From: Mediterraneibacter massiliensis
GTDB taxonomy: Bacteria; Bacillota; Clostridia; Lachnospirales; Lachnospiraceae
Reading direction: 5' to 3'
Length of the DNA: 64,000 bases
Assembly: GCF_001487105.1 (NCBI RefSeq)
Contig: NZ_LN913000.1
Coordinates: 620,001 to 684,000, forward strand
Part shown: piece after piece, positions 1 through 64,000 of the stretch
How the letters are laid out: each line of letters begins with the position of its first letter
How positions within the stretch are numbered: the stretch's first letter is position 1
Notes under the pieces: model-generated
Seen by the model: the letters and a program-made list of their open reading frames with translations, nothing else
Databases searched by the model: none
What the model was told of the DNA's origin: nothing
Position numbers and translations under genes: made by a program

Positions 1-858
1 TGGGAGGAAGCAGAGAGCGCGATGCAAAAAGAAGCCTGTATCCTTGCTTTGGGAAAGGCGCATGTGGAGGCAGAACAGATCAGGTATTTGTATGGAGGCG
101 ATCTGCTGCGACAGGGCATTGCGACATCCATGGGAGTGGAGGCGCTGCAGATCCCTATGTTTGGCTTGTATGGAGCTTGTTCAACATCAGGGGAGGCGCT
201 GGCTTTGAGCGCAATGAGTGTTGCGGCTGGATATGGGGATTATATGTTGGCAGTTACGTCCAGCCATTTCGGGAGTGCGGAAAAAGAGTTCCGTTTCCCT
301 CTGGGATATGCGAATCAAAGACCGTTGTCTGCTCATTGGACGGTCACAGGGAGCGGCGCTTTTCTTGTGGGCACACAAAAGAGTCATGTGAGGATCGCAG
401 GCGTGACAGTAGGCAAGATCGTGGATTATGGACTGAAAGATTCGCAAAATATGGGAGCCTGCATGGCTCCGGCAGCAACAGATACGATCGTACAGAATAT
501 GAAAGATTTTGAAAGAGAACCGGAGGATTATGACAAGATCATCACAGGAGATTTGGGATATGTAGGACAGTCTATTTTGTTTGATCTGGTCAAGGGAAAA
601 GGATATGATATCCGGAAAAAACATATGGACTGCGGGATGACGATCTTTGATCAGGATACGCAGGATACCCATGCAGGTGGGAGCGGCTGCGGCTGTGCTG
701 CGGTGACGTTGTCTTCTTTCATTCTTCCGAAAATAGAAAAGGGGGAATGGAGGCGTGTGCTGTTTGTGCCCACGGGCGCTTTGATGTCTACGGTGAGTTT
801 CAATGAAGGGGCGAGCGTGCCGGGGATCGCACATGGGATCGTATTAGAACATTGTTGA
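1..858 (+). CDS. spoVAD: Stage V sporulation protein AD (5' partial)
   Basis: SpoVAD is a thiolase-fold protein of the SpoVA channel complex in the spore inner membrane; it binds dipicolinic acid for uptake during sporulation and release in germination. The reading frame is open from base 1, and the first visible residues (WEEAES) run into the first Met at base 22, so the true start lies outside the window. About 285 residues are visible against roughly 335 in the family. The thiolase-like motif GLYGACSTSGEALAL and the segment SGCGCAAVTLSS near the C-terminus are typical. spoVAE follows after 15 bases, the conserved order spoVAC-AD-AE. Seen: family motifs and gene order. Role is family knowledge. 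Confidence 0.95.
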   Translation, partial: WEEAESAMQKEACILALGKAHVEAEQIRYLYGGDLLRQGIATSMGVEALQIPMFGLYGACSTSGEALALSAMSVAAGYGDYMLAVTSSHFGSAEKEFRFPLGYANQRPLSAHWTVTGSGAFLVGTQKSHVRIAGVTVGKIVDYGLKDSQNMGACMAPAATDTIVQNMKDFEREPEDYDKIITGDLGYVGQSILFDLVKGKGYDIRKKHMDCGMTIFDQDTQDTHAGGSGCGCAAVTLSSFILPKIEKGEWRRVLFVPTGALMSTVSFNEGASVPGIAHGIVLEHC

Positions 859-873
859 GAAGGAGAGAAAAAC

Positions 874-1230
874 ATGGATTATGTAAAGGCGTTTTTAATA
901 GGCGGTCTGATCTGTGCGGTCATACAGATCTTGCTGGACCGTACAAAATTGATGCCGGGGAGAGTGATGGTGCTTCTTGTATGTTCGGGAGCAATCTTAG
1001 GATTCTGCAATCTGTATGAACCATTTCTGGAGTTCGCGAAATCAGGCGCAAGTGTTCCCTTGCTCGGATTTGGGAATGTTTTATGGCAAGGTGTGAAGGA
1101 GGCGGTGGATAAATACGGCTTCATCGGGATATTTATGGGCGGCTTTAAGGCAAGCGCCGTAGGGATTTCAGCGGCGCTGGTTTTTGGCTATCTTGCTTCT
1201 TTTATATTTGAACCTAAAATGAAGAAGTGA
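874..1230 (+). CDS. spoVAE: Stage V sporulation protein AE
   Basis: Small integral membrane subunit (118 aa) of the SpoVA dipicolinic acid channel. Three to four hydrophobic helices fill the protein (for example residues 1-17, 28-48 and 80-110), and there is the family-typical stretch PLLGFGNVLWQGV. The start ATG follows an AAGGAGAG ribosome site 15 bases after the spoVAD stop, so the two are translationally close and surely cotranscribed. It is the last gene of the visible spoVA cluster; about 155 bases separate it from the Na/phosphate symporter, which has its own ribosome site. Nothing unusual in length. Confidence 0.93.
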   Translation: MDYVKAFLIGGLICAVIQILLDRTKLMPGRVMVLLVCSGAILGFCNLYEPFLEFAKSGASVPLLGFGNVLWQGVKEAVDKYGFIGIFMGGFKASAVGISAALVFGYLASFIFEPKMKK

Positions 1231-1386
1231 CGCGGTTATACAGGCACATGTAAAATATAAAGTAAATATGGTTGAAATATAAGTAAAATCTTGTTGTTTT
1301 TTGGGGATGATAATGGTATCGTAAATATGTACTATACTTTGATATGGTATGAAGGATAAAATGAGGGAATACCTTAGGAGGAAAAT

Positions 1387-3027
1387 ATGAATTATGTAAA
1401 TATCATCATCCCTTTTGTCGGGGGTCTGGGCATGTTTATTTATGGTATGCAGATCATGGCGCAGGGACTTGAAAATGCAGCCGGAAGTAAAATGAAGACA
1501 CTGCTGGAAGCTCTGACAAAGAATAAATTCTTTGGTGTCTTGCTGGGAGCATTGATCACTGCAGTGATCCAGAGCTCATCAGCTACAACAGTCATGGTAG
1601 TTGGTTTTGTAAATGCGGGCATCATGAATCTGGGACAGGCGATGGGCGTCATCATGGGAGCAAATATCGGAACGACAGTGACCGGATGGCTGGTTTCCAG
1701 TGTGGAGTGGGCCAAATTTTTAAGTCCGGGCAATATTGCCCCAATCGCTGTGATGGCTGGAGTTGTCGTTATGCTCACAGGCAAGAGACGCTCCACAAAA
1801 GATATTTCCAGTGTCATTATTGGATTTGGACTTCTATTTATCGGCATTACTATGATGTCATCTGCTGTGGCACCATTGCAGGAATCAGAAGGCTTCCGAA
1901 ATATTTTCGTGACGCTGGGGCATAATCCATTCCTGGGAATCATAGCAGGCGCTCTTGTGACAGCAGTCATTCAGAGTTCCTCAGCTTCTGTGGGAATTCT
2001 GCAGAGTCTGGCGGCGGCAGGATTGGTTCCGTTTAACGCGGCGGTCTATATCATCATGGGACAGAACATAGGAACATGTGTGACGGCGATCATGTCCAGT
2101 ATTGGAGCAAAGAAAACGGCGAAGACAGCAGCGATCATGCATCTGTTGTTTAATATCATCGGAACAGTTATTTTCAGTGTTGTCGGGATCATATTCTTTA
2201 CAGTTGTGAATCCACAGGCGGGATTGGGAATGATCACGCAGACAGAGATCAGTACGGTGCATACGATTTTTAATATAGGGACTACAGTCCTCTTGTTCCC
2301 TGTATCGGACTGGATCATTAAGCTGGCGAAGAAGATTGAAAAAGAAGATGCGGCAGAGATGGATGACAGCAAAGTGCTTTTAGATGAAAGAATGTTGGAG
2401 ACACCGGGAATCGCGCTGCAGTCTGTTGTCAGTGAAGTATGCCGTATGGGAAAAATCGTCACAGAGACGATGCATAAATCTAAAACGGTCATGTTTACAC
2501 AGGATTATCAAGATATTTTGGATATTAAAGAGGAAGAAAATATCGTAGATGGTCTGTGTGGAGGGATTACCAATTATGTGATCAAGCTGAATTCTCTTTC
2601 CATCAATGAAAAGGAACATCAGTATATTGCCAGTCTCCTTCAGATCCTGTCGGATATAGAACGTGTCAGTGATTACTGTGAAAATATTTCTGAGTTTGCG
2701 GAAACCTTGAAGGATCGGAAAACTACATTTTCAGATGTGGGAAGAGAAGAACTGCAGGAGATGATCAGCGTCTGTGCAGACAGTTTCCGCTATGCAGTAG
2801 AAGCCTTGGAAGAAAACAGCAAAGAAAAAGCTCTGAAAGTAATTGAGAAAGAAAGCCAGGCAGATGAACTGGAGATTCGATTAAGAGCGGATCACATGAA
2901 GCGGTTAGCGAAAAACCAGTGCGGTACAGACGCAGGAATCGTATTTTTAGATGCCCTGGTATGTCTAGAGAGGATTTCAGACCACTCCAGAAATATTGCG
3001 GAAGAGATTCTTACGATTACAGCCTAG
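1387..3027 (+). CDS. Na/Pi cotransporter family protein with PhoU-like tail
   Basis: Predicted sodium-coupled phosphate transporter of the NptA/YjbB type (546 aa), cytoplasmic membrane. Two inverted Na_Pi_cotrans repeats are visible, each with the substrate motif QSSSA (near residues 62 and 195) between glycine-rich helices. From about residue 345 the protein turns hydrophilic and helical and resembles a PhoU domain, as in the long bacterial form of this family. AGGAGG lies 7 bases before the ATG. A strong hairpin terminator follows. It stands alone between spoVAE and the small zinc-ribbon gene; proximity to the pst operon suggests a phosphate-related neighbourhood, but it has its own terminator. 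Direction of transport (uptake or efflux) cannot be told. Confidence 0.9.
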   Translation: MNYVNIIIPFVGGLGMFIYGMQIMAQGLENAAGSKMKTLLEALTKNKFFGVLLGALITAVIQSSSATTVMVVGFVNAGIMNLGQAMGVIMGANIGTTVTGWLVSSVEWAKFLSPGNIAPIAVMAGVVVMLTGKRRSTKDISSVIIGFGLLFIGITMMSSAVAPLQESEGFRNIFVTLGHNPFLGIIAGALVTAVIQSSSASVGILQSLAAAGLVPFNAAVYIIMGQNIGTCVTAIMSSIGAKKTAKTAAIMHLLFNIIGTVIFSVVGIIFFTVVNPQAGLGMITQTEISTVHTIFNIGTTVLLFPVSDWIIKLAKKIEKEDAAEMDDSKVLLDERMLETPGIALQSVVSEVCRMGKIVTETMHKSKTVMFTQDYQDILDIKEEENIVDGLCGGITNYVIKLNSLSINEKEHQYIASLLQILSDIERVSDYCENISEFAETLKDRKTTFSDVGREELQEMISVCADSFRYAVEALEENSKEKALKVIEKESQADELEIRLRADHMKRLAKNQCGTDAGIVFLDALVCLERISDHSRNIAEEILTITA

Positions 3028-3035
3028 AGAAGTCC

Positions 3036-3080
3036 CCCGATCCTTGTGATATCATATCGCAAGGATCGGGTGTTTTTTAA
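3036..3080 (+). terminator. Rho-independent terminator after Na/Pi symporter
   Basis: A perfect 11-bp stem (CCCGATCCTTG at 3036-3046 with its complement at 3060-3070) is followed by TGTTTTTTAA. It starts 9 bases after the stop codon of the symporter. Confidence 0.9.
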
Positions 3081-3216
3081 TTTTTATACGGTTGGAGATA
3101 TCGGTGGATAGTTTTACAAATCGATAGAAAAATGTATGTGGATAATGAATAATTGTAGAATCTCTATACATATGCTACAATGAAAAAAATGCAATAAGGA
3201 AGTACAGTGTGAAGAA

Positions 3217-3609
3217 ATGAAAGGTAAAAGATGTAATTTATGCGGCGGCAGGCTGAAAGAGAATCGCTGTGAATTTTGCGGACTGGATAATTCCATATAT
3301 GAGAGGGAAAGGAATATGGAAAGAGGGCAGAATCTGCATATGGAAAAGAAGCCCCAGTCTAAAGAAAGCGCGGTGGAGAAAAAAATACAGCTAAGGCAAA
3401 CAGAAAAACAGCGTGTGCATAACAAAAAAAGTACATATAAAACAGTGGCTCCACGCAGAAAAATAGGGTGTCTTACCTGGTTTATCATCTTGGCGATCAT
3501 ATTTTTTGCCATTCTGCCGATATTGGAACAAGTGGGTGAAAAATTGTGGGATGAGTTTGCGGCGCCCAGATATTATATTGGAGAGGAGCGGATGATATGG
3601 AAGGGATGA
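3217..3609 (+). CDS. Zinc-ribbon protein with one membrane helix
   Basis: Unrecognised small protein (130 aa). The N-terminus carries CNLCGGRLKENRCEFCG, two CxxC pairs spaced like a zinc ribbon (residues 6-22). A charged, glutamine/lysine-rich linker follows, then one strong membrane helix near residues 88-106 (TWFIILAIIFFAILPILE). The likely topology is a cytoplasmic metal-binding head on a membrane anchor. Its last 13 bases overlap the start of the NfeD gene, so it probably belongs to the same operon as NfeD and the SPFH protein. The function is not known; a role with the membrane-microdomain pair is only inferred from position. Confidence 0.75.
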   Translation: MKGKRCNLCGGRLKENRCEFCGLDNSIYERERNMERGQNLHMEKKPQSKESAVEKKIQLRQTEKQRVHNKKSTYKTVAPRRKIGCLTWFIILAIIFFAILPILEQVGEKLWDEFAAPRYYIGEERMIWKG

Positions 3610-4061
3610 TCACGACGATTGCAGGAAGAAATGTCATCTGGCTGGCGATCTTTATCATTTTGTTGCTCATAGAGGCGCTGACGGTAGGGCTCGTGACTAT
3701 CTGGTTTGCGGGAGGCGCGTTGGCAGCCATTGCGGTAAATTCCCTGGGGATAGGTCTTGTCGGGCAGGGTGCTGTCTTTTTGCTTGTTTCTTGTCTTTTA
3801 TTTGTGTTTACCAGGCCGTGGGCTATGAAATACATAAATAAGAAGCGGATAAAAACAAATTATGAAAAAGAGATCGGGAAAGTGATCAAGATATCCGAAA
3901 GGGTAGATAATCTTGCGCAGTCAGGAAAGAGTGTGGTGGATGGACAGGAATGGACAGTGCGTGCAGCAGCGGATAAGGAAATATTGGAAATCGGAGAACT
4001 GGCGAAAGTCATTGCGGTTTCCGGGGTAAAATTAATCGTAGAGAAATATAAGGAGGAATAA
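3597..4061 (+). CDS. NfeD-family membrane protein
   Basis: Partner of SPFH/flotillin proteins in membrane microdomains. The 154-aa protein has the short NfeD form: membrane helices at about residues 10-30, 35-50 and 55-72, then a soluble C-terminal beta-rich half (residues 85-150) ending in a typical OB-like pattern with GELAKVIAVSGVKLIVE. No protease (ClpP-like) domain is present, as in the truncated NfeD class. It overlaps the zinc-ribbon gene and is 3 bases from the SPFH gene, the usual NfeD-SPFH operon order. Function in bilayer organisation or stress is family knowledge. Confidence 0.88.
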   Translation: MEGMITTIAGRNVIWLAIFIILLLIEALTVGLVTIWFAGGALAAIAVNSLGIGLVGQGAVFLLVSCLLFVFTRPWAMKYINKKRIKTNYEKEIGKVIKISERVDNLAQSGKSVVDGQEWTVRAAADKEILEIGELAKVIAVSGVKLIVEKYKEE

Positions 4062-4064
4062 GCG

Positions 4065-5018
4065 ATGGATATAATCAGTTTGGGAGGTCTGTTTTTTATT
4101 GTTTTCGTGATTCTTGTTGTATTGGTGTTAGTCTCTTGTGTAAAAATCGTGCATCAGGCGCAGGCTGTTGTTTTAGAGCGATTAGGCGCATATCAGGCAA
4201 CATGGAATACAGGGCTGCATTTTAAGATCCCCATTATAGATAGGGTCGCAAGGAGGATCGATTTAAAAGAGCAGGTGGTAGATTTTGCGCCCCAGCCGGT
4301 CATCACAAAGGATAATGTTACTATGCAGATCGATACGGTCGTATTCTATCAGATCACGGATCCGAAGATGTTCTGTTATGGCGTGGCCAACCCGATCATA
4401 GCCATAGAGAATCTGACGGCGACTACTCTGCGTAATATCATAGGAGATCTGGAACTGGATCAGACGCTGACTTCCCGGGAGACGATCAATACGCGGATGA
4501 GAGCAGAACTTGATCTGGCAACAGATCCATGGGGAATCAAAGTAAACAGGGTAGAACTGAAAAATATTATACCACCCACGGCAATCCGGGATGCGATGGA
4601 AAAACAGATGAAAGCAGAACGTGAAAGACGTGAAGCAATCCTGCGGGCAGAAGGAGAAAAGAAATCCACCGTTCTTGTGGCGGAAGGACAGAAAGAATCT
4701 CTCATCCTGGAAGCAGAAGCGGAAAAGCAGGCGGCAATCTTACGTGCAGAAGCGGAAAAAGAGAAGATGATACGGGAAGCGGAAGGTGAGGCAGAGGCGA
4801 TATTAAAAGTACAGCAGGCAACTGCGGATGGTTTGCGTTTTTTGAAGGAAGCTGGGGCGGACCAGGCGGTATTGACATTAAAGAGCCTGGAGGCATTTGA
4901 AAAGGCGGCAGACGGCAGAGCAACGAAGATCATCGTACCTTCTAAGATCCAGGAAATAGCAGGACTTGTGAAATCGATTACAGAAGTAGCGGCGGATGAA
5001 GAAGACAAGAAAGAATAA
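4065..5018 (+). CDS. SPFH/Band 7 protein (stomatin/slipin-like)
   Basis: A 317-aa membrane-anchored scaffold. An N-terminal helix (residues 8-28) is followed by the SPFH core from residue 31 (VHQAQAVVLERLGAYQATWNTGL is a clear family signature) to about 190, then a long alanine/glutamate/lysine coiled coil (residues 185-255) and a short tail. In this family the proteins oligomerise into cages or rafts that gather membrane proteins and proteases. The start follows AAGGAGGAATAAGCG. It forms an operon with the NfeD gene and ends before a strong terminator. A QmcA/YbbK-like label fits; a specific client is not visible. Confidence 0.92.
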   Translation: MDIISLGGLFFIVFVILVVLVLVSCVKIVHQAQAVVLERLGAYQATWNTGLHFKIPIIDRVARRIDLKEQVVDFAPQPVITKDNVTMQIDTVVFYQITDPKMFCYGVANPIIAIENLTATTLRNIIGDLELDQTLTSRETINTRMRAELDLATDPWGIKVNRVELKNIIPPTAIRDAMEKQMKAERERREAILRAEGEKKSTVLVAEGQKESLILEAEAEKQAAILRAEAEKEKMIREAEGEAEAILKVQQATADGLRFLKEAGADQAVLTLKSLEAFEKAADGRATKIIVPSKIQEIAGLVKSITEVAADEEDKKE

Positions 5019-5048
5019 AAACAGAAAATAAGAATAGGGGTATACAGA

Positions 5049-5097
5049 ACAGCTTATCCACATACCAGAAAAAAGGGCGTGGATAAGCTGTTTTTTT
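5049..5097 (+). terminator. Rho-independent terminator after SPFH gene
   Basis: A perfect 13-bp stem (ACAGCTTATCCAC at 5049-5061 and its complement at 5079-5091) leads into a run of seven T. It separates the NfeD/SPFH operon from the pst operon. Confidence 0.92.
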
Positions 5098-5100
5098 CAT

Positions 5101-5150
5101 TTTACATAGATTTAACACAGGGATGATTTTACATTTTACATTGCTTCTTT
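5101..5150 (+). promoter_or_regulatory. Candidate Pho-box direct repeats before pstS
   Basis: Between the terminator and pstS the sequence holds TTTACA-like hexamers at 5101-5106, 5128-5133 and 5135-5140 with a related TTAACA near 5112. Repeats of TT(A/T)ACA are the kind of site bound by PhoP in Gram-positive bacteria. This fits phosphate control of the pst genes but is only a visual match. Confidence 0.35.
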
Positions 5151-5219
5151 ATGATGTTCAATGTGAAGAAAATAAAAAATATAACCACAGATGGAAACGA
5201 AGTAAAGGAGATTATGGAT

Positions 5220-6140
5220 ATGAAGATGAAAAAGTTTATTGCAGCAGCAGCTATAGTAAGTATGATGGCAGCGGCATTGACAGGATGTGGTTCCGGAGAT
5301 TCTGACGCGGCAAATGCAGAAGACGGCAGCAAAACAGCTGCTTCAGAATGGGACAGCGCAAACGACATTACGGTCGTATCCCGTGAGGATGGTTCCGGAA
5401 CAAGAGGCGCATTTATCGAATTGTTCGGTGTAGAAGAAGAAGTGGACGGCGAAAAAGTCGATATGACAACAGAAGGAGCACAGATTACAAATAGTACTTC
5501 TGTTATGCTTACAACAGTTGCAGGCGATGAATATGCGATCGGATATGTATCACTTGGTTCTCTGGACGACACAGTAAAGGCAGTAAAGATCGACGGAGCA
5601 GAGGCTACGGCAGAAAATATCAAATCCGGTACATACAAAGTGTCCAGACCATTTAATATTGCGACAAAAGCAGACTTAGACAATGAAGTGGCAGCAGACT
5701 TTATAAACTTTATCATGAGTGAAGAAGGACAAAAAGTAATTGCTGACAATGGATATATCCCGGTAGATGATGTGAAAGCTTTTGAGGGAACACAGCCTTC
5801 TGGAAAGGCAGTAGTCGGAGGATCTTCCTCTGTATCACCGGTTATGGAAAAGCTGGCAGAAGCATACAAGGAAGTAAATCCAAATGCAGAGATCGAGCTG
5901 CAGACATCAGATTCGACGACGGGTATGACCTCAGCGATAGATGGAAGCTATGATATCGGCATGGCATCCAGAGAGTTAAAAGATGAAGAGTTAGCAAAAG
6001 GGCTTACAGCAACAGTGATCGCGACAGATGGAATTGCTGTTATCATAAACAAAACAAACCCGGCAGAAGACATGGCAGCAGATCAGGTGAAGGCAATCTA
6101 TACCGGAGAAGCTCTTTCCTGGGATGAGGTAGTAGAATAA
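5220..6140 (+). CDS. pstS: Phosphate ABC transporter substrate-binding lipoprotein
   Basis: Captures phosphate outside the cell and hands it to PstCA. A start at 5220 is preferred because AAAGGAG ends 9 bases upstream and it gives a clean lipoprotein signal (MKMKKFIAAAAIVSMMAAALTGCGS, lipobox LTGC). The mature protein has the two PBP-like phosphate-binding signatures: SREDGSGTRGAF near residue 60 and GGSSSVSPVMEKLAEAYK near residue 200. First gene of pstS-pstC-pstA-pstB, with 14 bases to pstC. Length (306 aa) is normal. Regulation by phosphate is likely from family and from the TTTACA repeats upstream. Confidence 0.95.
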   Translation: MKMKKFIAAAAIVSMMAAALTGCGSGDSDAANAEDGSKTAASEWDSANDITVVSREDGSGTRGAFIELFGVEEEVDGEKVDMTTEGAQITNSTSVMLTTVAGDEYAIGYVSLGSLDDTVKAVKIDGAEATAENIKSGTYKVSRPFNIATKADLDNEVAADFINFIMSEEGQKVIADNGYIPVDDVKAFEGTQPSGKAVVGGSSSVSPVMEKLAEAYKEVNPNAEIELQTSDSTTGMTSAIDGSYDIGMASRELKDEELAKGLTATVIATDGIAVIINKTNPAEDMAADQVKAIYTGEALSWDEVVE

Positions 6141-6154
6141 GAGGAAAAGAAAAT

Positions 6155-7048
6155 ATGAAATCAAAAGCATGGACTGAAAAATTCATGCAGGGAGTGTTCT
6201 TCATTGCCGCCTGCGCCTCGGTGCTGGCGGTAGCTCTCATTTGTGTGTTTCTGTTTGCAAATGGTATCCCTGCGATGAAAGAGATTGGAATTGTGGAATT
6301 TATTATGGGCAAGCTGTGGAAACCGAATAATAATCTGTATGGTGTTTTGCCCATGATCATAGGAAGTTTATATGTGACGGCGGGAGCAATTGTATTTGGA
6401 GTACCGATTGGGATCCTGACGTCTGTTTTTATGGCAATGTACTGTCCGAAGGCGGTTTATAAACCTTTAAAAGCTGCGACAGAGCTGCTTGCGGGCATCC
6501 CGTCTGTTGTATACGGATTTTTTGGGCTTGTCGTATTGGTACCATGGATACGTGAATTTGGAAGAACATTGAAACAGGCAGATGTGGTAAATACTTCTGG
6601 AAATGGAAGTGGGATTCTGACAGCTTCCATTTTGCTCGGGATGATGATCCTGCCGACGATTATCGGGACAACAGAGAGTGCTATACGTGCAGTACCAGAA
6701 CATTATTACGAAGGTGCTCTGGCGCTTGGAGCTACACATGAGAGAAGTATCTTCACCGTTGTCATCCCTGCGGCAAAATCGGGAGTGATCGCCGGGATCG
6801 TACTCGGCATAGGACGCGCGATCGGCGAAACAATGGCTGTGATCATGGTGGCGGGAAACCAGACATGGATACCGGACAGCCTGCTAAAAGGAGTCCGTAC
6901 ATTGACTGCGAATATCGTAATAGAAATGGGATATGCGACAGGACTGCACAGAGAAGCACTGATCGCAACCGGCGTGGTGCTGTTCGTATTTATTTTGATC
7001 ATCAATTTCAGTGTAGCACTGTTAAAGAGGAGGACAAGAAATGAGTAA
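6155..7048 (+). CDS. pstC: Phosphate ABC transporter permease PstC
   Basis: One of two membrane subunits of the high-affinity phosphate importer. The 297-aa protein has six hydrophobic segments and the binding-protein-dependent permease EAA loop (EGALALGATHERSIFTVVIP, near residues 188-207) that docks on PstB. The motif LLAGIPSVVYGFFGL is diagnostic for PstC/PstA. The start follows a GAGGAAAAG ribosome site after the pstS stop. Its last 8 bases overlap pstA, indicating translational coupling. Normal length. Confidence 0.95.
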   Translation: MKSKAWTEKFMQGVFFIAACASVLAVALICVFLFANGIPAMKEIGIVEFIMGKLWKPNNNLYGVLPMIIGSLYVTAGAIVFGVPIGILTSVFMAMYCPKAVYKPLKAATELLAGIPSVVYGFFGLVVLVPWIREFGRTLKQADVVNTSGNGSGILTASILLGMMILPTIIGTTESAIRAVPEHYYEGALALGATHERSIFTVVIPAAKSGVIAGIVLGIGRAIGETMAVIMVAGNQTWIPDSLLKGVRTLTANIVIEMGYATGLHREALIATGVVLFVFILIINFSVALLKRRTRNE

Positions 7049-7901
7049 TCAGATATCTGTCAGAGAAAAACTAAAAACCTATCTGAAGCATCCGGGCTCC
7101 CTTATACTTATGCTGCTTGTCATGCTTGCTGCGTTCCTGACATTTGTCGTATTGCTGTTTCTGATCGTGTATATACTGGCAAACGGGCTACCGCATATTA
7201 AACCTTCTTTATTTTCCCTGCACTATACGTCGGAGAATGCGTCACTTATGCCGGCGCTTATCAATACGGTCGTGATGACGCTGCTGTCTCTTCTTGTGGC
7301 TGTTCCGTTCGGGATATTTTCTGCTATTTTTCTTGTAGAATATGCGGGGAGAGGAAATAAATTCATCGGAGTGATCCGCCTGACGACAGAGACGCTTTCC
7401 GGTATCCCGTCGATCGTATATGGACTGTTTGGCATGCTGTTTTTTGTCAATACATTGGATTGGGGATTTTCTATTCTTGCAGGGGCATTTACTCTTGCAA
7501 TCATGATACTGCCGCTTATCATGCGGACCACAGAAGAAGCATTAAAGGCAGTGCCGGATACCTACAGAGAAGGAAGCTTTGGTGTGGGAGCGGGAAAGCT
7601 TAGAACCGTATTTCGTATTGTTCTGCCTTCTGCGATCCCGGGGATCCTGGCAGGTGTGATCCTGGCGATCGGCAGGATCGTGGGAGAAACCGCGGCGCTT
7701 ATCTATACGGCGGGAACTGTGGCAAAAGTACCATCCAGCGTGATGGGTTCTGGCCGTACCCTGGCAGTACATATGTATAATCTGTCGAGCGAAGGATTGT
7801 ATATGGATCAGGCGTATGCGACAGCGGTCATACTGCTCGTTCTGGTAGTGGGGATCAATACACTTTCGAGCGTGATCGCAAGAAAATTGACAAAAGCATA
7901 G
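7041..7901 (+). CDS. pstA: Phosphate ABC transporter permease PstA
   Basis: Second permease subunit (286 aa), pairing with PstC in the cytoplasmic membrane. It carries [15 protein letters not shown] and the EAA loop [20 protein letters not shown]. About six membrane helices are apparent. It overlaps pstC by 8 bases and is followed after 13 bases by the truncated pstB. The next intact ATPase gene on the same strand is the element-borne pstB 660 bases further on, which is probably what now powers this permease pair. Confidence 0.95.
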
Positions 7902-7914
7902 AAAGGTAGAAAAA

Positions 7915-8457
7915 ATGGGAAAGATCAGTATTAAAAATTTGGATTTATACTACGGAGATTTTAAAGCTTTAAAAGATATAGATCTGGAGATAGAAGCAAA
8001 TAAAATCACTGCATTTATCGGACCAAGCGGTTGTGGGAAATCGACTTTGCTAAAATCGATCAACCGCATGAACGACCTTGTGGAAGGATGCCGTATTGAA
8101 GGGGAGATCCTTTTGGACGGAGAAAATATTTATACGGGAATGGATGTCAATCTGCTCAGAAAAAGAGTGGGTATGGTATTTCAAAAACCGAATCCGTTCC
8201 CAATGAGCATATATGACAATATCGCATATGGTCCGCGTACACACGGAATACGCTCTAAATCTAAGTTAGATGATATTGTGGAGAAATCTCTGCGAAATGC
8301 GGCGATTTGGGAAGAATGTAAAGATCGGCTTAAGAAGAGTGCTCTTGGTATGTCGGGCGGCCAACAGCAGAGGCTGTGCATTGCCCGTGCGTTGGCAGTA
8401 GAGCCGGAGGTGCTTTTGATGGATGAAAATTATAGCACACTTAGGGCATGTGCATAG
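7915..8457 (+). pseudogene. pstB: pstB, 3'-truncated at the mobile-element junction
   Basis: ATPase subunit of the phosphate importer, cut short. The visible frame has Walker A (GPSGCGKST, near residue 38), the Q-loop [10 protein letters not shown], the signature [10 protein letters not shown] and Walker B (LLMDE). Immediately after LLMDE the native continuation (a D-loop such as PTSALDPIS, then the H-loop) is replaced by NYSTLRACA and a stop, giving 180 aa against about 250. The break in homology is at about 8427/8428. Without D-loop, H-switch and the dimer half the product should be inactive. I take this as the left junction of the inserted ICE. The rest of the original pstB and phoU are not found in the window. 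Confidence 0.85.
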
Positions 8458-8562
8458 CGTGTATAGCGTAGATTTGAAGAAGAATATAAGTACATGATAC
8501 ACAGAACATGGAAGAGTTTGGGTATCACGTTATAAGATAGAATTGACAAAAAGGAGACAGAA

Positions 8563-9318
8563 ATGAACTCAATTATAGAAACCAAAGATCTGAAATTATG
8601 GTATGGAGATCATCAGGTATTAAAGGGAATTACCATGGATATCCCGGAACATCAGATTACTGCATTGATTGGACCGAGTGGCTGCGGTAAATCCACGTTT
8701 TTGAAAACACTAAACCGAATGAATGACCTTGTAGAGAATGTGCGCATTACAGGAGAAGTAAAATATGATGGAAAGGATATATTTTCTTCTAATGCGAATG
8801 TAAATGAATTGCGCAAAGAGATCGGAATGGTATTTCAGAAACCGAATCCATTTCCGATGAGTATCTATGACAATGTGGCTTTTGGACCAAGAACTCATGG
8901 TATTCGTTCTAAAGTGAAACTGGATGAAATTGTGGAACGCTCTTTAAGAGATGCGGCTCTCTGGGATGAAGTGAAAGATCGATTAAAAACATCTGCATTG
9001 GGGATGTCAGGAGGACAGCAGCAGAGACTTTGTATTGCAAGAGCGTTGGCAGTACAGCCAAAAGTAATTCTTTGTGATGAGAGTACAGCATCGCTTGATC
9101 CAATCAGTACAGGGAAAATAGAAGATTTACTTATGGAACTGAAATCAAAATATACAGTAATTATGGTCACACATAATATGCAGCAGGCAGTTCGTATCTC
9201 AGATTGCTGTGCATTTTTCCTTATGGGTGAGTTGATTGAGTTTAACTGGACAGATACATTATTTTCTACACCACAAAATAAAAAGACAGAGGATTACATT
9301 ACAGGAAGATTTGGTTAA
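8563..9318 (+). CDS. pstB: Complete second PstB ATPase, element-borne
   Basis: Full-length phosphate-transporter ATPase (251 aa). It has Walker [11 protein letters not shown]-loop [10 protein letters not shown], signature [10 protein letters not shown], Walker B VILCDE, D-loop TASLDPIS and the H-loop VMVTHN. Its sequence closely parallels the truncated copy upstream but is a distinct allele with more A/T-rich codons, which points to transfer. A strong ribosome site (AAGGAGACAGAA) precedes the ATG. It lies in the same direction as pstA, 106 bases after the stop of the broken copy, with no terminator seen between, so it can be transcribed from the pst promoter and complete the transporter. Note the Walker B residue pattern LCDE rather than the common LMDE. 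Confidence 0.93.
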
Positions 9319-9347
9319 TTGAATATGGGAATTTTGCATAGGTGGAT

Positions 9348-9581
9348 ATGAAAGTGGAAAACTTCTATCTGCCTTTTATTTTGCGATATAGTGAAGCCAG
9401 AAAGAAAAAATACACATCTAAGCAGCTGGAACAATTAGAATATGTCTCAAGTGCATTGCCGCGATACCCTATGCTTCAGCCATTTGATTTTACACAAGAC
9501 AGTATGGATATACTTCTTCGATATGAGGAATTATTTCAAAAGCAATCCCAATGTAAGAGAGAGTGGAGAGAACAAAGGTAA
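9348..9581 (+). CDS. Hypothetical protein, 77 aa
   Basis: Unrecognised small charged protein with N-terminal KVENFYLPFILRYSEARKKK and a C-terminal rich in Glu, Gln and Lys. The start is uncertain: GTG at 9342 and ATG at 9348 are in frame, and only a weak ribosome site is seen. It lies 29 bases after the element-borne pstB and ends before the leftward XRE regulator. Codon use looks real, but the gene may be the remnant of a longer one. Confidence 0.45.
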   Translation: MKVENFYLPFILRYSEARKKKYTSKQLEQLEYVSSALPRYPMLQPFDFTQDSMDILLRYEELFQKQSQCKREWREQR

Positions 9582-9637
9582 AGGGGATTGGTAAAAGGAG
9601 GGGGGAGAAGAATTATAGGAAATGTTGTTTTCCCAGT

Positions 9638-9874
9638 TTATAGAAGACCGGAAAAGAAAGCATTGATATCCGTATGAAAAATTTTAGCGAGAGCGACAAG
9701 CTCAGATACCTTGATGTTCATACGGTTGGTTTCCAGTTTTGCATAGGTACTTTTGGACATGGGGATACCCATCAGATTCAGTTTTGCAATGACCTGGTCT
9801 TGCGTAAGTTTATTTTGGTAACGGATGGTTTGGATATTTTTGCCGATATCCATGTCTGGTCTGATTTTTTGCAT
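9638..9874 (-). CDS. XRE-family helix-turn-helix regulator
   Basis: A small DNA-binding repressor-like protein (78 aa) that is almost only an HTH domain: IGKNIQTIRYQNKLTQDQVIAKL gives helices 1-2, and STYAKLETNRMNIKVSELVALAKIF gives recognition and packing helices. A GAGAGGA ribosome site precedes its ATG on the minus strand. It is divergent from the gene at 9993, and a repeated 19-base motif sits between the two starts, so it probably controls both itself and the rightward promoter. This is the expected place for a control gene at the left end of an ICE. Confidence 0.85.
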   Translation of the reverse strand: MQKIRPDMDIGKNIQTIRYQNKLTQDQVIAKLNLMGIPMSKSTYAKLETNRMNIKVSELVALAKIFHTDINAFFSGLL

Positions 9875-9896
9875 GATAAAGTCCTCTCATCTTAAA

Positions 9897-9968
9897 AATG
9901 TTTCGTAATAAAGAAACTTTATATTGATTTTACTTGTTCCACTTTTTATAATGTTTCGTAATAAGGAA
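9897..9968. promoter_or_regulatory. Divergent control region with repeated operator and promoter
   Basis: Two near-identical 19-base copies, AATGTTTCGTAATAAAGAA at 9897-9915 and the same with AAGGAA at 9950-9968, lie 53 bases apart. The first contains the partial palindrome GTTTC-N8-GAAAC. A near-consensus rightward promoter lies between and overlaps the second copy: TTGATT at 9924-9929, a 17-base spacer, TATAAT at 9947-9952. The likely reader is the adjacent XRE protein. Seen directly: repeats and promoter; binding is inferred. Confidence 0.65.
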
Positions 9969-9992
9969 TTATTTATGCAAAGGGGAATGATT

Positions 9993-10394
9993 ATGCATCA
10001 GAGCGATATAGAACGGTTTGCTTTCCTGTTTTTATGCGGAAAGCGTGACAGGGCAATCCTGCTGGGAAAAGAAAAAATGACATTTTCTGATTTGGACAGG
10101 CTGACTTATGTTACCGATTTCCTTGGCCTGACAAGATTGAACCTGGATATTTGGAATTATTATGGAGAACAATTCCGGGAACATTTTCAAAGACTGGAAC
10201 AGTTATATGATGAAACCTGCAGCATTGTTTCTTGTGATATAACCGAAGTTGATTTATATTTGCAGGATAGGTGGGTACAGGAATTTTGTAACAATGTACC
10301 AGACAGAAAGATCCGGAAGGAACTAAAAGAATTAGTCCAAAAGATATATAAGGAAAAGGGAATGGAAAACCCGGAAGAGACAGGCATCATTTAG
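9993..10394 (+). CDS. Hypothetical ICE protein, 133 aa
   Basis: Not recognised. The start at 9993 is chosen because AAAGGGG lies 8 bases upstream; earlier in-frame starts fall within or before the promoter. The protein looks soluble and helical, with repeated acidic/aromatic segments (SDLDRLTYVTDFLGLTRLNLDIWNYYGEQF). It is the first gene rightward from the divergent promoter and would be the first target of the XRE regulator. A short hairpin with a T-run overlaps its end. Confidence 0.65.
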   Translation: MHQSDIERFAFLFLCGKRDRAILLGKEKMTFSDLDRLTYVTDFLGLTRLNLDIWNYYGEQFREHFQRLEQLYDETCSIVSCDITEVDLYLQDRWVQEFCNNVPDRKIRKELKELVQKIYKEKGMENPEETGII

Positions 10395-10412
10395 GTGTCT
10401 GTCTTTTCTTTT
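10377..10412 (+). terminator. Short hairpin with T-run at gene end
   Basis: AGACAG at 10378-10383 pairs with CTGTCT downstream (near 10400), enclosing the stop codon, followed by TTTTCTTTT. It may act as a weak terminator or attenuator before the next gene. Confidence 0.5.
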
Positions 10413-10433
10413 GGAAGGGAGGTGATAGAAAAC

Positions 10434-10751
10434 GTGAGTATCAGTATCCATGAGTTATTGGCAGTAGCCAGGGAGTCGGAGGGTGTGAAGGCAGTACAGG
10501 GAGATGCCATGCTATGTGAGAAACGGTTTGCACCGGATACCCGGTATATGGTGGAGTTTTTGGTGTTGAAGCAGACGGAGAAGTTTGGGGAAGCGGGAAT
10601 ATATCATCGTTACTTTTTAACAAAGAAAGCATATTACGAAATGGTGGAGCTGCAGAATAGGGGAATCCTCCGTTTTCAAAGACAGGCTCTTGTTTTGGAA
10701 GGAACATTGCATTATCTTCCAGTCCAGACATTTTTTCGAGACCGGGAGTAG
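10434..10751 (+). CDS. Hypothetical ICE protein, 105 aa
   Basis: Not recognised. The GTG at 10434 is preferred since GGGAGGTG ends 9 bases before it; the longer frame from 10395 would start inside the upstream hairpin. The protein (VSISIHELLAVARESEGVKAVQG at the N-terminus) looks soluble with mixed alpha/beta character. It precedes the ParM gene by 112 bases in which no further gene is seen. A role in element maintenance is only suggested by position. Confidence 0.6.
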   Translation: MSISIHELLAVARESEGVKAVQGDAMLCEKRFAPDTRYMVEFLVLKQTEKFGEAGIYHRYFLTKKAYYEMVELQNRGILRFQRQALVLEGTLHYLPVQTFFRDRE

Positions 10752-10863
10752 GAAGAACAACGGGCTGGAAAGAAAAGAATGCCTGCCGGGGCGCGCCTCC
10801 GGGGAGCAAGGGTTCTTTCACTGGGAATTTTTCGTAGAACAGAAAAGAAGGGAGTGGTAAGCG

Positions 10864-11772
10864 ATGATTATCGGAATCGATCATGGATATTACGCCATTA
10901 AAACAAAGCAGGTGTGTTTCCCCACAGGGATCATCCGGTATGAGTATGAACCCTATACCATGCAGAATGTCCTCCAGTACAGGGGAGAATATTATGTGTG
11001 TGGGACTGGGAGACAGACATTGGTAAAGGATAAGACCGCCAACGACAATTATTATCTTTTGACGCTGGCAGCACTGGCACAGGAGATTCGAAAGCGAAAG
11101 GGGGAAAGGACAGCGAAAGTTGTTCTTGCAGCTGGGCTTCCCCTTACCGGGTTTGGAAGGGAAAAACAGAAATTCAAGGAGTATCTGTTTCGGAAGGAAC
11201 AGCCAATCCGTTTCTTATATGAAGGGGAACGCTATGAGATCCAGATTGAGGATGTGAAACTGTTCCCCCAGGGATATTCAGCCCTGGCTCTTTATCCAGA
11301 GTATTTAAAAGATGAGCCTTCTGTGCTTCTTGTTGATATCGGAGGCTGGACGGTGGACTTGATGCGGCTTGATAATGCTGTTCCTAACGCAGCTACCTGT
11401 AGAAGTCTGGAACTGGGTGTCATCCGTTGTATGGATGAGATCAGGGAACAGGTAAGGAGAAATACAGGGCTGTCGGTAACGGAGACGCAGATCGAGCGTG
11501 TCTTACATGGAAAACCCAGCAGCATGCCTGCGGAAGTGGTGTCTTTGATTGAGAGGCAGGGCAGGCTTTATATTGAAAAAATCCTGTCTGCGATCACCGA
11601 GGCAGGCTTTGACCTGCGGGCAGTCCCTTCCGTTTTCATGGGAGGCGGTGCTGCTATTTTTAAACACCGTGTAAGCGAGCAGGACCGCCTGTGTCGCCCA
11701 ATTTACCTGACGGACGTCCATGCCAACGCTGCCGGATATGAACGGATTGTGGGGCAGATGAGGACGCTGTGA
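10864..11772 (+). CDS. ParM/StbA-like actin ATPase
   Basis: A 302-aa actin-fold protein for segregation of the element when it is in circular, replicating form. Actin-family signatures are visible: MIIGIDHGYYAIKTK (phosphate 1), VLLVDIGGWTVDLMRL (phosphate 2, near residue 155-170) and VFMGGGAAIFK (adenosine motif, near residue 258). Length matches ParM-like proteins of Tn1549 elements. Its stop overlaps the GTG start of the next small gene (GTGA), a common ParM-ParR arrangement. Polymerisation and partition are family knowledge. Confidence 0.85.
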   Translation: MIIGIDHGYYAIKTKQVCFPTGIIRYEYEPYTMQNVLQYRGEYYVCGTGRQTLVKDKTANDNYYLLTLAALAQEIRKRKGERTAKVVLAAGLPLTGFGREKQKFKEYLFRKEQPIRFLYEGERYEIQIEDVKLFPQGYSALALYPEYLKDEPSVLLVDIGGWTVDLMRLDNAVPNAATCRSLELGVIRCMDEIREQVRRNTGLSVTETQIERVLHGKPSSMPAEVVSLIERQGRLYIEKILSAITEAGFDLRAVPSVFMGGGAAIFKHRVSEQDRLCRPIYLTDVHANAAGYERIVGQMRTL

Positions 11773-12044
11773 GCCGCCCGGTCTTTTCCTTCCGCCCAAA
11801 CCTTAAGAACCCGGAACATGAAAAAGCGTGGCAGCTTTTGATGGAAATTCCGGCAGGGCAGAGGAACCAGTATCTGGTGGATGTGATCCTGGAACAAGAA
11901 GAGAGGGAAACTTTAAAAAGACTCATTCAGGAGGCTGTCCGGGAAGCGTTAAAATGTGGCGATGTGGAACGGATGCCAGCACAGGAAAAGGAAGAAATTC
12001 CCGGTCAGATGCTGGATTTTTTATTTCAGATGGAGCAGGAGTAA
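11769..12044 (+). CDS. Small protein downstream of ParM (possible ParR-like adaptor)
   Basis: A 91-aa protein starting at a GTG that overlaps the parM stop by 4 bases, so it is translationally coupled. The N-terminus is basic (SRPVFSFRPNLKNPEHEKAWQLL) and the C-terminus acidic and helical. This bipolar layout and the position would fit a ParR-type adaptor that binds a centromere and ParM, but there is no recognisable motif. Assignment rests on position only. Confidence 0.55.
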   Translation: MSRPVFSFRPNLKNPEHEKAWQLLMEIPAGQRNQYLVDVILEQEERETLKRLIQEAVREALKCGDVERMPAQEKEEIPGQMLDFLFQMEQE

Positions 12045-12058
12045 AGGGGGTGAGGCCT

Positions 12059-12127
12059 ATGGGCAAGGAAAGTATGGCATTGTTGGATATGCTTTGGTTT
12101 TGCATACATTTGACATGGATTCTTTAG
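12059..12127 (+). CDS. Possible 22-aa peptide
   Basis: A short frame beginning MGKESMALLDMLWF and ending ICIHLTWIL-like hydrophobic residues, preceded by a strong AAAGGGGGTGAGG ribosome site. It is too short for homology. It could be a leader peptide: a promoter-like TTGACA overlaps its 3' end. Confidence 0.4.
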   Translation: MGKESMALLDMLWFCIHLTWIL

Positions 12128-12141
12128 TGGGTATTGTGAAT
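12109..12141 (+). promoter_or_regulatory. Candidate promoter before the RHH-like gene
   Basis: TTGACA at 12109-12114, a spacer of 16-17 bases and TATTGT. It would fire into the tandem RHH gene whose ATG is at 12201. The -10 box is weak. Confidence 0.4.
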
Positions 12142-12200
12142 AGCTTTCTTTCAAATTTGGGTGTATGTTGTGTATAACAAAACGAAAGGGGAAAACGCTT

Positions 12201-12677
12201 ATGGCAGAGATGAAGAACCTATGCGGAAAGATCCCGGTGGAATTACATGAGAAGGTACGAGCCGAGATCGAAGAAAGCGAAACGAGTACACAGATATTTA
12301 TCCGGCAGGTGATCGAAGAACACTTTAACAGACTGGAGAACAAAGGAGAAGAGAGCATGGAAAAAAGAACATTAGCAGTACAGGTCACAGAGGAATTATT
12401 CCAAAGAGTCAAATGGGCAGTCGCAAAGGAAGGCATCAAACAGAAAGATTTTATCATCCGCATCATTGAAAAAGCGGTGGAAGAGGTAGAAGCTAAATGG
12501 CAGGAACTAGATCAGCCGGAGGAAATCGAAGAAACAGATAATCTGGAAGAAGCGGAAGATCCTAGTGAAGAAGAGGTGGTGGAAGCCGCAGAGGAAGAGA
12601 CGGATGCAGAAACTTCTGAGGATGCAGAGGAAGAAGAGATTCCAGAATCAGAAGAAGAAACTGAAGAGATCGCATAA
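12201..12677 (+). CDS. Tandem ribbon-helix-helix-like protein with acidic tail
   Basis: A 158-aa protein in three parts. Residues 1-45 (KNLCGKIPVELHEKVRAEI then STQIFIRQVIEEHF) and residues 54-100 (KRTLAVQVTEELFQRVKWAVAKE then KQKDFIIRIIEKAVEEV) each show the strand-helix-helix pattern of an RHH DNA-binding unit, so one chain may form an intramolecular dimer. Residues 105-158 are almost all Glu, Asp, Ala and Ser, a DNA-mimic-like acidic tail. The ATG at 12201 has AAAGGGG upstream; the longer frame is less likely. A terminator follows. A regulator or accessory partition protein is plausible but not shown. Confidence 0.6.
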   Translation: MAEMKNLCGKIPVELHEKVRAEIEESETSTQIFIRQVIEEHFNRLENKGEESMEKRTLAVQVTEELFQRVKWAVAKEGIKQKDFIIRIIEKAVEEVEAKWQELDQPEEIEETDNLEEAEDPSEEEVVEAAEEETDAETSEDAEEEEIPESEEETEEIA

Positions 12678-12705
12678 TGCCAAACAAATAGAACTATAAA
12701 ACCAG

Positions 12706-12744
12706 CAGGCGGTGTGGGAGAAAAACCATGCCGTCTGTTTTTTT
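12706..12744 (+). terminator. Terminator hairpin directly before the methyltransferase
   Basis: A 12-bp stem with three G-U pairs (12706-12717 with 12726-12737) and a run of seven T. It lies between the RHH-like gene and the cytosine methyltransferase and so rules out a methyltransferase start at the in-frame GTG 12712. Confidence 0.7.
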
Positions 12745-12759
12745 ATTCAGCAAAGGAGG

Positions 12760-14049
12760 TTGATAGCCGCAACCATTCGATTTTTTGATTTATTCAGCGG
12801 GATCGGGGGATTCCGGGAAGGGTTAAGACGTGCAGGCGGTTTTTCCTGTGTGGGACACTGCGAGGTGGATGCTTATGCGGATAAGAACTACCGATTGCTG
12901 TTCGACACAGAAGGGGAGTGGTTTTGCAATGACGCAAGAACAATCGAAACTGAACGAATGCCGGACTTTGATCTTTTGTGTGCAGGATTTCCTTGCCAGG
13001 CATTCTCTATCGCCGGAAAGCGGGAAGGATTTGCAGATGCCAGAGGAACTCTGTTCTTCGAGATTGCCAGACTGGTTGCAGACAAGCGACCTGCGTATTT
13101 CATCCTTGAAAATGTTCCCGGACTGCTTTCGCATGACAAAGGCAGGACGTTTCACACCATCCTCAGTACGTTATCTGAGCTGGGGTACGGTGTGGAATGG
13201 AAAGTGCTTAACAGCAAGGATTTTGGAGTCCCCCAATCCAGAAAACGGGTGTATCTTGTCGGATATCTTGATCGAAGATGTGCCGGAAAAATATTACCTT
13301 TCCCAGCAGCAAATGGAACGTCTCTTGTACAAATCCAAACAGGAAGGCAAGGGGAACGGATCTACAACGCCGAAGGATTAAGCTGTACCCTGACTTCCGG
13401 AGCCGGAGGCGTGGGTGGTAAGACAGGGTTATATGAAGTAGGTGTTCCCATCAAGGAGAATACCAAGCAGGGATATAAGATGGCGTATCCGGGAGACAGC
13501 ATTGACTTAGGATATGCAGGCATGAATACCAGAAGAGGGCGTGTGGGGCATCAGATTGCCCATACCCTTACCACAGGGATTCAGCAGGGAACGCTTCATT
13601 TTGTGGATCTGTCTCCTCCGCCTCTTGTCACAGAGCAGTGCAGGTGTCTGAATACCAGACAGTCCGGCATCCATAATCATAAAGGGGAATGCTCCGGTGT
13701 CTTAAAAGAAGAAGGCGCCAGGGCAGTGCTGACTCCGGGTAGGGAAGAAACCCGGCAGAATGGCCGGAGGATGAAGGAGCCGGAAGAGCCGATGTTCACC
13801 ATTACTGCCACAGACCGGCATGGAGTTGCCTATCGGGGCAGAATCCGGAGGCTGGTGCCGAGGGAGTGTCTGCGGCTGCAGGGGTTTTATGACTGGCAGA
13901 TTGACCGCATAGAACAGGATACTTCGGACAGCCAGCTTTATAAACAGGCCGGAAATGGAGTGACCGTCAACGTGATCGAAGCCATCGGAACGCTTCTTCG
14001 GCAGGCAGATGCAGAGATCCGGGCAGAGGATGAAAAGACAAAGAGGTAA
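12760..14049 (+). CDS. DNA (cytosine-5) methyltransferase
   Basis: Transfers methyl groups from SAM to the C5 of cytosine in DNA. All core motifs are visible in order: I FDLFSGIGGFREG, IV CAGFPCQAFSIAGK with the catalytic PCQ, VI ENVPG, VIII QSRKRVYLVG, a target-recognition region in the middle, and X QAGNGVTVNVIEAIG. The start is odd: AAAGGAGG is immediately followed by an in-frame TTG at 12760 with almost no spacing, and no ATG lies before motif I, so translation may begin at TTG or at the ATT codon near 12775. A terminator hairpin precedes it. No restriction enzyme gene is adjacent, so this is an orphan methylase, perhaps protecting the element on entry. Confidence 0.88.
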   Translation: MIAATIRFFDLFSGIGGFREGLRRAGGFSCVGHCEVDAYADKNYRLLFDTEGEWFCNDARTIETERMPDFDLLCAGFPCQAFSIAGKREGFADARGTLFFEIARLVADKRPAYFILENVPGLLSHDKGRTFHTILSTLSELGYGVEWKVLNSKDFGVPQSRKRVYLVGYLDRRCAGKILPFPAANGTSLVQIQTGRQGERIYNAEGLSCTLTSGAGGVGGKTGLYEVGVPIKENTKQGYKMAYPGDSIDLGYAGMNTRRGRVGHQIAHTLTTGIQQGTLHFVDLSPPPLVTEQCRCLNTRQSGIHNHKGECSGVLKEEGARAVLTPGREETRQNGRRMKEPEEPMFTITATDRHGVAYRGRIRRLVPRECLRLQGFYDWQIDRIEQDTSDSQLYKQAGNGVTVNVIEAIGTLLRQADAEIRAEDEKTKR

Positions 14050-14055
14050 GGCAGC

Positions 14056-15015
14056 ATGGCAATTGGAATTCAGGATCAGTATTTTGGTACAGAGATTGAG
14101 ATGACGGGAATTACCAGACAGAGGGCTGCGGAGAAAGTGGCAGAATTGTTTGGGACAAGGGCAGTTTGCGACGGCGGATATTATGGGATCTGGTCTGTGA
14201 CAGATCAGGAAGGAAAGAAATGGAAGTTCATGTATGATGGAAGCATTTATACGGAACGCAGGGAGCGTGGACGCATGGTTCCTGCCGGAAGAGAATACAG
14301 CACCGAGATGGTCAGTCCGAAACTGTCCTATGGAGAAATGGGAAAGCTGCAGGAAGTGGTGCGGTGTCTCAGGCATCATGGGGCGAAGGTAAATGCATCC
14401 TGCGGGTAGCACGTGCATGTGGACGCTTCCAACCATACTCCAAGAAGCCTTAAAAATGCCATGACCATTATGTATTCCAAAGAGGATATCCTGTTCAAGG
14501 CATTGAGGGTACAGACATCAAGGGAACAGGAGTATTGCCAGAAGGTGCGCCCCATTGTGTTGGAAAAGATCCGCCGGATGCCAAACAGCACCATTTCCAT
14601 GGAACAGTTGAAACGGGTATGGTATGGGGGGAGGGATAGAAGTCATGATCATTATGACAGTACCCGGTACTATGCGTTGAACCTTCACGCAGTGTTTTCC
14701 AAAGGAACTTTGGAGTGGAGATGTTTTGAGAGTACCCTCCATGCAGGAAAAGTGCGGGCAAATATTACCCTGGCCCTTGCTATTTCCGCCCAGGCCATCA
14801 ATCAGAAATGCACCCAGATGCGGAAAACGGAGATCACAGAGAATCCGGCATTTACCTTCCGCACCTTTTTATTGCGGCTGGGGCTCATTGGACCGGAATA
14901 TAAAAATGTCCGGGAGCATCTGCTTGCCAATCTGGAGGGTGACAGAGCATGGAGATATGACCGCAGCACCTATGAATGTTTGAATCGAAATCATCGGGCA
15001 GAGGATGCCCGTTAG
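14056..15015 (+). pseudogene. Amidoligase-family gene interrupted by one in-frame TAG
   Basis: Amidoligases form amide bonds between a carboxylate and an amine using ATP (COOH-NH2 ligase fold related to glutamine synthetase). The N-terminal part (FGTEIEMTGITRQRAAEKVAELF; GREYSTEMVSPKLSYGE) and the C-terminal part (HVHVDASNHTPRSLKNA; LNLHAVFSKGTLEWRCFEST) are in the same frame and separated only by TAG at 14407-14409, within the conserved block CG-x-HVHVDA. Joined length is 319 residues, normal for the family. A GTG at 14413 could restart the second half. A single nonsense change or a suppressed stop fits equally well. The neighbour is a gamma-glutamylcyclotransferase-like gene, a known pairing. 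Confidence 0.8.
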
Positions 15016-15025
15016 GAGGTAAGAG

Positions 15026-15523
15026 ATGAAAGAAACCTATTATTTTGCCTATGGCAGCAACATGAACTTAGACCAGATGGCGTACCGCTGTCCGGCAGCT
15101 TCCGTAGTGGAGAATGTCAAGCTGGAGGGATACCGTCTCACCTTCTGTGGCAGAGGAAAAGGAAGCGGTGTTGCCACCATTTTGCCGGAAGAGGGCAGCC
15201 AGGTGGAAGGGGTGCTTTGGAAGATCACACCGGAGTGTGAAAAAAGCCTGGACTTTTATGAAGGGTATCCCCACCTGTATGGGAAGGAGCCTGTTCTTGT
15301 TCAGGGAAAGGATGGTGTGAATCGGGAAGTCATGGCATATACCATGAATGCACCCTATAAGGATCAGCCTGCCATCCCCTCGGATCTTTATTTTATGGGG
15401 ATCGTGGAAGGCTGCCATCAGAATGGGATTTCCAGCCGATCTGTGACCGATGCGTTAAAGCGTACCAGACAGGAAGTAGGCAGAGAGAAACCCAGTCACA
15501 AGAAAACAGAAGTCAGCAGATAA
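15026..15523 (+). CDS. Gamma-glutamylcyclotransferase-like (AIG2/GGCT fold) protein
   Basis: A 165-aa member of the GGCT-like family, which releases a gamma-glutamyl group as 5-oxoproline. The hallmark YFAYGSNMN (residues 6-14) forms the substrate loop, and SLDFYEGYPHLYGKE contains the expected acidic catalytic residue in the FYEGYP context. It starts 10 bases after the amidoligase stop with GGAGG. Amidoligase and GGCT-like genes are known to occur together, suggesting that one makes and the other removes a gamma-glutamyl-type linkage on a peptide, cell-wall or protein target. The substrate here is not known. Confidence 0.85.
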   Translation: MKETYYFAYGSNMNLDQMAYRCPAASVVENVKLEGYRLTFCGRGKGSGVATILPEEGSQVEGVLWKITPECEKSLDFYEGYPHLYGKEPVLVQGKDGVNREVMAYTMNAPYKDQPAIPSDLYFMGIVEGCHQNGISSRSVTDALKRTRQEVGREKPSHKKTEVSR

Positions 15524-15528
15524 CAACG

Positions 15529-15557
15529 CCGCAGGGGAAATCCTCTGCGGTATTTTT
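15529..15557 (+). terminator. Terminator between GGCT and adhesin genes
   Basis: A stem of nine pairs (15529-15537 with 15542-15550; one G-U) and loop AAAT, followed by TATTTTTAAC. The adhesin start is only 21 bases after it, so the adhesin either relies on read-through or has a promoter overlapping this region. Confidence 0.7.
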
Positions 15558-15577
15558 AACGAAAAAAGGAGGATGCA

Positions 15578-18500
15578 ATGAAGAGCAGGAATATCAAAAC
15601 AAGACTTGCAGCCTTTGGGCTCGCACTGCTCATGGGTCTTAGTCCGCTTGGGAACTTAGCGGATGTCCATGCGGCAGAAACAAAAAATCCGTCAGAGCCA
15701 GTGACGGAGAGCGCAGAAATATCTGAAACGGAACAGACAGAGGAAGTTTCAGAAGCTGCGAAACATTTGGTAACAGCAGAAGATATCACGAAAGATATTT
15801 CCGACAAGGATTTTATGGCAGAGACTTGTATGGAAGGCATCCATTACAATCCGGAAAAAGAGGATGTTACGTTAGAGCGTATTGAAGCGGAAGATGGAGG
15901 GAGCTACCATCCTGACCAGGAAGGAACTTATATCGCAACCTACTGGGTTGTGCCAAAGGATGCGCATGACAGCTATTCTGTGAGCAGAAAGATCATCCTG
16001 ACGGATACGGAAGGGCAGGCTCACACAGAAGAAAATGGCGGTCAGAAACAGAAGGAGGATACGAATTCTGAAGAAGATTCGGAGACGCCTGTGCAGGAGA
16101 TCCCGGATGTGGAAGTGACGGTATCCGGGGAAGATGTAGATGCACAGGCAGCAAGGGAACTGGAAGAAAAGATTGAGGATGGGGAAGTGATGATGCTTTC
16201 CGGTGCGGAAAACACGTTCCGAGCAAAGGAAACCGTACATCTGGAAAAAGGAGAGACCATCTACTATCCAAGTTATATTGGAAATTACCTAACCTGCTGG
16301 TTTACGGTCAATGGAAAGATCGCTTACTGTCTGGAATCCCATCGTTCCTCACCGCCGAGTGGAGACTATGTGGCACAGGTACTGGACAGCAATAAGAACT
16401 TGCAGAAGGTGCTGTATTATGGTTATGGCGGCGCCGGGGATATTACAGGCAGTTATCTGTCCGGGAAAAGTGCAGAAGAGAAATATGTATATACCCACAT
16501 CGCAGCCAGCTATGCCTATGCAGGTGAGGCAGGATTTACAGGATGTAAGTATGAAGATCTGGTAAACGCAGGCGTGATCGCCTATATTGACCACCTGTTT
16601 GCTATGGAAGAGCCGCCGAAGGGGGAAATCTCTCTTTCCAAGACTTCTGTAAAAGCAGTCCGAAATGGAAATGCACAGAAAACACCGGATATCACATTGT
16701 CCGGGGATCACCGAAACTACATTTCAGTCCATGTACCAAAAGACATCACCATTTATAACAAGACAAAGGGAACTTCCGCAGAGAATGGTGCGCTGAAGAT
16801 CTATGGCGGGGATACCTTTTATCTGACTGCCCCAATGCTTCATACCGGAAAATATTCCTCCGGGGAGCTGCATGGTTCTGTAGGGGAAACCTGGAGAACA
16901 CTGGTATTATCCACAGGAAACAGCAATCAGGACATTGGAGTCTTTGAATCGGAGAAAGCCAATCCGGTAAGTTTTACGATAGACTGGCTGGAGATGACAA
17001 GGATCGAGCTTTTAAAACAGGATGCGGATACCAAGAATCCTTTAGACGGTGCAGTGTATGGCATTTATACAGACAGCAAGTGTGAGCATCTTTTGATGGA
17101 AATGCCAGTCACCGGGGAAGAGGGAAAAGCAGTCAGTGATTATTTTGAGGCAGCCATCAAAACAGTATATGTGAAGGAGATCAAGGCTCCAGACAAGTAT
17201 GCACAGAGTGATGTGATCCATAAGGTGGATGTGGAAGCCGGAAAGACGGTCACCATCTTAGCAACCGATGAGAGGGTGAAAGGCGCTGTCCATATCCAAA
17301 AGATCGATAAGGAGACACAGGCCTTTCTTCCCCAGGGGGATAGTTCCCTTGCCGGGGCTGTGTATGGTCTGTATGCCAGAGAGGATATCGTCCACCCGGA
17401 TGGAAAGACGGGGGTTCTGTTCAAAAAAGACAGCCTCATCGCACAGGGCGTGATCAAGGAGGATGGTACCTTAGATTTTTCCGAATTGTATCTGGGGAAA
17501 ATGTATGTGAAAGAAATCACTCCGCCGGAAGGCTATACGGTAGATCCAACAGAGTATGAGGTGGACCTTGCTTACGAAGGACAGGAAGTGGCAGAGATAA
17601 CCAGGGATCTGACGGTACAGGAACAGGTGAAAAAGCAGGCGTTCCAGCTGATCAAGATCAGCGAAGATGGAAACCAGACAGAAACAGACCTTGTGGAAGG
17701 GGCAGGTTTTCAGGTGTATCTGGTCAGCAGCCTTTCCAAAGTAGAGAGTGGGGAATTACAGCCATCCAATGGGGATCAGTTTACTGCGGAAGATTTCCGA
17801 GGTTATGATTTCAGTAAGGAAGAGGTGGCAGTGACCTATGTGGATGGCAAGGCTGTCCCGGTACCAGAGCTGATCACAGATAAAAAGGGATATGCCCTCA
17901 GTCCGGAACTTGCGTATGGTCTTTATGTGGTAGAAGAGAGTACGGTGCCGGAGAATTTAAAAGCCATCGATCCGTTTTTGGTAAAGGTAGATGAGGACAG
18001 CAGAGAACCGATGGTATGGAGGATCTTCGATGACCGTCCGTTTGAGTTTTTGTTAAAGATCGTGAAAAAGGATGCACAGACAGGAAATCCGGTCTTGAAG
18101 GCAGGTGCATCCTATAAAATCTTTGATATGGAAAAAGAGGAATATGTAGAGCAGACGGTATTCTATCCGAAGAAAGAGACGATCAGCATTTTCAAGACCA
18201 ATGAGGAAGGCTATCTGGTAACACCGGAGGAACTGAAATGTTCTACTTACCGGATCGAAGAAGTGAAAGCACCGGAAGGGTTTGTAAGACAGGGATATGA
18301 GAGTTCCTTGTATGAAGGGGAAAAAATAATTTCTCCATTGGAAGTGACCGGAAAAGGCAGTTACAAAGAGAACCCGAAAAAGGGGATCGTGATCACGGTT
18401 TCTTCCGATACCGCCCATCAGATCGATCCGGATACCGGAGCAGTCATTGTGGAAGTCGAACAGTTAAATGATGAACAGGTGGGAAGCCTGACACTGACCA

Positions 18501-19960
18501 AAACTGGAGAACAGCCAGTGGAAGTGAAAGGGGATTCCCTGCTTGCAAAGGCAAAGAGACTGGCAGGAAAGATCAAAGATGCAGTGACCGGAGAGGATAC
18601 CGATACCGGAGTGTTCCATGATTTTGTCTATGAAGAATCCGGTGTGGAAGGGGCAGCCTTTGAACTGTATGCCAAGGACACCATTTATTCCCCGGACGGA
18701 GCAAAGGATGAGCAGGGCAATCCGGTCATCCGTTATGAAAAAGACGATCTGGTGGCAACTTTAGTGACGGATACAGAAGGAAAGGCAGTGGTAAATAATC
18801 TTCCATTGGGTTCTTATTATATGAAAGAAACCATAGCAGGCGACCATTTCGTATTGAACCCGGAACAGAAAGAATTTACCCTGACCGCAGAGGATGATAC
18901 TCAGGCAGTGGTTTATGAAGGGGTTGCTTATAAAAATGAGCGACAGAAGATTTCCATTTCTGTAGAAAAGAAGGATGCAGTCACAGAAGAGAAGCTGGAA
19001 GGCGTGATTTTTGGTTTGTATGCCAAAGAAGATATCCTCTCCCAGCAGGGTGAGGTTCTTGTAGAAAAGGACACGCTGCTGGAGAAGAAAGCAACGGATG
19101 AGAAGGGACAGCTTACCTTTGACAGCGACCTCTATCATGGGAAATATTATGTGAAAGAGGAAGTGAGAAAGCCGGGGTATCTTCCGAATGAGGAAATCTG
19201 GGAGATCGATGCCTCTTACACAGACCAGAACCTTGCAGAAATCAAGCTGACAAAAGAAGTGGAAAATCAGCCAACGAAAAGCCAGTTTACAAAAACCGAT
19301 GCCACAACCGGGGAAGAACTGGAAGGGGCGAAGCTTCAGATCATCGACCAGGATGGCAACATCGTGGAAGAGTGGATCAGCACAAAAGAATCACACGTAG
19401 TTTATGGACTGCCGGAGGGAACGTATACGCTCCATGAAGAACTGCCGCCTTATGCAGAAGGGTATGTGTCTGCGGAAGATATGGAGTTTGAAGTAAAGGA
19501 AGATGGCAGTGTGACCAAAGTGGAGATGAAAGATACCTATTCCAAAGTGGAAATCTCCAAAACAGACCTCACCACCGGAAAGGAACTGGAAGGAGCCAAG
19601 CTTCAGATCTTAAATAAAGATGGTGAAGTTTTGGAAGAGTGGGTAACAGACGGGAAACCGCATCTGGTAGAGAAACTTCCGGTAGGGGAAGAATTGATCC
19701 TGCGTGAGATCACAGCGCCGGAAGGCTATGAGATCGCAGAAGATGTGAAGTTTACACTGGAAGATACCATGGAAGTCCAGAAGGTGGAAATGAAGGATGC
19801 AAGGACACCGGAAACTCCGGGTGTACCGCAGACAGGAGATGACCACTGGAAACCAATCCTTCTGTTTGCACTTTTAGGCGTATCAGCAGCCGGACTCATG
19901 GCAACTATGATCTATAAGAAGAGACATAAAAAAGCAGATGAAGCGAAAAAAGAAGAATAA
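15578..19960 (+). CDS. Large Cna-B/SpaA-repeat surface adhesin with sortase signal
   Basis: A 1460-aa wall-anchored protein. A signal peptide occupies residues 1-32 (cleavage after VHA). Residues about 225-340 contain CWFTVNGKIAYCLESHRSSPPSG, which resembles the thioester-type N-terminal domain of Gram-positive pilus tips. About eight Cna-B/SpaA domains follow (starting near residues 477, 570, 688, 823, 971, 1126, 1235, 1323), recognisable by K-x-D-x-x-T starts, E-G-A-x-F cores and K-E-x-x-A-P-E-G-Y ends; the last two are close relatives. Many have the K/E pattern of isopeptide-bonded domains. The C-terminus has the sorting motif VPQTGDD, a membrane helix and a basic tail. It overlaps the sortase gene by 23 bases. 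A role in cell contact during conjugation or in colonisation is inferred. Confidence 0.92.
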   Translation: MKSRNIKTRLAAFGLALLMGLSPLGNLADVHAAETKNPSEPVTESAEISETEQTEEVSEAAKHLVTAEDITKDISDKDFMAETCMEGIHYNPEKEDVTLERIEAEDGGSYHPDQEGTYIATYWVVPKDAHDSYSVSRKIILTDTEGQAHTEENGGQKQKEDTNSEEDSETPVQEIPDVEVTVSGEDVDAQAARELEEKIEDGEVMMLSGAENTFRAKETVHLEKGETIYYPSYIGNYLTCWFTVNGKIAYCLESHRSSPPSGDYVAQVLDSNKNLQKVLYYGYGGAGDITGSYLSGKSAEEKYVYTHIAASYAYAGEAGFTGCKYEDLVNAGVIAYIDHLFAMEEPPKGEISLSKTSVKAVRNGNAQKTPDITLSGDHRNYISVHVPKDITIYNKTKGTSAENGALKIYGGDTFYLTAPMLHTGKYSSGELHGSVGETWRTLVLSTGNSNQDIGVFESEKANPVSFTIDWLEMTRIELLKQDADTKNPLDGAVYGIYTDSKCEHLLMEMPVTGEEGKAVSDYFEAAIKTVYVKEIKAPDKYAQSDVIHKVDVEAGKTVTILATDERVKGAVHIQKIDKETQAFLPQGDSSLAGAVYGLYAREDIVHPDGKTGVLFKKDSLIAQGVIKEDGTLDFSELYLGKMYVKEITPPEGYTVDPTEYEVDLAYEGQEVAEITRDLTVQEQVKKQAFQLIKISEDGNQTETDLVEGAGFQVYLVSSLSKVESGELQPSNGDQFTAEDFRGYDFSKEEVAVTYVDGKAVPVPELITDKKGYALSPELAYGLYVVEESTVPENLKAIDPFLVKVDEDSREPMVWRIFDDRPFEFLLKIVKKDAQTGNPVLKAGASYKIFDMEKEEYVEQTVFYPKKETISIFKTNEEGYLVTPEELKCSTYRIEEVKAPEGFVRQGYESSLYEGEKIISPLEVTGKGSYKENPKKGIVITVSSDTAHQIDPDTGAVIVEVEQLNDEQVGSLTLTKTGEQPVEVKGDSLLAKAKRLAGKIKDAVTGEDTDTGVFHDFVYEESGVEGAAFELYAKDTIYSPDGAKDEQGNPVIRYEKDDLVATLVTDTEGKAVVNNLPLGSYYMKETIAGDHFVLNPEQKEFTLTAEDDTQAVVYEGVAYKNERQKISISVEKKDAVTEEKLEGVIFGLYAKEDILSQQGEVLVEKDTLLEKKATDEKGQLTFDSDLYHGKYYVKEEVRKPGYLPNEEIWEIDASYTDQNLAEIKLTKEVENQPTKSQFTKTDATTGEELEGAKLQIIDQDGNIVEEWISTKESHVVYGLPEGTYTLHEELPPYAEGYVSAEDMEFEVKEDGSVTKVEMKDTYSKVEISKTDLTTGKELEGAKLQILNKDGEVLEEWVTDGKPHLVEKLPVGEELILREITAPEGYEIAEDVKFTLEDTMEVQKVEMKDARTPETPGVPQTGDDHWKPILLFALLGVSAAGLMATMIYKKRHKKADEAKKEE

Positions 19961-20726
19961 GCTGTGGATGCTGCAGGCAGTCTTGTGTGCTGTCTGTATC
20001 CTCAGTGTGGTACTGCTTTATCAGAATTATGTGGTCATTCCCCGGCAGAATCGGGAACTGGTGGAGGAGTTAAAAACCTGCTTCCCGGAGGACATCCCTC
20101 CGAGCGGGAGCTCTCAAGGAGAGAAAGAGGAACAAGCTGGAAGAGAACCGGAAGTGTCTGCCGTTGACCTTCAATCCCTCCAGCGCCAGTATCCGGGTGT
20201 TCGTGGCTGGCTTACGATCCCGGAGGTTGGGATCGATTATCCGGTCATGCAGAGTAGCCGGGAAGATCCGGAGTATTATCTGCGGAGGGATTACCGGGGA
20301 AACTACGACATCAATGGAAGTTTGTTCCTCCAGGCAGACTGTATTTTGGGAGAATCAAAGAATCTGACTATCTACGGTCACAACATGAACAGCGGGGCGA
20401 TGTTCGGGAATCTGGACAGGTACGCCTCCTATGATTACTGGAAAGCACATCCCAGGGTGTTCTTTCAGACGCCGGAAGGCATGGAAGAGTACCGGATAGC
20501 GGCAGTATTGAAAGCCGATGTGTCCATGTTTGACTTCCAGCAGGCATCTTTTCACAGTCCGCAGGAATTGGAGGCTTATGCAGCACAGGCGAAAGCGCTG
20601 TCGCTGTTTGAAACAGGGGTATCTGGTGCAGGTTGTGAGACAACCCTGACGCTGGTAACCTGTTCTTATGAGTGGAAGGAGGCCCGGAACATCCTTGTGG
20701 CAGTAAAAGCAGAACCTGAAAGGTGA
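19938..20726 (+). CDS. Class B sortase
   Basis: A 262-aa membrane-anchored transpeptidase that would attach the adjacent adhesin to the cell wall. One N-terminal helix spans residues 8-27. The catalytic triad is visible: His in TIYGHNMNSG (near 147), Cys in TLVTCSYEW (near 240) and Arg in EARNILVA. The segment VRGWLTIPEVGIDYPVMQ and the long spacing between His and Cys point to class B. The ATG lies inside the adhesin frame, so the pair is translationally coupled; the cognate signal is probably VPQTG. Confidence 0.92.
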   Translation: MKRKKKNKLWMLQAVLCAVCILSVVLLYQNYVVIPRQNRELVEELKTCFPEDIPPSGSSQGEKEEQAGREPEVSAVDLQSLQRQYPGVRGWLTIPEVGIDYPVMQSSREDPEYYLRRDYRGNYDINGSLFLQADCILGESKNLTIYGHNMNSGAMFGNLDRYASYDYWKAHPRVFFQTPEGMEEYRIAAVLKADVSMFDFQQASFHSPQELEAYAAQAKALSLFETGVSGAGCETTLTLVTCSYEWKEARNILVAVKAEPER

Positions 20727-20727
20727 A

Positions 20728-21041
20728 AAGTGTTCAAAGATGGGTACTTTCTTCAGCTCTCTGGATGTATCTTGGGGTACTCTGAAAAATTTTCTGCTGG
20801 AAGTGTTCAAAAGTACCCGAAAAGTGCAGAATGTGAGACAAGCGGCAACGGGAAGTGGCGATACGGAACAAAAAGTGTTCGAAGTTAAGGGATGTGCAAC
20901 AGGTCGTGGCATCTTGTGTAATCTTGTAGTATTGGGGAAGTGTTCAAAGGCAGGTGCTTTTCCAACTCTTTGGTGACTTTCTGGAACCGTATATTCCGGG
21001 AAGTGTTTGAAAGTACCCGAAAAGTGCAGGATGTGAGACAA
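20728..21041. repeat. Iteron-like repeat region
   Basis: The 480 bases between the sortase and the ABC-3C genes hold no convincing gene. Instead the motif AAGTGTTCAAAG or a near form occurs five times (20728, 20801, 20873, 20938, 21001). Two larger imperfect units of about 105-113 bases are seen at 20728-20840 and 20938-21040; each ends with AGTACCCGAAAAGTGCA followed by a shared ATGTGAGACA. Such spaced repeats are typical of replication origins or partition centromeres. The element has a ParM gene but no other obvious centromere, so a parC-like site is plausible. Confidence 0.65.
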
Positions 21042-21208
21042 AATACAGATCGGAGAAAATAATAAAACCATAAAAAAGGAGGATTTGTGTAGATTTTATA
21101 TGATAAAAAAGGCATTCTATATACCATAGTTTTCTGGAAAAATCAATAGTAATTTAGAAAAAAGTGTGGTAGAATGAAGCAAGCAACAAATGAGGAGAGT
21201 GAAGAAGC

Positions 21209-22183
21209 ATGATGAAGAAAGAGGTTTATTTGAAAAATGTGGCTGAGAGTTTGGCCTTATTAAGTCGGGAAGTGTCTATCTTGAATGCGGTAAATCTCTA
21301 TGATATTAACATCGTTGCAGAAGATTTCTTTCCCGGATTGTTGAATCTTATCTATGGATATGAATTGAAAAATGCAAACTATGTGGAGAAAAATGCACCT
21401 GCGATTGATTTGGTAGATCCAAAGAATCGGATAGCAGTTCAAGTCACATCGGATAATAGCAGTACAAAGATTAAGCATACAATAGAAGAATTTAACAAAA
21501 ACAAATCATATCAGAGTTATGATAGATTGATTGTGCTGATTTTAACACAGAAGAAAAAATATTCTTCCAATTTTGATACACAGGGAATGTTTTCATTTGA
21601 AAAAGAAAGAGACATTTGGGATGTAGAAAAACTGATGCAAGATGTTCGAGAGTTGGAAACAGAACAAATAAAAGCAATCAGTAATTACCTGTCAGCAGAA
21701 TTGTGTAATAAATATTATTCAGTGAAAGAAACGCAGGCCAGTGAAGTGGACACGATCATAGATTTGATAGAGTATATTTCGCAACACAGAAAAGTAAAGA
21801 AGCCTTGTGAGACAACGGTAGATCCGGAGTATAAGATTTATAAAAGGTTTCGGGATTTTGCAGATAGATTGATTGCGGAATATACGACACTTTACACCAT
21901 TTATGGGGAAGCGTTGAAGATTGTAAATGAAACGCTGGGGATCGATGAGGCACAAGACATTATTATTATGTTCTATCTGCAGGATATCAGCGTACAATTT
22001 TTGGAAGAAGAGCAGGATAATCCGATTGCTGCATTGAATAAACTGGTTACATATTTTGAAACAAAATTAAGCGCGAATGGTAAAAAGTATGACCGTTCTG
22101 CAATTAAATTTTATCTTGTCAACGAAATGATTAAATGCAGGGTATTCCCAAACGAAAGGAGTGAGTATGATGCTGGCAAGTAG
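21209..22183 (+). CDS. ABC-3C system SMEK-domain protein
   Basis: A 324-aa component of an ABC-three-component conflict system. The first 150 residues match what I know of the SMEK domain: YLKNVAESLALLSREVSILNAVNLYDINIVAEDFF, then AIDLVDPKNRIAVQVTSDNSSTKIKHTIEEF, a fold related to nuclease/effector-linked regions. The rest is helical. The next two genes are the small middle component and the SMC-like ATPase, in the standard order with overlaps. The base composition is more A/T-rich than the surrounding transfer genes. Anti-invader function is the published proposal for this class; the effector mechanism here is not visible. Confidence 0.78.
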   Translation: MMKKEVYLKNVAESLALLSREVSILNAVNLYDINIVAEDFFPGLLNLIYGYELKNANYVEKNAPAIDLVDPKNRIAVQVTSDNSSTKIKHTIEEFNKNKSYQSYDRLIVLILTQKKKYSSNFDTQGMFSFEKERDIWDVEKLMQDVRELETEQIKAISNYLSAELCNKYYSVKETQASEVDTIIDLIEYISQHRKVKKPCETTVDPEYKIYKRFRDFADRLIAEYTTLYTIYGEALKIVNETLGIDEAQDIIIMFYLQDISVQFLEEEQDNPIAALNKLVTYFETKLSANGKKYDRSAIKFYLVNEMIKCRVFPNERSEYDAGK

Positions 22184-22397
22184 CAATGCACTGAAATCTT
22201 CCGCAATGTATATTGGCTATCTCATACTCAAAGAGATACAAAAACAGGAAGCAGGAAAGATTTCTATTTATGATGTATCTAAAGCATTAAAAAAGGCGGG
22301 GATTACAAGCAGCAGACAGTTGATTTTGGGTCTTTCCTTTTTGTATTCTGTTAATATTGTCGAATTTGAGGAGGCGAATATATGGGTAAAGAAATAA
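22167..22397 (+). CDS. ABC-3C middle component
   Basis: A 76-aa linker of the three-gene system. The start at 22167 is favoured by AAAGGA 6 bases upstream; a GTG at 22161 is also in frame. It overlaps the SMEK gene by 17 bases and the ATPase gene by 16. The pattern (SAMYIGYLILKEI; KISIYDVSKALKKAGI; QLILGLSFLYSVNIVEF) resembles a winged-helix subunit, as in the small middle components that bridge ATPase and effector. Confidence 0.75.
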   Translation: MMLASSNALKSSAMYIGYLILKEIQKQEAGKISIYDVSKALKKAGITSSRQLILGLSFLYSVNIVEFEEANIWVKK

Positions 22398-24139
22398 GTC
22401 GTATTCGTCTCAATCGGCTCTATTCAGAAAGTAATATTTTTGAAGAGATTTCTTTTCATGACGGAGTCAATATTATATTAGGCGAGAAATACGATGATAA
22501 TTCTGTAAAAGGTCGGAAAACAAATGGTGTTGGAAAGTCTATGAGTATTGAGTTTTTAGATTTTGGTTTCTTGAATGATTATGAAAAATCAAGAATTGCA
22601 AAAATACCGAAAGAAGTATTTCCGTTAGAAGAAAACGTAATATTAGATCTGGATATAGGGGACGAAGCGATCACGATAAAAAGAAACCGGAAACAAGCGG
22701 ATCAGCCTGTAATCATAAGAGAAGGGAGAACGGTATCTTTTGATAAACTTCAGGATGCAAGAGAATATCTGACAGGGCTTATTTTCCCAAAATTAAATGG
22801 GAAGAAAGTACCTAGTTTCAGAAATCTCTTTTCAATTTTGATGCGGGATGAACGTTCGGAATTTACAGATATCATCAAATGCCATGATTTGACGAAAAAG
22901 ATTCCGGATGATTTGAGCGCTCATTTGTTTTTGTTGGGATTTTCTTTAGAGGCATATAAAAACACTTTAGAAACTATAAAGGAGATAGAGGCAGTCAATA
23001 CCGTTATTGCAAAAGATAAAAAAGAATTGACGCAAGAAGGAAAAAAGAAAATTTCAGATGTTAAGGCAGAATTAAATGCATTGGAAGATGAATTACAAAA
23101 ATTGGAAGATGCGATTGAAAGTTTTAAAACGAATGAGACTTTTGATTCTATGGAGGCAGACCTTATTGAACTGGAGGATTTGCTGGATCAGTTGCGTAAA
23201 CGCCAAAAGGCTTTGCGATATGACTATGAAAAAATCAGAAAAATGCCAAAGCCGGAGCAGATTGATGACAGAGAAATCGAATTGGTCTATAACCAATTTA
23301 AGAGCGAGTTGGGAAATGCAGTAGTAAAATCTTTAAATGAGGTCGTAGGTTTTAAGAACAAGATAGAAGAATTCCAAAGAACATTGGTAAACCAAAAGGC
23401 AAAGGAATTGGAGAGCCAATTGAAAAGTATTGCGGAACAAATTCGGGTACTGGATGATGAATATTCAGAGAAACTGAAAGTCATCGATAAAAAAGGAGTG
23501 CTAAAGAATCTAAAAGTAAGTTTAAAGATTTATGAGGCGAAGAAGGATTCTATTTCTCATACGAAGTTTTTGTTTGATCAATACGAAAAGAATGAGAAAA
23601 AGAAAAGAATGCTGAATTTACAAAAAACTCAGCAACTCATGGAAATTGATAGTGAGATTGAGCAAAACAAAGAAATCATGGATGACTTTATTGATACCAT
23701 TTTGGAAATCCATGAATCCATTATGGGAAATAAGGAATGTTCGTTTAGCATCCAGACTGTTGATAAGGCACGAAAGAAAACACCAGTTGAGTTGACGCTT
23801 CGTATTTACGATGATGGAAGCCATAGTGTAGACAGAACAAAGGTGTTCATTTATGATATGGCGTTATTATTTAATCAATACACCAGAGACAGGCATCCGT
23901 TGTTTTTGGTACATGACAACATTTTCGATGTGGATCAAGATACGTTAGTTCAATGTTTAAATTATATTTATAAGCAGGAAGAGCAGTATCAGGATTTTCA
24001 ATATATCCTTACGTTGAATCGGGATAAAATCGAAAATGAAGAACAGCGGAAATTAATCCAGATGGATATTGATGAACATCAGGTAGCTGTGTTTACGAAA
24101 GAAAAGAAATTTTTAGGACGGAACTATCAGGAAAAATAG
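22382..24139 (+). CDS. ABC-3C SMC-like ATPase (DUF2326 type)
   Basis: A 585-aa ABC/SMC-type ATPase. The N-terminal half has an unusual Walker A, with GVNIILGEKYDD then an insertion before TNGVGKSMSIEFLDF (near residues 44-62). A long coiled coil spans roughly residues 200-450. The C-terminal lobe has Walker B LFLVHDNIFDVDQDTL (near residue 505), the DUF2326 signature that replaces the usual DEP with HDN. Such proteins sense DNA or replication intermediates and trigger a partner effector. It ends the three-gene operon; the ATG follows GAGGAGGCG. No adjacent nuclease is seen outside the SMEK protein. Confidence 0.82.
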   Translation: MGKEISRIRLNRLYSESNIFEEISFHDGVNIILGEKYDDNSVKGRKTNGVGKSMSIEFLDFGFLNDYEKSRIAKIPKEVFPLEENVILDLDIGDEAITIKRNRKQADQPVIIREGRTVSFDKLQDAREYLTGLIFPKLNGKKVPSFRNLFSILMRDERSEFTDIIKCHDLTKKIPDDLSAHLFLLGFSLEAYKNTLETIKEIEAVNTVIAKDKKELTQEGKKKISDVKAELNALEDELQKLEDAIESFKTNETFDSMEADLIELEDLLDQLRKRQKALRYDYEKIRKMPKPEQIDDREIELVYNQFKSELGNAVVKSLNEVVGFKNKIEEFQRTLVNQKAKELESQLKSIAEQIRVLDDEYSEKLKVIDKKGVLKNLKVSLKIYEAKKDSISHTKFLFDQYEKNEKKKRMLNLQKTQQLMEIDSEIEQNKEIMDDFIDTILEIHESIMGNKECSFSIQTVDKARKKTPVELTLRIYDDGSHSVDRTKVFIYDMALLFNQYTRDRHPLFLVHDNIFDVDQDTLVQCLNYIYKQEEQYQDFQYILTLNRDKIENEEQRKLIQMDIDEHQVAVFTKEKKFLGRNYQEK

Positions 24140-24185
24140 TAGCGTATGTAGAAGGAATGTTTTGTTCTAAGTTTGGAGGTATTTC

Positions 24186-24377
24186 ATGCATTTAAGAAAA
24201 GCAGCGGAAGATGTTTCAATTTTGAAAATGCGGCGTTCTATTAATGCGGATACTATGACGAAAGAAGAACTTCACCAGAAATTGGAAACAGGATACCGAG
24301 ATATTGGGAAGGAAAGAGTGAGAAACGCTTCGGAGGCTTTCGAAGAATGTCAGAGGAAATGTGAACCCAGCGAATAG
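24186..24377 (+). CDS. Antitoxin-like small protein
   Basis: A 63-aa protein starting after GGAGGT. Its second half (ADTMTKEELHQKLETGYRDIGKERVRNASEAFEECQRK) resembles the C-terminus of RelB/Phd-type antitoxins, the part that wraps a toxin. The N-terminal DNA-binding half is short, so it may be truncated. No toxin gene lies next to it; the next gene resembles another antitoxin family. Likely an orphan antitoxin or remnant. Confidence 0.5.
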   Translation: MHLRKAAEDVSILKMRRSINADTMTKEELHQKLETGYRDIGKERVRNASEAFEECQRKCEPSE

Positions 24378-24392
24378 TGGAAGGATGGAAAT

Positions 24393-24587
24393 ATGCAGAT
24401 TGTGATTGAAATACCGAAAGCTGTTTTATTTGATGGCAAGTATACGGTAGAACAAGCAACTAATTTTGCAAAGAAAGAAGTTGCACTTGGATTCTATATG
24501 CAAAAGGGGGTGTCAGTGGCACTATGTTCACAGATTGCAGGTATGTCGGAGGAAGAATTCTTAGTAGAAGTAAAGGATAGGAAATAA
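24393..24587 (+). CDS. UPF0175-like antitoxin family protein
   Basis: A 64-aa protein with the pattern IPKAVLFDGKYTVEQATNFAKKEVALGFYMQKGVSVALCSQIAGMSEEEFLVEV, shared with UPF0175 (a small HTH-like family often paired with PIN-domain toxins). It has an AAGGA ribosome site 15 bases after the preceding gene. No PIN or other toxin follows; a strong promoter for a structured RNA begins 4 bases after its stop. Confidence 0.6.
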   Translation: MQIVIEIPKAVLFDGKYTVEQATNFAKKEVALGFYMQKGVSVALCSQIAGMSEEEFLVEVKDRK

Positions 24588-24590
24588 CCT

Positions 24591-24619
24591 TTGACAAATT
24601 TGTAAAAAAAAGGTATGAT
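24591..24619 (+). promoter_or_regulatory. Near-consensus promoter of the structured RNA
   Basis: TTGACA at 24591-24596, exactly 17 bases, then TATGAT at 24614-24619. Transcription should start near 24626. It directly follows the stop codon of the UPF0175-like gene. Confidence 0.8.
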
Positions 24620-24625
24620 AAAAAA

Positions 24626-24816
24626 CGATCGCACTACAGAAACTTGTGAAGCCTGTAGTCCGGAAGGTTTCTTCGGGAACCTTTCGTTAAATATGATGGA
24701 ATCATGATTAAACTTCACAGTGAAGTAATTAAAAACTGTGAGAAGTGAAAAAAACGAAGCCGTAGGACCGCAAGGTATAGCTTCTGGAGGCTCCCCATTT
24801 TATCTGGGGAGTTTTT
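24626..24816 (+). ncRNA. Structured RNA of about 190 nt, family not recognised
   Basis: No protein frame fits here, but the transcript would fold into a chain of hairpins: ACTACAG/CTGTAGT (24633-24639 with 24653-24659); an 8-bp stem capped by a UUCG tetraloop (24664-24683); ATGAT/ATCAT (24693-24705); CTTCACAG with CTGTGAGAAG (24713-24745); GAAGC/GCTTC enclosing ACC-GCAA-GGT with a GNRA loop (24756-24784); and a terminator. It has its own strong promoter. No open frame, SAM-riboswitch or T-box consensus is seen. It sits before metK but ends in its own terminator, so it is more likely a trans-acting or antisense-type RNA than a leader, although attenuation of the downstream operon is possible. 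Confidence 0.75.
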
Positions 24817-24820
24817 CTTT
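24791..24820 (+). terminator. Terminator of the structured RNA
   Basis: CTCCCCA at 24791-24797 pairs with TGGGGAG at 24805-24811, followed by TTTTTCTTTT. A second smaller palindrome, TATCATG-TT-CATGATA, follows at 24821-24836. Confidence 0.85.
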
Positions 24821-24870
24821 TATCATGTTCATGATAATACAGAAAATGAAAACAAAATAATAAAGAAACT

Positions 24871-24917
24871 AGGCAGGATATGTTCCCGTAAAAAGGAAGG
24901 TATCCTGTCTTTTTTGC
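24871..24917 (+). terminator. Hairpin with T-run ahead of metK
   Basis: GGCAGGATA near 24872 pairs with TATCCTGTC near 24901-24909, followed by TTTTTTG. It resembles an attenuator in the leader of the metK-toprim operon; the metK ATG follows within 25 bases. Confidence 0.6.
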
Positions 24918-24937
24918 ATGAAAGAGAGGAAATTCGT

Positions 24938-26098
24938 ATGAGAAAATTTTATACAGCAGAAGCAGTAACAGAAGGACACCCGGACAAAGTGTGCGACCAG
25001 ATTGCAGATGCAATCCTGGATGTGTGTCTGAAAAATGATGCGGATTCCAAGGTGGCTTGTGAAGTGCTTGCCACGAAGGGAACTGTCATTGTGGCAGGAG
25101 AGATCACCAGCACCTATGAACCGGATGTGTTTGGTGTGATCCAGAAAGTATTGTCTGAAGTGGGATATTCCAGCGAAGGGGTTGCCATGGATACGTTTGT
25201 CCATCAGCAGAGTCCGGACATTGCCAATGCGGTCAGGGAATCCAAAGAAAAAAGGGAAGGGGTGTCTGACAATCAAATGGATTGGTTTCAAGGTGCCGGG
25301 GATCAGGGCGTCATGATCGGATATGCCTGTGATGAGACATCGCAGCTGATGCCCATGCCTGTGGTGCTTGCAAATAGGATTGTCCGGGAACTGTCTGCCT
25401 GTAGAAGAAGCAGCTATATTGAAGGAATCTGCCCGGATGGAAAAGCACAGGTGACGGTAGAGTATGAGGATGGGAAGCCTGTCCGTTTGGATAGTGTGGT
25501 TGTATCCTGTCAGCATACGGAAGATAAGAATCTGAAGAAACTGGAAGCAGAGATCCGAAAAAAGGTGCTTCTTCCGGCACTTCGTCTTCTTCCGCCGGAT
25601 GATGATACCAAGATCCTTATCAATCCATCCGGACGTTTTGTCTGTGGAGGCATGGATGCAGATACGGGACTGACAGGAAGAAAACTGATGGTAGACAGCT
25701 ATGGCAGTATCGTTCCCCATGGCGGTGGGGCATTTTCCGGAAAGGATTGTTCAAAAGTGGACCGTTCTGGGGCATATATGGCAAGGTATATTGCCAAAAA
25801 TATGGTCGCTGCCGGACTTGCCAGCAAGTGTCAGGTTTCCCTTGCCTACGCCATAGGTGTTGCCCAGCCTGTTATGGTTCAGGTGGATACGTTTGGCACA
25901 GGAAACGTGTGTGCGGATGACTGTCTGGAAATGGCGATCCCCTTGGTGTTTGGACTGACACCAAAGCAGATCGTAGATACGCTGCGCCTTACCCGTCCCA
26001 TTTTCCGGCAGACAGCAGCTTTTGGACATTTTGGAAGAAAGGAACTGCCATGGGAGCGCACCGATAAGGCAGAACAGCTCCGCAATGCGGTGATCTGA
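24938..26098 (+). CDS. metK: S-adenosylmethionine synthetase (element-borne)
   Basis: Makes SAM from methionine and ATP in the cytoplasm. The 386-aa protein shows the ATP/Mg motif EGHPDKVCDQIADAILD at the N-terminus, GAGDQGVMIGYA (methionine-binding loop) and the P-loop-like signature GGGAFSGKDCSKVDRSGAYMARY. All parts of a complete enzyme are present. The ATG at 24938 with AGAGAGGAAA upstream is preferred over the one at 24914. It overlaps the toprim gene (TGATG), so it is in an operon inside the conjugative element. Two DNA methyltransferases lie in the same element, so a local SAM supply is an attractive explanation. It may be diverged from the host copy: several core positions differ from the usual consensus. 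Confidence 0.92.
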   Translation: MRKFYTAEAVTEGHPDKVCDQIADAILDVCLKNDADSKVACEVLATKGTVIVAGEITSTYEPDVFGVIQKVLSEVGYSSEGVAMDTFVHQQSPDIANAVRESKEKREGVSDNQMDWFQGAGDQGVMIGYACDETSQLMPMPVVLANRIVRELSACRRSSYIEGICPDGKAQVTVEYEDGKPVRLDSVVVSCQHTEDKNLKKLEAEIRKKVLLPALRLLPPDDDTKILINPSGRFVCGGMDADTGLTGRKLMVDSYGSIVPHGGGAFSGKDCSKVDRSGAYMARYIAKNMVAAGLASKCQVSLAYAIGVAQPVMVQVDTFGTGNVCADDCLEMAIPLVFGLTPKQIVDTLRLTRPIFRQTAAFGHFGRKELPWERTDKAEQLRNAVI

Positions 26099-27066
26099 TG
26101 GCTTGGGTCACAGAAGAAGAGTACCAGGCAGCCAAGCAGGTGCGGGCATATGAGTATTTGCAGACATATCAACCGGGAAGGCTGAAAAAGACAAGGACAA
26201 GAAACGAATGGCAGCTTCAGGACCATGACAGTTTTAAGATCAATGAGATCACCAGTAAATGGCATTGGAAATCCAGAAATATCGGTGGAATGTCTGCCCT
26301 CCGGTTTTTGATGCAGGTAGATGGCATAGGATATACGGAAGCCGTAAAGATCTTGTGTGAGCAGACGCCTGTGTATGTTCCCAGAGCAGAACCGGCACCT
26401 AAAAAGAAGCCCTTTGCCCTGCCCCTGCCCAATGACAGTTTTTACCGGGTGCGGAGATATTTGAACCAAAGGGGAATCCGGGATGAGGTACTGGATTACT
26501 GTGTGCAGCTCGGAATCCTGTATGAGAGCGCCCCCTACCATAACGCTGTTTTTGTTGGCATGGATGAACAGGGACATGCAAGGTATGCGTTCCTGCGGGG
26601 AATCTATGACAACCGGGGAAAGAGCTTCCGGATGGAGCAGGAAGGCAGTGAAAAGCAATACAGCTTTTGTGTTCCGCCTCTTGGGAAAAGCTGCCGGGTG
26701 GCAGTATATGAAGCATGTATTGACGCCCTGGCTCATATGACACTGGAAGGGAATGCGGATAAATACCGCCTGTCTTTGGGCGGTGTCGCTGCACCGAAGG
26801 AAGGGACCAGGCAGAACGTCAGAAAGATGAAAGTACCGGATGCATTGGAACATTTTTTGAAGCAGCATCCGGAGGTGACGGAGATAGAGATCTGCACCGA
26901 TCATGATTTTGCCGGACAATGGGCGTGTGAACAGCTAAAAGAGCATTATGAAAAAGAATATGCTGTTTTCTGCAACCTGCCCCCAATAGAGGGTGCTGAT
27001 TATGGAGACCTGGCAAAGCAGGCGTGGGGAAAACAGCAGAAACAGCGAAGAGAACGTGGGAGGTGA
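26098..27066 (+). CDS. DUF3991/toprim-domain protein
   Basis: A 322-aa protein common to Tn1549-like elements. The N-terminal third (residues 1-100) resembles a DnaG-type zinc-less DNA-binding region (HDSFKINEITSKWHWKSRNIGGMSALRFLM). The C-terminal half has a toprim core: VAVYEACIDALAH, then EIEICTDHDFAGQWACEQL with the DxD-type metal motif. Toprim proteins of this class are thought to act as primases or nucleases during transfer replication. It overlaps metK by one base and precedes a 257-aa unknown. Confidence 0.8.
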   Translation: MAWVTEEEYQAAKQVRAYEYLQTYQPGRLKKTRTRNEWQLQDHDSFKINEITSKWHWKSRNIGGMSALRFLMQVDGIGYTEAVKILCEQTPVYVPRAEPAPKKKPFALPLPNDSFYRVRRYLNQRGIRDEVLDYCVQLGILYESAPYHNAVFVGMDEQGHARYAFLRGIYDNRGKSFRMEQEGSEKQYSFCVPPLGKSCRVAVYEACIDALAHMTLEGNADKYRLSLGGVAAPKEGTRQNVRKMKVPDALEHFLKQHPEVTEIEICTDHDFAGQWACEQLKEHYEKEYAVFCNLPPIEGADYGDLAKQAWGKQQKQRRERGR

Positions 27067-27071
27067 AGCGA

Positions 27072-27845
27072 ATGGAAGATACCATAAAAATAGAATTGTT
27101 GACACCACTGACAGGGAATTTCACGTCCAGAGAATTGGAAAGGCAGTGGGAAGAGGGGGAATACGAGTACGATGTTTATGAGGGACTGCCATTGGAAGGA
27201 GCAGACTTGTCACAGTATGAATCGGAGATCAAAGAAGCTATCGAAAAATATAATGCCATTGGAAATGAGGAGGGAAAGCCCTGCAATTTAATGGATTATT
27301 TTGATGGCAGTGCAGCCATCAAAGAGAAAGTGATCAGTGCAGTCCCTTCAGTGAAACAAAAAGAGGGTATTTTGTATGGATGTACCACTTTAGAATTAAC
27401 TACATTTTTAGAACAGACGGAAACAGAAGAACTGTATGAATATGTTACCGGGCAGTATAGTGACGGATGGGGCGAAGGGTTTGAACAGCAGGAAATCCAA
27501 GTCGGAGATGGAGAAATCTATGTTCATTTTTGGCAGGGCGATGACTATAAAATTCAGATCAGTGATCCCGATTATCAACAGAAGGAAACGGAAATGAGAC
27601 GTCCGAAGATGCAGCTTGTGGGACAGGATGGAAATGTGTTTTCTATTCTGGCAAGGGCAAATAAACTGCTTCAGGAAAATGGGCAGGGACAAGAGGCAAA
27701 AGAAATGATTGCACGTGTCCAAAAATCAGAGAACTATTATCAGGCTCTTTATATCATCAGTGAGTATGTAGAGACGGAACTGAGCGAAGATTTTCAGAAA
27801 GCTACCAAGCCGCCAAAGAAACGTGGTAAGGAAGAATGCCGATGA
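27072..27845 (+). CDS. Conserved ICE protein of unknown function, 257 aa
   Basis: Acidic soluble protein. GGGAGGTGAAGCG precedes the ATG at 27072; a longer frame overlaps the toprim gene and is not favoured. The middle has NLMDYFDGSAAIKEKVISAVP and a repeated acidic pattern; the segment LYEYVTGQYSDGWGEGFEQQEI is reminiscent of the antirestriction-type proteins that accompany such elements, but I cannot name the family. It lies between the toprim gene and a DNA methyltransferase. Confidence 0.65.
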   Translation: MEDTIKIELLTPLTGNFTSRELERQWEEGEYEYDVYEGLPLEGADLSQYESEIKEAIEKYNAIGNEEGKPCNLMDYFDGSAAIKEKVISAVPSVKQKEGILYGCTTLELTTFLEQTETEELYEYVTGQYSDGWGEGFEQQEIQVGDGEIYVHFWQGDDYKIQISDPDYQQKETEMRRPKMQLVGQDGNVFSILARANKLLQENGQGQEAKEMIARVQKSENYYQALYIISEYVETELSEDFQKATKPPKKRGKEECR

Positions 27846-27940
27846 AGTTCGCTTTTGCCATATCATAAAAGATATGGGAAGAAAAAATAGCAGAAACCGA
27901 TGAAAAAGATAAGAAACAGCCTGCGGGCTGATAAGAAAGG

Positions 27941-28762
27941 ATGATGCCTATGGAAAATACCCTGCAATTAGGGAACTTATTGAAAGAAGGAACATACCCG
28001 GAGGAATATACCGGAGGGGAGAAGTGGACGATCCTGCATGGAGATACGCTGAAACTGGTGAAGGCATTTCAGCCGGGAATCTTTGATGCAGTGATCACCG
28101 ATCCGCCGTATGCGTCCGGGGGAACGAAGCAGAATGAAAGAAACCGTACTACCAATCAGAAATACAGCAGTATGAAGGCTGAAAATGCCTTACCGGATTT
28201 TGATGGGGATAACAAAGACCAGCGTTCCTGGACACACTGGATGGCAGAGTGGCTTTACGATGTGCGGAAGGCCTGCAAGATCGGAGCGCCTATCTGTCTT
28301 TTTATTGACTGGAGACAATACCCGTCCATTACCGATGCCCTTCAGTGGGCAGGCTGGATCTGGAGGGGTACAGCGGTGTGGGATAAAGGAAACTCCCGTC
28401 CGCAAAAAGGGCGTTTCCGCCAGCAGGCTGAATATATTGTATGGGGCAGTAATGGACCGATGCCTATCAGCCGTCCGGTGTCCTGTCTTCCCGGTGTGTT
28501 CCGTTATGGAAATCCCCAGAACCGTATCCATGTGACAGAAAAGCCTTTGCAGCTTATGAAAGATGTGATCCAGATCTGCGAGCCAGGTGGAAGAATCTTA
28601 GATCCCTTTGCCGGAGCAGGGACAACTATTCTTGCTGCTGTAGAGGAAGGCTATGAGGCAGTGGGCATCGAGGTGACGGATGCCTATTATAAGCTGGGAA
28701 GTGACCGGGTGAAGTTTGCACTGGAAGCAAAGAAAGCAGAAGAGGATAAGCAGGATGAATAG
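27941..28762 (+). CDS. DNA adenine/cytosine-N4 methyltransferase
   Basis: A 273-aa amino-methyltransferase. The catalytic motif IV DPPYASGG is near residue 55 and the SAM-binding motif I DPFAGAGTTILAA near residue 220, so the order is IV before I (beta class, usual for N6-adenine or N4-cytosine enzymes). The segment KGRFRQQAEYIVWGSNGP is typical of this family. The start is at 27941 or 27950, after GAAAGG. No restriction partner is adjacent. Its stop overlaps the ATG of the DUF3848 gene. Together with the cytosine methylase and metK it forms a modification set within the element. Confidence 0.88.
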   Translation: MMPMENTLQLGNLLKEGTYPEEYTGGEKWTILHGDTLKLVKAFQPGIFDAVITDPPYASGGTKQNERNRTTNQKYSSMKAENALPDFDGDNKDQRSWTHWMAEWLYDVRKACKIGAPICLFIDWRQYPSITDALQWAGWIWRGTAVWDKGNSRPQKGRFRQQAEYIVWGSNGPMPISRPVSCLPGVFRYGNPQNRIHVTEKPLQLMKDVIQICEPGGRILDPFAGAGTTILAAVEEGYEAVGIEVTDAYYKLGSDRVKFALEAKKAEEDKQDE

Positions 28763-29123
28763 TAATCCGCAGTATCAGAAGAGAAAGCAGGATCTGAATC
28801 ATCTGCTTTATGAAAAAGTACAGTCAGAACTGACAGCCTTTCGTGAAGAAATTCTTGCAAAAACACCAGAGGAAATTTATGAAGCAGCACATGAAATTGC
28901 TGTGAAACATGAAATAGCAAAGGTATTTGCAGATTCTGATTATTCCCCTTTTAGCGCATCGGTTCTATTAAAATCCGAGAATCTACTACAGGATATTTAT
29001 GATGAATGGCAGAAAGGTGGAGTTCTGACGAAAGACGGGATGAAGATGTTTGCCGGATATGTCGCTATTTATCGGAAACATGCAGTAAGAAAGGAAATCA
29101 ATAAATCAGAGGCAGAGAGATAG
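28755..29123 (+). CDS. DUF3848-domain protein
   Basis: A 122-aa conserved ICE protein. The region QDLNHLLYEKVQSELTAFREEILAKTPEEIYEAAHEIAVKHEIAK matches the DUF3848 pattern known from Tn1549-type elements. Its ATG overlaps the methyltransferase stop by 8 bases. Function is unknown. Downstream are two copies of a 15-base palindromic motif before the DpnD/PcfM-like gene. Confidence 0.7.
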   Translation: MNSNPQYQKRKQDLNHLLYEKVQSELTAFREEILAKTPEEIYEAAHEIAVKHEIAKVFADSDYSPFSASVLLKSENLLQDIYDEWQKGGVLTKDGMKMFAGYVAIYRKHAVRKEINKSEAER

Positions 29124-29124
29124 G

Positions 29125-29182
29125 GCATCCACATGGATGTCCAAATTTATTTTAGAAGAAGAAATGTGCATCCACATGGATG
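29125..29182. repeat. Two copies of palindrome GCATCCACATGGATG
   Basis: Identical 15-mers at 29125-29139 and 29168-29182, each containing CATCCA-CA-TGGATG. They are 43 bases apart (start to start), about four helical turns, directly ahead of the gene at 29198. They look like paired binding sites for a dimeric regulator. Confidence 0.6.
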
Positions 29183-29197
29183 CAGGAAAGGGGACTT

Positions 29198-29563
29198 ATG
29201 GACAGAGTCTATGATGTGACCATCCGAGAAGTGCGTGAAAAGACCGTTGCAGTGAAAGCATCCAGCAAAGAAGAAGCAGAAAAAGGATGTCGTATGTATG
29301 GCCCAAGTACCAGTGAATATGACATTCAGTCCGTTCAGTATGAAGCAGTGGAACGGGAAGCGGAAAAGACATTTGAAATCGAAATCCGAAAAAGTTACAC
29401 CATCCGCAAATCCATCTCAGCACATTCCAAGGAAGATGCGGTAGAACGGGCAGAGATTCTGTATGATGACGGTGGCTTTGACGATGAATTTGATGAAAGT
29501 ACAATGGATGTGAGCTTTGAAGTAAAAGCAGAAAAAGTAAAGAAAAAGGAACAAGTGCGATAG
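29198..29563 (+). CDS. DpnD/PcfM-like protein
   Basis: A 121-aa protein starting at ATG 29198 after AAAGGGG. It contains two copies of a small beta-alpha unit: VYDVTIREVREKTVAVKASSKEEAEKGC and TFEIEIRKSYTIRKSISAHSKEDAVERAE, of the DpnD/PcfM type found near conjugation genes. The C-terminal is acidic then basic. The function is unknown. Confidence 0.65.
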   Translation: MDRVYDVTIREVREKTVAVKASSKEEAEKGCRMYGPSTSEYDIQSVQYEAVEREAEKTFEIEIRKSYTIRKSISAHSKEDAVERAEILYDDGGFDDEFDESTMDVSFEVKAEKVKKKEQVR

Positions 29564-29574
29564 GAGGTGAGGCG

Positions 29575-29898
29575 ATGGAACAGGCGATGGCGTATGTGTG
29601 CTGTCCGGCAGAGGAAAGCAGAGTGAAGGTGCAGAGATACTGCCGGAAGATTTATGAACTGGGGTATGTACCCATTTGTCCGAGGTTTGGGTTTCTGCCA
29701 TTTTTGGATGAAGGAGAAGCGGAGGATCAACAGGCATATAATCGGATGTCCCACTTGATCTTAAAACGATGCCGGATGGTAGTGGTCTGTGGAAAAGAAG
29801 TGACTGGAACGATGAATACGGATATTAGCACTGCTGATCGACTGCATATCATCTGTACCACATTGGATGGCTTAATCAAGATTAAAGAGGCAGAATGA
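29575..29898 (+). CDS. DUF4406/deoxyribosyltransferase-like protein
   Basis: A 107-aa protein with MAYVCCPAEESRVKVQRYCRKIYELGYVPICPRFGF, then RCRMVVVCGKEVTGTMNTDISTADRL. This alternation of a Rossmann-like strand and a later VVVCG strand followed by an acidic/serine helix is the layout of nucleoside 2-deoxyribosyltransferase-like DUF4406 proteins in mobile elements. GGAGGTGAGGCG precedes the ATG. Real activity is unproven. Confidence 0.65.
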   Translation: MEQAMAYVCCPAEESRVKVQRYCRKIYELGYVPICPRFGFLPFLDEGEAEDQQAYNRMSHLILKRCRMVVVCGKEVTGTMNTDISTADRLHIICTTLDGLIKIKEAE

Positions 29899-29899
29899 G

Positions 29900-30397
29900 A
29901 TGGAAGAAAAAGACAGACAAAGGATGGAGAAAGAATACAATCGCTTGGAACAATGGATCGTGAAGCTTGAAAGGATGAAAAATCCGGAGAACATGGAAAG
30001 TATTTTTTTTCGACCAGAAGAAGCGCATGAATTGGAGGATCTAATCAAAAGAGGAAACCGGAGGCTTTGTAAAATAGGGAAACGCCTAGGGATGCCGGAA
30101 GAACCAGGACCTCCCTGGTTTATGTTTTATGATATGATTACGAATTCTATTAAAGAGTATCTTCCTTATAAATATCAAGACTATGAAGTCTGCATTAAGA
30201 CCGTAGAAATAGAAGGGCAGAAGTTCGATGTAATGAAACTTTGGAAAGAGGATGATCCGAAACTGCCTATGTTACCAATAAAGGAATATGAAAATCAGGT
30301 GGCGGATGGTGCCGATGGATATTGTATTTTAGGTCGAATGGCGAGTGATTATAAAAAGTTGATCCATCCAGTGAAGAAATATCAAAGAGAACGTTAA
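29900..30397 (+). CDS. Hypothetical ICE protein, 165 aa
   Basis: Soluble, charged protein with an N-terminal coiled-coil-like stretch (EEKDRQRMEKEYNRLEQWIVKLERMKNPEN) and a central aromatic part (PPWFMFYDMITNSIKEYLPYKYQDYEV). Not recognised. It starts one base after the preceding stop and ends just before the candidate oriT. Confidence 0.6.
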   Translation: MEEKDRQRMEKEYNRLEQWIVKLERMKNPENMESIFFRPEEAHELEDLIKRGNRRLCKIGKRLGMPEEPGPPWFMFYDMITNSIKEYLPYKYQDYEVCIKTVEIEGQKFDVMKLWKEDDPKLPMLPIKEYENQVADGADGYCILGRMASDYKKLIHPVKKYQRER

Positions 30398-30403
30398 AGA
30401 GAA

Positions 30404-30492
30404 CTTGCATGGGGGAGTCGATTTGAATCGATGGAACTGGTTTTGCAAGCATAGCGTTTGGATATCCAAACGCACTTTGGGGAGAACCCCAA
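30404..30492. other. Candidate oriT: cluster of inverted repeats upstream of mobC and relaxase
   Basis: An 89-base stretch carries nested and adjacent inverted repeats. An outer pair CTTGCA (30404-30409)/TGCAAG (30444-30449) encloses TCGATT-TG-AATCGA (30418-30431). Then comes the perfect 20-base palindrome GCGTTTGGATATCCAAACGC (30454-30473) and the hairpin TTGGGG-AGAA-CCCCAA (30477-30492). It lies about 420 bases before MobC. Relaxase nick sites sit beside such repeats, but the nick cannot be placed by eye. Confidence 0.55.
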
Positions 30493-30524
30493 TCCCCCGG
30501 CAGTCGAGAAAGGAGAGAAGTGAA

Positions 30525-30887
30525 ATGTTTTTTGCAGGAATGGCTCTTGGGATAGTGGCAGGCGCAGCCTTTGGCATTGGGATCATGTGCTGTGTAGTTG
30601 CCGGAAAGCAGGAGGATCAGCAGATGGAACAGATAGGGGTTCGCAGACAGAAGAAGGGAGAACGGAAAACAATCCATTTCCGGGATCGGGAAGGGATAGA
30701 GAGGTTCTCCCTTTCGGATGGGGAAAGCCTTTGCATGATGGCAGAGGACGGAACGAAAGAGATTGGTCTCTGCCGCTTTGTGGATGGGAAGCAGGTGGAT
30801 GTGAATGGGCAGATCTGGGAGATCGGGGAATTCCTCTGGCAGATGGAACGCAGGGGGATTCAGGTGTATCCCTTAGAGACAGCATAA
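30525..30887 (+). CDS. DUF3789-like membrane-anchored protein
   Basis: A 120-aa protein starting after AGGAGAGAAG. The N-terminal helix MFFAGMALGIVAGAAFGIGIM is a membrane anchor as in DUF3789 proteins, followed by a longer soluble part with a small beta-rich domain (GERKTIHFRDREGIERFSL; GLCRFVDGKQVDVNGQIWEIGEFLWQME). It is located immediately downstream of the candidate oriT. Function unknown; a membrane tether for the relaxosome is only a guess. Confidence 0.6.
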   Translation: MFFAGMALGIVAGAAFGIGIMCCVVAGKQEDQQMEQIGVRRQKKGERKTIHFRDREGIERFSLSDGESLCMMAEDGTKEIGLCRFVDGKQVDVNGQIWEIGEFLWQMERRGIQVYPLETA

Positions 30888-30910
30888 AAGAAGGAAAGGT
30901 AGGTGGTCGA

Positions 30911-31219
30911 ATGAGAAAACGAAACCATGTAGTTCCGGTACGGTTGAATGCAAAGGAACTTCGCCATTTGGACGGACAGGTCGCAAAGAGTGGACTGAGC
31001 AGGGAGGAATTTTTACGCTCCCTGATCTTAGGCGCACAGCTTCAGACAAAGCCCTGTGAGCATCATGCAGAACTTCTTCGAAAGATTGCGGGGCTTTGCA
31101 ACAATGCCAACCAGCTTGCCCATGTTGCCAATGGCACCGGGATGGCAGGGGAAGCCAGCGTACAGGAGATGCTCCGGATTTCCAAAGAGACCTGGCGTCT
31201 GGTGAAAGAGGAATGGTAG
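30911..31219 (+). CDS. mobC: Relaxosome protein MobC
   Basis: Small DNA-binding accessory (102 aa) of the relaxosome. The N-terminus VPVRLNAKELRHLDGQVAKSGLSREEFLRSLI is the ribbon-helix-helix type half; the C-terminal ELLRKIAGLCNNANQLAHVANGTG is the MobC signature. MobC helps unwind oriT around nic. The stop TAG directly abuts the relaxase ATG (TAGATG), so the two are coupled. Confidence 0.88.
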   Translation: MRKRNHVVPVRLNAKELRHLDGQVAKSGLSREEFLRSLILGAQLQTKPCEHHAELLRKIAGLCNNANQLAHVANGTGMAGEASVQEMLRISKETWRLVKEEW

Positions 31220-32494
31220 ATGGCATATACCAGCGTCCTCCCCGTCCACCGCCTGGAGCGTTCCATTGACTATGTGAAGGACCGGACAAAGACCACCAAG
31301 AGCGCCGGCTCTTTGGAAGAAGCCATTGATTATGCATGCAACCGGGAAAAAACAGAAGAGACCATTTTTGAGGATGCCATGGGGTGTACCTGTGAAAATG
31401 CCTATGCGGACATGGTAAAGACCAAAGAGCGCTTCCATAAGAAAGGCGGGGTACAGGGCTACCATCTGGTGCAGAGTTTTGCAAAAGGGGAAGTATCCCC
31501 CGAACTGGCACATCTGATCGGACAGGAACTGGCAGAGCAGTTATTGAAAGGGCAGTTTGAAGTGGTGATCACCACTCATTTGAATACCAGTCATTACCAC
31601 AATCATCTGGTATGGAATTCGGTGAGCATGGTGGATGGGAAGAAATACCATAGCAATGTCAAAAGTTATTTTACCGAAGTGCGCCGGATTTCGGATGACT
31701 TATGCAGGAAATACGGTCTTTCCGTGATCCAGACGAACCAGGGGAAAGCCATGCACTATGCCCAGTGGAAAGCAGAAGCAGAAGGGAAACCTACCTGGAG
31801 GACTGCCATCCGCATGGATATCCGGGATGCCATTGGCGTGAGCTTTTCCTGGAGTCAGTTTGTAAAAGAAATGGAGAAGCGGGGTTATACCTGGAAGCTG
31901 AACCGGAAGTATCCGGCATTAAAGACACCGGATATGGAGAGGTATGTCCGTCTGCGTTCCTTGGGAAAAGGCTATGGGGAGGCAGAGATCCAGGAGAAGA
32001 TCCTGCGTCCAAAGATCCAACAGGTGTATGGAAAAACACAGGTGAAGTTTCCAAAGAGGAAACTTACCGGACTTCAAAAGCTGTATTTTTCTTATCTGTA
32101 TCGGATGGGAGTGCTTCAGCAGAAGCCGAAACGGATTTCTTATGCGGTCCGTTCCGATATCCGAAAACTGGATCTGCGCATCCGGCAGATGGAGTTTTTG
32201 CAAAAAGAAGGGATCACCACCAGGGAAGAGCTGGCGGCATACCGGAAACCTTTGGAGGAACAGGTGCTTTCCTTGATGAAGGAGCGAAGAACGCTATATC
32301 GAAAAGAACCGGGAAGTATGCGTCTTCAGGAGATCAACGGGGAATTAAAAGAACTTCGGAAGAAGATCCGTTTAAGCCAGCAGATAGAAATCCAGTCGAA
32401 AGAGATGGAAGAGAGGTTAAAACGGGCAAAGGAACAGGAGCAGGTACAGGAATCGTCAGGGAAACAACGAAGGGAAGAAGAACGGAAGCGGTAA
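31220..32494 (+). CDS. MOBP-type relaxase/mobilization nuclease
   Basis: Nicks one strand at oriT and stays covalently bound to lead it into the recipient. The 424-aa protein has the metal-binding histidine triad in VITTHLNTSHYHNHLVWNSV (near residues 113-132), an upstream segment GYHLVQSFAKGEVSPELAH, and near the N-terminus the candidate catalytic tyrosines (for example YTSV, DYVK, DYACN). The C-terminal half is a charged coiled coil for relaxosome contacts. Normal length for VirD2-like relaxases of Tn1549. It lies right after MobC and before PcfB, the standard relaxosome order. Confidence 0.92.
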   Translation: MAYTSVLPVHRLERSIDYVKDRTKTTKSAGSLEEAIDYACNREKTEETIFEDAMGCTCENAYADMVKTKERFHKKGGVQGYHLVQSFAKGEVSPELAHLIGQELAEQLLKGQFEVVITTHLNTSHYHNHLVWNSVSMVDGKKYHSNVKSYFTEVRRISDDLCRKYGLSVIQTNQGKAMHYAQWKAEAEGKPTWRTAIRMDIRDAIGVSFSWSQFVKEMEKRGYTWKLNRKYPALKTPDMERYVRLRSLGKGYGEAEIQEKILRPKIQQVYGKTQVKFPKRKLTGLQKLYFSYLYRMGVLQQKPKRISYAVRSDIRKLDLRIRQMEFLQKEGITTREELAAYRKPLEEQVLSLMKERRTLYRKEPGSMRLQEINGELKELRKKIRLSQQIEIQSKEMEERLKRAKEQEQVQESSGKQRREEERKR

Positions 32495-32508
32495 GGAGGT
32501 GAGAGCGT

Positions 32509-33312
32509 ATGAACTATGGCGGTGATGCGGCAGATCAGATCGTCCGGTATTCCATGGAAGGCATGGAACACACCTTACGGATCAGCGGGAGCATTGCAAA
32601 GAATCTGGCGGTGCTGATCGTTGCGGTAATGAAGGACCAGAAAAAGACCAGGGGAAAGACCAACCTGCTTCGGATGTTAAAGGAACAGCGGGCAATGAAA
32701 TTTTTCACCATTCCTCATGACAGGCTGCGGGAGTTTGCCGGGGAAGCCAAATCCAGGGGACTTTTGTATGTGGTCATCCGGGATAAGAAGAATCCTCAGT
32801 TTTCCGAGATCATGGTGTTTGCCGATGATGCGGCAAAGGTGAACCGGGTACTGGATAAGATGAATCTGGACTTTGTGAGATCGGAAGCCGGGGAAGCGGT
32901 TGTGGAACAAGCGTCAGTCCGGGAAGGAGAGCGTGTGATCGATGCAGAGTTTACCGAGAAAACCGAAGCAAAAGAAGAACTTCCGGTAAAGACCGAAAAG
33001 GTGGTGCTGCCGGAAGGAACCATTGAGTTCGAACTGGATGAAGAAGAGCATCTGTTTGATGTAGGGGAAGTCTCTCCTTCGGAGGGAAATTTTACCCAGG
33101 CGGAGAAGGCAGGGAATCTGTCCGGACCTTCCTCGCACAGCAGCGGTTCTTTTTCCGGGCAGGAAACTAGCTGGAAAGGGGAGAAACCATCTGTCCGGCA
33201 GGAATTAAAAAAGATTGAAACGGAACAGAAACAGCGGCAGAAGCAACAGCAGAGCCGGAGAAAACCGAGAAATCAGCAGAGAAGGAAACAGAAGAAAGTG
33301 AAAGGCAGGTAA
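32509..33312 (+). CDS. PcfB-family (DUF3801) conjugation protein
   Basis: PcfB-like proteins link the relaxosome to the coupling protein. The 267-aa protein has the DUF3801 core in residues 1-130 (SMEGMEHTLRISGSIAKNLAVLIVAVMKDQ; FTIPHDRLREFAGEAKSRGLLYVVIRD; FADDAAKVNRVLDKMNLDF), then an acidic linker and a very basic Arg/Gln/Lys tail. GGAGGTGAGAGCG precedes the ATG. It lies between the relaxase and the ArdC-like gene. Confidence 0.85.
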   Translation: MNYGGDAADQIVRYSMEGMEHTLRISGSIAKNLAVLIVAVMKDQKKTRGKTNLLRMLKEQRAMKFFTIPHDRLREFAGEAKSRGLLYVVIRDKKNPQFSEIMVFADDAAKVNRVLDKMNLDFVRSEAGEAVVEQASVREGERVIDAEFTEKTEAKEELPVKTEKVVLPEGTIEFELDEEEHLFDVGEVSPSEGNFTQAEKAGNLSGPSSHSSGSFSGQETSWKGEKPSVRQELKKIETEQKQRQKQQQSRRKPRNQQRRKQKKVKGR

Positions 33313-33316
33313 GGCT

Positions 33317-34267
33317 ATGGATTTAACGAACATGATCCCTGGTGGGGCAGGGGAAGAAAAAACTCCACAACAGCAGTTATCAAAAGAAGAATATGCAGCC
33401 ATGAAAAAACAGCAGAGGGAAGAGGTGTGGGCAGAGGTAGACGCCCAGGCACAGGCGGTGTTCCAAAACGGGGATTCTTTAAAGGGATTTTTAGATTTTA
33501 TGGCACAGTGCAATACGCAGAAAACACCCAACCTTCTGTTGATCTACGGACAGAATCCACAGGCAACGGTGGTAAAATCCTATGATTACTGGAAAAAAGA
33601 ACACCGTTCTCCGAAATCCGGGGTGCATGGCTACACCTATATGGTCAGTACGGAATATGAAAAAGACGGGGAAATGCGGACAGGCTATGCCATCGGCAAA
33701 GGATTTGACATCAGCCAGATGAGTGGAAAACCGCTGGAGGAACGTCCGCAGCGTTCCATGGAAGAACTGCTCCATGCAGTCTTAAAGGATCAGCCAGTGC
33801 GAATGCAGATTGCAGACAATCTGCCGGAGGGCATCCAGGCACAGTATATTCCGAAACAGCGTACCGTCTATGTGCGCAACGGAATGGATGAGAATACAAC
33901 ATTCCATGCAGTGAACCGGGAACTGGCCTGTGCCGCCCTGGATCAGCACGATGGGAACTATGCAAGGAAGAAGGTGAATGCCCAGGCATACTGTGCCGCG
34001 TATGTGATCGGCAAGCGGTATGGGGCAGAGGTGTCCGGCTTCCAGTTTGGAAAAGTGGCAGAGATGCAGGCAAACGGACAGAAAGATCCCCAGGAACTTC
34101 GGGGCTTTTTAAATGATGTCCGGCAGGCAGCCTATACTATCCGTAACCATATGGAACGAAATTTCGGGGAACAGGAGCAGACCTTTTCCCAGGATGCGTT
34201 TTCCTTTGAGGAACCGCCAAAGCAGACACCGAAGAAGGAGAAAAAAGAGAAACAGCCGGAGCGATAG
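33317..34267 (+). CDS. ArdC/LtrC-like protein lacking the zinc-protease motif
   Basis: A 316-aa protein. The N-terminal part (residues 40-170) resembles the ArdC ssDNA-binding domain: SLKGFLDFMAQCNTQKTPNLLLIYGQNPQATVVKSYDYWKKEHRSP and GIGKGFDIS-like segments. The C-terminal zincin-like domain is recognisable from position and context, but where HExxH is expected there is TTFHAVNRELACAAL, so the metal ligands are gone and catalysis is unlikely. In conjugative systems ArdC protects incoming single-stranded DNA against host defence; here the DNA-binding role may persist alone. It lies in the middle of the transfer operon. Confidence 0.7.
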   Translation: MDLTNMIPGGAGEEKTPQQQLSKEEYAAMKKQQREEVWAEVDAQAQAVFQNGDSLKGFLDFMAQCNTQKTPNLLLIYGQNPQATVVKSYDYWKKEHRSPKSGVHGYTYMVSTEYEKDGEMRTGYAIGKGFDISQMSGKPLEERPQRSMEELLHAVLKDQPVRMQIADNLPEGIQAQYIPKQRTVYVRNGMDENTTFHAVNRELACAALDQHDGNYARKKVNAQAYCAAYVIGKRYGAEVSGFQFGKVAEMQANGQKDPQELRGFLNDVRQAAYTIRNHMERNFGEQEQTFSQDAFSFEEPPKQTPKKEKKEKQPER

Positions 34268-34352
34268 GTTCTTAAAAAAGTTCCGCAGTAGGGATAGCTA
34301 TTGGGAAGGTCTTGTGGTATGTTGAGTGTAACAAAGACAGGAGGGAATGCGG

Positions 34353-34664
34353 ATGGCAGATTACTATTTAAAAACGGATAATATCATGAAAAATATGTTT
34401 ACGGTGGCACTCAAAGATGAGCTGGCAGCCCAGAGCCGGATGGGAACGGTTCATCCAGAGACAGAAGCCATGCTGCAGAGAGTCCGAGCCTATGAGCTTT
34501 CCGAGAAAAGGCTTCCCATCACCACAGAGGAACAGCGGGAACTTCGCAATGCCCTTAATCGGCTGCGGGACAAGTATCTGGCCATGGGCAGGTACAGCGA
34601 TGGCATTGACAGCGTGATCTTAAAGGTCATGAAACCAAACACCAGCAGGCACTTCTTCTGGTAA
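34353..34664 (+). CDS. Small conserved ICE protein, 103 aa
   Basis: Helical protein (ADYYLKTDNIMKNMFTVALKDELAAQSRMG; VRAYELSEKRLPITTEEQRELRNALNRLRDKYLAMGRYSDG). The ATG at 34353 sits 7 bases after AGGAGGG; an in-frame ATG at 34347 is too close. It is found before the DUF4314 gene. I do not recognise the family. Confidence 0.6.
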   Translation: MADYYLKTDNIMKNMFTVALKDELAAQSRMGTVHPETEAMLQRVRAYELSEKRLPITTEEQRELRNALNRLRDKYLAMGRYSDGIDSVILKVMKPNTSRHFFW

Positions 34665-34682
34665 CAGAAGGGAGGGATGTCT

Positions 34683-34961
34683 ATGAGGATATATGATCAA
34701 AAACAAGTGGAACAATTACGAAAGCGGTATCCGAAAGGAACAAGGCTCTGTCTGGACTTTATGGAGGAGCCGGGGATGCCGCCGGGATTACAAGGAACGG
34801 TAGCATTTATCGATGATGCCGGGCAGATTCACATGCACTGGGCAAATGGGCGAAGCCTTGCCCTGATTCCCGGAGAGGATTCTTTTCACAGAGTAGACGG
34901 ACCAGCAAACGAAGCGCCAAAGAGTGAAAAAGCGAAGAAGGAGCGAGGCCCGCAGAGGTAG
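34683..34961 (+). CDS. DUF4314-domain protein
   Basis: A 92-aa protein with the DUF4314 pattern: RYPKGTRLCLDFMEEPGMPPGLQGTVAFIDDAGQIHMHWANGRSLALIPGEDSF, a small SH3-like beta barrel. It is a constant neighbour of coupling-protein genes in Tn1549-like elements. Role unknown. It ends 24 bases before the VirD4 gene start as called. Confidence 0.75.
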   Translation: MRIYDQKQVEQLRKRYPKGTRLCLDFMEEPGMPPGLQGTVAFIDDAGQIHMHWANGRSLALIPGEDSFHRVDGPANEAPKSEKAKKERGPQR

Positions 34962-34984
34962 CGTGGAAACGTTCTGACCTTTGG

Positions 34985-36721
34985 GTGTGGCTGCTGTTTC
35001 TGCCCGTTGTCTGGTGGGCAGGCGCCATCACTGCCTGTGCCATAAAACCGGATACCAATCTGTTACAGATCTTACAAGTGCTGACCGAAAAACTGGATCA
35101 GCCTTTTTCTATTTCTTATACACCGTACACGCTGCGGTGTATATTCACATTCACAATCGCCTATGTGTTAGGCATCGGTATTTATTATTCCCAGAAGAGA
35201 AACTATCGAAGAGGGGTGGAGCATGGCTCTGCCAAATGGGGTGATGCAGCTTCCATCTGCAAGCGTTACCGGGACAAGCGGTACACCCAGAATCTCATTT
35301 TAACCCAGAACTTCCGCATGGGATTGGACTGCTATAAGCACAAACGAAACTTAAATGTTTTGGTGGTGGGCGGTTCCGGTGCGGGAAAAAGCCGGGCATA
35401 CGCCGTAGTCAACATCATGCAGTGCAACTGTTCTATGGTGGTCACCGATCCTAAGGGAGAGCTTCTTCGGAAAACCGGAGGACTGTTGGAGAGGGAAGGC
35501 TATGAAGTCCGGGTGTTTGACCTGATCAATCCGGAGACATCTTTTTGCTATAATCCCTTTGCCTATGTGCGGGATGATAAGGATGTGTTAAAGCTCATTA
35601 ATAACCTGATCCGAAATACCACCCCGAAGGGAGCACAAAGCTCGGATCCATTTTGGGAGAAAAGTGAGACCGCCTTGCTGCAGGCACTCATGCTGTATCT
35701 TCTGCATGAAGCGCCGCCGGAGGAACAGAACTTCTCCATGATCATGGAAATGTTAGGTTCTGCCCAGGTGAAAGAGGACGATGAGGAATACCAGTCTTCG
35801 CTGGATATCCTGTTTGAACGTTTGGAGATGCGAAATCCGGAAAGCATTGCAGTCAAGCAGTATGCCATTTACAAGCAGGCGGCAGGAAAGACCGCAAAGT
35901 CCATCCTGATCTCTGTAGGCGTCCGTCTGGCTGCGTTCAATTTAAAACAGATCGCCAATCTGACCTGTACCGATGAACTGGATCTTTACAGCATCGGGGA
36001 GAAAAAGGTGGCGCTGTTTTGCTGTATCCCGGATGCGGATACCAGCCTCAATTATCTGGTGGGCATGATTTATAGTAACCTCTTTCAAACCCTTTACTAT
36101 GTGGCAGACCGGAAATACCATGGAAAACTTCCTATTCCGGTACACTGCATCATGGATGAGTGGCCAAACGTGGCACTGCCGGATGATTTTGACAAGCTTC
36201 TGGCAACCATGAGGTCGCGCGCAATTTCCTGCAGCATCATCATCCAGAACATTGCGCAGATGAAAGCCTTGTTTAAGGATAGCTGGGAAAGTCTCATAGG
36301 GAATTGCGATGAATTTTTATATCTGGGCGGCAATGAAAAAGAGGGGCATAAATATGTCTCGGAACTATTGGGGAAAGAAACACTGGATACCAATACCTAT
36401 GGGCAGACCAAGGGAAGGAGTGGAAGCTATTCTGTGAATTTCCAGCAGTCCGGAAGGGAACTTTTAACCCCCGATGAAGTACGCCTTTTGGATAACCGCA
36501 AGGCAGTGCTTCTGGTGCGTGGGGAACGCCCCATTCTGGATGAGAAATATGATCTGCATAAACATGTGAATGTGAAATATACGGAGGATGGAGGGGCGCC
36601 GCCTTATGATTATGCGAAGGCTCCCCTGTCCCATGAAGATGTAACCATTGATACCAGGAGACTGGATGATTATGAACTGCTCTCGGCTGAGGAGATCCTC
36701 GGCGGGGAGCAGTCTTTTTGA
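34985..36721 (+). CDS. VirD4/TraG-type coupling protein
   Basis: The T4SS coupling ATPase that brings the relaxosome to the channel. The 578-aa protein has two N-terminal membrane helices (residues 1-20 and 40-62), Walker A VVGGSGAGKSRAY near residue 127, Walker B-type VTDPKGELL near 153 and the C-terminal TraG domain with CIMDEWPNVALPDDFD. The start is uncertain: the GTG at 34985 is the only standard start between the in-frame TGA at 34925 and the first helix, but it has no good ribosome site, and codons upstream (VAWKRSDLWV) look like family sequence. Translation may begin upstream at a non-standard codon or through coupling with DUF4314. Confidence 0.9.
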   Translation: MWLLFLPVVWWAGAITACAIKPDTNLLQILQVLTEKLDQPFSISYTPYTLRCIFTFTIAYVLGIGIYYSQKRNYRRGVEHGSAKWGDAASICKRYRDKRYTQNLILTQNFRMGLDCYKHKRNLNVLVVGGSGAGKSRAYAVVNIMQCNCSMVVTDPKGELLRKTGGLLEREGYEVRVFDLINPETSFCYNPFAYVRDDKDVLKLINNLIRNTTPKGAQSSDPFWEKSETALLQALMLYLLHEAPPEEQNFSMIMEMLGSAQVKEDDEEYQSSLDILFERLEMRNPESIAVKQYAIYKQAAGKTAKSILISVGVRLAAFNLKQIANLTCTDELDLYSIGEKKVALFCCIPDADTSLNYLVGMIYSNLFQTLYYVADRKYHGKLPIPVHCIMDEWPNVALPDDFDKLLATMRSRAISCSIIIQNIAQMKALFKDSWESLIGNCDEFLYLGGNEKEGHKYVSELLGKETLDTNTYGQTKGRSGSYSVNFQQSGRELLTPDEVRLLDNRKAVLLVRGERPILDEKYDLHKHVNVKYTEDGGAPPYDYAKAPLSHEDVTIDTRRLDDYELLSAEEILGGEQSF

Positions 36722-36735
36722 TTGGAGGAATGCCA

Positions 36736-37098
36736 TTGAAGAAAAGAAATGAAATGCCAAAGAGACAGACAACAAACCATGCCGCTGTACCCATGCCCAT
36801 GGGGAAAGGACCGAAATATCCGTTTGCCTTTTATGTGGCGCTGGTGCTGTCTATGACGGTAGGAGGCATCCCGGTGCTTGCAGCCGGAGATCCCCTGTCA
36901 GTCATCAATAACCTGTCCACCTTTATCTTCTCCCTGATCCGGGCCATCGGCTTGATCTTACTGGGATTTGGTGTGGTGCAGGTAGGTTTGAGCTTAAAGA
37001 GCCATGATCCCAGCCAGAGAGCCAACGGGTTTCTGACGCTGGCAGGCGGTGTCATCATCACCTTTGCAAAAGAGATCCTGGACCTGATCGTTGGGTAG
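36736..37098 (+). CDS. Maff2/TrbC-like small membrane protein
   Basis: A 120-aa protein with two membrane helices (FAFYVALVLSMTVGGIPVLAAG and TFIFSLIRAIGLILLGFGVVQVGL) and the conserved SHDPSQRANGFLTLAGGVIITFAKEIL. This two-helix layout and position between VirD4 and VirB6-like genes suit a VirB2-type pilin or Maff2 protein. The TTG at 36736 is preferred, 7 bases after GGAGG; an ATG at 36730 is too close to it. Confidence 0.7.
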   Translation: MKKRNEMPKRQTTNHAAVPMPMGKGPKYPFAFYVALVLSMTVGGIPVLAAGDPLSVINNLSTFIFSLIRAIGLILLGFGVVQVGLSLKSHDPSQRANGFLTLAGGVIITFAKEILDLIVG

Positions 37099-37117
37099 TG
37101 GGTAGAGACAGAAGCGG

Positions 37118-37142
37118 GCAGGGAGGACATCTTCCTGCCCCG
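37118..37142 (+). other. Stem-loop between pilin-like and VirB6-like genes
   Basis: GGGCAGGGAGGACATCTTCC-type hairpin (GGGCAGGA-like arm pairing with TCCTGCCC), lying just before the ribosome site of the next gene. It has no T-run, so it may be an RNA-stability or translation-control element rather than a terminator. Confidence 0.45.
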
Positions 37143-37161
37143 GTAAAGGAGGTGAGACTGT

Positions 37162-38001
37162 TTGAGTGATAACTGGATCGTGCAGAACCTAAACTCTGCG
37201 CTGAACACCTGGAATGAGAAGCTGGCAGAAATCTGGGCACTCCTTACCCAAAGCCCGGAATCCTTTAAGGGCGGGACGATCTGGAGTGTCATCACAGGGA
37301 TCAACGGGGCTCTGACTGCCATTGGGTATGGACTTTTGGTACTGTTTTTTGCAGCCGGGATCGTAAAGACCTGTGGCAGCTTTACAGACATGAAAAAGCC
37401 GGAACATGCCCTCAAAGCCTTTATCCGTTTTGCATTGGCACAAGGCGCCATCATGTATGGCATGGAATTGATGACCGCCCTGTTTTCCATTGTACAGGGA
37501 ATCGTGTCGACCATCATGGCACAGTCGGGGATGGCAAGCGGGGGTGTAACAGAGCTTCCGGCAGAGATCGTGGAAAAGATCGAAGCGGTAGGGATGCTGG
37601 AATCCATTCCCTTGTGGATCGTGACGCTGCTTGGAAGCCTTTTGATCACAGTGCTGTCTTTTATCATGATCCTTACGGTATATGGAAGGATGTTCAAGCT
37701 GTATATGTATACTGCCATTGCGCCCATCCCCATTTCTACCTTTGCGGGAGAACCCTCCCAGTCGGTGGGGAAGAACTTCATCAAGTCCTATGCAGGGGTG
37801 TGTCTGGAAGGGGCGATCATTGCACTGGCCTGTATCATTTTCTCCGTTTATTCTGCCAGTCCGCCGGCCATTGGGGATACGTCCTTAAGTGCAGTGACCA
37901 TTGTGTGGAACTATGTAGGGGAATTGGTGTTCAACTTGCTGGTACTGGTGGGTGCGGTGAAAGCATCTGACCGGATCGTAAAAGAAATGATGGGATTGTA
38001 G
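37162..38001 (+). CDS. VirB6/TrbL-like channel protein
   Basis: Multi-spanning inner channel component (279 aa). Five to six membrane segments are visible (for example residues 50-72, 95-120, 150-185, 205-230 and 250-270), with the conserved LYMYTAIAPIPISTFAGEPSQSVGKNFIKSYAGVCLEG cytoplasmic loop typical of this ICE family. The start is a TTG after AAAGGAGGTGAG. In the T4SS it would form part of the translocation pore with PrgI and VirB4. Confidence 0.82.
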   Translation: MSDNWIVQNLNSALNTWNEKLAEIWALLTQSPESFKGGTIWSVITGINGALTAIGYGLLVLFFAAGIVKTCGSFTDMKKPEHALKAFIRFALAQGAIMYGMELMTALFSIVQGIVSTIMAQSGMASGGVTELPAEIVEKIEAVGMLESIPLWIVTLLGSLLITVLSFIMILTVYGRMFKLYMYTAIAPIPISTFAGEPSQSVGKNFIKSYAGVCLEGAIIALACIIFSVYSASPPAIGDTSLSAVTIVWNYVGELVFNLLVLVGAVKASDRIVKEMMGL

Positions 38002-38013
38002 GAGGAAAGAACC

Positions 38014-38493
38014 ATGCGTAAAGAAATACATGAGAAAAATGAAAATCAGGGAAACAGCGATACCCTGCCTTTCCATTGGGAATTTGGTAAGGAAGAGATC
38101 ACCCTGAAAGTGTCCAGCTATGCCTATGGAAATGGGCTTGCGATTTTGATGTACAGCCAAAGTGAAGGGGAGCTGGAATTATTTAGTGACCTGACGGCCA
38201 ATCTTCCAGGCGGGTATGGGCTGAAACCGCAGGAGGCATTTGTAAGCGGTGATTTTACCAGGGATAAGCTGGCCTTCATTCAAGAGAACAGGCTGGGAAA
38301 GGTGCTGCCGGGACAAGCCTGTTCAGGATTTGCCACCTACACCCCGGTGGCATTTGACCTTTCAAGACTCACCCGGTATGACCGGGAAGGGGTGGAAGAA
38401 TTTTGCAGACAATGGGGGCTGGATATTCCAAAAGAACAGGAAAAAGTCCAAGGGAAGCCGACAGGAAAAAAGAAAAAAGAAAGAGAGAGATAG
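38014..38493 (+). CDS. DUF4313-like ICE protein
   Basis: A 159-aa soluble protein with FHWEFGKEEITLKVSSYAYGNGLAILMYSQSEGELELFSDLTANLPGG and a lysine/glutamate tail. This beta-rich pattern is common to DUF4313 proteins in transfer operons. Starts after GGAGGAAAG, 12 bases past the VirB6-like gene. Function unknown. Confidence 0.65.
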   Translation: MRKEIHEKNENQGNSDTLPFHWEFGKEEITLKVSSYAYGNGLAILMYSQSEGELELFSDLTANLPGGYGLKPQEAFVSGDFTRDKLAFIQENRLGKVLPGQACSGFATYTPVAFDLSRLTRYDREGVEEFCRQWGLDIPKEQEKVQGKPTGKKKKERER

Positions 38494-38499
38494 AAGTAT

Positions 38500-38946
38500 A
38501 TGGAAGTAAAAATGAATAAAGAGATCCGCAACTATCAGGAGTCCATGTTTATGGGACTGAACCTGCGCCAGTGTATTTTCTCCCTGCTTGCCATCGCTGT
38601 GGCGGTAGGGATTTATTTTGGCCTGGGAAGCTATGTGGGACAGGAAATGACCGGGTGGCTGTGCATCTTAGGGGCTGCCCCTTTCGCAGCCTGTGGTTTC
38701 TTCCAGTACCATGGCATGAATGCGGAGCAGTTTGCCTGGGCGTATATCAAGTCTGAATTTTTATACCCCAAGCGCCTGCTGTTTCAGAGTGAGGACCTGT
38801 ACCATGCCTGCATGGAAGAAACGCTGGCCTTGGGAGAAAAGAGCCAGGGGGATGGCGCAGCCCTTATGAAAAAAAGAGAACAGCGGGCAAGGAAGAAACG
38901 GATGAAACAGAAAAAGAAAACGGGAAGGAGTGGTGCGTTTGATTAA
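38500..38946 (+). CDS. PrgI-family membrane protein
   Basis: VirB3-like subunit of Gram-positive T4SS (148 aa). Two adjacent helices (LRQCIFSLLAIAVAVGIYFGLG and GWLCILGAAPFAACGFFQYHG) are followed by a cytoplasmic tail with MNAEQFAWAYIKSEFLYPKRLLF, the classic PrgI signature, and a basic end. It overlaps the VirB4 gene by 17 bases, the usual PrgI-VirB4 coupling. Confidence 0.88.
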   Translation: MEVKMNKEIRNYQESMFMGLNLRQCIFSLLAIAVAVGIYFGLGSYVGQEMTGWLCILGAAPFAACGFFQYHGMNAEQFAWAYIKSEFLYPKRLLFQSEDLYHACMEETLALGEKSQGDGAALMKKREQRARKKRMKQKKKTGRSGAFD

Positions 38947-41269
38947 AACCTTACAACAGGCATTGAAAATGGACCGGGAGAAGTTCAAAGTCCCAAGGTC
39001 TGTCCAGCAGGCGATCCCGATCCAGCGGATCTGGCCAGATGGGGTGTTCCAGTCCGGGACAAAATTTTCCAAGACCTTCCGGTTTTCCGATATCAACTAT
39101 GCCATTGCAAGCAAAGAGGATAAGACAGAAATGTTCTTGGATTACAGTGAACTGTTAAATGCTTTAGATTCCGGTGCGGCGGCAAAGATCACTTTAAATA
39201 ACAGAAGGATCAATAAAGAAGAGTTTGAAGCCTCTCTGTTGTTGCCGATGAAAGAGGACGGGTTGGATGAATACCGAAAGGAATACAACGAAATGCTGTT
39301 ATCCAAGGTCAGCGGCACCAATAACAGCATCTATCAGGAACGGTATCTGACAGTCAGTGTCCATAAAAAGAACATCAATGAGGCAAGAACCTATTTTGCG
39401 CGTGTGGGAACGGATATCATCACCCATCTGAGCAAGCTGTCCTCCATTGGGGAAGAACTGGATGCGGAACAGAGGTTACAGATCTTCCGGGATTTCTTCC
39501 GGGCAGATGAACCCCAGTGCGTTCCCTTTGATATGAAGGCTTTTGCTAAAAAGGGGAGCAGCTTCAAGGACTGGATCTGTCCCCAGTCCATGGAGTTTTC
39601 CAAAGACTGCTTCAAGATCAATGAACGGTTTGGGTGGGTGCTGTATATGCAGGATTATGCCAGTTATGTCAAGGATGACATGATCTCGGAGCTGTGCGAT
39701 CTAAGCCGGGACTTGATGTTGTCCATTGATATCCTCCCGGTACCCACAGACGAAGCGGTGCGTGAGATTCAGAACCGTCTGCTTGGTGTGGAGACCAATG
39801 TGACCAACTGGCAGAGACGCCAGAATGCCAACAATAACTTTTCCGCCATTGTGCCTTATGATATGGAACTGCAAAGAAAGGAAACCAAAGAGATGCTGGA
39901 TGACCTGACCACCAGGGACCAGCGGATGATGTTCGGCATCCTCACCATGGTACATATGGCAGACAGCAAGAAACAGTTGGATTCGGATACGGAGAGTATC
40001 CTGTCGGTGGCAAGAAAGCACTTGTGTCAGATGACAACCTTGAAATGGCAGCAAGTGGATGGACTCAATACGGTACTGCCTTATGGCATCCGCAAGATCA
40101 ATGCCCTTCGTACCCTGACCACAGAGTCTACCGCAGTGCTGATCCCCTTCCATACTCAGGAGATCATGCAGCCGGGAGGTATCTATTATGGGCAGAATGC
40201 GGTGAGCAAAAATATGCTGGTGGCAGACCGGAGGAAGTTATTGAATGGAAACTCCTTCCGATTGGGTGTCAGCGGTTCGGGAAAGAGTTTCTCCGCAAAA
40301 GAAGAGATCGTGGATCTTGCCCTGTCTACGGAAGATGACATCCTCATTTTAGATCCGGAGTCGGAATTCGGTTCTTTGGTGGAAGCGCTGAACGGGGAAG
40401 TGATCTCCATTTCTGCAACGTCCCATACCCATCTGAATGCGCTGGATATGGACTCTGCCTATGGCAATGACAAGAATCCGTTGATTGAGAAGTCGGAATT
40501 TATCCTGTCCCTGTTTGAACAGTTAGTGGGTGCTGGAAATCTGTCCGCCAAGGAAAAATCCATCCTGGACCGCTGTACCGCAGATGTGTACCGGGAATAT
40601 ATCCGAAGCGGTTATAAAAGCGAAGTACCGACCTTGAAAGATCTGTACCGACAGCTCATGCTCCAGCCGGAAGAGGAAGCCAGGGGGCTTGCCTTGTCTT
40701 CGGAGTTGTTTATCAACGGAAGCCTAAATACCTTCGCCCAGAAAACCAATGTAAATACGAAGAATCGTATCATTGCCTATGATATCCGGGAACTGGGAGA
40801 GCAGCTCATGCCCCTGGGGATGCTGGTCACCTTGGACAGCATCTTCAACCGGGTGATCCAGAATTGGAAGAAAGGAAAGACTACCTGGATCTTTGCCGAT
40901 GAGTTTTATCTGTTGTTCCGCTATCAGTACAGTGCGGACTTTTTCTATCGGCTCTACAAGAGGATCCGTAAGTACCATGGATTTGTCACAGGTTTAACGC
41001 AGAATGTGGAGGAACTTTTGAAGTCGGATACGGCAAGACTGATGCTGGCAAATAGTGAGTTTTTGATCCTTTTAAACCAGGCGACCACAGACCGGGACGA
41101 ACTGGCATCCCTTTTAAACATTTCCGAGAACCAGTTATCCTATATCACCAATGTAGGCGCAGGGAAAGGGCTGATCCGCTGTTCCGGAAATCTTGTGCCA
41201 TTTGAGAACAGTTTCCCGAAGAACACGAAGCTGTACCGCTTGATGACAACAAAACCAGGGGAATGCTAG
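38930..41269 (+). CDS. VirB4/TraE-like conjugation ATPase
   Basis: Energises T4SS assembly and substrate transfer. The 779-aa protein has an N-terminal CagE/TrbE-like half (residues 1-400), Walker A GVSGSGKSFSAKEE near residue 445, ILDPESEFG nearby, Walker B TWIFADEFYLLF near 650 and a C-terminal arginine-finger segment. The start is a GTG at 38930 or 38933, inside the prgI frame. Full length, no defects seen. Confidence 0.93.
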   Translation: MVRLIKTLQQALKMDREKFKVPRSVQQAIPIQRIWPDGVFQSGTKFSKTFRFSDINYAIASKEDKTEMFLDYSELLNALDSGAAAKITLNNRRINKEEFEASLLLPMKEDGLDEYRKEYNEMLLSKVSGTNNSIYQERYLTVSVHKKNINEARTYFARVGTDIITHLSKLSSIGEELDAEQRLQIFRDFFRADEPQCVPFDMKAFAKKGSSFKDWICPQSMEFSKDCFKINERFGWVLYMQDYASYVKDDMISELCDLSRDLMLSIDILPVPTDEAVREIQNRLLGVETNVTNWQRRQNANNNFSAIVPYDMELQRKETKEMLDDLTTRDQRMMFGILTMVHMADSKKQLDSDTESILSVARKHLCQMTTLKWQQVDGLNTVLPYGIRKINALRTLTTESTAVLIPFHTQEIMQPGGIYYGQNAVSKNMLVADRRKLLNGNSFRLGVSGSGKSFSAKEEIVDLALSTEDDILILDPESEFGSLVEALNGEVISISATSHTHLNALDMDSAYGNDKNPLIEKSEFILSLFEQLVGAGNLSAKEKSILDRCTADVYREYIRSGYKSEVPTLKDLYRQLMLQPEEEARGLALSSELFINGSLNTFAQKTNVNTKNRIIAYDIRELGEQLMPLGMLVTLDSIFNRVIQNWKKGKTTWIFADEFYLLFRYQYSADFFYRLYKRIRKYHGFVTGLTQNVEELLKSDTARLMLANSEFLILLNQATTDRDELASLLNISENQLSYITNVGAGKGLIRCSGNLVPFENSFPKNTKLYRLMTTKPGEC

Positions 41270-41287
41270 TAAAAAAGATCTTTTTGA

Positions 41288-41321
41288 GGGTGCTGCTGAA
41301 CGTTCTTCGGCAGCATTCTTT
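41288..41321 (+). terminator. Hairpin after VirB4
   Basis: TGCTGC (41291-41296) pairs with GCAGCA (41310-41315), with further pairing inside, followed by TTCTTTT. It may separate VirB4 from the next transcription unit or act as a partial terminator. Confidence 0.55.
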
Positions 41322-41340
41322 TGGGAAGGAGGGAATGTAA

Positions 41341-42141
41341 ATGGAAGAAGGAAAAACAGTGGAAAGCCAGGAAAGGAGAGGACCGCTTCGAGAGCAGGAC
41401 AGTATCCGGGCGTTACTGGAGCTTTTGGAACAACAGGGCATGGAACAGGAAAAAGGGGATGTGATCCGCATGGCAGATTATATTGATTCCATGGAAATGC
41501 AGTTAGGAACCGTCTTGAAGGAACTGGGAGAGGTGAAGAAGCAACTGGGCGTGATGCAGGAAAGCAAGGTCAAGCTCTTTGCAGTGAATACGATCCAGAA
41601 AGCAGAACATCAGGTGAAAACACTTCGCTTTCAAGTGGGAGAATGGAAACGAAAGTTTGTGGAACGGACAGAACAGGCAGTGTTTGATTTTAAAGAAAAG
41701 GGAAAAGATGCCCTTGCCTCTGCGGTAAAAGGAATGCACCTTACCCAAGGCTTACAAAAGCTGCAGTCTTCCCTACATACGGTCATGCTGTCGATGGATC
41801 AGAAGATTGACCGTCTGGGGAGCATGGCGGAGGAACTGCACGTTGCCAAAGGGCATCTGAAAAACGCATTTTTGGAAATGAACGGAAAAGATACCGCAAA
41901 GATCACAGAGCGAAATCCGGAACAGGGGATCATCTTTCAAACCCAGAAGGTGTTATTCCAATCCATGCGGAGCATCCATAAGCTGGAACAAAAAACAGAG
42001 CGATTGCAGCAGCAGATCGGGAAGCTGGAAGAGAGACAAGGAAAACAGGCATCTTTAAAAGATACCTTGCAGGAGCTTCGGCAGGAAACAGCACCCCGTC
42101 AGCTTGGGAAAAAAGAAAAACAGAAGGCAGCGATCCGATAA
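41341..42141 (+). CDS. DUF6674-like coiled-coil protein
   Basis: A 266-aa soluble protein that is mostly alpha-helical. It starts with RALLELLEQQGMEQEKGDVIRMADYIDSMEMQLGTVLKELGEVKKQLG, the pattern I associate with DUF6674 of Tn1549-like elements, and ends in a long Gln/Glu/Lys coiled coil. GGAAGGAGGG precedes the ATG. Function unknown; location between VirB4 and the wall hydrolase suggests a transfer role. Confidence 0.7.
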   Translation: MEEGKTVESQERRGPLREQDSIRALLELLEQQGMEQEKGDVIRMADYIDSMEMQLGTVLKELGEVKKQLGVMQESKVKLFAVNTIQKAEHQVKTLRFQVGEWKRKFVERTEQAVFDFKEKGKDALASAVKGMHLTQGLQKLQSSLHTVMLSMDQKIDRLGSMAEELHVAKGHLKNAFLEMNGKDTAKITERNPEQGIIFQTQKVLFQSMRSIHKLEQKTERLQQQIGKLEERQGKQASLKDTLQELRQETAPRQLGKKEKQKAAIR

Positions 42142-42171
42142 AGGGGAGTTTTCTGAAGGGAGGTGAGAGCC

Positions 42172-42519
42172 ATGAAAGAAGAAACAACCATTACCTTTCT
42201 TGCTTCGGAGTGCGGGGAGTTCCATGAAATGGGAGAATGCATCGAATGCACATCTTTAAAAGAAGCGTTCCGGCATTACCAGAGATTTTGCAAGCGTTCC
42301 CCTCAGATGGTTCCGTCTTTGGAGTTTTCCCTGCACCATGCAGACGATCCGCTGTATAACGAGGGAGAATATCCATTAGCAACCGGGGAGAAGGGAAAAG
42401 AGTTATTGTCCTATGTTCCCTATTATGCCAATCATCCGTTGGTGCAGGAAGCGGTAAGGGAACTGGAAAAGCTGGAAGAACAGCAGAAGAGACAAAAGAA
42501 ACAGAGTATGGAACGGTAA
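42172..42519 (+). CDS. Hypothetical ICE protein, 115 aa
   Basis: Small protein (KEETTITFLASECGEFHEMGECIECTSLKEAFRHYQRF) resembling the LPD-type domains found in large polyvalent element proteins; the family is not certain. The ATG at 42172 follows GGGAGGTGAGAG. It lies directly before the wall-hydrolase gene. Confidence 0.6.
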   Translation: MKEETTITFLASECGEFHEMGECIECTSLKEAFRHYQRFCKRSPQMVPSLEFSLHHADDPLYNEGEYPLATGEKGKELLSYVPYYANHPLVQEAVRELEKLEEQQKRQKKQSMER

Positions 42520-42541
42520 TGTGATACAGGGAGGTGTGTGT

Positions 42542-44236
42542 TTGAAAGACATCAAAGAGAAGGTACGGGATAAGAACCCGAAGATCCGCAATCCTGCCTC
42601 CCGGCTTCCCAAAGAACTGGTGCGTTCTGCCATGCTGGAAACGAAAGAGAAGTCCCGGATGGTGGCAGACAAGGTGGGAAGAGAAACCGGAGAGGAATCT
42701 CCGGTGGAATACGCTGGAAACCGGATAGAACGGGCGGAACAGCGGGCTGGAAAGGAAAGCGCTTCTGTCGCCTATCATGGTGGAAAGAAGCTGGCAGTGA
42801 AAACTTATGAGAAGATAAAAGAGCAGAGGCAAAGAGAAGCCGTTATAGCCACGTTGGACAGCGAAACAGGAAGCGGTGGAACATCTGGACAGACAAGAAC
42901 AAAGAAAGGGCGCACAGGAGCCGGAAGGAGCATCAAGATCAAACCAGAAGCAGAGAAAACGGTCAAGGAGGCCGGAAACCGGACAGTGAAAACAGCGCCC
43001 CGTATGGTGAAAGCTTCCCCGGTTTCTTCTCAAAAGGTGAAAACCCAGGCAATCTTGCAAAAAAAGCAGGCATTCCAATCCATGAGGGCAGCCAGGGAAG
43101 CAAAACGGGCTGCCATGCGCTCTGTCCAGACAGCCAAGCAAAGCAAAAAGACAGCACAGGCAACAGCAAAAGGGATAAAAGCTATGGCAGAAGCAGCGGC
43201 CCATGCAGTAAAGGCAGCGTTTGCAGCGTTGATGGCAGGAGGAGGTACCGTATTTGTGATCTTGATCCTCATTGTGGGGATCATTGGCGGTGCTGCGTTT
43301 ATCGGGAGTTCCCAGAGCAGCGAGCCGCTGAGTGCAGAAGTCCTGGCCCATACCCCGGCGATCCAGCGGTATGCCAGGGAATTTGGAATCTCGGAATATG
43401 TCCCTGTCATCCAGGCAATCATGATGCAGGAGAGTGGCGGAAGGGGAACGGATCCCATGCAGGCCAGCGAGTGTCCGTATAATACCCAGTATCCCAATAC
43501 GCCCGGTGCGATCCAGGATGCCGATTATTCTATCAAGGTGGGCGTACAGTATTATGCGGATTGTGTCCGGGAAGCCGGATGTGAAAGCCCACAGGATATG
43601 GACAAGCTAAAACTTAGTTTACAGGGCTATAATTACGGGAATGGGTATATCTCATGGGCAATCCGAAACCATGGAGGCTATAGCGAGGCCAATGCGCTGC
43701 AGTTTTCCCAGGAACAGGCAGCCGCCCATGGGTGGTCAGGTTATGGCGATCCAGAGTATGTACCCCATGTGCTTCGGTATTATTCTGGCGGGGGATTGTT
43801 TGCCGGACTTTTTGGAAATGGGCAGCTTGTGACCATTGCGAAAAGCCAGTTGGGGAACGAAGGCGGCCAGAAGTTCTGGTCGTGGTGGGGATTCACAGAG
43901 CGACAAGAATGGTGTGCCTGTTTCGTGTCCTGGTGTGCAGACCAGGCAGGACTCATTCAAAGCGGTGCGGTGCCAAAATTTTCTGTTTGTACGGACGGGA
44001 AGAACTGGTTTCAAAACCAAGGAAGATGGCAGGGGGCAGGTAGTATGCCAAGTCCCGGTGCGATCATCTTTTTTGACTGGGAGCATGATGGAACGTGCGA
44101 CCATGTGGGAATCGTGGAACGCTGTGACGGAACAACCGTCTATACCATAGAAGGAAACTCCGGGGATGCGGTAAAGGAGAGAAGCTATTCGATTAGTTCC
44201 GATTCCATTATGGGATATGGAATGGTGGTTTATTAA
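42542..44236 (+). CDS. Bifunctional lysozyme-like/CHAP cell-wall hydrolase of the T4SS
   Basis: A VirB1/CwlT-type enzyme that opens peptidoglycan for the conjugation channel. About 564 aa from the TTG at 42542 (GGGAGGTG 5 bases upstream). A long basic N-terminal part (residues 1-215) is followed by one membrane helix (VFVILILIVGIIGGAAFIG, near 230-250). A lysozyme-like domain has IQAIMMQESGGRG with the catalytic Glu and continues to GYNYGNGYISWA. The C-terminal CHAP domain has EWCACFVSWCADQAG (Cys), CDHVGIVERCDG (His) and TIEGNSG (Asn). This two-domain form is typical of Gram-positive ICEs. Confidence 0.9.
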   Translation: MKDIKEKVRDKNPKIRNPASRLPKELVRSAMLETKEKSRMVADKVGRETGEESPVEYAGNRIERAEQRAGKESASVAYHGGKKLAVKTYEKIKEQRQREAVIATLDSETGSGGTSGQTRTKKGRTGAGRSIKIKPEAEKTVKEAGNRTVKTAPRMVKASPVSSQKVKTQAILQKKQAFQSMRAAREAKRAAMRSVQTAKQSKKTAQATAKGIKAMAEAAAHAVKAAFAALMAGGGTVFVILILIVGIIGGAAFIGSSQSSEPLSAEVLAHTPAIQRYAREFGISEYVPVIQAIMMQESGGRGTDPMQASECPYNTQYPNTPGAIQDADYSIKVGVQYYADCVREAGCESPQDMDKLKLSLQGYNYGNGYISWAIRNHGGYSEANALQFSQEQAAAHGWSGYGDPEYVPHVLRYYSGGGLFAGLFGNGQLVTIAKSQLGNEGGQKFWSWWGFTERQEWCACFVSWCADQAGLIQSGAVPKFSVCTDGKNWFQNQGRWQGAGSMPSPGAIIFFDWEHDGTCDHVGIVERCDGTTVYTIEGNSGDAVKERSYSISSDSIMGYGMVVY

Positions 44237-44302
44237 AAACATAAAAATAGAGAGTAATCGGATTGTAGAGGATGGGGAAGAATGTTATAATCTTTTGAAA
44301 GA

Positions 44303-44330
44303 GGGCAGGGAAAATACCCTGCCTGTTAAG
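44303..44330 (+). terminator. Hairpin ending the transfer operon
   Basis: GGCAGGG at about 44304 pairs with CCCTGCC near 44321, loop AAAATA, followed by TGTTAAG. It is the likely end of the transfer transcript, before the ATPase gene. Confidence 0.5.
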
Positions 44331-44376
44331 AATAGAAAATGTATTATAAAAAGTGGTTGTATGGGGGAGTGCTTGG

Positions 44377-45093
44377 ATGAATGATTTGTATATACAGGGA
44401 GTGCATATAGATTGGAATAAAATTCCAGTAAATAGTTATTTGAGAGAAATTGATGCGATAAAAGGTTTGGAAGAACTGATTTTTCATAATTCGATTACTT
44501 TTTTTGTTGGAGAAAACGGAAGTGGAAAATCAACCTTACTGGAGGCACTTGCAGTTGCCTGTGGGTTTAACCCGGAAGGTGGGACAAAGAATTATATTTT
44601 TTCCACATATGATTCCCATTCGCAATTGCATGAAGCTATACGTGTTGTAAAGGGATACCGTCAAGCAAAATGGGGATATTTTCTGAGAGCAGAGAGTTTT
44701 TATAATGTGGCGACAAAAGAGGAAGAATATGCAGACTGGGAACACCCATCAGAAAAATACCATGAAAAATCACATGGAGAGAGTTTTCTTGCACTTGCTC
44801 AAAATTATCTGAAACCGAATGGCGTGTATTTTTTTGATGAGCCAGAGGCGGCATTATCGCCGCAAAGACAGTTGACATTGTTGATGGAAATACATGCATG
44901 TGCCAGACAAGGATCCCAGTTTATAATCGTTACACATTCTCCAATTTTGCTTGGGATTCCAGAAGCCCAGATTATAGCATTTGATGAAGAAGGGATACAT
45001 GAGTGTAAATATGAAGAAACAGAAAGTTATATGGTAACAGAAATGTTTATTAACAATAGAGAACAGTTGCTTCGCAGACTTCTTTCTGAATGA
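44377..45093 (+). CDS. AAA/ABC-type ATPase (OLD-like stand-alone)
   Basis: A 238-aa ATPase starting at ATG 44377 after GGGGGAG. It has Walker A VGENGSGKSTLLEALAV, the signature-like HGESFLALAQNYL, Walker B VYFFDEPEAALSPQRQL and the H-loop FIIVTHSPILLGIP: a complete ABC nucleotide-binding unit with no transporter partner. Such stand-alone ATPases near mobile-element ends are often defence- or repair-related. The neighbours are an unknown membrane protein and a MmcQ-like protein, which may be cargo. Confidence 0.8.
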   Translation: MNDLYIQGVHIDWNKIPVNSYLREIDAIKGLEELIFHNSITFFVGENGSGKSTLLEALAVACGFNPEGGTKNYIFSTYDSHSQLHEAIRVVKGYRQAKWGYFLRAESFYNVATKEEEYADWEHPSEKYHEKSHGESFLALAQNYLKPNGVYFFDEPEAALSPQRQLTLLMEIHACARQGSQFIIVTHSPILLGIPEAQIIAFDEEGIHECKYEETESYMVTEMFINNREQLLRRLLSE

Positions 45094-45123
45094 AAAAAAG
45101 ATAAGCATGAGGAGAAAAGAAAA

Positions 45124-45675
45124 ATGAACAATAATCGAGGCGGAGAAAGAACGATTTATGATGAATCCCTGTTCAGAATATTTCTTTGGTCAGGATTTCC
45201 AATATTTATGATTTTGCTGTTTGCCTGTGTGGCAATTAGCGGGATTGTCTTCATTTATAGGCATTCAGATCCAGAAGGAGTAAAAATTATTATTTTTTGT
45301 TTTGCGGTTTTAATTCCAGTTTCTTATGGAAGCCCATTTGTTAGTTTATTTAAGGCGTGGAAACAACAACATAAGATTGGGATTTTTTGGAAAGAGAGGA
45401 CAGATCATCATCTTCCAGAATGGAAAAGAGATTGGTATTTGATTTGCGACAGAGGTGGATTTATTCTTGAACATAGAAGTTACATAAAACGGATTATTGG
45501 CTGCCGTGAGGAAACGGAAAGAGCAGATCATGCACGAGGAAAAGTTTATTATATAACATTTGAGGATATTGATGGGAAAAAACACACATTGAAATTTTCT
45601 TATGAGTCGTGGGCTTTGGAATTTCAGAAGTGGTTTGAAAAGCAGACATATGAAAAAGAAAATGTAGAACTCTAG
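45124..45675 (+). CDS. Membrane protein with YcxB-like tail
   Basis: A 183-aa protein with two membrane helices (about residues 18-45 and 55-75) and a C-terminal cytoplasmic beta-rich domain (DWYLICDRGGFILEHRSYIKRIIG; KVYYITFEDIDGKKHTLKF). The layout resembles YcxB-like proteins. Function unknown. Low G+C codon use relative to the transfer genes. Confidence 0.6.
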   Translation: MNNNRGGERTIYDESLFRIFLWSGFPIFMILLFACVAISGIVFIYRHSDPEGVKIIIFCFAVLIPVSYGSPFVSLFKAWKQQHKIGIFWKERTDHHLPEWKRDWYLICDRGGFILEHRSYIKRIIGCREETERADHARGKVYYITFEDIDGKKHTLKFSYESWALEFQKWFEKQTYEKENVEL

Positions 45676-45734
45676 GAATAAAAGGAGTGCTTTAAAATAT
45701 AAAAATAAATAAGTATGATTAGGAAGTGAAACTG

Positions 45735-46091
45735 ATGGATCGTAAAGATGTATTTGAATATGTAAAAAAACAATATGGAACAGTACCGGAATATCTTTGG
45801 AAAGAATCCCCAGAAAGTGCGGTACTTCGTCATAAAAACGGGAAATGGTATGCAGTGTTGATGCAGGTTAAAAAATCTAAGTTAGAACTAGAAGGAGAGG
45901 GCACGGTAGATATTATTAATGTGAAGTGTGAACCGGATATGGTTGGAGTTTTGATAGAGACCTATGGTTTTCTTCCAGGATATCATATGAATAAGGAACA
46001 TTGGATTACGATGCTGATGGACGGAACTGTAAGTGAAGCGAAGATTTTAGATTTTTTGGATATGAGTTACGATTTAATTGATAGAAGCTGA
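45735..46091 (+). CDS. MmcQ/YjbR-family protein
   Basis: A 118-aa protein of the MmcQ/YjbR fold (CyaY-like DNA-binding domain). Visible features: KKQYGTVPEYLWKESPESAVLRHKNGKWYAVLM, NVKCEPDMVGVLIETYGFLPGYHMNKEHWITMLMDG and a final SYDLI. The ATG at 45735 is preferred to an upstream GTG at 45726. It stands before the serine-recombinase remnant. The role of this family is poorly known. Confidence 0.85.
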   Translation: MDRKDVFEYVKKQYGTVPEYLWKESPESAVLRHKNGKWYAVLMQVKKSKLELEGEGTVDIINVKCEPDMVGVLIETYGFLPGYHMNKEHWITMLMDGTVSEAKILDFLDMSYDLIDRS

Positions 46092-46146
46092 TAAATAAGA
46101 ATAAAAAGGTATGTAAGAAACGAATAAGATTTGATGTAATCATATA

Positions 46147-46236
46147 GGTGAAGTAGAAAAGATTAACGGGCAGAAGGTGCGGGAAGTTAGGATCGTCTAT
46201 AATTTTGTCGGAGAAATCCCGGAAATTACAGCATAA
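46147..46236 (+). pseudogene. 3' remnant of a putative large serine recombinase
   Basis: A short frame reads GEVEKINGQKVREVRIVYNFVGEIP and ends at TAA 46234-46236. The pattern VREVRIVYNFVGEI is what I know from the extreme C-terminus (DUF4368 region) of large serine recombinases that mobilise many Tn1549-like elements. The frame is closed by a stop at 46132-46134 and there is no catalytic domain, so nearly all of the gene is lost. It marks the right end of the ICE and suggests loss of self-excision. Short match, so not certain. Confidence 0.55.
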
Positions 46237-46348
46237 TAATTTCGCCTCACCTTTCAAGCAGCGAGGAATGGAACTTTCTTTTTGTAAAATAGCGATAGAT
46301 ATATTCACAATTTGTTTACAATTAAATTCCTAGCCGTACAGTAGAAAA

Positions 46349-47188
46349 ATGATGACGAAAGATGATGCAAATGCTATAATGTTTGCATATAGATATGACA
46401 ATTTAACCATATCGGAATCTTTATTCAAACAGATGATTGGAGATATTGCTATTATGAGAAATCCATGGCCAATTTTCAGCATTGCGGCTCTCTCTGGAGC
46501 TGCGTGCCTGATTTATGATCACTTTTTTTCTTACGAGACTATGTGGATTGCTGTTGTAGTGTTTCTTGCGCTGCTTGCTCTATGCTTTTTTGCATATTGC
46601 AAATATGAACACTGGCTGGCAAAGAAACTTAACCCCTATGTGGTGGCGTATCAAAGCGACCATAATCTTGAGAATTTGAAACAGGGATTGGATCGCTGGC
46701 GTCCCTGGGCATTCAGCAAACATTCCAAAAATATCATTACAGCGAACTGGTTCTCCGCTCTGCTGGAACAACAGCGCTGGACAGAAGCAGAAGAAACTTT
46801 GGAGCAGTTTTTGCATCGAGCAAAAAATACGCAGGATAAAATAGGGTATCACCTGCTTCGGGGAGATTACGCAAGAGCGATCGGAGACACCAAATTAGAG
46901 GAACAGGAACGACTTTTAAGCGAACAGCTAAAAAACCAACTTGGAAACAAAAAGGGAGAATCAAGAGTACCCGCAAACGCCCAAGAGAGTAAATATGCTT
47001 TCTTTTGCTGGCTCTCTTTCAGCTTTGGTCTGGCACTGTTCGGAATCATCAGCAATATAGCCACCGGGGACTCAATACTCGGGTCGGTTGGAGCCGGACT
47101 TTTTATTTTGGGTTTGTTCTCATTCCCAGTCTGCTTGATCTGGCTGATTCTCTGGTTGATCCGGCGCAGAAAGGAGGCTGTTAAATGA
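46349..47188 (+). CDS. Membrane protein with TPR-like middle
   Basis: A 279-aa protein. Two helices lie near the N-terminus (about residues 45-65 and 70-90), a soluble helical segment in the middle (NWFSALLEQQRWTEAEETLEQFLHRAKNTQDKIGYHLLRGDYARAIGD looks like one or two TPR units), and two helices at the C-terminus. Not recognised. It overlaps the next gene by 4 bases, so the two form an operon. No clear ribosome site is seen at 46349, so the start is tentative. Confidence 0.65.
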   Translation: MMTKDDANAIMFAYRYDNLTISESLFKQMIGDIAIMRNPWPIFSIAALSGAACLIYDHFFSYETMWIAVVVFLALLALCFFAYCKYEHWLAKKLNPYVVAYQSDHNLENLKQGLDRWRPWAFSKHSKNIITANWFSALLEQQRWTEAEETLEQFLHRAKNTQDKIGYHLLRGDYARAIGDTKLEEQERLLSEQLKNQLGNKKGESRVPANAQESKYAFFCWLSFSFGLALFGIISNIATGDSILGSVGAGLFILGLFSFPVCLIWLILWLIRRRKEAVK

Positions 47189-47772
47189 CTTATATCCTCC
47201 CGATACTCTACGTAATTGTGTCTTATACATTCTTCCTTTTGGCAGTTTGTTTTGGCAATGCGATCACATTGCAGATAGTATCGATCCTTCTGCCCTTTAT
47301 CATGGGGATCGCCAATTTGATTGTTGTGCTGACCGTAGGAAGAAAGTGGTCGAGAAAAACATTGCTGAACAGCACTTTGATCATCAAATATGGACTGATC
47401 CCGTTCTACCTGATCGGAGGGAGCATCACCGTATATGTAACGCTGATGGCATTCTTCCCATTGCCGCTGATGGCGTTGTTTGGACTGGTAACCATTGTTT
47501 TTTTGATTTTAGGATACGGGATTCTATTAGGGGCAGCCCCCTATGCTATCGCTTATCTGATAAAGTCATGCAAAGACGGCATACATCCGAAATGGTTGGC
47601 GGTTTTAGCTGGAATCTGCCAGTTCTTCTTTTCCTTTGATGTACTTGCAATGATGGTTCTGACATTAAAGGAACGGCATAGGGTCAAAACGACGATTGCC
47701 GTTTTCTGTGCAATGTGTCTTGCTCTCCTGCTGATCGTACTCTATGTGGTCATGACACTGATCGGAGTATAA
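47185..47772 (+). CDS. Multi-spanning membrane protein, 195 aa
   Basis: Six likely membrane helices across the whole length (for example ILPILYVIVSYTFFLLAVCF, IVSILLPFIMGIANLIVVLTV, FCAMCLALLLIVLYVVMTL). Starts at ATG overlapping the previous stop after AAAGGAGGCTG. No family recognised. With the partner upstream and the lipoprotein downstream it may form an envelope unit. Confidence 0.65.
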   Translation: MTYILPILYVIVSYTFFLLAVCFGNAITLQIVSILLPFIMGIANLIVVLTVGRKWSRKTLLNSTLIIKYGLIPFYLIGGSITVYVTLMAFFPLPLMALFGLVTIVFLILGYGILLGAAPYAIAYLIKSCKDGIHPKWLAVLAGICQFFFSFDVLAMMVLTLKERHRVKTTIAVFCAMCLALLLIVLYVVMTLIGV

Positions 47773-47846
47773 TCACCATTTATATAGGATATGACTTGCT
47801 CATACATAAAACAAATTTGATAGAATCGCAGAAAGGATTTATGCTT

Positions 47847-48959
47847 ATGAAAAAACAATGGATTGCTTTACTAACAGGATGTGTGCTGGTATGCAGTATG
47901 CTGGCCGGATGCGGCTCAAAACCTCAGACATCAGCTCCGGCAGCTGCGGGCAGCGATAAAGGCTGTACGGATGAGGCCATTCTGTCTCAGCTGAAAAATG
48001 ACGGTACACCTGAGTTCGTACTGGATGGCACTTACTACACACTTCCTTTGGAAACTTCCCAGCTGATACAAGCCGGCTGGAGTTTGGAAACGGAAGAATA
48101 TGATGCAGCAGAGGTTTCTCTGCAACCCGGCGAGCGTATTTATGGGGAATTTTCCAAAGACGATCAGGAAATGGATGTGGCAATCGTAAATGCCGGGACA
48201 GAGCCATGCAAGCCTGCTGAGGGCGGAACGGTGGTAGAATTGGAATATTCTGCCGATAAGGATCAACAAAATCCTGATTTCTTTGTAACGCTCAATGGGA
48301 TCAACTGTGCGATGTCCAACGCAGCTTTACAAAAGGCGCTGGAAGGTGTAGACGGATATGAACTGAATTCCGCAGGAAATATCGACATCAATCGTACTGT
48401 TGATGATGATGAAATTGCTGTTTATAAAGTCATTCTGGATGATGACTACACAGCAATCACGCTTGCTTCGGACAATGTTTTTGAATACAAGGATTATCAG
48501 CCGCAAGAAGTAAAAGAACAGGCATCTAATGAAAAGATTGCCGCTTACAAGGATACTACAAAAGCCGAGATGGAGCCGTATGCTCAGGATTTCAATGCGA
48601 TCATCGAGGGATATGAAGAAAATATGGCCGTTGGATTTTACAGTGAAGGTACTATTTGGGGCGAAGAAGTCGGTGAATATAAATCTATTGCCGGAACGCC
48701 GCTCGCTTCGGATGTGTCTCTCTACATCGCAGAGGATACAACCGGCCAGCTCTACTGTATTGCTAACCAGATTTTGAATGAAGATGGTACTGTAAGCACT
48801 GCCATTGAGTTTGAGGAAGGCGATCAGGTCAAGGTTTGGGGTTATGCTTCACAGTATCTGGAATTGCAGGAAGGTCTGAAAATCGTCGTGGTTCAGCCTG
48901 GTATCATTGAACGCAACGGCGAACTGGTGATCCTGGACGAAAATTTGAAAGTAGACTAA
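47847..48959 (+). CDS. Lipoprotein of unknown function
   Basis: A 370-aa exported lipoprotein. Signal peptide MKKQWIALLTGCVLVCSMLAG with lipobox LAGC; the mature start GSKPQTSAPAAAG is a flexible linker. Two beta-rich parts follow, the second with EGYEENMAVGFYSEGTIWGEEVGEYKSIAGTPLAS and VKVWGYASQYLEL, an OB-like pattern. ATG 47847 is preferred after GAAAGGA. It is followed by a long inverted repeat. The ligand is not visible. Confidence 0.75.
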   Translation: MKKQWIALLTGCVLVCSMLAGCGSKPQTSAPAAAGSDKGCTDEAILSQLKNDGTPEFVLDGTYYTLPLETSQLIQAGWSLETEEYDAAEVSLQPGERIYGEFSKDDQEMDVAIVNAGTEPCKPAEGGTVVELEYSADKDQQNPDFFVTLNGINCAMSNAALQKALEGVDGYELNSAGNIDINRTVDDDEIAVYKVILDDDYTAITLASDNVFEYKDYQPQEVKEQASNEKIAAYKDTTKAEMEPYAQDFNAIIEGYEENMAVGFYSEGTIWGEEVGEYKSIAGTPLASDVSLYIAEDTTGQLYCIANQILNEDGTVSTAIEFEEGDQVKVWGYASQYLELQEGLKIVVVQPGIIERNGELVILDENLKVD

Positions 48960-48966
48960 TGCTTTT

Positions 48967-49009
48967 GAACGCCGGGTGCATATATCAAAGGATTGCATCC
49001 GGCGTTCTC
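48967..49009. terminator. Long inverted repeat after the lipoprotein gene
   Basis: GAACGCCGG-GTGCA and TGCATCCGGCGTTC form a stem of about 14 bp around a loop of 13 bases. There is no long T-run on the plus strand, but it can act as a terminator for both the lipoprotein and the converging integrase remnant. Confidence 0.6.
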
Positions 49010-49024
49010 AACTTAAAACAATAA

Positions 49025-49834
49025 TTAGCTTCCGCTTTTTGTCTTAGGCGTTTCAATATAATAACCCTGTTCCTTGCTCTTTAGTAACTGGTGGTCGATA
49101 ACCACAACCTCATGGATAAAATCAACGTCCATGATTGTCAGTCCGCACAGTTCCGAGATACGAAGTCCTGTCTTTAACAGTATCAGCACATCATCATAAT
49201 ACTTGTGATACACATTGTCCGTCTTGATGAATGAGAGTAGGGCTTGTTCCTGTTCCTCTGTCAATGCGACTTTCTCTTTGGTATCATTTTCTAGGACTTC
49301 ACTTAACTTGAAATCAAAGGGATTTTTCCTTACGCAATCGTCTTGTATGGCGATATAGAATGACGCTTTTAACGAGCGTTTATGGTTGTTAATGGTATTG
49401 TAGGAAAAACCTTTCTCTTTCATGCGTAACGCCCATTCTTTAGCATCAGAGGGCTTGATTGTATCAATGCTCCTAGCACCCAACTTGTCCTCTTTCAATA
49501 ACCGCAAGAGCTGTTCCCGTTGTTTCATTGTGCTTTTCTTCACATTTTCCCTTTGTGCGTTCTGTTTGGCATAGAGTTGACAAAGCGTCATTTTCTTGCC
49601 TGTGCTGTTGATACCGTCCTCAATATCCCGTCTTATCTGTTGTTCCAGTTCTCGAAGTGAGGGTTTTACCCGTTTTCCCTTTGGTGTCGGGTCTGTGGGT
49701 GTCAATCTCCAAGCATACACATATTTTGTGTTTCCAAATGCGTCTACATATTTATATAAGTATTTTCCGTCTGTTCGTTGGCTCTCTCCAGTATGCAGGA
49801 TACGACCTTTGTTATCCCGTCTTTTTTCTTTCAT
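49025..49834 (-). pseudogene. int: Tn916-type tyrosine integrase, C-terminally truncated
   Basis: The Int of Tn916-like elements catalyses excision and insertion. The N-terminal arm-binding domain (KRRDNKGRILHTGESQRTDGKYLYKYVDAFG) and the core start (LYAKQNAQRENVKKST; SFYIAIQDDCVRKNPFDF) closely follow Tn916 Int. The first catalytic Arg is present in LLKTGLRISELCGL, but the frame ends at TPKTKSGS, so the HxLRH box and the catalytic Tyr are missing (269 aa against about 400). The product cannot recombine. The cut point near 49027 is a junction with the lipoprotein region. Confidence 0.88.
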
Positions 49835-49861
49835 GGTGTCTGCTCCTTTCCTTGTTGGAAA

Positions 49862-49876
49862 GAGCCTTGATATGAC
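49862..49876. repeat. 15-base inverted copy with 53039-53053
   Basis: GAGCCTTGATATGAC here is the exact complement of GTCATATCAAGGCTC at 53039-53053. The two copies lie upstream of int/xis and at the opposite end of the element remnant, so they may belong to its recombination ends. Confidence 0.6.
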
Positions 49877-49912
49877 TTGTGTTCATCATAACACATACAA
49901 GGCTCATTTGCA

Positions 49913-50116
49913 CTAGATAGCGTCCAATTTGTCAATAACCTGTTCAAACTGTCGGCGTTTAATCTGTATGCGGTTGCCATTCATAATGAGCCAGCCAGCG
50001 TCCTTGTTTTCCTCTGCCAAGCGTCTTAACTTGTTTTCTCCGATACGGAAATATTTTGACGCTTCTTCAATGGTAAGGGTATATTTTTCCCATACGGGAA
50101 TATCGTTGTTATTCAT
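49913..50116 (-). CDS. xis: Excisionase (Xis) of Tn916 type
   Basis: A 67-aa winged-helix DNA-bending protein that directs Int towards excision. [56 protein letters not shown] is near to Tn916 Xis throughout. It is followed on the minus strand by int after 78 bases, the normal order, and its ATG overlaps the stop of the rep gene. Confidence 0.9.
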
Positions 50117-51126
50117 CAGATACCTCCTTTCCCATGTTTCGTGTCATACTGGATATAGGGGATAAGGTCGATGCGGTTTATCCTCTGTAAATGGGCGGAT
50201 AATTTACTGGAAAGGGAATTACTGTATTTTGCCTTATCAAGCATAGTTCCTACTTTTTCCAGTCCACCTAATGCGTCATGTTCTTCCAAAAAATAAAAAC
50301 TTTTGACAGCGGAAATCACGCCACCCTCTGTGAGCCATTGCTGTGTTTCCTCAAGGAAATTATGCTGTTTGGGTACTTGCAGTTTTAAGACTTCCACAGC
50401 CCCTAAAAAGCGTTCCCAAAACCGACATGTTTTCCACCTGCTTTTATTACTTTCGTTTCTGTTTGGTACGACAAAACGTAGGTTGTTTGCCAGCAGTCCG
50501 AAAGCCAGTTCCCCAAGTTCCAGCGGTCTGTCCTTGAATGTCATGGCAAAAGCATGAGACTTATCATCACGCAGTTGCATTTCTGTCCGTTTCCAACTGC
50601 CGACTTCATCAAGTGTCTTATTATGTTTTGAACAGACTTCCTTATCTTTATCATAAAAGCGGTAGGACAATCCCGATTTACCAGCACCGATATAAACGGT
50701 CTTTGCGGTGTCGAAATAATCAAACTTGCTTTCGTCAAAATGGTAGCCCTCACTATTCGAGATAAATTCCTCTTTTTCGCATTTCTTCTTTATCTGCTCT
50801 ATGGTAAAGAATGGCTTTTCGTTCTTATCATCAATGGCAATATCAAGTCTTGTGAAATGGAAATTATCCAGTCCGTATCTTCGCTCACAGCGTCGGAACA
50901 TATCCCCAAAGGTATAATTCCTACTGTCGAGAATACGGAAAATATCATCACAACCTCTGCCAGTCATAACAAGATAACAGCCTAGCCCCTGTGGGTTGTC
51001 CTCTGTCTTTCTTGCGTCCCCCGATACATAAATATCTCCAATCTGCCAGCGTGCTTGATAAGTCTTGAATTTTATCGTTGCTGGATAAACATTGAAAATG
51101 TCAGTCGGTAAATCTAAAATGTGCAT
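50116..51126 (-). CDS. Replication initiation factor/MobT-type relaxase (Rep_trans)
   Basis: A 336-aa homologue of the Orf20 (MobT) protein of Tn916, which nicks oriT and supports rolling-circle replication of the circular form. Typical segments: [58 protein letters not shown] and the later [19 protein letters not shown]. Normal length. It lies next to xis and faces a region with many hairpins, the expected place for its origin. Confidence 0.88.
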
Positions 51127-51594
51127 GATTACATCTTCAGCGGTTGCCGTTTCAAATACAATGCTGATGTAATCAATCTTAACGGATAAATTTTTGTGTG
51201 TAGTTATAGTGCATTGCTCCTTTCGTATGCCCCGTTTTTTTGCGGGGTAAAAATCGTGTTTTTTCCTTTATTTATCACAGTTTCTAGGTACTATGACATG
51301 TATACGCAGGGCGGTGTTACATATACGCCCTATGCGTTCGCCTAAAGGCGTTCCCTTTCTTCCTGTGCCTGATCCGTTCTTAACGCTCACGAGCCTTGTA
51401 AGGCTCGTGGCTAAACGGAACAGCTCCAGTCAGAAACCTTATTTTCTGTCTGATAGTCCATGCTTATTCATGCTATCAAAATGAAAATACATCTTTTCTA
51501 TGCTTACTCAAGCGTGTGATTGACCCTAGCGTGCTTAATCACTCTACCTGATACGATAATAACGCCATTAGAATTACTTGTCAAGAAGTTTTTG
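51127..51594. other. Gene-free, hairpin-rich region (candidate origin)
   Basis: No gene is supported here. Hairpins seen: CCCCG/CGGGG around a T-rich loop (51230-51247); GGGCG/CGCCC (51309-51330); CGCCT-AA-AGGCG (51339-51350); a 10-bp stem CACGAGCCTT/AAGGCTCGTG (51388-51409) inside a CCGTT/AACGG pair; CAGAAA/TTTCTG (51431-51448); GATAG/CTATC (51452-51477). Such a series beside a Rep_trans gene suits a double- or single-strand origin. Confidence 0.55.
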
Positions 51595-51623
51595 TTGACT
51601 TTTAGATATAGATTAAGTATGAT
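51595..51623 (+). promoter_or_regulatory. Promoter of the XRE regulator
   Basis: TTGACT at 51595-51600, a 17-base spacer, TATGAT at 51618-51623. It lies 50 bases ahead of the XRE start and faces away from rep. Confidence 0.75.
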
Positions 51624-51673
51624 ATGCTTATAAATACCAAGAAAAGCAACGAAAGGAGCGGTTATACTAAGTT

Positions 51674-52309
51674 ATGGAGCATTATGAAAAGAAAATCAGT
51701 TTCTTAGGAGAGAACATACAAACCATAAGAAAACACAGAGGAATGAAACAACAGGAACTGGCGGACAAAATCGGTATCAATATGCAGAGCCTTTCCAAGA
51801 TTGAACGTGGTGTGAATTATCCTACCTTTGATACATTAGAAAAGATAATGGACGTGCTGGGTGTAACGCCTAATGAATTGTTATCGGGAGAATGGAAGTA
51901 TGTTAATCAAGCCGAAAAGGAAGTCTGTCAGTTTTTAAGAATTGAAGAACGATTAAATGCAGAACTAAAACATGGGCATTATGACAACTTCTTTGACAGC
52001 GAAGAAGAATGGCTGGAATATGAGTTGGAAAAGTTACGGGAATATATTACCGACTACATCAACGGGAAAAGCATTGTAGCGTCCGACCTTTACCCAATCA
52101 AAGAATTTATCCAGCATTTGAAGTTTCAAAAACTGTTAGACCGCTATGATGATTTATACAGCATGGATATGTTTGGGGAAAGCATAGAAGGACATAAATA
52201 TAGGACACCTTATCAAGTCGTAAAAATGATAAATCCCAATTCAAAAGAAGATATGGCATTATTACGGGAAGTATTGAAAAATAATCATTTTGATGATGAG
52301 GACGAATAA
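51674..52309 (+). CDS. XRE-family regulator with C-terminal helical domain
   Basis: A 211-aa regulator. The HTH at residues 10-65 (LGENIQTIRKHRGMKQQELADKIGINMQSLSKIERGVNYPTFDTLEKIMDVLGVTPNELL) is a classical XRE domain; the rest is acidic and helical (SEEEWLEYELEKLREYITDYI). It is divergent from the rep/xis/int genes and is probably the control protein of this element. GAAAGGAGCGG lies ahead of the ATG. Confidence 0.85.
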   Translation: MEHYEKKISFLGENIQTIRKHRGMKQQELADKIGINMQSLSKIERGVNYPTFDTLEKIMDVLGVTPNELLSGEWKYVNQAEKEVCQFLRIEERLNAELKHGHYDNFFDSEEEWLEYELEKLREYITDYINGKSIVASDLYPIKEFIQHLKFQKLLDRYDDLYSMDMFGESIEGHKYRTPYQVVKMINPNSKEDMALLREVLKNNHFDDEDE

Positions 52310-52339
52310 CTTTCTTCCTCTTTGTAGAAGATACAGAAA

Positions 52340-52410
52340 ACAAAAAGCCCAGTAAAGAGTGCAAAGCACCACCAATGGTGGCAAGGCTCTTGACAGGACT
52401 TTTTCTTTTC
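52340..52410. terminator. Imperfect long hairpin, possibly bidirectional terminator
   Basis: AAAAAGCCCAGT and GGACTTTTTC flank an imperfect stem centred on CCACC-AAT-GGTGG (near 52369-52381), so T-runs exist on both strands. It follows the XRE gene by about 35 bases. Confidence 0.5.
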
Positions 52411-52569
52411 TGTTGTGGGTAATCAAGAGGAAAAAAGGAAAGGTGTGATGTCCTACTCAAGTTTTTTATCTTGAACGCATAAAAAGATTGAAAGAGGTGT
52501 TTGTTTCCAGTATAATGTTTTTGTATAGAAGTAAGAATTGAGATTTTTTGAAAGAAAGGGGTGACAGTC

Positions 52570-52665
52570 ATGTTCACACATTGTTACGCTTGCGACAGAC
52601 AGACAAGTAAATTCTGCCCTTTTTTCAATTCTATCAATAAGAAACAGAACGCACAGGTTGCCTAG
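52570..52665 (+). CDS. Possible 31-aa Cys-rich peptide
   Basis: Starts MFTHCYACDRQTSKFCPFF after AAAGGGGTGAC. The three cysteines with CxxC spacing could bind a metal. Its last codons overlap the left arm of a terminator. Rest of the 52310-52724 interval holds only the two hairpins noted. Confidence 0.4.
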   Translation: MFTHCYACDRQTSKFCPFFNSINKKQNAQVA

Positions 52666-52693
52666 TTATAAGGGGGGGAGTTTGTGCGTTTTT
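52648..52693 (+). terminator. Terminator after the Cys-rich peptide
   Basis: AACGCACA (52648-52655) pairs with TGTGCGTT (52683-52690), followed by TTTTTC. Confidence 0.65.
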
Positions 52694-52733
52694 CTATGCA
52701 GAAATTTTATGAAGAACAAGGAGTGTGTTATTT

Positions 52734-52976
52734 ATGCGAAAAAATCTACAGTATATATTTTTTAATCTACTATTATCTCTTCGGGGAATTATAAGGCTTG
52801 TTTTTAGAACTATTACCCTACTTACTATTTTGGGTGCTTGTATAATGCTGAGTCAGGATAAATCGTTAAGCTTATCATGCTTTATAGTAGGTATTATTAG
52901 CTGGCTTATTACGATTTATTATGATAAACTACTTTTTAAAATAAAGCCACATGACATGGATCTTTATTTAAGTTGA
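52734..52976 (+). CDS. Small membrane protein, about 80 aa
   Basis: A hydrophobic protein beginning at ATG 52734 or an upstream TTA-adjacent start; RBS-like AAGGAG lies upstream. Two helices are likely: LRGIIRLVFRTITLLTILGACIML and LSCFIVGIISWLITIYY. Not recognised. It is the last gene before the element boundary and is followed by a terminator. Confidence 0.55.
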   Translation: MRKNLQYIFFNLLLSLRGIIRLVFRTITLLTILGACIMLSQDKSLSLSCFIVGIISWLITIYYDKLLFKIKPHDMDLYLS

Positions 52977-52997
52977 TTTATAATATTTTTTCATGCA

Positions 52998-53031
52998 AAA
53001 GGACACCTTCTAATTCGGTGTCCTTTTCAAA
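52998..53031 (+). terminator. Terminator after the small membrane protein
   Basis: AAAGGACACC pairs with GGTGTCCTTTT around the loop TTCTAATTC. Confidence 0.8.
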
Positions 53032-53038
53032 TTGTATT

Positions 53039-53082
53039 GTCATATCAAGGCTCATTCAATCGTGGTAATTTCGTGGTAAATT
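53039..53082. repeat. Candidate element end: inverted copy plus Int-arm-like direct repeats
   Basis: GTCATATCAAGGCTC at 53039-53053 is complementary to 49862-49876. It is followed by two direct copies of TCGTGGTAA (53060-53068 and 53071-53079). Spaced TGGTAA-type direct repeats resemble the arm sites bound by the N-terminal domain of Tn916 Int, so this is a likely end of the small element. Confidence 0.45.
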
Positions 53083-53238
53083 AAATATTTTCTTATATTT
53101 CAAAGTACTTGAAAGTGTAGTATTTATGCTGATAATCGAAAATTAGATATAAAATTTTACAAAAATAGATACCTAAGTTAAACTGTCATTGCTGACCGGC
53201 CAGTTAGCAAATGAACAGAATAAGGAAGGTATCTACAA

Positions 53239-54528
53239 ATGAATTCTACACAAAACAAGAAGATTGAGCAAGTAAAAGAAACAACAATGATTGTCGGCAT
53301 TGATGTTGGCAGTGAACAGCATTATTTCAGAGCTTTTAACTGGAGAGGTATCGAGCTTACCAGAAAGCCCGTAGCGTTTTCAAACTCTATGGAGGGATTC
53401 AACAGTTTTTACAATACGATTATGGAACTGATGCAGAAAAGTGAACTTGAAGAGGCACTGGTAGGAATAGAGCCAACCGGTCATTACTGGTTTGATCTTG
53501 GGCAGTTCATGGGCGAAAAGAACATAAAGTTTGTGATGGTAAATCCGCACCATGTGCATAAGACCAAAGAGTTAGATGACAACAGCCCATCTAAAAATGA
53601 CAGGAAAGATCCCCGTATTATTGCAGGGCTTGTAAGGGATGGAAGGTATTTTTATTCATATATGCCGACAGGTGTATATGCAGAACTGCGGAATGCGTCA
53701 AACCGCCGGTTTGTGCTTGTAGAAGAACAGACAAGGGCGAAGAACCGTCTGCAGAAATGGATTGCGGTGTATTTTCCGGAATATAAGGGGATATATACTA
53801 GAATAGATGCCAAGGGAGGGCTGCTGGTGTTAAAACAGGCACCGACTCCTGAGGAGATAACAAAGCTTGGAGAAGAAGGTATCATAAAGATATGGAAAGA
53901 TGCAAAACTCCGAGGGAGCGGGCATAAGAAGGCAATGAAGATCCTGAATGCGGCAATGAGAAGCATAGGGTTAAAAGCAGGTCTTACAGAAGCCCGGATG
54001 GAGATACAGGATCTGATAGAGGATTATGAACTCCAGACAAGACGCCTTGAACGGGTCAATGACTTGATCAAAGAACTGTGCCAGCAGGTCAGGTATGCGG
54101 ATAAGCTGCTTGAAATAAAAGGCATAGGAATAACAACAGTAGCTGGTTTTATAGCAGAAGTCGGTGATATCACGCGCTTCGATAGCACGAAAGAACTTCA
54201 GAAACTGGCAGGATTGGAACTGGTGGCAGATAGTTCCGGTAAGCACAATGGAAGGACAAAGATAAGCAAAAGAGGGCGCAAGCGTCTCCGTTATCTTCTT
54301 TTCGAGGCTGCGATATCGGTAGTGGGAAAGAATGAAGAATTCAAAGAAATCCACAGGTATTATACCACCAGAGAAAAGAATCCCTTAAAAAAGATGCAGT
54401 CACTGATAGCTGTAGCGTGTAAGCTGATAAGAGTATTCCATGTGATTCTTACCAAGGGAGTCAGCTATGATGCATCAAAGATGTTGAAAGATATCCAGCA
54501 TCCTGGAGAGCAGTTAAAGGCTGCGTAA
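53239..54528 (+). CDS. IS110-family DEDD transposase
   Basis: A 429-aa recombinase. The N-terminal RuvC-like domain has the acidic residues in VGIDVGSEQHY, VGIEPTGHYW and KNDRKDPRIIAGL; the middle is a coiled coil; the C-terminal Transposase_20 domain has LLEIKGIGITTVAGFIAEVGD and ELVADSSGKHNGRTKISKRGRKRLRYLL with the serine nucleophile candidate in DSSGK. The frame is full length with GGAAGG before the start, so the element may be active. This family is guided by a bispecific bridge RNA encoded in its non-coding end. Confidence 0.93.
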   Translation: MNSTQNKKIEQVKETTMIVGIDVGSEQHYFRAFNWRGIELTRKPVAFSNSMEGFNSFYNTIMELMQKSELEEALVGIEPTGHYWFDLGQFMGEKNIKFVMVNPHHVHKTKELDDNSPSKNDRKDPRIIAGLVRDGRYFYSYMPTGVYAELRNASNRRFVLVEEQTRAKNRLQKWIAVYFPEYKGIYTRIDAKGGLLVLKQAPTPEEITKLGEEGIIKIWKDAKLRGSGHKKAMKILNAAMRSIGLKAGLTEARMEIQDLIEDYELQTRRLERVNDLIKELCQQVRYADKLLEIKGIGITTVAGFIAEVGDITRFDSTKELQKLAGLELVADSSGKHNGRTKISKRGRKRLRYLLFEAAISVVGKNEEFKEIHRYYTTREKNPLKKMQSLIAVACKLIRVFHVILTKGVSYDASKMLKDIQHPGEQLKAA

Positions 54529-54539
54529 CAGAGAAATAA

Positions 54540-54830
54540 AGAACAACCATAATGATTACAGGAAGCGTCCACCGAAAGGTGCTGTAATCGGAGTGTTTGG
54601 ATCAGTAATGAAAGTACAAAGAATGAGCTGGTAGCCGGCAGGGATTTTCTCCAGAGGGCATGACCCTGATGAGTAGCTAAGCTGGCACCCTGGTTATGGA
54701 CAGGCAGAACGAAGGAAGTGAGGACCCACCGTAAGGAGGATGATCCTGTTGGACATGAGAGGTGAGCTGCCATATAGGGATGGGTACACAGCGAGGCCAT
54801 TTAGAACGGATAGTGATGACGTTTTATTTG
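54540..54830 (+). ncRNA. Candidate bridge RNA of the insertion sequence
   Basis: Downstream of the transposase, before the right end, no gene is seen but folding is strong. GATTACAG (54554-54561) pairs with CTGTAATC (54582-54589) and encloses CACC-GAAA-GGTG (54570-54581) with a GNRA loop. Further stems around 54630-54780 (for example CAGGG with CCCTG; AGGAT/ATCCT) enclose unpaired loops that could be target- and donor-binding guides. Position in the 3' end agrees with IS1111-group bridge RNAs. Limits are approximate. Confidence 0.55.
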
Positions 54831-54942
54831 GGGCATCCATTATTACTATATATCTGCCCTGTATGAGGTAAAGATCACTCCATAACCTTAGTTCTATTCA
54901 ATGACAGGTATCAAAAAGTATTGAATTTATTGAAAAAAACAC

Positions 54943-55998
54943 TTGATTATATGGAAAGGAGATTGTATCTACATCTTAGAAGATGATATACTAAAAAAGG
55001 ATTCTTTTAAAGAGGAATCTCATGCATTCATAATCCCATTTGCAGAAAGAAAGAAGACTGAAAGTAAACATAAAAAAATTTGGAAGAAGATGGTTGCTGT
55101 AGCAGCTGCATGTGCACTTTTTGTTACTTCTTTTGCAGTATTATCAAAACCGGAAAAGGCTTATGCTATGGTATCTGTAGATGGAGAAAAAACAGTTGAA
55201 GTGGTTTTAAATCAAAAAAATAGAGTAAAAGAGGCAGATTCCAAGAATACTTCTCTTACACAGGAAGAGGAGAAAGCGATAAAAGGTGAAAAAGTAGAGA
55301 CAATCAAGAATTATTTTTCCCAGGATCTTTTGGAAAAAGAAACTATTATTGTGGGATATGCCTTTTTGGAGGATGAATCTGAAGAAGAACGTGCAGCATT
55401 ACAGAGACGCCTGGAAAAAACATTTGGTACAGATCATTTGCTTTATTTAGCAGGCGATAAAGAGGATGTTGAAAATGCGAAAAAAGCAGGCAAGAGTTTG
55501 GGAATTTATTTGGCGGAGCAGATATTAGCTGGAGAGAATTTCCATAAAGTGGTAAATGAAGCCACGGAAGAAGAAGTATTGGAATTGCTGGAAAAGAATC
55601 CTTGCTTTATGACAGATCAAGCATTAAAAGAAATGATTCAGCAAAAGTTATCTGATTACGAAGATGCGGATGATCTTGAAAAAGAAGAGAATGCGGATCG
55701 TGATGACGAGCAGAATGAGGATATTTTAGAACCGCAAAAAGAAAGGAATGAGGAACAAGAAGAATCTGCTTCGGGAGAGAAATTAGAAGAAGTTGGTGAG
55801 TCAAAGGAATCAGATGAGCTGGATACAACAAATGAACCAGAATCTCAAGTTGAGGAACATGAGTCAGATACACAAGATATTTCAGACGAACCAGCAGAGC
55901 CTGCCGAGGAAATAGATTCATATGAAATGGAATCAGAAGATGATTCGACGGAGAGCGAAGGAGAAGAATCAGAGATTTCAGGTGAAGCAGATGAATAA
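54943..55998 (+). CDS. RsgI-like anti-sigma protein, N-terminally truncated
   Basis: A membrane protein (351 aa from a TTG). One helix near residues 50-68 (MVAVAAACALFVTSFAVLS) is followed by AYAMVSVDGEKTVEVVLNQKNRVKEADS, which matches the extracellular RsgI middle domain, and a long acidic Glu/Ser-rich tail. The cytoplasmic anti-sigma domain (about 50 residues) that should precede the helix is only partly present, there is no ATG with a ribosome site, and in-frame stops lie just upstream. The insertion sequence ends 30 bases before it, so the 5' end was probably removed by that insertion. No cognate sigma-I gene is in the window. Confidence 0.6.
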   Translation: MIIWKGDCIYILEDDILKKDSFKEESHAFIIPFAERKKTESKHKKIWKKMVAVAAACALFVTSFAVLSKPEKAYAMVSVDGEKTVEVVLNQKNRVKEADSKNTSLTQEEEKAIKGEKVETIKNYFSQDLLEKETIIVGYAFLEDESEEERAALQRRLEKTFGTDHLLYLAGDKEDVENAKKAGKSLGIYLAEQILAGENFHKVVNEATEEEVLELLEKNPCFMTDQALKEMIQQKLSDYEDADDLEKEENADRDDEQNEDILEPQKERNEEQEESASGEKLEEVGESKESDELDTTNEPESQVEEHESDTQDISDEPAEPAEEIDSYEMESEDDSTESEGEESEISGEADE

Positions 55999-56025
55999 GT
56001 GAATACGTGATTTTGTAAGGAAACC

Positions 56026-56065
56026 AAGAGCTGCAAGCTAAGAAATTAGTGAACAGCTCTTTTTT
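56026..56065 (+). terminator. Terminator after the RsgI-like gene
   Basis: AAGAGCTG (56026-56033) pairs with CAGCTCTT (56054-56061), with T-run to 56065. Confidence 0.85.
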
Positions 56066-56219
56066 GATGCTTTGTTAGTACTCCAACAATCTCTTGGACC
56101 ACTTCGGGAGCAGCATTTTCTATTTCTTATGGAATTTTAATATAAAAGGAAATATGCTTTCCCCTATTTAATATATTCTGAGGTATTCTTGATATGCAAA
56201 AGGAAATGAGGTGAATGAT

Positions 56220-56411
56220 GTGAGTATTATAAAAGCGATTAAAAAGTGTGAATATGATTTTGAAGTTCGTGCAGAAAAATTTTTGTGGCATCATCCTGTA
56301 CTTGGATTTTTTTCCATCTTTGTAGGAATGCCTTTGATCGTGTTATGTGCTGTTTGTGCGATTACAATTGTTTTTGCTTTTCCAATGTCATTGCTTTTTG
56401 GATGGATCTAA
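56220..56411 (+). CDS. Small membrane protein upstream of kdp
   Basis: A 63-aa protein from the GTG at 56220, 6 bases after GAGGTG. It has a basic N-terminal helix (SIIKAIKKCEYDFEVRAEKFLW) then a strongly hydrophobic half (LGFFSIFVGMPLIVLCAVCAITIVFAFPMSLLFG). Not recognised. It may be the first gene of the kdp transcript, about 180 bases before the next peptide; that gap holds the palindrome GAATTC-GAA-GAATTC near 56538 and no evident riboswitch. Confidence 0.5.
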   Translation: MSIIKAIKKCEYDFEVRAEKFLWHHPVLGFFSIFVGMPLIVLCAVCAITIVFAFPMSLLFGWI

Positions 56412-56591
56412 TCTTTATTGTATCTTAAACTGTGGTTCGAATGATTTATGCCATATTAAGAGAAAAAGGACTATGATAATGCATGGAAAAGTTGTAAAGG
56501 ATTATAGATAGAAATTACAAACAAGAAGGATGTTTATGAATTCGAAGAATTCTTTATAACATAAAATAATAGATCAAGGAGGAAGGAAGTT

Positions 56592-56693
56592 ATGATGGAT
56601 GTATTGATGATAGCAATTTTATTAGGATGTTTTGGTTTGGTGAAGGCGTTTGCAGATTTTTGCGACTGGCAGATTAAACCAAAAGAAAAATAG
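56592..56693 (+). CDS. 33-aa membrane peptide preceding kdpF
   Basis: A short frame starting MMDVLMIAILLGCFGLVKAF with a soluble end CDWQIKPKEK. AAGGAGGAAGGAAG precedes the ATG, a very strong ribosome site. One membrane helix. It sits 15 bases before kdpF in the same direction, so it is likely a small accessory of the Kdp complex, perhaps a stabiliser like KdpF. Too short for homology by eye. Confidence 0.6.
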   Translation: MMDVLMIAILLGCFGLVKAFADFCDWQIKPKEK

Positions 56694-56708
56694 GAGGATG
56701 AAATCAAA

Positions 56709-56792
56709 ATGGATATGATTGTTTTAGGTGTTATGATTGCCGGAGTTGGGATTTATCTGGTGTATGCATTGATAAATCCAGAAAAATTGTAA
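56709..56792 (+). CDS. kdpF: KdpF, small subunit of the Kdp potassium pump
   Basis: A 27-aa single-helix peptide, MDMIVLGVMIAGVGIYLVYA then LINPEKL. The ending YLVYALINPEKL is the classic KdpF signature. It stabilises the KdpABC complex in the membrane. GGAGGATGAAATC precedes the ATG; kdpA begins 32 bases after the stop. Confidence 0.85.
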   Translation: MDMIVLGVMIAGVGIYLVYALINPEKL

Positions 56793-56824
56793 GGATCTGG
56801 TGAGAATAACTAGGAGGAGAAGAC

Positions 56825-58573
56825 ATGTTACAGATTATTTTGACACTTGCGATTTTTGTGATATTGGTCATTCCGATGGGAAAATATATGTACCATATCG
56901 CAACAAAACAAAAGACTTTTGCGGATAAAGTTTTTAATCCGATTGATCGCTGTATTTATAAGGTTTGTGGAATTAAAGGCGAAGATATGGGATGGAAGAA
57001 ATACGCATTGACCTTGCTTTTGGTAAATGCAGTTATGGTATTTGTAGGATATGCAATTTTAAGACTACAAAGCATCCTGTTTTTAAATCCAAATGGGATT
57101 TCAAATATGGAGCCGACACTTTCCTTTAATACGATTATCAGCTTTATGACGAATACAAACCTGCAGCACTACTCAGGAGAAAGCGGTCTTTCTTATGTGG
57201 CACAGATGTGTGTCATTATTTTTATGATGTTTACATCAGCGGCAACAGGTTATGCGGCATGTATGGCATTCTGCCGAGGACTGGCTGGAAAGAAAATTGG
57301 AAACTTCTATGAAGACATGATAAGAATTACAACAAGAATTTTAATTCCAGTATCTTTTATCGTTGGTTTATTATTGGTAAGCCAGGGGACACCACAGACA
57401 TTACAAGGGAACTTTACAATTGAGACTTTGGAAGGAAACTTCCAGGATATTGCAGTAGGACCGGTAGCAGCTCTGGAATCTATTAAACACCTGGGAACGA
57501 ATGGTGGTGGATTCTTCGGAGCAAACTCAACCACACCATTTGAAAATCCTACGGTCATCAGTAATATGATTGAAATGTTATCTATGATGATTTTACCAGG
57601 GGCTTGTGTTGTAACTTTTGGACATATGCTTCACGATAAAAGAAAAGAGAAAAAAGCAGAGAAAGCTGCCATGAATGTACAGGTGTTGCCGGAAACCGCC
57701 CAAAAGAAATTGATTTTTGGACGCCAGGGTGCAGTTATCTTTGGAGCAATGGCAATTATCTTCCTGATCGGACTTACTATTTGTTATAATTCAGAAATGG
57801 CAGGTAATCCCGTGATTCAGGAGATGGGTATAGACCAGAGCCAAGGCAGCATGGAAGGAAAAGAAGTACGTTTTGGCGTTCCGCAATCAGCATTGTTTAC
57901 GACGGTAACAACTTCTTTTACAACCGGTACGGTTAATAACATGCATGATACGTTGACTCCGCTAGGAGGATTAGTTCCACTGCTACATATGATGCTTAAC
58001 TGTGTTTTCGGTGGTAAGGGTGTTGGACTTATGAATATGGTCATGTATGTCATTTTGGCAGTATTCATTTGTGGCCTTATGGTAGGACGAACACCGGAAT
58101 ACCTGAATAAAAAAATTGAAGGAAAAGAAATGAAGTTGGTTGCAATCTGCATTCTAATTCATCCACTTCTGATCCTTGGATTTTCAGCATTGGCAGTGGC
58201 AGTTCCAGCAGGGCTTGAGGGTATTACCAATCCTGGCTATCATGGACTTACTCAGGTACTATATGAATTTGCTTCTTCAGCAGCGAATAATGGTTCGGGA
58301 TTTGAAGGTTTGGCTGATAATACAGCATTTTGGAATATTACTGCTGGTCTTGCAATGTTCTTTGGAAGATACATTGCGATCATCGCACAGCTTGCGATTG
58401 CTGGATCTATGCTGGCTAAGAAAAAAGTCAACGAAACTGTGGGTACGCTGCGTACCGATAATGTAACTTTTATGATTATTCTTGTGTTTATTGTATATAT
58501 TTTCGCTGCTTTAACCTTCTTCCCGGCATTAGCCTTGGGACCGATTGCAGAACATCTGTCGATCTGGATGTAA
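56825..58573 (+). CDS. kdpA: KdpA, potassium-binding channel subunit
   Basis: A 582-aa membrane protein of the SKT family, which selects K+ for the high-affinity pump. About ten helices are visible. The four filter-like segments can be seen, for example TNTNLQHYSGESGLS (near residue 110), LGTNGGGFFGANSTTPFENP (near 222), TTSFTTGTVNNMHDTLTPLGG (near 365) and EFASSAANNGSGFEGL (near 485). Full length. RBS GGAGGAG; second large gene of the operon kdpFABC. Confidence 0.95.
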   Translation: MLQIILTLAIFVILVIPMGKYMYHIATKQKTFADKVFNPIDRCIYKVCGIKGEDMGWKKYALTLLLVNAVMVFVGYAILRLQSILFLNPNGISNMEPTLSFNTIISFMTNTNLQHYSGESGLSYVAQMCVIIFMMFTSAATGYAACMAFCRGLAGKKIGNFYEDMIRITTRILIPVSFIVGLLLVSQGTPQTLQGNFTIETLEGNFQDIAVGPVAALESIKHLGTNGGGFFGANSTTPFENPTVISNMIEMLSMMILPGACVVTFGHMLHDKRKEKKAEKAAMNVQVLPETAQKKLIFGRQGAVIFGAMAIIFLIGLTICYNSEMAGNPVIQEMGIDQSQGSMEGKEVRFGVPQSALFTTVTTSFTTGTVNNMHDTLTPLGGLVPLLHMMLNCVFGGKGVGLMNMVMYVILAVFICGLMVGRTPEYLNKKIEGKEMKLVAICILIHPLLILGFSALAVAVPAGLEGITNPGYHGLTQVLYEFASSAANNGSGFEGLADNTAFWNITAGLAMFFGRYIAIIAQLAIAGSMLAKKKVNETVGTLRTDNVTFMIILVFIVYIFAALTFFPALALGPIAEHLSIWM

Positions 58574-58597
58574 GGTACAGTGAAAGGAGAGAAAGAA

Positions 58598-60652
58598 ATG
58601 GCTAAAAATAAGAAGACAAAATTTATTACCAAGGATATTTTAAAATCATCCATTATAGGATCTTTTCAAAAACTGGATCCTCGTTATATGATAAAAAATC
58701 CGGTCATGTTTGTCGTAGAAATTGGATGTTTCATCACACTGTTATTGACTTTTGTACCGACCTTATTTGGAGGAAGCGAGCAGTACAGGATTTATAATGG
58801 GATTGTAACAGTAATTTTATTCATAACAGTTCTATTTGCAAACTTTGCGGAATCCGTTGCGGAAGGGCGAGGAAAAGCTCAGGCTGCATCTCTGAAGAAA
58901 ACAAAGCAGGATACGAAAGCAAGAAAGTTGCTGCCGGATGGAACAGAACAGATTATCAATGCTTCTGAATTGAAAAAAGGTGATTTGGTTCTGGTAAAAG
59001 CAGGAGAACTGATTCCGAATGATGGAGAAGTCATAGAAGGAATCGCTTCGGTAGATGAATCTGCTATTACTGGTGAGTCTGCACCAGTGACCAGAGAGGC
59101 AGGCGGTGATTTTTCCTCTGTAACAGGCGGTACGACAGTCGTATCGGACTGGCTGAAAATCAAAATTGTAGCAGAACCGGGAAAATCATTCTTGGATAAA
59201 ATGATCTCCATGGTCGAAGGTGCATCTAGGCAGAAAACCCCCAATGAGATTGCACTGAATACATTGTTGATTGTATTGACTCTTATATTTTTGATTGTAG
59301 TTGTAACCTTATATCCGTTTGCATCTTATCTTGGTGTGAAGATACCTATTTCATGGGCGATTGCACTGATGGTGTGCTTGATTCCAACAACTATCGGAGG
59401 CCTTTTGTCGGCGATTGGTATTGCTGGTATGGATCGTGTTACCAGATTCAATGTTATTGCAATGTCTGGTAAAGCAGTCGAAGCCTGTGGTGATGTGGAT
59501 ACCATGATTTTGGATAAGACAGGAACAATTACATATGGAAACCGTTTGGCAGCTGAGTTTTATCCAGTGAAAGGCGTCGAAAAGGAAGATTTGATTGATT
59601 ATAGTGTGATGTGTTCCCTTATGGATACAACACCAGAAGGAAAATCAACGGTAGATTTAGGTAAACAGATGGGATGCGTATTAGACGAACAAATTACAGA
59701 TCAAATGCAGTTTGTGGAATTTACAGCTCAGTCTAAGATGAGTGGTGTGGATCTGCAGGATGGAACGGTTGTAAGAAAAGGTGCTTTTGAAGCAATGAAA
59801 ACTTTTGTAAAAGAGAAGGGTGGAAACATTCCGGAAGATTTACAGGAGATTGTTACGAATATTTCCAATTTAGGCGGAACACCGTTAGTTGTTTGTGTAA
59901 ATGAAAAAATCTTGGGTGTGATTTATTTAAAAGATACTGTAAAGCCGGGATTATCCGAACGATTTGAACGGCTTCGAGAAATTGGAATCAAAACAATCAT
60001 GTGCACAGGTGACAACCCATTGACAGCAGCTACTATCGCGAAAGAAGCTGGAGTAGATGGTTTTATAGCAGAGTGTAAACCAGAAGATAAGATTACAGCC
60101 ATCAAAAAAGAACAGGCAGAAGGAAAGTTGGTAGCCATGACAGGTGATGGTACTAACGATGCACCAGCACTGGCTCAGGCAGATGTAGGTCTTGCAATGA
60201 ATTCTGGTACACAGGCAGCGAAAGAAGCAGCTAATATGGTTGATCTAGATTCCGATCCGACTAAGATTTTGGAGGTTGTTGAAATTGGAAAACAGCTTTT
60301 GATTACAAGAGGTTCGTTGACAACATTTAGTATTGCAAATGATATCGCAAAATATTTTGCGATTATCCCAGCCATGTTTACGATGGTGTTGCCTCAGATG
60401 CAGATCTTAAATATCATGCATTTGGCAACCCCGGCGAGTGCGATTCTTTCAGCTTTGATTTTTAATGCAATCATTATCCCGGGATTAATTCCGATTGCCA
60501 TGAAAGGTGTAAAATATAAACCGATGAAAGCAGAAAAAATGTTATTGAGAAATATGGGCATTTTTGGTTTGGGCGGTATTGTTGTTCCGTTTGTAGGAAT
60601 TAAATTGATTGATTTACTTGTTGCTCCATTGTTGGCTCTCATAGGAATGTAG
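58598..60652 (+). CDS. kdpB: KdpB, P-type ATPase subunit
   Basis: Hydrolyses ATP and drives K+ uptake (684 aa). P-type motifs are all present: the TGES loop ([13 protein letters not shown]), the phosphorylation site [13 protein letters not shown] (near residue 306), CTGDNPLTA and the hinge [18 protein letters not shown] (near 515). The ATG at 58598 is preferred because AAAGGAG lies at 58583-58590; an in-frame GTG at 58580 is upstream of it. It is 24 bases from kdpA and 13 from kdpC. Confidence 0.95.
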
Positions 60653-60665
60653 GAGGAATAGAAAG

Positions 60666-61313
60666 ATGAAAAAATTTGGTAAAATGGCAGGAAAAGCCTT
60701 GATATTCTGTGCTGTAATGATGTTGCTTTGTTCCTTTGCTTACCCGCTGGCTCTTACAGGAGCCAGCCAGCTGGCAATGAAAGAAAAGGCAAATGGAAAC
60801 CTGATTGATAAAGAGGGAAATCCTACGACGGACAGTAAAGAAGCGGTGGGTTCTGCTTTGGTAGGACAGGAATTTACAGAAGATTATTATTTTCAGGGAA
60901 GACCATCTGCAGTAGGATACAATAATTATACAGAGGAAGAATTGAAAAATGGTGAATACAGTGGTGTTTCTTCTGGCAGCTATAATTATGGGAACTCCAA
61001 TCCGGAGTTGGAAAAGAGAATCCAAAAAGATTTGGATGAGTTTTTAGAGAAACACCCGGGAGTGAAAGCAGAAGATGTGCCGTCTGATCTGCTTACTGCC
61101 TCCGGTTCAGGATTAGATCCTCACATTTCACCGAAAGCAGCTGAAATCCAGATTCCGTATGTGGCAGAGAATTCAGGGTTATCAGAAGAAGAAGTGACAG
61201 AGATTGTAGAAGAGAACACGGAACATAAGGTACTTGGAATTTTTGGCGAGGAACGAGTTAATGTGCTAAAATGTAATCTGGCGGTTGCCAATGCTATGGG
61301 AATATTAGAGTAG
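60666..61313 (+). CDS. kdpC: KdpC, periplasm-facing chaperone-like subunit
   Basis: A 215-aa protein with one N-terminal helix (ALIFCAVMMLLCSFAYPLALTGASQ) and a soluble extracellular part. KdpC signatures are visible: YFQGRPSAVGYNNYT-like substrate region (FQGRPSA), SGSGLDPHISPKAAEIQIPYVA and the final VNVLKCNLAVA. Somewhat longer than many KdpC proteins, due to an insertion near residues 90-130. It assists ATP binding in KdpB. AGGAGG precedes the start. Confidence 0.93.
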   Translation: MKKFGKMAGKALIFCAVMMLLCSFAYPLALTGASQLAMKEKANGNLIDKEGNPTTDSKEAVGSALVGQEFTEDYYFQGRPSAVGYNNYTEEELKNGEYSGVSSGSYNYGNSNPELEKRIQKDLDEFLEKHPGVKAEDVPSDLLTASGSGLDPHISPKAAEIQIPYVAENSGLSEEEVTEIVEENTEHKVLGIFGEERVNVLKCNLAVANAMGILE

Positions 61314-61320
61314 GATATTT

Positions 61321-63330
61321 ATGGAAACGAAAGAATATGAAAGACCGGATTCGCAGCAGATTCTTCGGAGAATTCAGCTGGAAGAAGAGGAAAAACTGAA
61401 AAAGACAAAAGGAAAACTGAAGATTTTTTTAGGATATGCAGCAGGATCTGGAAAAACGTATGCGATGCTGACGGCAGCACACGAAGCAAAGAAACATAAG
61501 ATTGATGTAGTAGCTGGATACATAGAGCCACATGACAGACCTGATACGCAGGCACTTGTGGAAGGCTTAGAAACGATAGCACCAATGGAAGTTGTGTATA
61601 AAGGGGTAAAACTTCGGGAATTTAATTTGGATGCAGCATTGAAACGAAATCCAAGATTGATCTTAGTAGATGAACTGGCTCATACCAATGTGAAAGGATG
61701 CCGAAATGAAAAGAGATACCAGGACGTAAAAGAACTTTTACGTGCTGGTATTGATGTATATACAACGATGAATGTTCAGCATTTAGAGAGCCTAAATGAT
61801 ATTGTAGGAAGTATTACACACATTAATGTGCGTGAAAGGGTGCCGGACAAAGTGTTTGATCATGCGGATCAGGTAGAGGTTATTGATATCGAACCGGAAG
61901 AATTGATCGAACGTATGAAAGAGGGAAAAATCTACGCACCGTCACAGGCGGAACGTGCCCTTGGGAATTTTTTTCGGAGGGAGAAGCTGGTAGCTTTGCG
62001 AGAGATTACACTGCGAAGAACTGCTGATCGAGTAAATCATATCGCAGAAGAAGAACGCTATGCGATGGGGGAGATGGACTATCACACAGGAGAACATGTT
62101 TTGGTTTGTATTTCACCTTCACCGTCTAATACAAAAGTAATTCGGACAGCTGCACGTCTTGCTTATGCCTTTCATGCAAAATTCACAGGAATTTATGTGG
62201 AAACGTCTCAGATGCAGGAAGCCGATGAAAAAACAAAATCTGTAGTAAAAAGCCACATGGATTTAGCGCGGGCATTAGGGGCAGATGTTGTGACTGTTTA
62301 TGGGAATGACATTGTGGACCAGGTTGTTGAATATGCCATTGTGGGAAATATATCAAAGATTGTTATGGGGCGTAGCAGAAAACAATGGATTTTCAGGAGA
62401 GGTCGTCTGGAAGTTTTGGAACAGTTGACCTATCGTGCTCCAAATATTGATGTGTATATTATTCCGGATATAAAAAATGCAGGATATTTTAGAGAAGGAA
62501 AAAAGAATAGAAAAAAAAGAGAAGAATCTAGCAGGACTGTTCTGAAAGAATTGGGAGAGATTACTGCAATCATGGCACTTAGTACTTTAGTTGCATATGT
62601 ATTTCAGTGGCTGCGACTTTCAGAATCTAATTTGATTATGGCTTACATTGTTGGTGTACTGTTATCTTCTTATGTGGCTGATAAAAAAATATATGCTCTG
62701 TATTCTGCCCTACTTAGCGTATTGTCTTTTAATTTCTTTTTTACAGAGCCGTATTTCAGCCTGAAAGCATATGATAGAGGTTCTCCGGTAACGTTTGTCA
62801 TGCTGTTTGCAGTGGGATTTTTTATGGCTTCAATGACCAGACAGCTAAAATCACAGACAAGGGAGAGTGCAAAGAAGGCATATCGAACGGAAATTTTGCT
62901 GGAAAACAGCAGAAAACTCAGACGTTGTAAATCGAAAGAAGAAGTCTGGAAGCAGGTAGCAACGCAGGTTGTAAAACTTTTAAATCTTTCTGTGATCATC
63001 TATCCGGTAGGAGAAAAAGGGAATTTAGAAGAGCCACTATTATTTCCAAAAAAAGATATGGAAATTTCAAACCTGAAAAAACTTATAAATGAAAAAGAAA
63101 AGGCAGTAGCACAGTGGGCTGTTTCCAACAGACACAGGGCAGGAACCTGTACTCATACCTTACCGGATGTAGATGCTATGTATTTGCCAATTCAATCCAC
63201 AGAAGAGGTAAAAGGTGTAATGGGAATTTTATTGGAAGAGAGACGGCCTGTGAAAGATTTTGAATATGGACTTTTAATTGCCATGTTGAATGAGACCGGA
63301 GTAAAACTACAGGATACCTTTTGTAAATGA
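61321..63330 (+). CDS. kdpD: KdpD-like sensor without histidine-kinase domain
   Basis: A 669-aa protein with KdpD N-terminal Walker A GYAAGSGKTYAML (residues 38-50), Walker B LILVDELAHTNVKG (near 118), a USP-like domain (HVLVCISPSPSNTKVIRTAARLAYAF and IVMGRSRKQW, about 258-385), four closely spaced helices of the DUF4118 module (about 415-510) and a GAF-like domain to the end. The HisKA phospho-acceptor helix and HATPase_c domain, normally about 230 more residues, are missing. The gene ends cleanly before a strong terminator and no kdpE follows, so this seems a settled form rather than a recent break. It might sense K+ or c-di-AMP (the USP domain binds it in some Firmicutes) and act without phosphotransfer. 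Confidence 0.85.
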   Translation: METKEYERPDSQQILRRIQLEEEEKLKKTKGKLKIFLGYAAGSGKTYAMLTAAHEAKKHKIDVVAGYIEPHDRPDTQALVEGLETIAPMEVVYKGVKLREFNLDAALKRNPRLILVDELAHTNVKGCRNEKRYQDVKELLRAGIDVYTTMNVQHLESLNDIVGSITHINVRERVPDKVFDHADQVEVIDIEPEELIERMKEGKIYAPSQAERALGNFFRREKLVALREITLRRTADRVNHIAEEERYAMGEMDYHTGEHVLVCISPSPSNTKVIRTAARLAYAFHAKFTGIYVETSQMQEADEKTKSVVKSHMDLARALGADVVTVYGNDIVDQVVEYAIVGNISKIVMGRSRKQWIFRRGRLEVLEQLTYRAPNIDVYIIPDIKNAGYFREGKKNRKKREESSRTVLKELGEITAIMALSTLVAYVFQWLRLSESNLIMAYIVGVLLSSYVADKKIYALYSALLSVLSFNFFFTEPYFSLKAYDRGSPVTFVMLFAVGFFMASMTRQLKSQTRESAKKAYRTEILLENSRKLRRCKSKEEVWKQVATQVVKLLNLSVIIYPVGEKGNLEEPLLFPKKDMEISNLKKLINEKEKAVAQWAVSNRHRAGTCTHTLPDVDAMYLPIQSTEEVKGVMGILLEERRPVKDFEYGLLIAMLNETGVKLQDTFCK

Positions 63331-63384
63331 TATGTCGGCAATAATAAAGAAAGATATTAAGCAATAGAGGATAAAAAATAATAG

Positions 63385-63425
63385 AGGACAAAGTAGAGAG
63401 AGGGAGTTCTACTTTGTCCTTTTTA
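63385..63425 (+). terminator. Terminator of the kdp operon
   Basis: A perfect 13-bp stem AGGACAAAGTAGA (63385-63397) with TCTACTTTGTCCT (63408-63420), followed by TTTTTA. The remaining bases up to 63677 are A/T-rich with no gene seen. Confidence 0.92.
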
Positions 63426-63677
63426 GGTGCCCGCCGAAACTGAAAAAAGGAGATATAAATTTAATCTCATTTTTGTTTTGAGTTTGAAATTTATATAGAA
63501 TTGTTCTACTGTTTGTGGTAAAATAATTGAAAAAATCAGACAATAAGATAAGCGGAAAAAACTAAAAAAAGTATATTTTGTCTATTTTATGTAAGAATTT
63601 TTGAAAACAGATCCTAATAATATCATAAAACAATGCCAGATAAAACATTATCAGGATGCATGACAGGAGGAGTGAAC

Positions 63678-64000
63678 ATGATGGAACTTATGAAATTAAC
63701 GGAAAGAGTATATTATTTACCGTATGATCCGGAAAAAGGAAGACCTCTGTTGGGATATATCGTAGGGCAGGATTATTCTATGGCAATCGATGCAGGGTAT
63801 TCACGGTCACATGTCAATGACTTTTATAATGCAATCCAGAAATGCGGATTTCGAAAACCGGATTTTACAGTACTTACCCATTGGCATTATGCCCATACTT
63901 TAGGTCTGCGAGCAATAAGTGGTGTTTCTGTTGCACATGAAAAAACAAATGCATATTTAAAAGAAGAGCAGAAAAAAGCAAAAAATGAGAATTATATTGA
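63678..64000 (+). CDS. Metallo-beta-lactamase-fold protein, 3' partial
   Basis: The frame begins at ATG 63678 (or 63681) after AGGAGGAG and runs past the end of the window. RVYYLPYDPEKGRPLLGYIVGQDYSMAIDAGYS is the usual MBL N-terminal sheet with the Asp turn, and TVLTHWHYAHTLGLR occupies the place of the metal motif HxHxDH. Here the Asp is Ala (HWHYAH), so one metal site should be altered. It could still bind one metal or another cofactor. The function cannot be deduced from 108 residues. Confidence 0.8.
   Translation, partial: MMELMKLTERVYYLPYDPEKGRPLLGYIVGQDYSMAIDAGYSRSHVNDFYNAIQKCGFRKPDFTVLTHWHYAHTLGLRAISGVSVAHEKTNAYLKEEQKKAKNENYI

Follow-up and report, generated by a model that had tools for sequence, protein, structure and literature searches.

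Among the described systems closest to the RNA considered here is AbiF-RCd22 of the C. difficile prophage phi027, in which a small RNA is cotranscribed with the toxin, transcription mostly stopping at a terminator, and in which RCd22 binds and neutralises AbiF both in cis and in trans; breakage of the stems of this RNA abolishes neutralisation, whereas compensatory stem changes do not, so that structure counts for more than stem sequence (PMC12373285). AbiF toxins and their RNAs have been proposed as ancestors of Cas13 and guide RNAs, and the structure of the PbAbiF-AbiFr complex (PDB code 8vz6) comes from that Cas13-ancestor study, which two papers cite (PMC12373285, PMC12737573). The study of the Cas13 origin may already contain RNAs of the clade described below. 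The pseudo-ToxI of phage PhiTE is an antitoxin RNA carried by a mobile element in the absence of a toxin, and its function has been shown (PMC3475682).

The window, a stretch of 64,000 nucleotides of the Mediterraneibacter massiliensis genome (contig NZ_LN913000.1), includes, inside an integrative element, a non-coding locus just upstream of the metK gene of the element. The original prediction had placed there a promoter, about 190 bases devoid of reading frames, six hairpins (including those with UUCG and GCAA loops) and a terminator, flanked by orphan antitoxin-like genes and metK, and the analysis bears out this description. The features of the locus are as follows:

24393–24587, strand +, UPF0175 family gene (PF03683), 64 aa, orphan antitoxin-like
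24591–24619, strand +, sigma-70-type promoter TTGACA-17-TATGAT; start of transcription expected near 24626
24622–24698, strand +, 5' module, very probable AbiF-type antitoxin RNA, found by covariance model R1 (85.9 bits, E 5.7e-28)
24633–24659, strand +, H1: 7-bp stem, AAA internal loop, 3-bp inner stem, loop G-N-G, core GAAACUUGNGAAGCC; covariation
24662–24685, strand +, H2: 10-bp hairpin with a UUCG loop; covariation
24687–24711, strand +, H3: A/T-rich hairpin where the 5' and 3' modules meet; fold prediction, window only
24714–24742, strand +, H4: predicted stem CUUCACAGU/ACUGUGAG, opening the 3' module
24756–24784, strand +, H5: GAAGC..GCUUC hairpin with inner ACC-GCAA-GGU; predicted fold, near-identical in nine aligned copies
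24786–24816, strand +, H6: intrinsic terminator, hairpin and T-run; sequence, predicted fold and relatives
24938–26098, strand +, metK of the element (TIGR01034), with its own leader terminator at 24872–24915

The promoter hexamers match 11 of the 12 consensus positions. The predicted transcript (24626–24818, 193 nt) folds with an energy of −61.7 kcal/mol (z −4.2), a value reached by none of 200 shuffled sequences, and no convincing reading frame was found inside it. The six predicted hairpins are not equally supported: H1 and H2 show covariation and H4–H6 are conserved or re-formed in relatives, but the alignment of the four records that share the whole RNA, the window among them, indicates that H3 is not retained in the other copies. 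A pairing between the H1 loop and an arm of H4 (UGUGAAG/CUUCACA), noticed by eye in the window, was rejected, as it is not kept in two of these records (L013 and L028). Rfam searches with the window RNA revealed no family at gathering scores and, with the limit relaxed to E = 10, only implausible matches, in line with the statement that no known riboswitch is recognisable there.

A BLAST search of 99 related genomes found a full-length copy of the RNA in genome G034 (91% identity), as well as separate matches to query bases 37–99 and 162–230, located about 770–800 bases apart in G017 and G034, with a PemK-like gene (PF02452, E 4.5e-17) between the two pieces at the loci read. The halves of the query match apart, with a gene between them, and the window RNA is thus composite. 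PemK was considered as the regular partner of the RNA and rejected, having given one partial match in 397 genomes. In G043 (L012), the 5' piece occurs alone, and an intact Abi_2 gene (PF07751, E 4.5e-45) immediately follows it. A search with the pattern of the conserved core matched 24 contigs of named genomes, mostly of Lachnospiraceae, and in most of them the start of an Abi_2 gene is no more than about 135 bases away from the core. The usual place of the 5' module is between a promoter and the Abi_2 gene.

Twenty-seven distinct copies of the 5' module align well. The structure composed of H1 and H2 is paired in 98.7% of the alignment cells, a proportion flattered by the structure having been drawn on the same sequences, and it shows two-sided changes in 12 of its 20 pairs, which the same circumstance does not inflate to this degree. 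The covariation score is 0.371 compared with 0.191 in shuffled alignments (0 of 500 as high), and all slid controls collapse. Considered separately, H1 has two-sided changes in five of the seven outer pairs (99.5% of cells paired) and H2 in seven of ten (98.5%); compensatory changes, which the original prediction had named as a means of checking the RNA, are thus present. The core of H1 is conserved while its stem covaries, as would be expected of an AbiF-type antitoxin RNA.

The covariance model R1 was built from these 27 sequences, with the window sequence among them, and the family was also recovered independently of the model by BLAST and the pattern search. The match at 24622–24698 is the only significant one within the window, and 73 of the 397 genomes of the bacterial family contain matches. 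Seventy matches, chosen by the RNA model alone, score 40 bits or more; an Abi_2 frame of at least 280 aa lies directly downstream in 33 of them and an Abi_2 fragment in 13 (gene or fragment, 46/70); 23 are devoid of Abi_2 and one is at a contig end, and in only 1 of the 70 is Abi_2 located upstream. Weak matches (below about 35 bits) beside coding ends (L123, L126–L128) resemble chance terminators and were excluded from the counts. The 5' module is therefore very probably a member of a widespread Abi_2-linked family of antitoxin-type RNAs in Lachnospiraceae. The suggestion that the RNA might be part of a toxin–antitoxin pair is supported for its 5' half, whose family accompanies AbiF/AbiD (Abi_2) toxins in dozens of relatives, but the toxin itself is absent here.

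Several arrangements of R1-type RNAs stand apart from this pattern. Two loci have an Abi_2 gene with a copy of the same RNA on either side (L044, 230–307 and 1320–1397; L067, 1501–1578 and 2567–2644). In L092 an R1-type RNA precedes a nucleotidyltransferase pair and, in L075 and L097, a kinase-like protein with a zeta-toxin-like look and no Pfam match, which suggests that partners were exchanged or that RNAs were left behind. Scans of IMG/VR for exact patterns of the RNA gave no match; none of the plasmids searched has it and, among phages, it was found in one fragment record only. This record, MT840023.1 (L039), bears the label Bacteriophage sp. but seems to be a piece of the integrative element discussed here and not evidence of a phage.

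The layout of the locus resembles that of AbiF-RCd22, which consists of a SigA-type promoter, a short structured RNA and a terminator, followed, in the RCd22 locus, by an Abi_2 gene. RCd22 comprises two RF03085 motifs and is accompanied by a toxin, while the window RNA has one module unmatched in Rfam, an extra 3' module and no toxin. A short hairpin, an internal loop, a 3-bp inner stem and a place upstream of Abi_2 are shared with RF03085 (the abiF RNA motif); on the other hand, the 3' side of RF03085 bulges by 6 nt and its conserved letters are different, and the window RNA has AAA on the 5' side together with its own conserved core. Membership in RF03085 was rejected, no match being obtained at the RNA, either in the window or in the genomes that have a copy. 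As a positive control, RF03085 gave 33.4 bits (below the curated cut-off) at L132:1908–1947, before a second, different Abi_2 gene. As RF03085 detects that RNA but fails on the window RNA, the latter is assigned to a separate RNA family, presumably with a similar task. The sequence family of the 5' module is absent from Rfam; RNA antitoxins of AbiF toxins as such are already known (PMC12373285), and the label "undescribed" given by the original prediction is appropriate in the first respect and not in the second.

No Abi_2 HEPN toxin gene was found in the window downstream of the RNA, while such genes are present in L012, in dozens of relatives and in the corresponding element of Blautia sp. 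Marseille-P3201 (L027). The L027 toxin is recognised by PADLOC as AbiD (E 3.5e-64) and matches the protein of the 8vz6 AbiF–ncRNA complex (E 1.9e-10); the likeness of the window locus to that complex, in which a homologous toxin is bound by a small RNA, rests on this protein, which the window does not have. The cargo site, with metK as its fixed right-hand flank in the window, L009, L027 and L131, is occupied differently in the related elements: UPF0175 fragment, RNA, AbiF and metK in L027; UPF0175, RNA, PemK, 3' module and metK in L009; ABC-three-component type genes, UPF0175, the 5' module joined to the 3' module, and metK in the window. The usual neighbour of UPF0175, DUF3368, is also absent here and present at the same site in L131. 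The window locus thus is not a complete AbiF/AbiD RNA-antitoxin (type III-like) system, having the RNA family, the promoter and the terminator, and lacking the toxin. Since Abi_2 is the regular partner of the 5' module, loss in the window is the simpler reading, and the sequence comparison makes it likely, with little doubt, that the toxin was lost from this element; the direction, deletion here as opposed to insertion elsewhere, is argued from the regularity of the partner and not from a tree.

Two small orphan antitoxin-like genes occupy 24186–24587. Directly upstream (21209–24139) are defence genes of the ABC-three-component type (SMEK domain, MC6, DUF2326 ATPase; PADLOC PDC-M68B), and genes of this type adjoin the fused RNA in L028, too.

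If the toxin is gone, the RNA may be a decaying remnant, the promoter, RNA and terminator having outlasted the deletion as non-functional leftovers. This main rival explanation retains a considerable, though minority, probability. It agrees with the fragmentary (13/70) or missing (23/70) Abi_2 behind R1-type RNAs, with the L011 locus broken by IS200 and with the absence of conservation in H3 and the linker; about a third of the R1 matches being devoid of a downstream Abi_2, the RNA often outlasts its toxin, and its persistence is no sure sign of function. The recurrence of the fused form bears on the same question. The 5' and 3' modules are joined in four records, namely the window, G034 (L013), M. 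agrestimuris (L028) and the metagenome fragment filed as a phage (L039). L013 and L039 hardly differ from each other, which leaves at most two independent comparisons. Both modules differ from those of the window by 3–5%, compared with 8–20% in the promoter region, in the linker and in the intergenic DNA that follows (Fisher test, p 0.006 with L013, 0.04 with L028). The promoter hexamers are identical in all four records, while the 40 bases around them differ by 15–20%, and the H1 core and H2 are intact as well, which speaks against decay. The neighbouring coding genes differ from those of the window by 0–10%, and the constraint on the modules is therefore evident only relative to the non-coding flanks.

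Overall, the somewhat favoured reading takes the window RNA for an AbiF/AbiD-type (Abi_2, HEPN ribonuclease) antitoxin RNA that has become an orphan, is fused to a second structured RNA and serves as an antidote in trans. H2 occupies the position of the terminator that separates the RNA from the toxin in relatives, and its T-tract is weak in the clade of the window; transcription would read past this weak stop to H6, giving a transcript of about 190 nt. The conserved H1 core would still bind Abi_2 toxins and block their RNase activity, and the RNA would act in trans against the AbiF of the host or of a rival element. The antidote has a possible target because the host chromosome carries an AbiF: an intact Abi_2 gene and an RNA of the R1 family are present there, as in the genome of L028, while the sole Abi_2 found in G034 is broken. 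The host gene occupies about 406.4–407.3 kb of G000:C4. With only 42% identity between the AbiF proteins of the host and of L027, cross-recognition is uncertain, and from these comparisons the chances that the RNA is still active in trans may be put at even or marginally better. Pseudo-ToxI shares with the window RNA the combination of an antitoxin RNA, a mobile element and no toxin; it differs in that the ToxI repeats and ToxN are unrelated to the window RNA and AbiF, and in that the function of the window RNA is inferred. The results add a large, Rfam-invisible RNA family that pairs with one clade of Abi_2 in gut Lachnospiraceae and often occurs without a toxin; activity of the solitary copies, if real, would make bare antitoxin RNAs a counter-defence of mobile elements, comparable to the ToxI of phage PhiTE.

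The 3' module (H4, the GCAA hairpin and the terminator) is a separate structured RNA. The following copies represent a candidate structured RNA absent from Rfam:

L009:2003–2141, 3' module copy
L010:1890–2029, 3' module copy
L131:1506–1644, 3' module copy
L132:1428–1566, 3' module copy
L133:1428–1566, 3' module copy
L134:1505–1643, 3' module copy

H5 and H6 are alike almost letter for letter in nine copies, H5 being the best conserved part, and the position of H4 is occupied by a stem of different sequence in L009 (predicted) and, by eye, also in L010, L131, L132 and L134. Perhaps the 3' module is a second antitoxin-like RNA, and the fused RNA could then serve against two toxins, the 5' module neutralising AbiF and the 3' module a toxin of the PemK or DUF3368 type. 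The module does lie downstream of PemK in L009 and L010, where a separate TTGACA-17-TATAAT promoter serves it, after a broken PemK in L134 and after UPF0175-DUF3368 in L131, and no gene for a protein antitoxin immediately precedes the PemK gene of L009. However, the module also occurs without a PemK or DUF3368 gene (L132, L133) and follows PemK instead of preceding it, unlike in type III systems, and PemK is not known to have an RNA antitoxin; the two-toxin explanation is thus improbable. Similarly speculative is the broader idea that the element retains a solitary AbiF antitoxin RNA as counter-defence, fused to a second antitoxin-like RNA, one transcript disarming two toxins that are unrelated to each other and belong to hosts or rival elements.

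The favoured reading, an orphan antidote RNA, also has to be compared with the regulatory roles that the original prediction had proposed. A leader RNA controlling metK is suggested by metK being the next gene downstream and by the 3' module also preceding metK in L009 and L131, but L027 has metK without the 3' module, L132 and L133 have the module without metK, and the 5' module is mostly ahead of Abi_2, being found without metK in most genomes. Moreover, the strong terminator of the RNA and a second, separate terminator hairpin lie between the RNA and metK; with neither an Rfam aptamer match nor a consistent metK linkage, the leader explanation is very unlikely. An antisense regulator of transfer, copy-number or entry-exclusion genes would suit the location within the element and the hairpin loops, and complementarity was sought accordingly, but exact complementarity to other parts of the window extends over no more than 11–13 bases, mostly outside the conserved H1 core, which leaves this role hardly credible.

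The terminator hairpin at 24872–24915 (GGCAGGATA...TATCCTG, followed by a T-run), just before metK, is conserved in L009, L010, L013, L027, L028 and L131, and is possibly a metK attenuator.

What the first reader, a model, noticed from the sequence alone, without database searches (positions are those of the whole stretch)
54529..54912. Candidate bridge RNA in the 3' end of the IS110/IS1111-like element
About 370 non-coding bases after an intact DEDD transposase fold into stems, the first with a GAAA tetraloop inside a longer outer helix, and further stems enclose internal loops. The subterminal inverted repeats (CTGTCATTG) and the placement fit IS1111-group bridge RNAs, which carry separate loops pairing with donor and target DNA. 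It would be a new member whose guide loops could be read from the insertion site.
Basis: partly seen in the sequence, partly recalled or inferred. Interest (0 to 1): 0.58.

Follow-up and report, generated by a model that had tools for sequence, protein, structure and literature searches.

The report
Bridge RNA of a truncated transposon
The DNA after this jumping gene encodes a guide RNA whose loops read the insertion site and the element's own ends; close relatives use the same RNA to insert into the ribosome-binding sites of genes, while this copy has lost its left end and probably cannot move.

Summary
The bridge-RNA call is right in substance; several details are wrong. Homologous copies fix the true ends. 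The right end is 54958, not 54912. The left terminus is lost: a Tn916-type element end abuts it at about 53157. CTGTCATTG is an arm of a transposase-leader hairpin, not a terminal repeat. The RNA (about 54554-54838) has a 5' stem-loop, a target loop, a donor loop and a third hairpin, supported by covariation in 28 sequences. Guide-to-site matching shows function by comparison. The left target guide equals the left flank of each copy's own site (67 sites, 4.54 of 6 bases against 3.18 shuffled, 0 of 10,000). Copies with altered loops sit at correspondingly altered sites. The donor guides change with the element ends. Most relatives carry an AAGGAG guide and sit in Shine-Dalgarno sequences: 42 of 57 sister-group right flanks have a start codon and reading frame just downstream, against 16% at random, and one empty site is shown. 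The window's lineage is retargeted to TGAATAG|GAGAAA. Guide order and 3' placement match IS1111; transposase length (429 aa), tree and absence of conserved terminal repeats do not. No RNA or transposition was measured.

The parts
53158..54958 (+). Remaining IS element: left terminus lost, right end intact up to and including the core AG (54957-54958)
   Evidence: Alignment of flanks of homologous copies; left terminus AGCTTCCTGTATAAT absent from own genome at <=3 mismatches; left boundary approximate
53039..53157 (.). Terminal stretch of a Tn916-type mobile element abutting and replacing the IS left end
   Evidence: 91% identical to another place in the own genome and found in Enterococcus plasmids without the IS
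53166..53235 (+). Leader hairpin of the transposase mRNA covering its Shine-Dalgarno; CTGTCATTGCTGAC (53183-53196) pairs with GTTAGCAAATGAACAG (53203-53218)
   Evidence: Inverted repeat I1; equivalent stem with different letters in the sister group
53239..54528 (+). IS110-family DEDD transposase, 429 aa, intact
   Evidence: PF01548 and PF02371; NCBIfam NF033542 'IS110 family RNA-guided transposase' 226 bits, cut-off 140; IS621 8wt6 E 2.3e-9
54554..54838 (+). Predicted bridge RNA (ends not mapped; whole structured region)
   Evidence: Covariation in 28 sequences
54554..54589 (+).
   Evidence: Inner helix 100% paired; outer helix 61.6% paired on this MAFFT alignment, where it is misregistered in part of the sister group, with 7 of 8 pairs showing changes on both sides
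54634..54686 (+). Target-binding loop: outer helix 54634-54639/54681-54686, inner helix 54655-54658/54664-54667
   Evidence: 99.4% and 100% of cells paired, compensatory changes
54645..54652 (+). Right target guide UUUUCUCC, complementary to the top strand right of the core (predicts GGAGAAAA; window has GGAGATTG)
   Evidence: Guide/site matching 73 sites, 0 of 10,000 shuffles
54669..54676 (+). Left target guide AUGAGUAG (includes core AG); most close relatives have AUGAAUAG
   Evidence: Guide/site matching 67 sites, 0 of 10,000 shuffles; type-level test 1 of 720 in close group
54703..54771 (+). Donor-binding loop: outer helix 54703-54707/54767-54771, inner helix 54721-54724/54744-54747
   Evidence: 99.3% and 100% of cells paired; found independently by RNAalifold
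54713..54718 (+). Right donor guide AGGAAG, complementary to left-end CTTCCT
   Evidence: Changes with the left end across groups
54757..54761 (+). Left donor guide GAGAG, matches right-end GAGAG of relatives (window right end itself reads GAAAG)
   Evidence: Changes with the right end across groups
54782..54838 (+). Third hairpin domain of unknown role
   Evidence: Outer helix 94.0% and inner helix 96.9% of cells paired
54943..54948 (+). -35-like TTGATT that in intact copies would form a promoter with left-end TATAAT across the circle junction
   Evidence: 17-bp spacing in 13 of 14 copies whose two ends matched the strict patterns
49025..51126 (-). Tn916-type integrase (truncated), excisionase and MobT/Rep_trans gene of the abutting element
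   Evidence: Integrase_DNA, Phage_integrase positions 3-65 of 172 only; Tn916-Xis; Rep_trans/MobT

Best explanation
The region encodes a bridge RNA of an IS110-superfamily element. Inferred mechanism: the transposase binds this RNA. The target loop pairs with both strands of the insertion site (right guide with the top strand, left guide with the bottom strand), the donor loop pairs with the joined ends of the excised circle, and exchange occurs at a shared AG core. Shown by comparison: the ends, the AG core, helix conservation, guide-to-site matching and guide-to-end matching. Inferred from the family: transcription, processing, binding, circle formation and strand exchange. The clade's usual left guide is AAGGAG-like, so copies land in Shine-Dalgarno sequences and the right end (GGGAG or GAGAG) supplies a new one. 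The window's lineage has a changed guide (TGAATAG). The window copy lacks its left end and is probably a relic with an intact transposase and RNA template.
For: Left guide against own left flank: 67 sites, 4.54 of 6 against 3.18, 0 of 10,000; collapsed to guide types: close group 1 of 720, sister 0 of 20,000. Natural retargeting: loop UUAGGGAG/site ATAGGGAG (L028), CGUGAAAG/TGTGAAAG (L030), AGCAAUAG/TTCAATAG (L033), AGACAUAG/ATATCATAG (L034), AAUAGUAG/ATAGTAG (L102). Right guide: 73 sites, 0 of 10,000. Donor: left-end CTTCCT with AGGAAG, CATTCCT with AGGAAT in 10 of 10 third-group loci, CTTCTT with GAGAAG in 4 of 4 readable sister loci; right-end GGGAG/GAGAG/AGGAG with the same letters in the loop. 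Helix covariation. Empty site: L056 TTTTCAAGGAGGTTTTTTTCAATG against L123 TTTTAAGGAGGATTTTTCAATG. Shine-Dalgarno placement 42 of 57 against 724 of 4440 random positions.
Against: No RNA sequencing, binding or transposition data. Single-sequence folding energy is ordinary. No Rfam family matches. Some copies do not match their guide: L027 (loop AUGAAUAG, site ATAAAGGAG) and L002, L015, L101 only partly. Start-codon placement is only 6 of 18 in the close group. The window itself cannot be tested on the left side. Its right end differs from its donor guide by one base.
Confidence: 0.92

Rival explanations
1. The structured region is a conserved 3' untranslated element or cis-regulator of the transposase, and target choice is made by the protein.
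For: The region lies directly after the gene in the same direction; helix conservation alone fits any structured RNA.
Against: Nearly identical elements with different loops sit at different sites (L033/L034), and the loops change with both flanks and both ends.
Confidence: 0.04
2. Classical IS1111-group bridge RNA bounded by the CTGTCATTG repeats.
For: 3' placement and right-guide-before-left-guide order as in IS1111 (PMC11187229).
Against: Copies end about 50 bases further right; the right repeat is kept in 4 of 12 distinct close sequences; transposase 429 aa against 330-350; it branches apart from IS4321/IS5075.
Confidence: 0.02
3. The match of guide and left flank reflects shared ancestry of element families and base composition, not guiding.
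For: Copies are related and host DNA is A+T-rich; shuffles do not fully model relatedness.
Against: Type-level permutation gives 1 of 720, 0 of 20,000 and 0 of 20,000; closely related pairs differ in loop and site together.
Confidence: 0.03

Closest known systems
IS621 bridge RNA (IS110 group; PMC11208160)
   Same: 5' stem-loop, then target loop, then donor loop; left guide pairs with the bottom strand, right guide with the top strand; 2-base core inside all guides; promoter at the circle junction
   Different: RNA lies 3' of the gene, not 5'; core AG not CT; right guide precedes left guide; extra third hairpin; transposase about 100 aa longer
IS1111-group seekRNA/bridge RNA (ISEc11, ISPa11, ISKpn4; PMC11187229)
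   Same: 3' placement; top-strand match 5' of bottom-strand match
   Different: Transposase 429 aa against 330-350 aa; no conserved subterminal repeats; clade branches apart from IS4321/IS5075
IS900 (IS110 family) of Mycobacterium avium subsp. paratuberculosis (PMC8141618)
   Same: Target motif CATGNNNNNNTCTCCTT is the reverse complement of AAGGAGA-N6-CATG, i.e. Shine-Dalgarno plus start codon (passage seen; the reading as Shine-Dalgarno is mine)
   Different: Different phylum; no guide loop was linked to the motif in the passages seen

Membership tests
IS110-family RNA-guided transposase | DEDD RuvC-like domain plus Transposase_20 domain with a catalytic Ser-Gly | tested here: met
   PF01548, PF02371; NF033542 above cut-off; GLELVADSSG motif
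Bridge RNA | Conserved structured RNA with two internal loops | tested here: met
Bridge RNA | One loop matches both sides of the target site and changes with it | tested here: met
Bridge RNA | Other loop matches both element ends and changes with them | tested here: met
Bridge RNA | RNA is made and bound by the transposase; directs recombination | not testable with these tools
   Needs RNA sequencing and a transposition assay
IS1111 group | RNA in the 3' end | tested here: met
IS1111 group | Top-strand match 5' of bottom-strand match | tested here: met
   54645-54652 before 54669-54676
IS1111 group | Subterminal inverted repeats of 7-17 bp | tested here: not met
   CTGTCATTG pair not conserved on the right. 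Imperfect repeats at the true ends: L022 17 of 2000 shuffles as good, L030 66, L064 116, L054 432, L098 1986
IS1111 group | Transposase of 330-350 aa with GL-P----S/TG motif | tested here: not met
   429 aa; GLELVADSSG lacks the proline
IS110 group (IS621-like) | RNA in the 5' end | tested here: not met
   Left end of intact copies is about 120-140 bases and holds a leader hairpin

The most novel reading that the evidence does not exclude
A clade of long-transposase IS110 elements in Clostridia and other Bacillota carries a copy of the Shine-Dalgarno sequence as the guide in its bridge RNA. It thereby inserts RNA-guided into the ribosome-binding sites of genes and hands the interrupted gene a replacement site from its own right end. 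Side lineages, including the window's, have been retargeted by a few base changes in the loop.
Probability: 0.75. Interest if true: 0.65.

Novelty: new variant of a known kind. Interest (0 to 1): 0.55.

Why it matters
It links a puzzling target preference (ribosome-binding sites, already visible in the published IS900 motif) to a readable RNA guide, gives a natural series of retargeted loops with matching sites, and places a bridge RNA with IS1111-type order on a transposase outside both well-studied groups. The window copy itself is an ordinary decayed member.

Tried and rejected
Rfam search of the window and a permissive search of 53050-55000: nothing relevant. Single-sequence folding as evidence: rejected, z = 0.22. 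CTGTCATTG as terminal repeats: rejected. Hairpin 1 as donor guide: in the close group it holds ACAGGAAGC, complementary to left-end GCTTCCTGT, but this is not kept in the sister group although the end is, so it was set aside. An empty site for the L024 insertion: paralogues match only the left flank. An empty site for L060: orthologues too diverged to read the junction; L056/L123 worked. Finding the window's own empty site in its genus: no match to the right flank in the other 57 of 58 genomes. Locating the missing left end elsewhere in the own genome: none. First pair table had one helix misplaced by a text search; corrected.

Rows dropped before counts: homologues under 52% identity, or not reaching residue 415, were left out of the guide table, and 6 loci did not fit the loop pattern. 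The third group was tallied separately, without L096 in the donor tally, because its donor loop is interrupted. In one search the left ends printed for L031, L032 and the window are stray pattern hits (these loci hold no left end), and the L050 CTTCTT entry is a stray hit (its end reads CTTCCT).

Full report
What is there. The window lies in a genome of 3.07 Mb (five contigs) that holds one copy of this transposase. The gene at 53239-54528 is intact and carries both IS110-family domains; NCBIfam names the family RNA-guided. Homologues came from 58 same-genus genomes (10 of 58 matched at E <= 1e-40, 21 places), from the genome collection (80 best of 163 confirmed) and from a Lachnospira eligens plasmid. 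They fall into a close group (>70% identity), a sister group (about 53-61%) and a third group of 11 loci that I tallied apart (10 of them 49-52%, plus L087 at 55%).

True ends. Lining up copies at different host sites shows where shared sequence stops. Close and sister copies start AGCTTCCTGTATAAT (or CTTCTT in some) and end ...TATATGGAGAG or ...TATATAGGGAG. In the window the right end is CACTTGATTATATGGAAAG at 54940-54958. The window's left end is missing: 53039-53157 is the end of another element, 91% identical to a second place in the own genome and present in Enterococcus plasmids. Near it lie a Tn916-type integrase truncated after part of its catalytic domain, a Tn916 excisionase and a MobT-like gene. 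The missing terminus is nowhere in the own genome at up to three mismatches. A same-genus copy still has it (L110). The simplest history (inference) is insertion of a Tn916-type element into the left end, followed by a deletion that removed its other end.

Repeats. CTGTCATTG at 53183 pairs with CAAATGAACAG at 53208-53218 inside a hairpin that covers the transposase's ribosome-binding site. Sister copies keep the hairpin with other letters. The matching CAATGACAG at 54899 is present in 4 of the 12 distinct close sequences aligned. An imperfect inverted repeat exists at the true ends of some copies but fades across the clade.

RNA. In an alignment of 28 sequences under 93% identity (28 kept of 63 that held the region), my eight-helix structure pairs in 91.6% of cells (37-47% when slid) and has 14 pairs with changes on both sides against 8.7 in shuffles, 0 of 500. 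RNAalifold recovered the target-loop, donor-loop and third-domain inner helices by itself and added two further helices, GTCC 54566-54569 with GGAC 54698-54701 and an outward extension of the target-loop stem. The outer part of hairpin 1 is poorly registered in this alignment (61.6%). The shuffles do not remove relatedness.

Target guides. In the target loop the left guide equals the bases left of the core plus the core. Over 67 distinct sites it matches 4.54 of 6 bases outside the core, against 3.18 when flanks are shuffled (0 of 10,000). It holds in the close group (13 sites, 0 of 10,000) and in the sister group (54 sites, 0 of 10,000). The right guide, read as the reverse complement of the right flank, matches better than shuffled in all 73 sites together (0 of 10,000), in 18 close sites (20 of 10,000) and in 55 sister sites (1 of 10,000). 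Collapsed to one row per guide type, the observed pairing is the best of 720 in the close group and is not reached in 20,000 for the sister group or for all. Natural swaps are the clearest cases: L033 and L034 (76% to the window) have loops AGCAATAG and AGACATAG and sit at TTCAATAG and ATATCATAG; L028, L030 and L102 behave alike. Mismatched copies exist (L027, L002, L015, L101).

Donor guides. The 5' side of the donor loop is complementary to the left end and its 3' side equals the right end. Left-end CTTCCT goes with AGGAAG in the close and sister groups. CATTCCT goes with AGGAAT in 10 of 10 third-group loci. CTTCTT goes with GAGAAG in the 4 sister loci where both can be read, out of 7 loci with that end (L067, L078 and L097 unreadable). 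Right ends GAGAG, GGGAG and AGGAG go with the same letters in the loop. Cytobacillus (L132) and Sporomusa (L133) copies extend both patterns.

Where relatives insert. In the sister group the left flank reads AGG before core AG, and +1 is G in 53 of 57 right flanks; 42 of 57 distinct right flanks have a start codon 3-16 bases after the core with at least 40 open codons. Controls in the same host DNA: 724 of 4440 random positions, 130 of 367 AGGAG[AGT] sites and 47 of 96 A[AT]GGAGG sites. So the motif explains part, not all, of the excess. In the third group 6 of 7 readable right flanks pass the same test. An uninterrupted orthologue of the L056 site shows insertion inside AAGGAGG with only AG shared. 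The close group, which includes the window, prefers TTGAAT|AG|GAGAAA; 6 of 18 pass the start-codon test. Because sister, third-group and Sporomusa copies share the Shine-Dalgarno guide, I infer that it is the older state and the window's guide is derived; the Cytobacillus copy (L132) has yet another guide and site (GGGCAG).

Comparison with the known. IS621's RNA has a 5' stem-loop, target loop and donor loop, with the same strand logic (PMC11208160, passages and section 12 seen). IS1111 elements have the RNA in the 3' end with the top-strand match first, and IS110 elements the reverse (PMC11187229, abstract and sections 5 in part, 12 and 13 seen). The window's RNA has the IS1111 order and place. 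Its transposase (429 aa) branches apart both from IS4321/IS5075 and from ISEc20/ISSfl4/ISRhosp7, with weak support (80/75) for being nearer the former. Filing ISEc20-type elements under the IS110 group is recalled. IS900's published motif is a Shine-Dalgarno plus start codon read backwards (PMC8141618, passages seen). Searches for a published link between IS110 elements or bridge RNAs and Shine-Dalgarno or ribosome-binding sites and within the two main papers showed none in this open-access library; papers outside it were not searched.

Verdict.

Noticed in passing
window 49025-53157: Tn916-type excisionase, truncated integrase and MobT/Rep_trans gene; the element end abuts the IS left end, so a Tn916-like element probably inserted there and later lost its other end.
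   Followed up: partly
window about 27000-46000: Long + strand gene cluster with conjugation-like proteins (relaxase-like 31220-32494, coupling-protein-like 34985-36721, VirB4-like 38930-41269); looks like an integrative conjugative element (names by eye, no family search).
   Followed up: no
window 54943-55998: Open frame whose TTG start lies inside the IS right end; no Pfam or NCBIfam match. The gene downstream may have acquired or lost its start through the insertion.
   Followed up: no
window 54558-54566: Hairpin 1 of the close group holds ACAGGAAGC, complementary to nine bases of the left end, in addition to the donor guide; not kept in the sister group.
   Followed up: partly
L096 downstream of the transposase (from about 4287): The donor-loop sequence breaks off at CGAAGG and continues with a stretch that looks like a group II intron start (recalled motif), so a second element may sit in the bridge RNA.
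   Followed up: no
window 53239-54525, residues 264-378: Sub-threshold NCBIfam match to the TIGR-Tas endonuclease model (36.6 bits, cut-off 100), in line with the published link between Tas and IS110 proteins (PMC12045711, search listing only).
   Followed up: no
L110 (G012), about 1480-1560: A same-genus genome holds the start of a near-identical element with an intact left end, although no full transposase match was reported there at E <= 1e-40; possibly a fragment.
   Followed up: no
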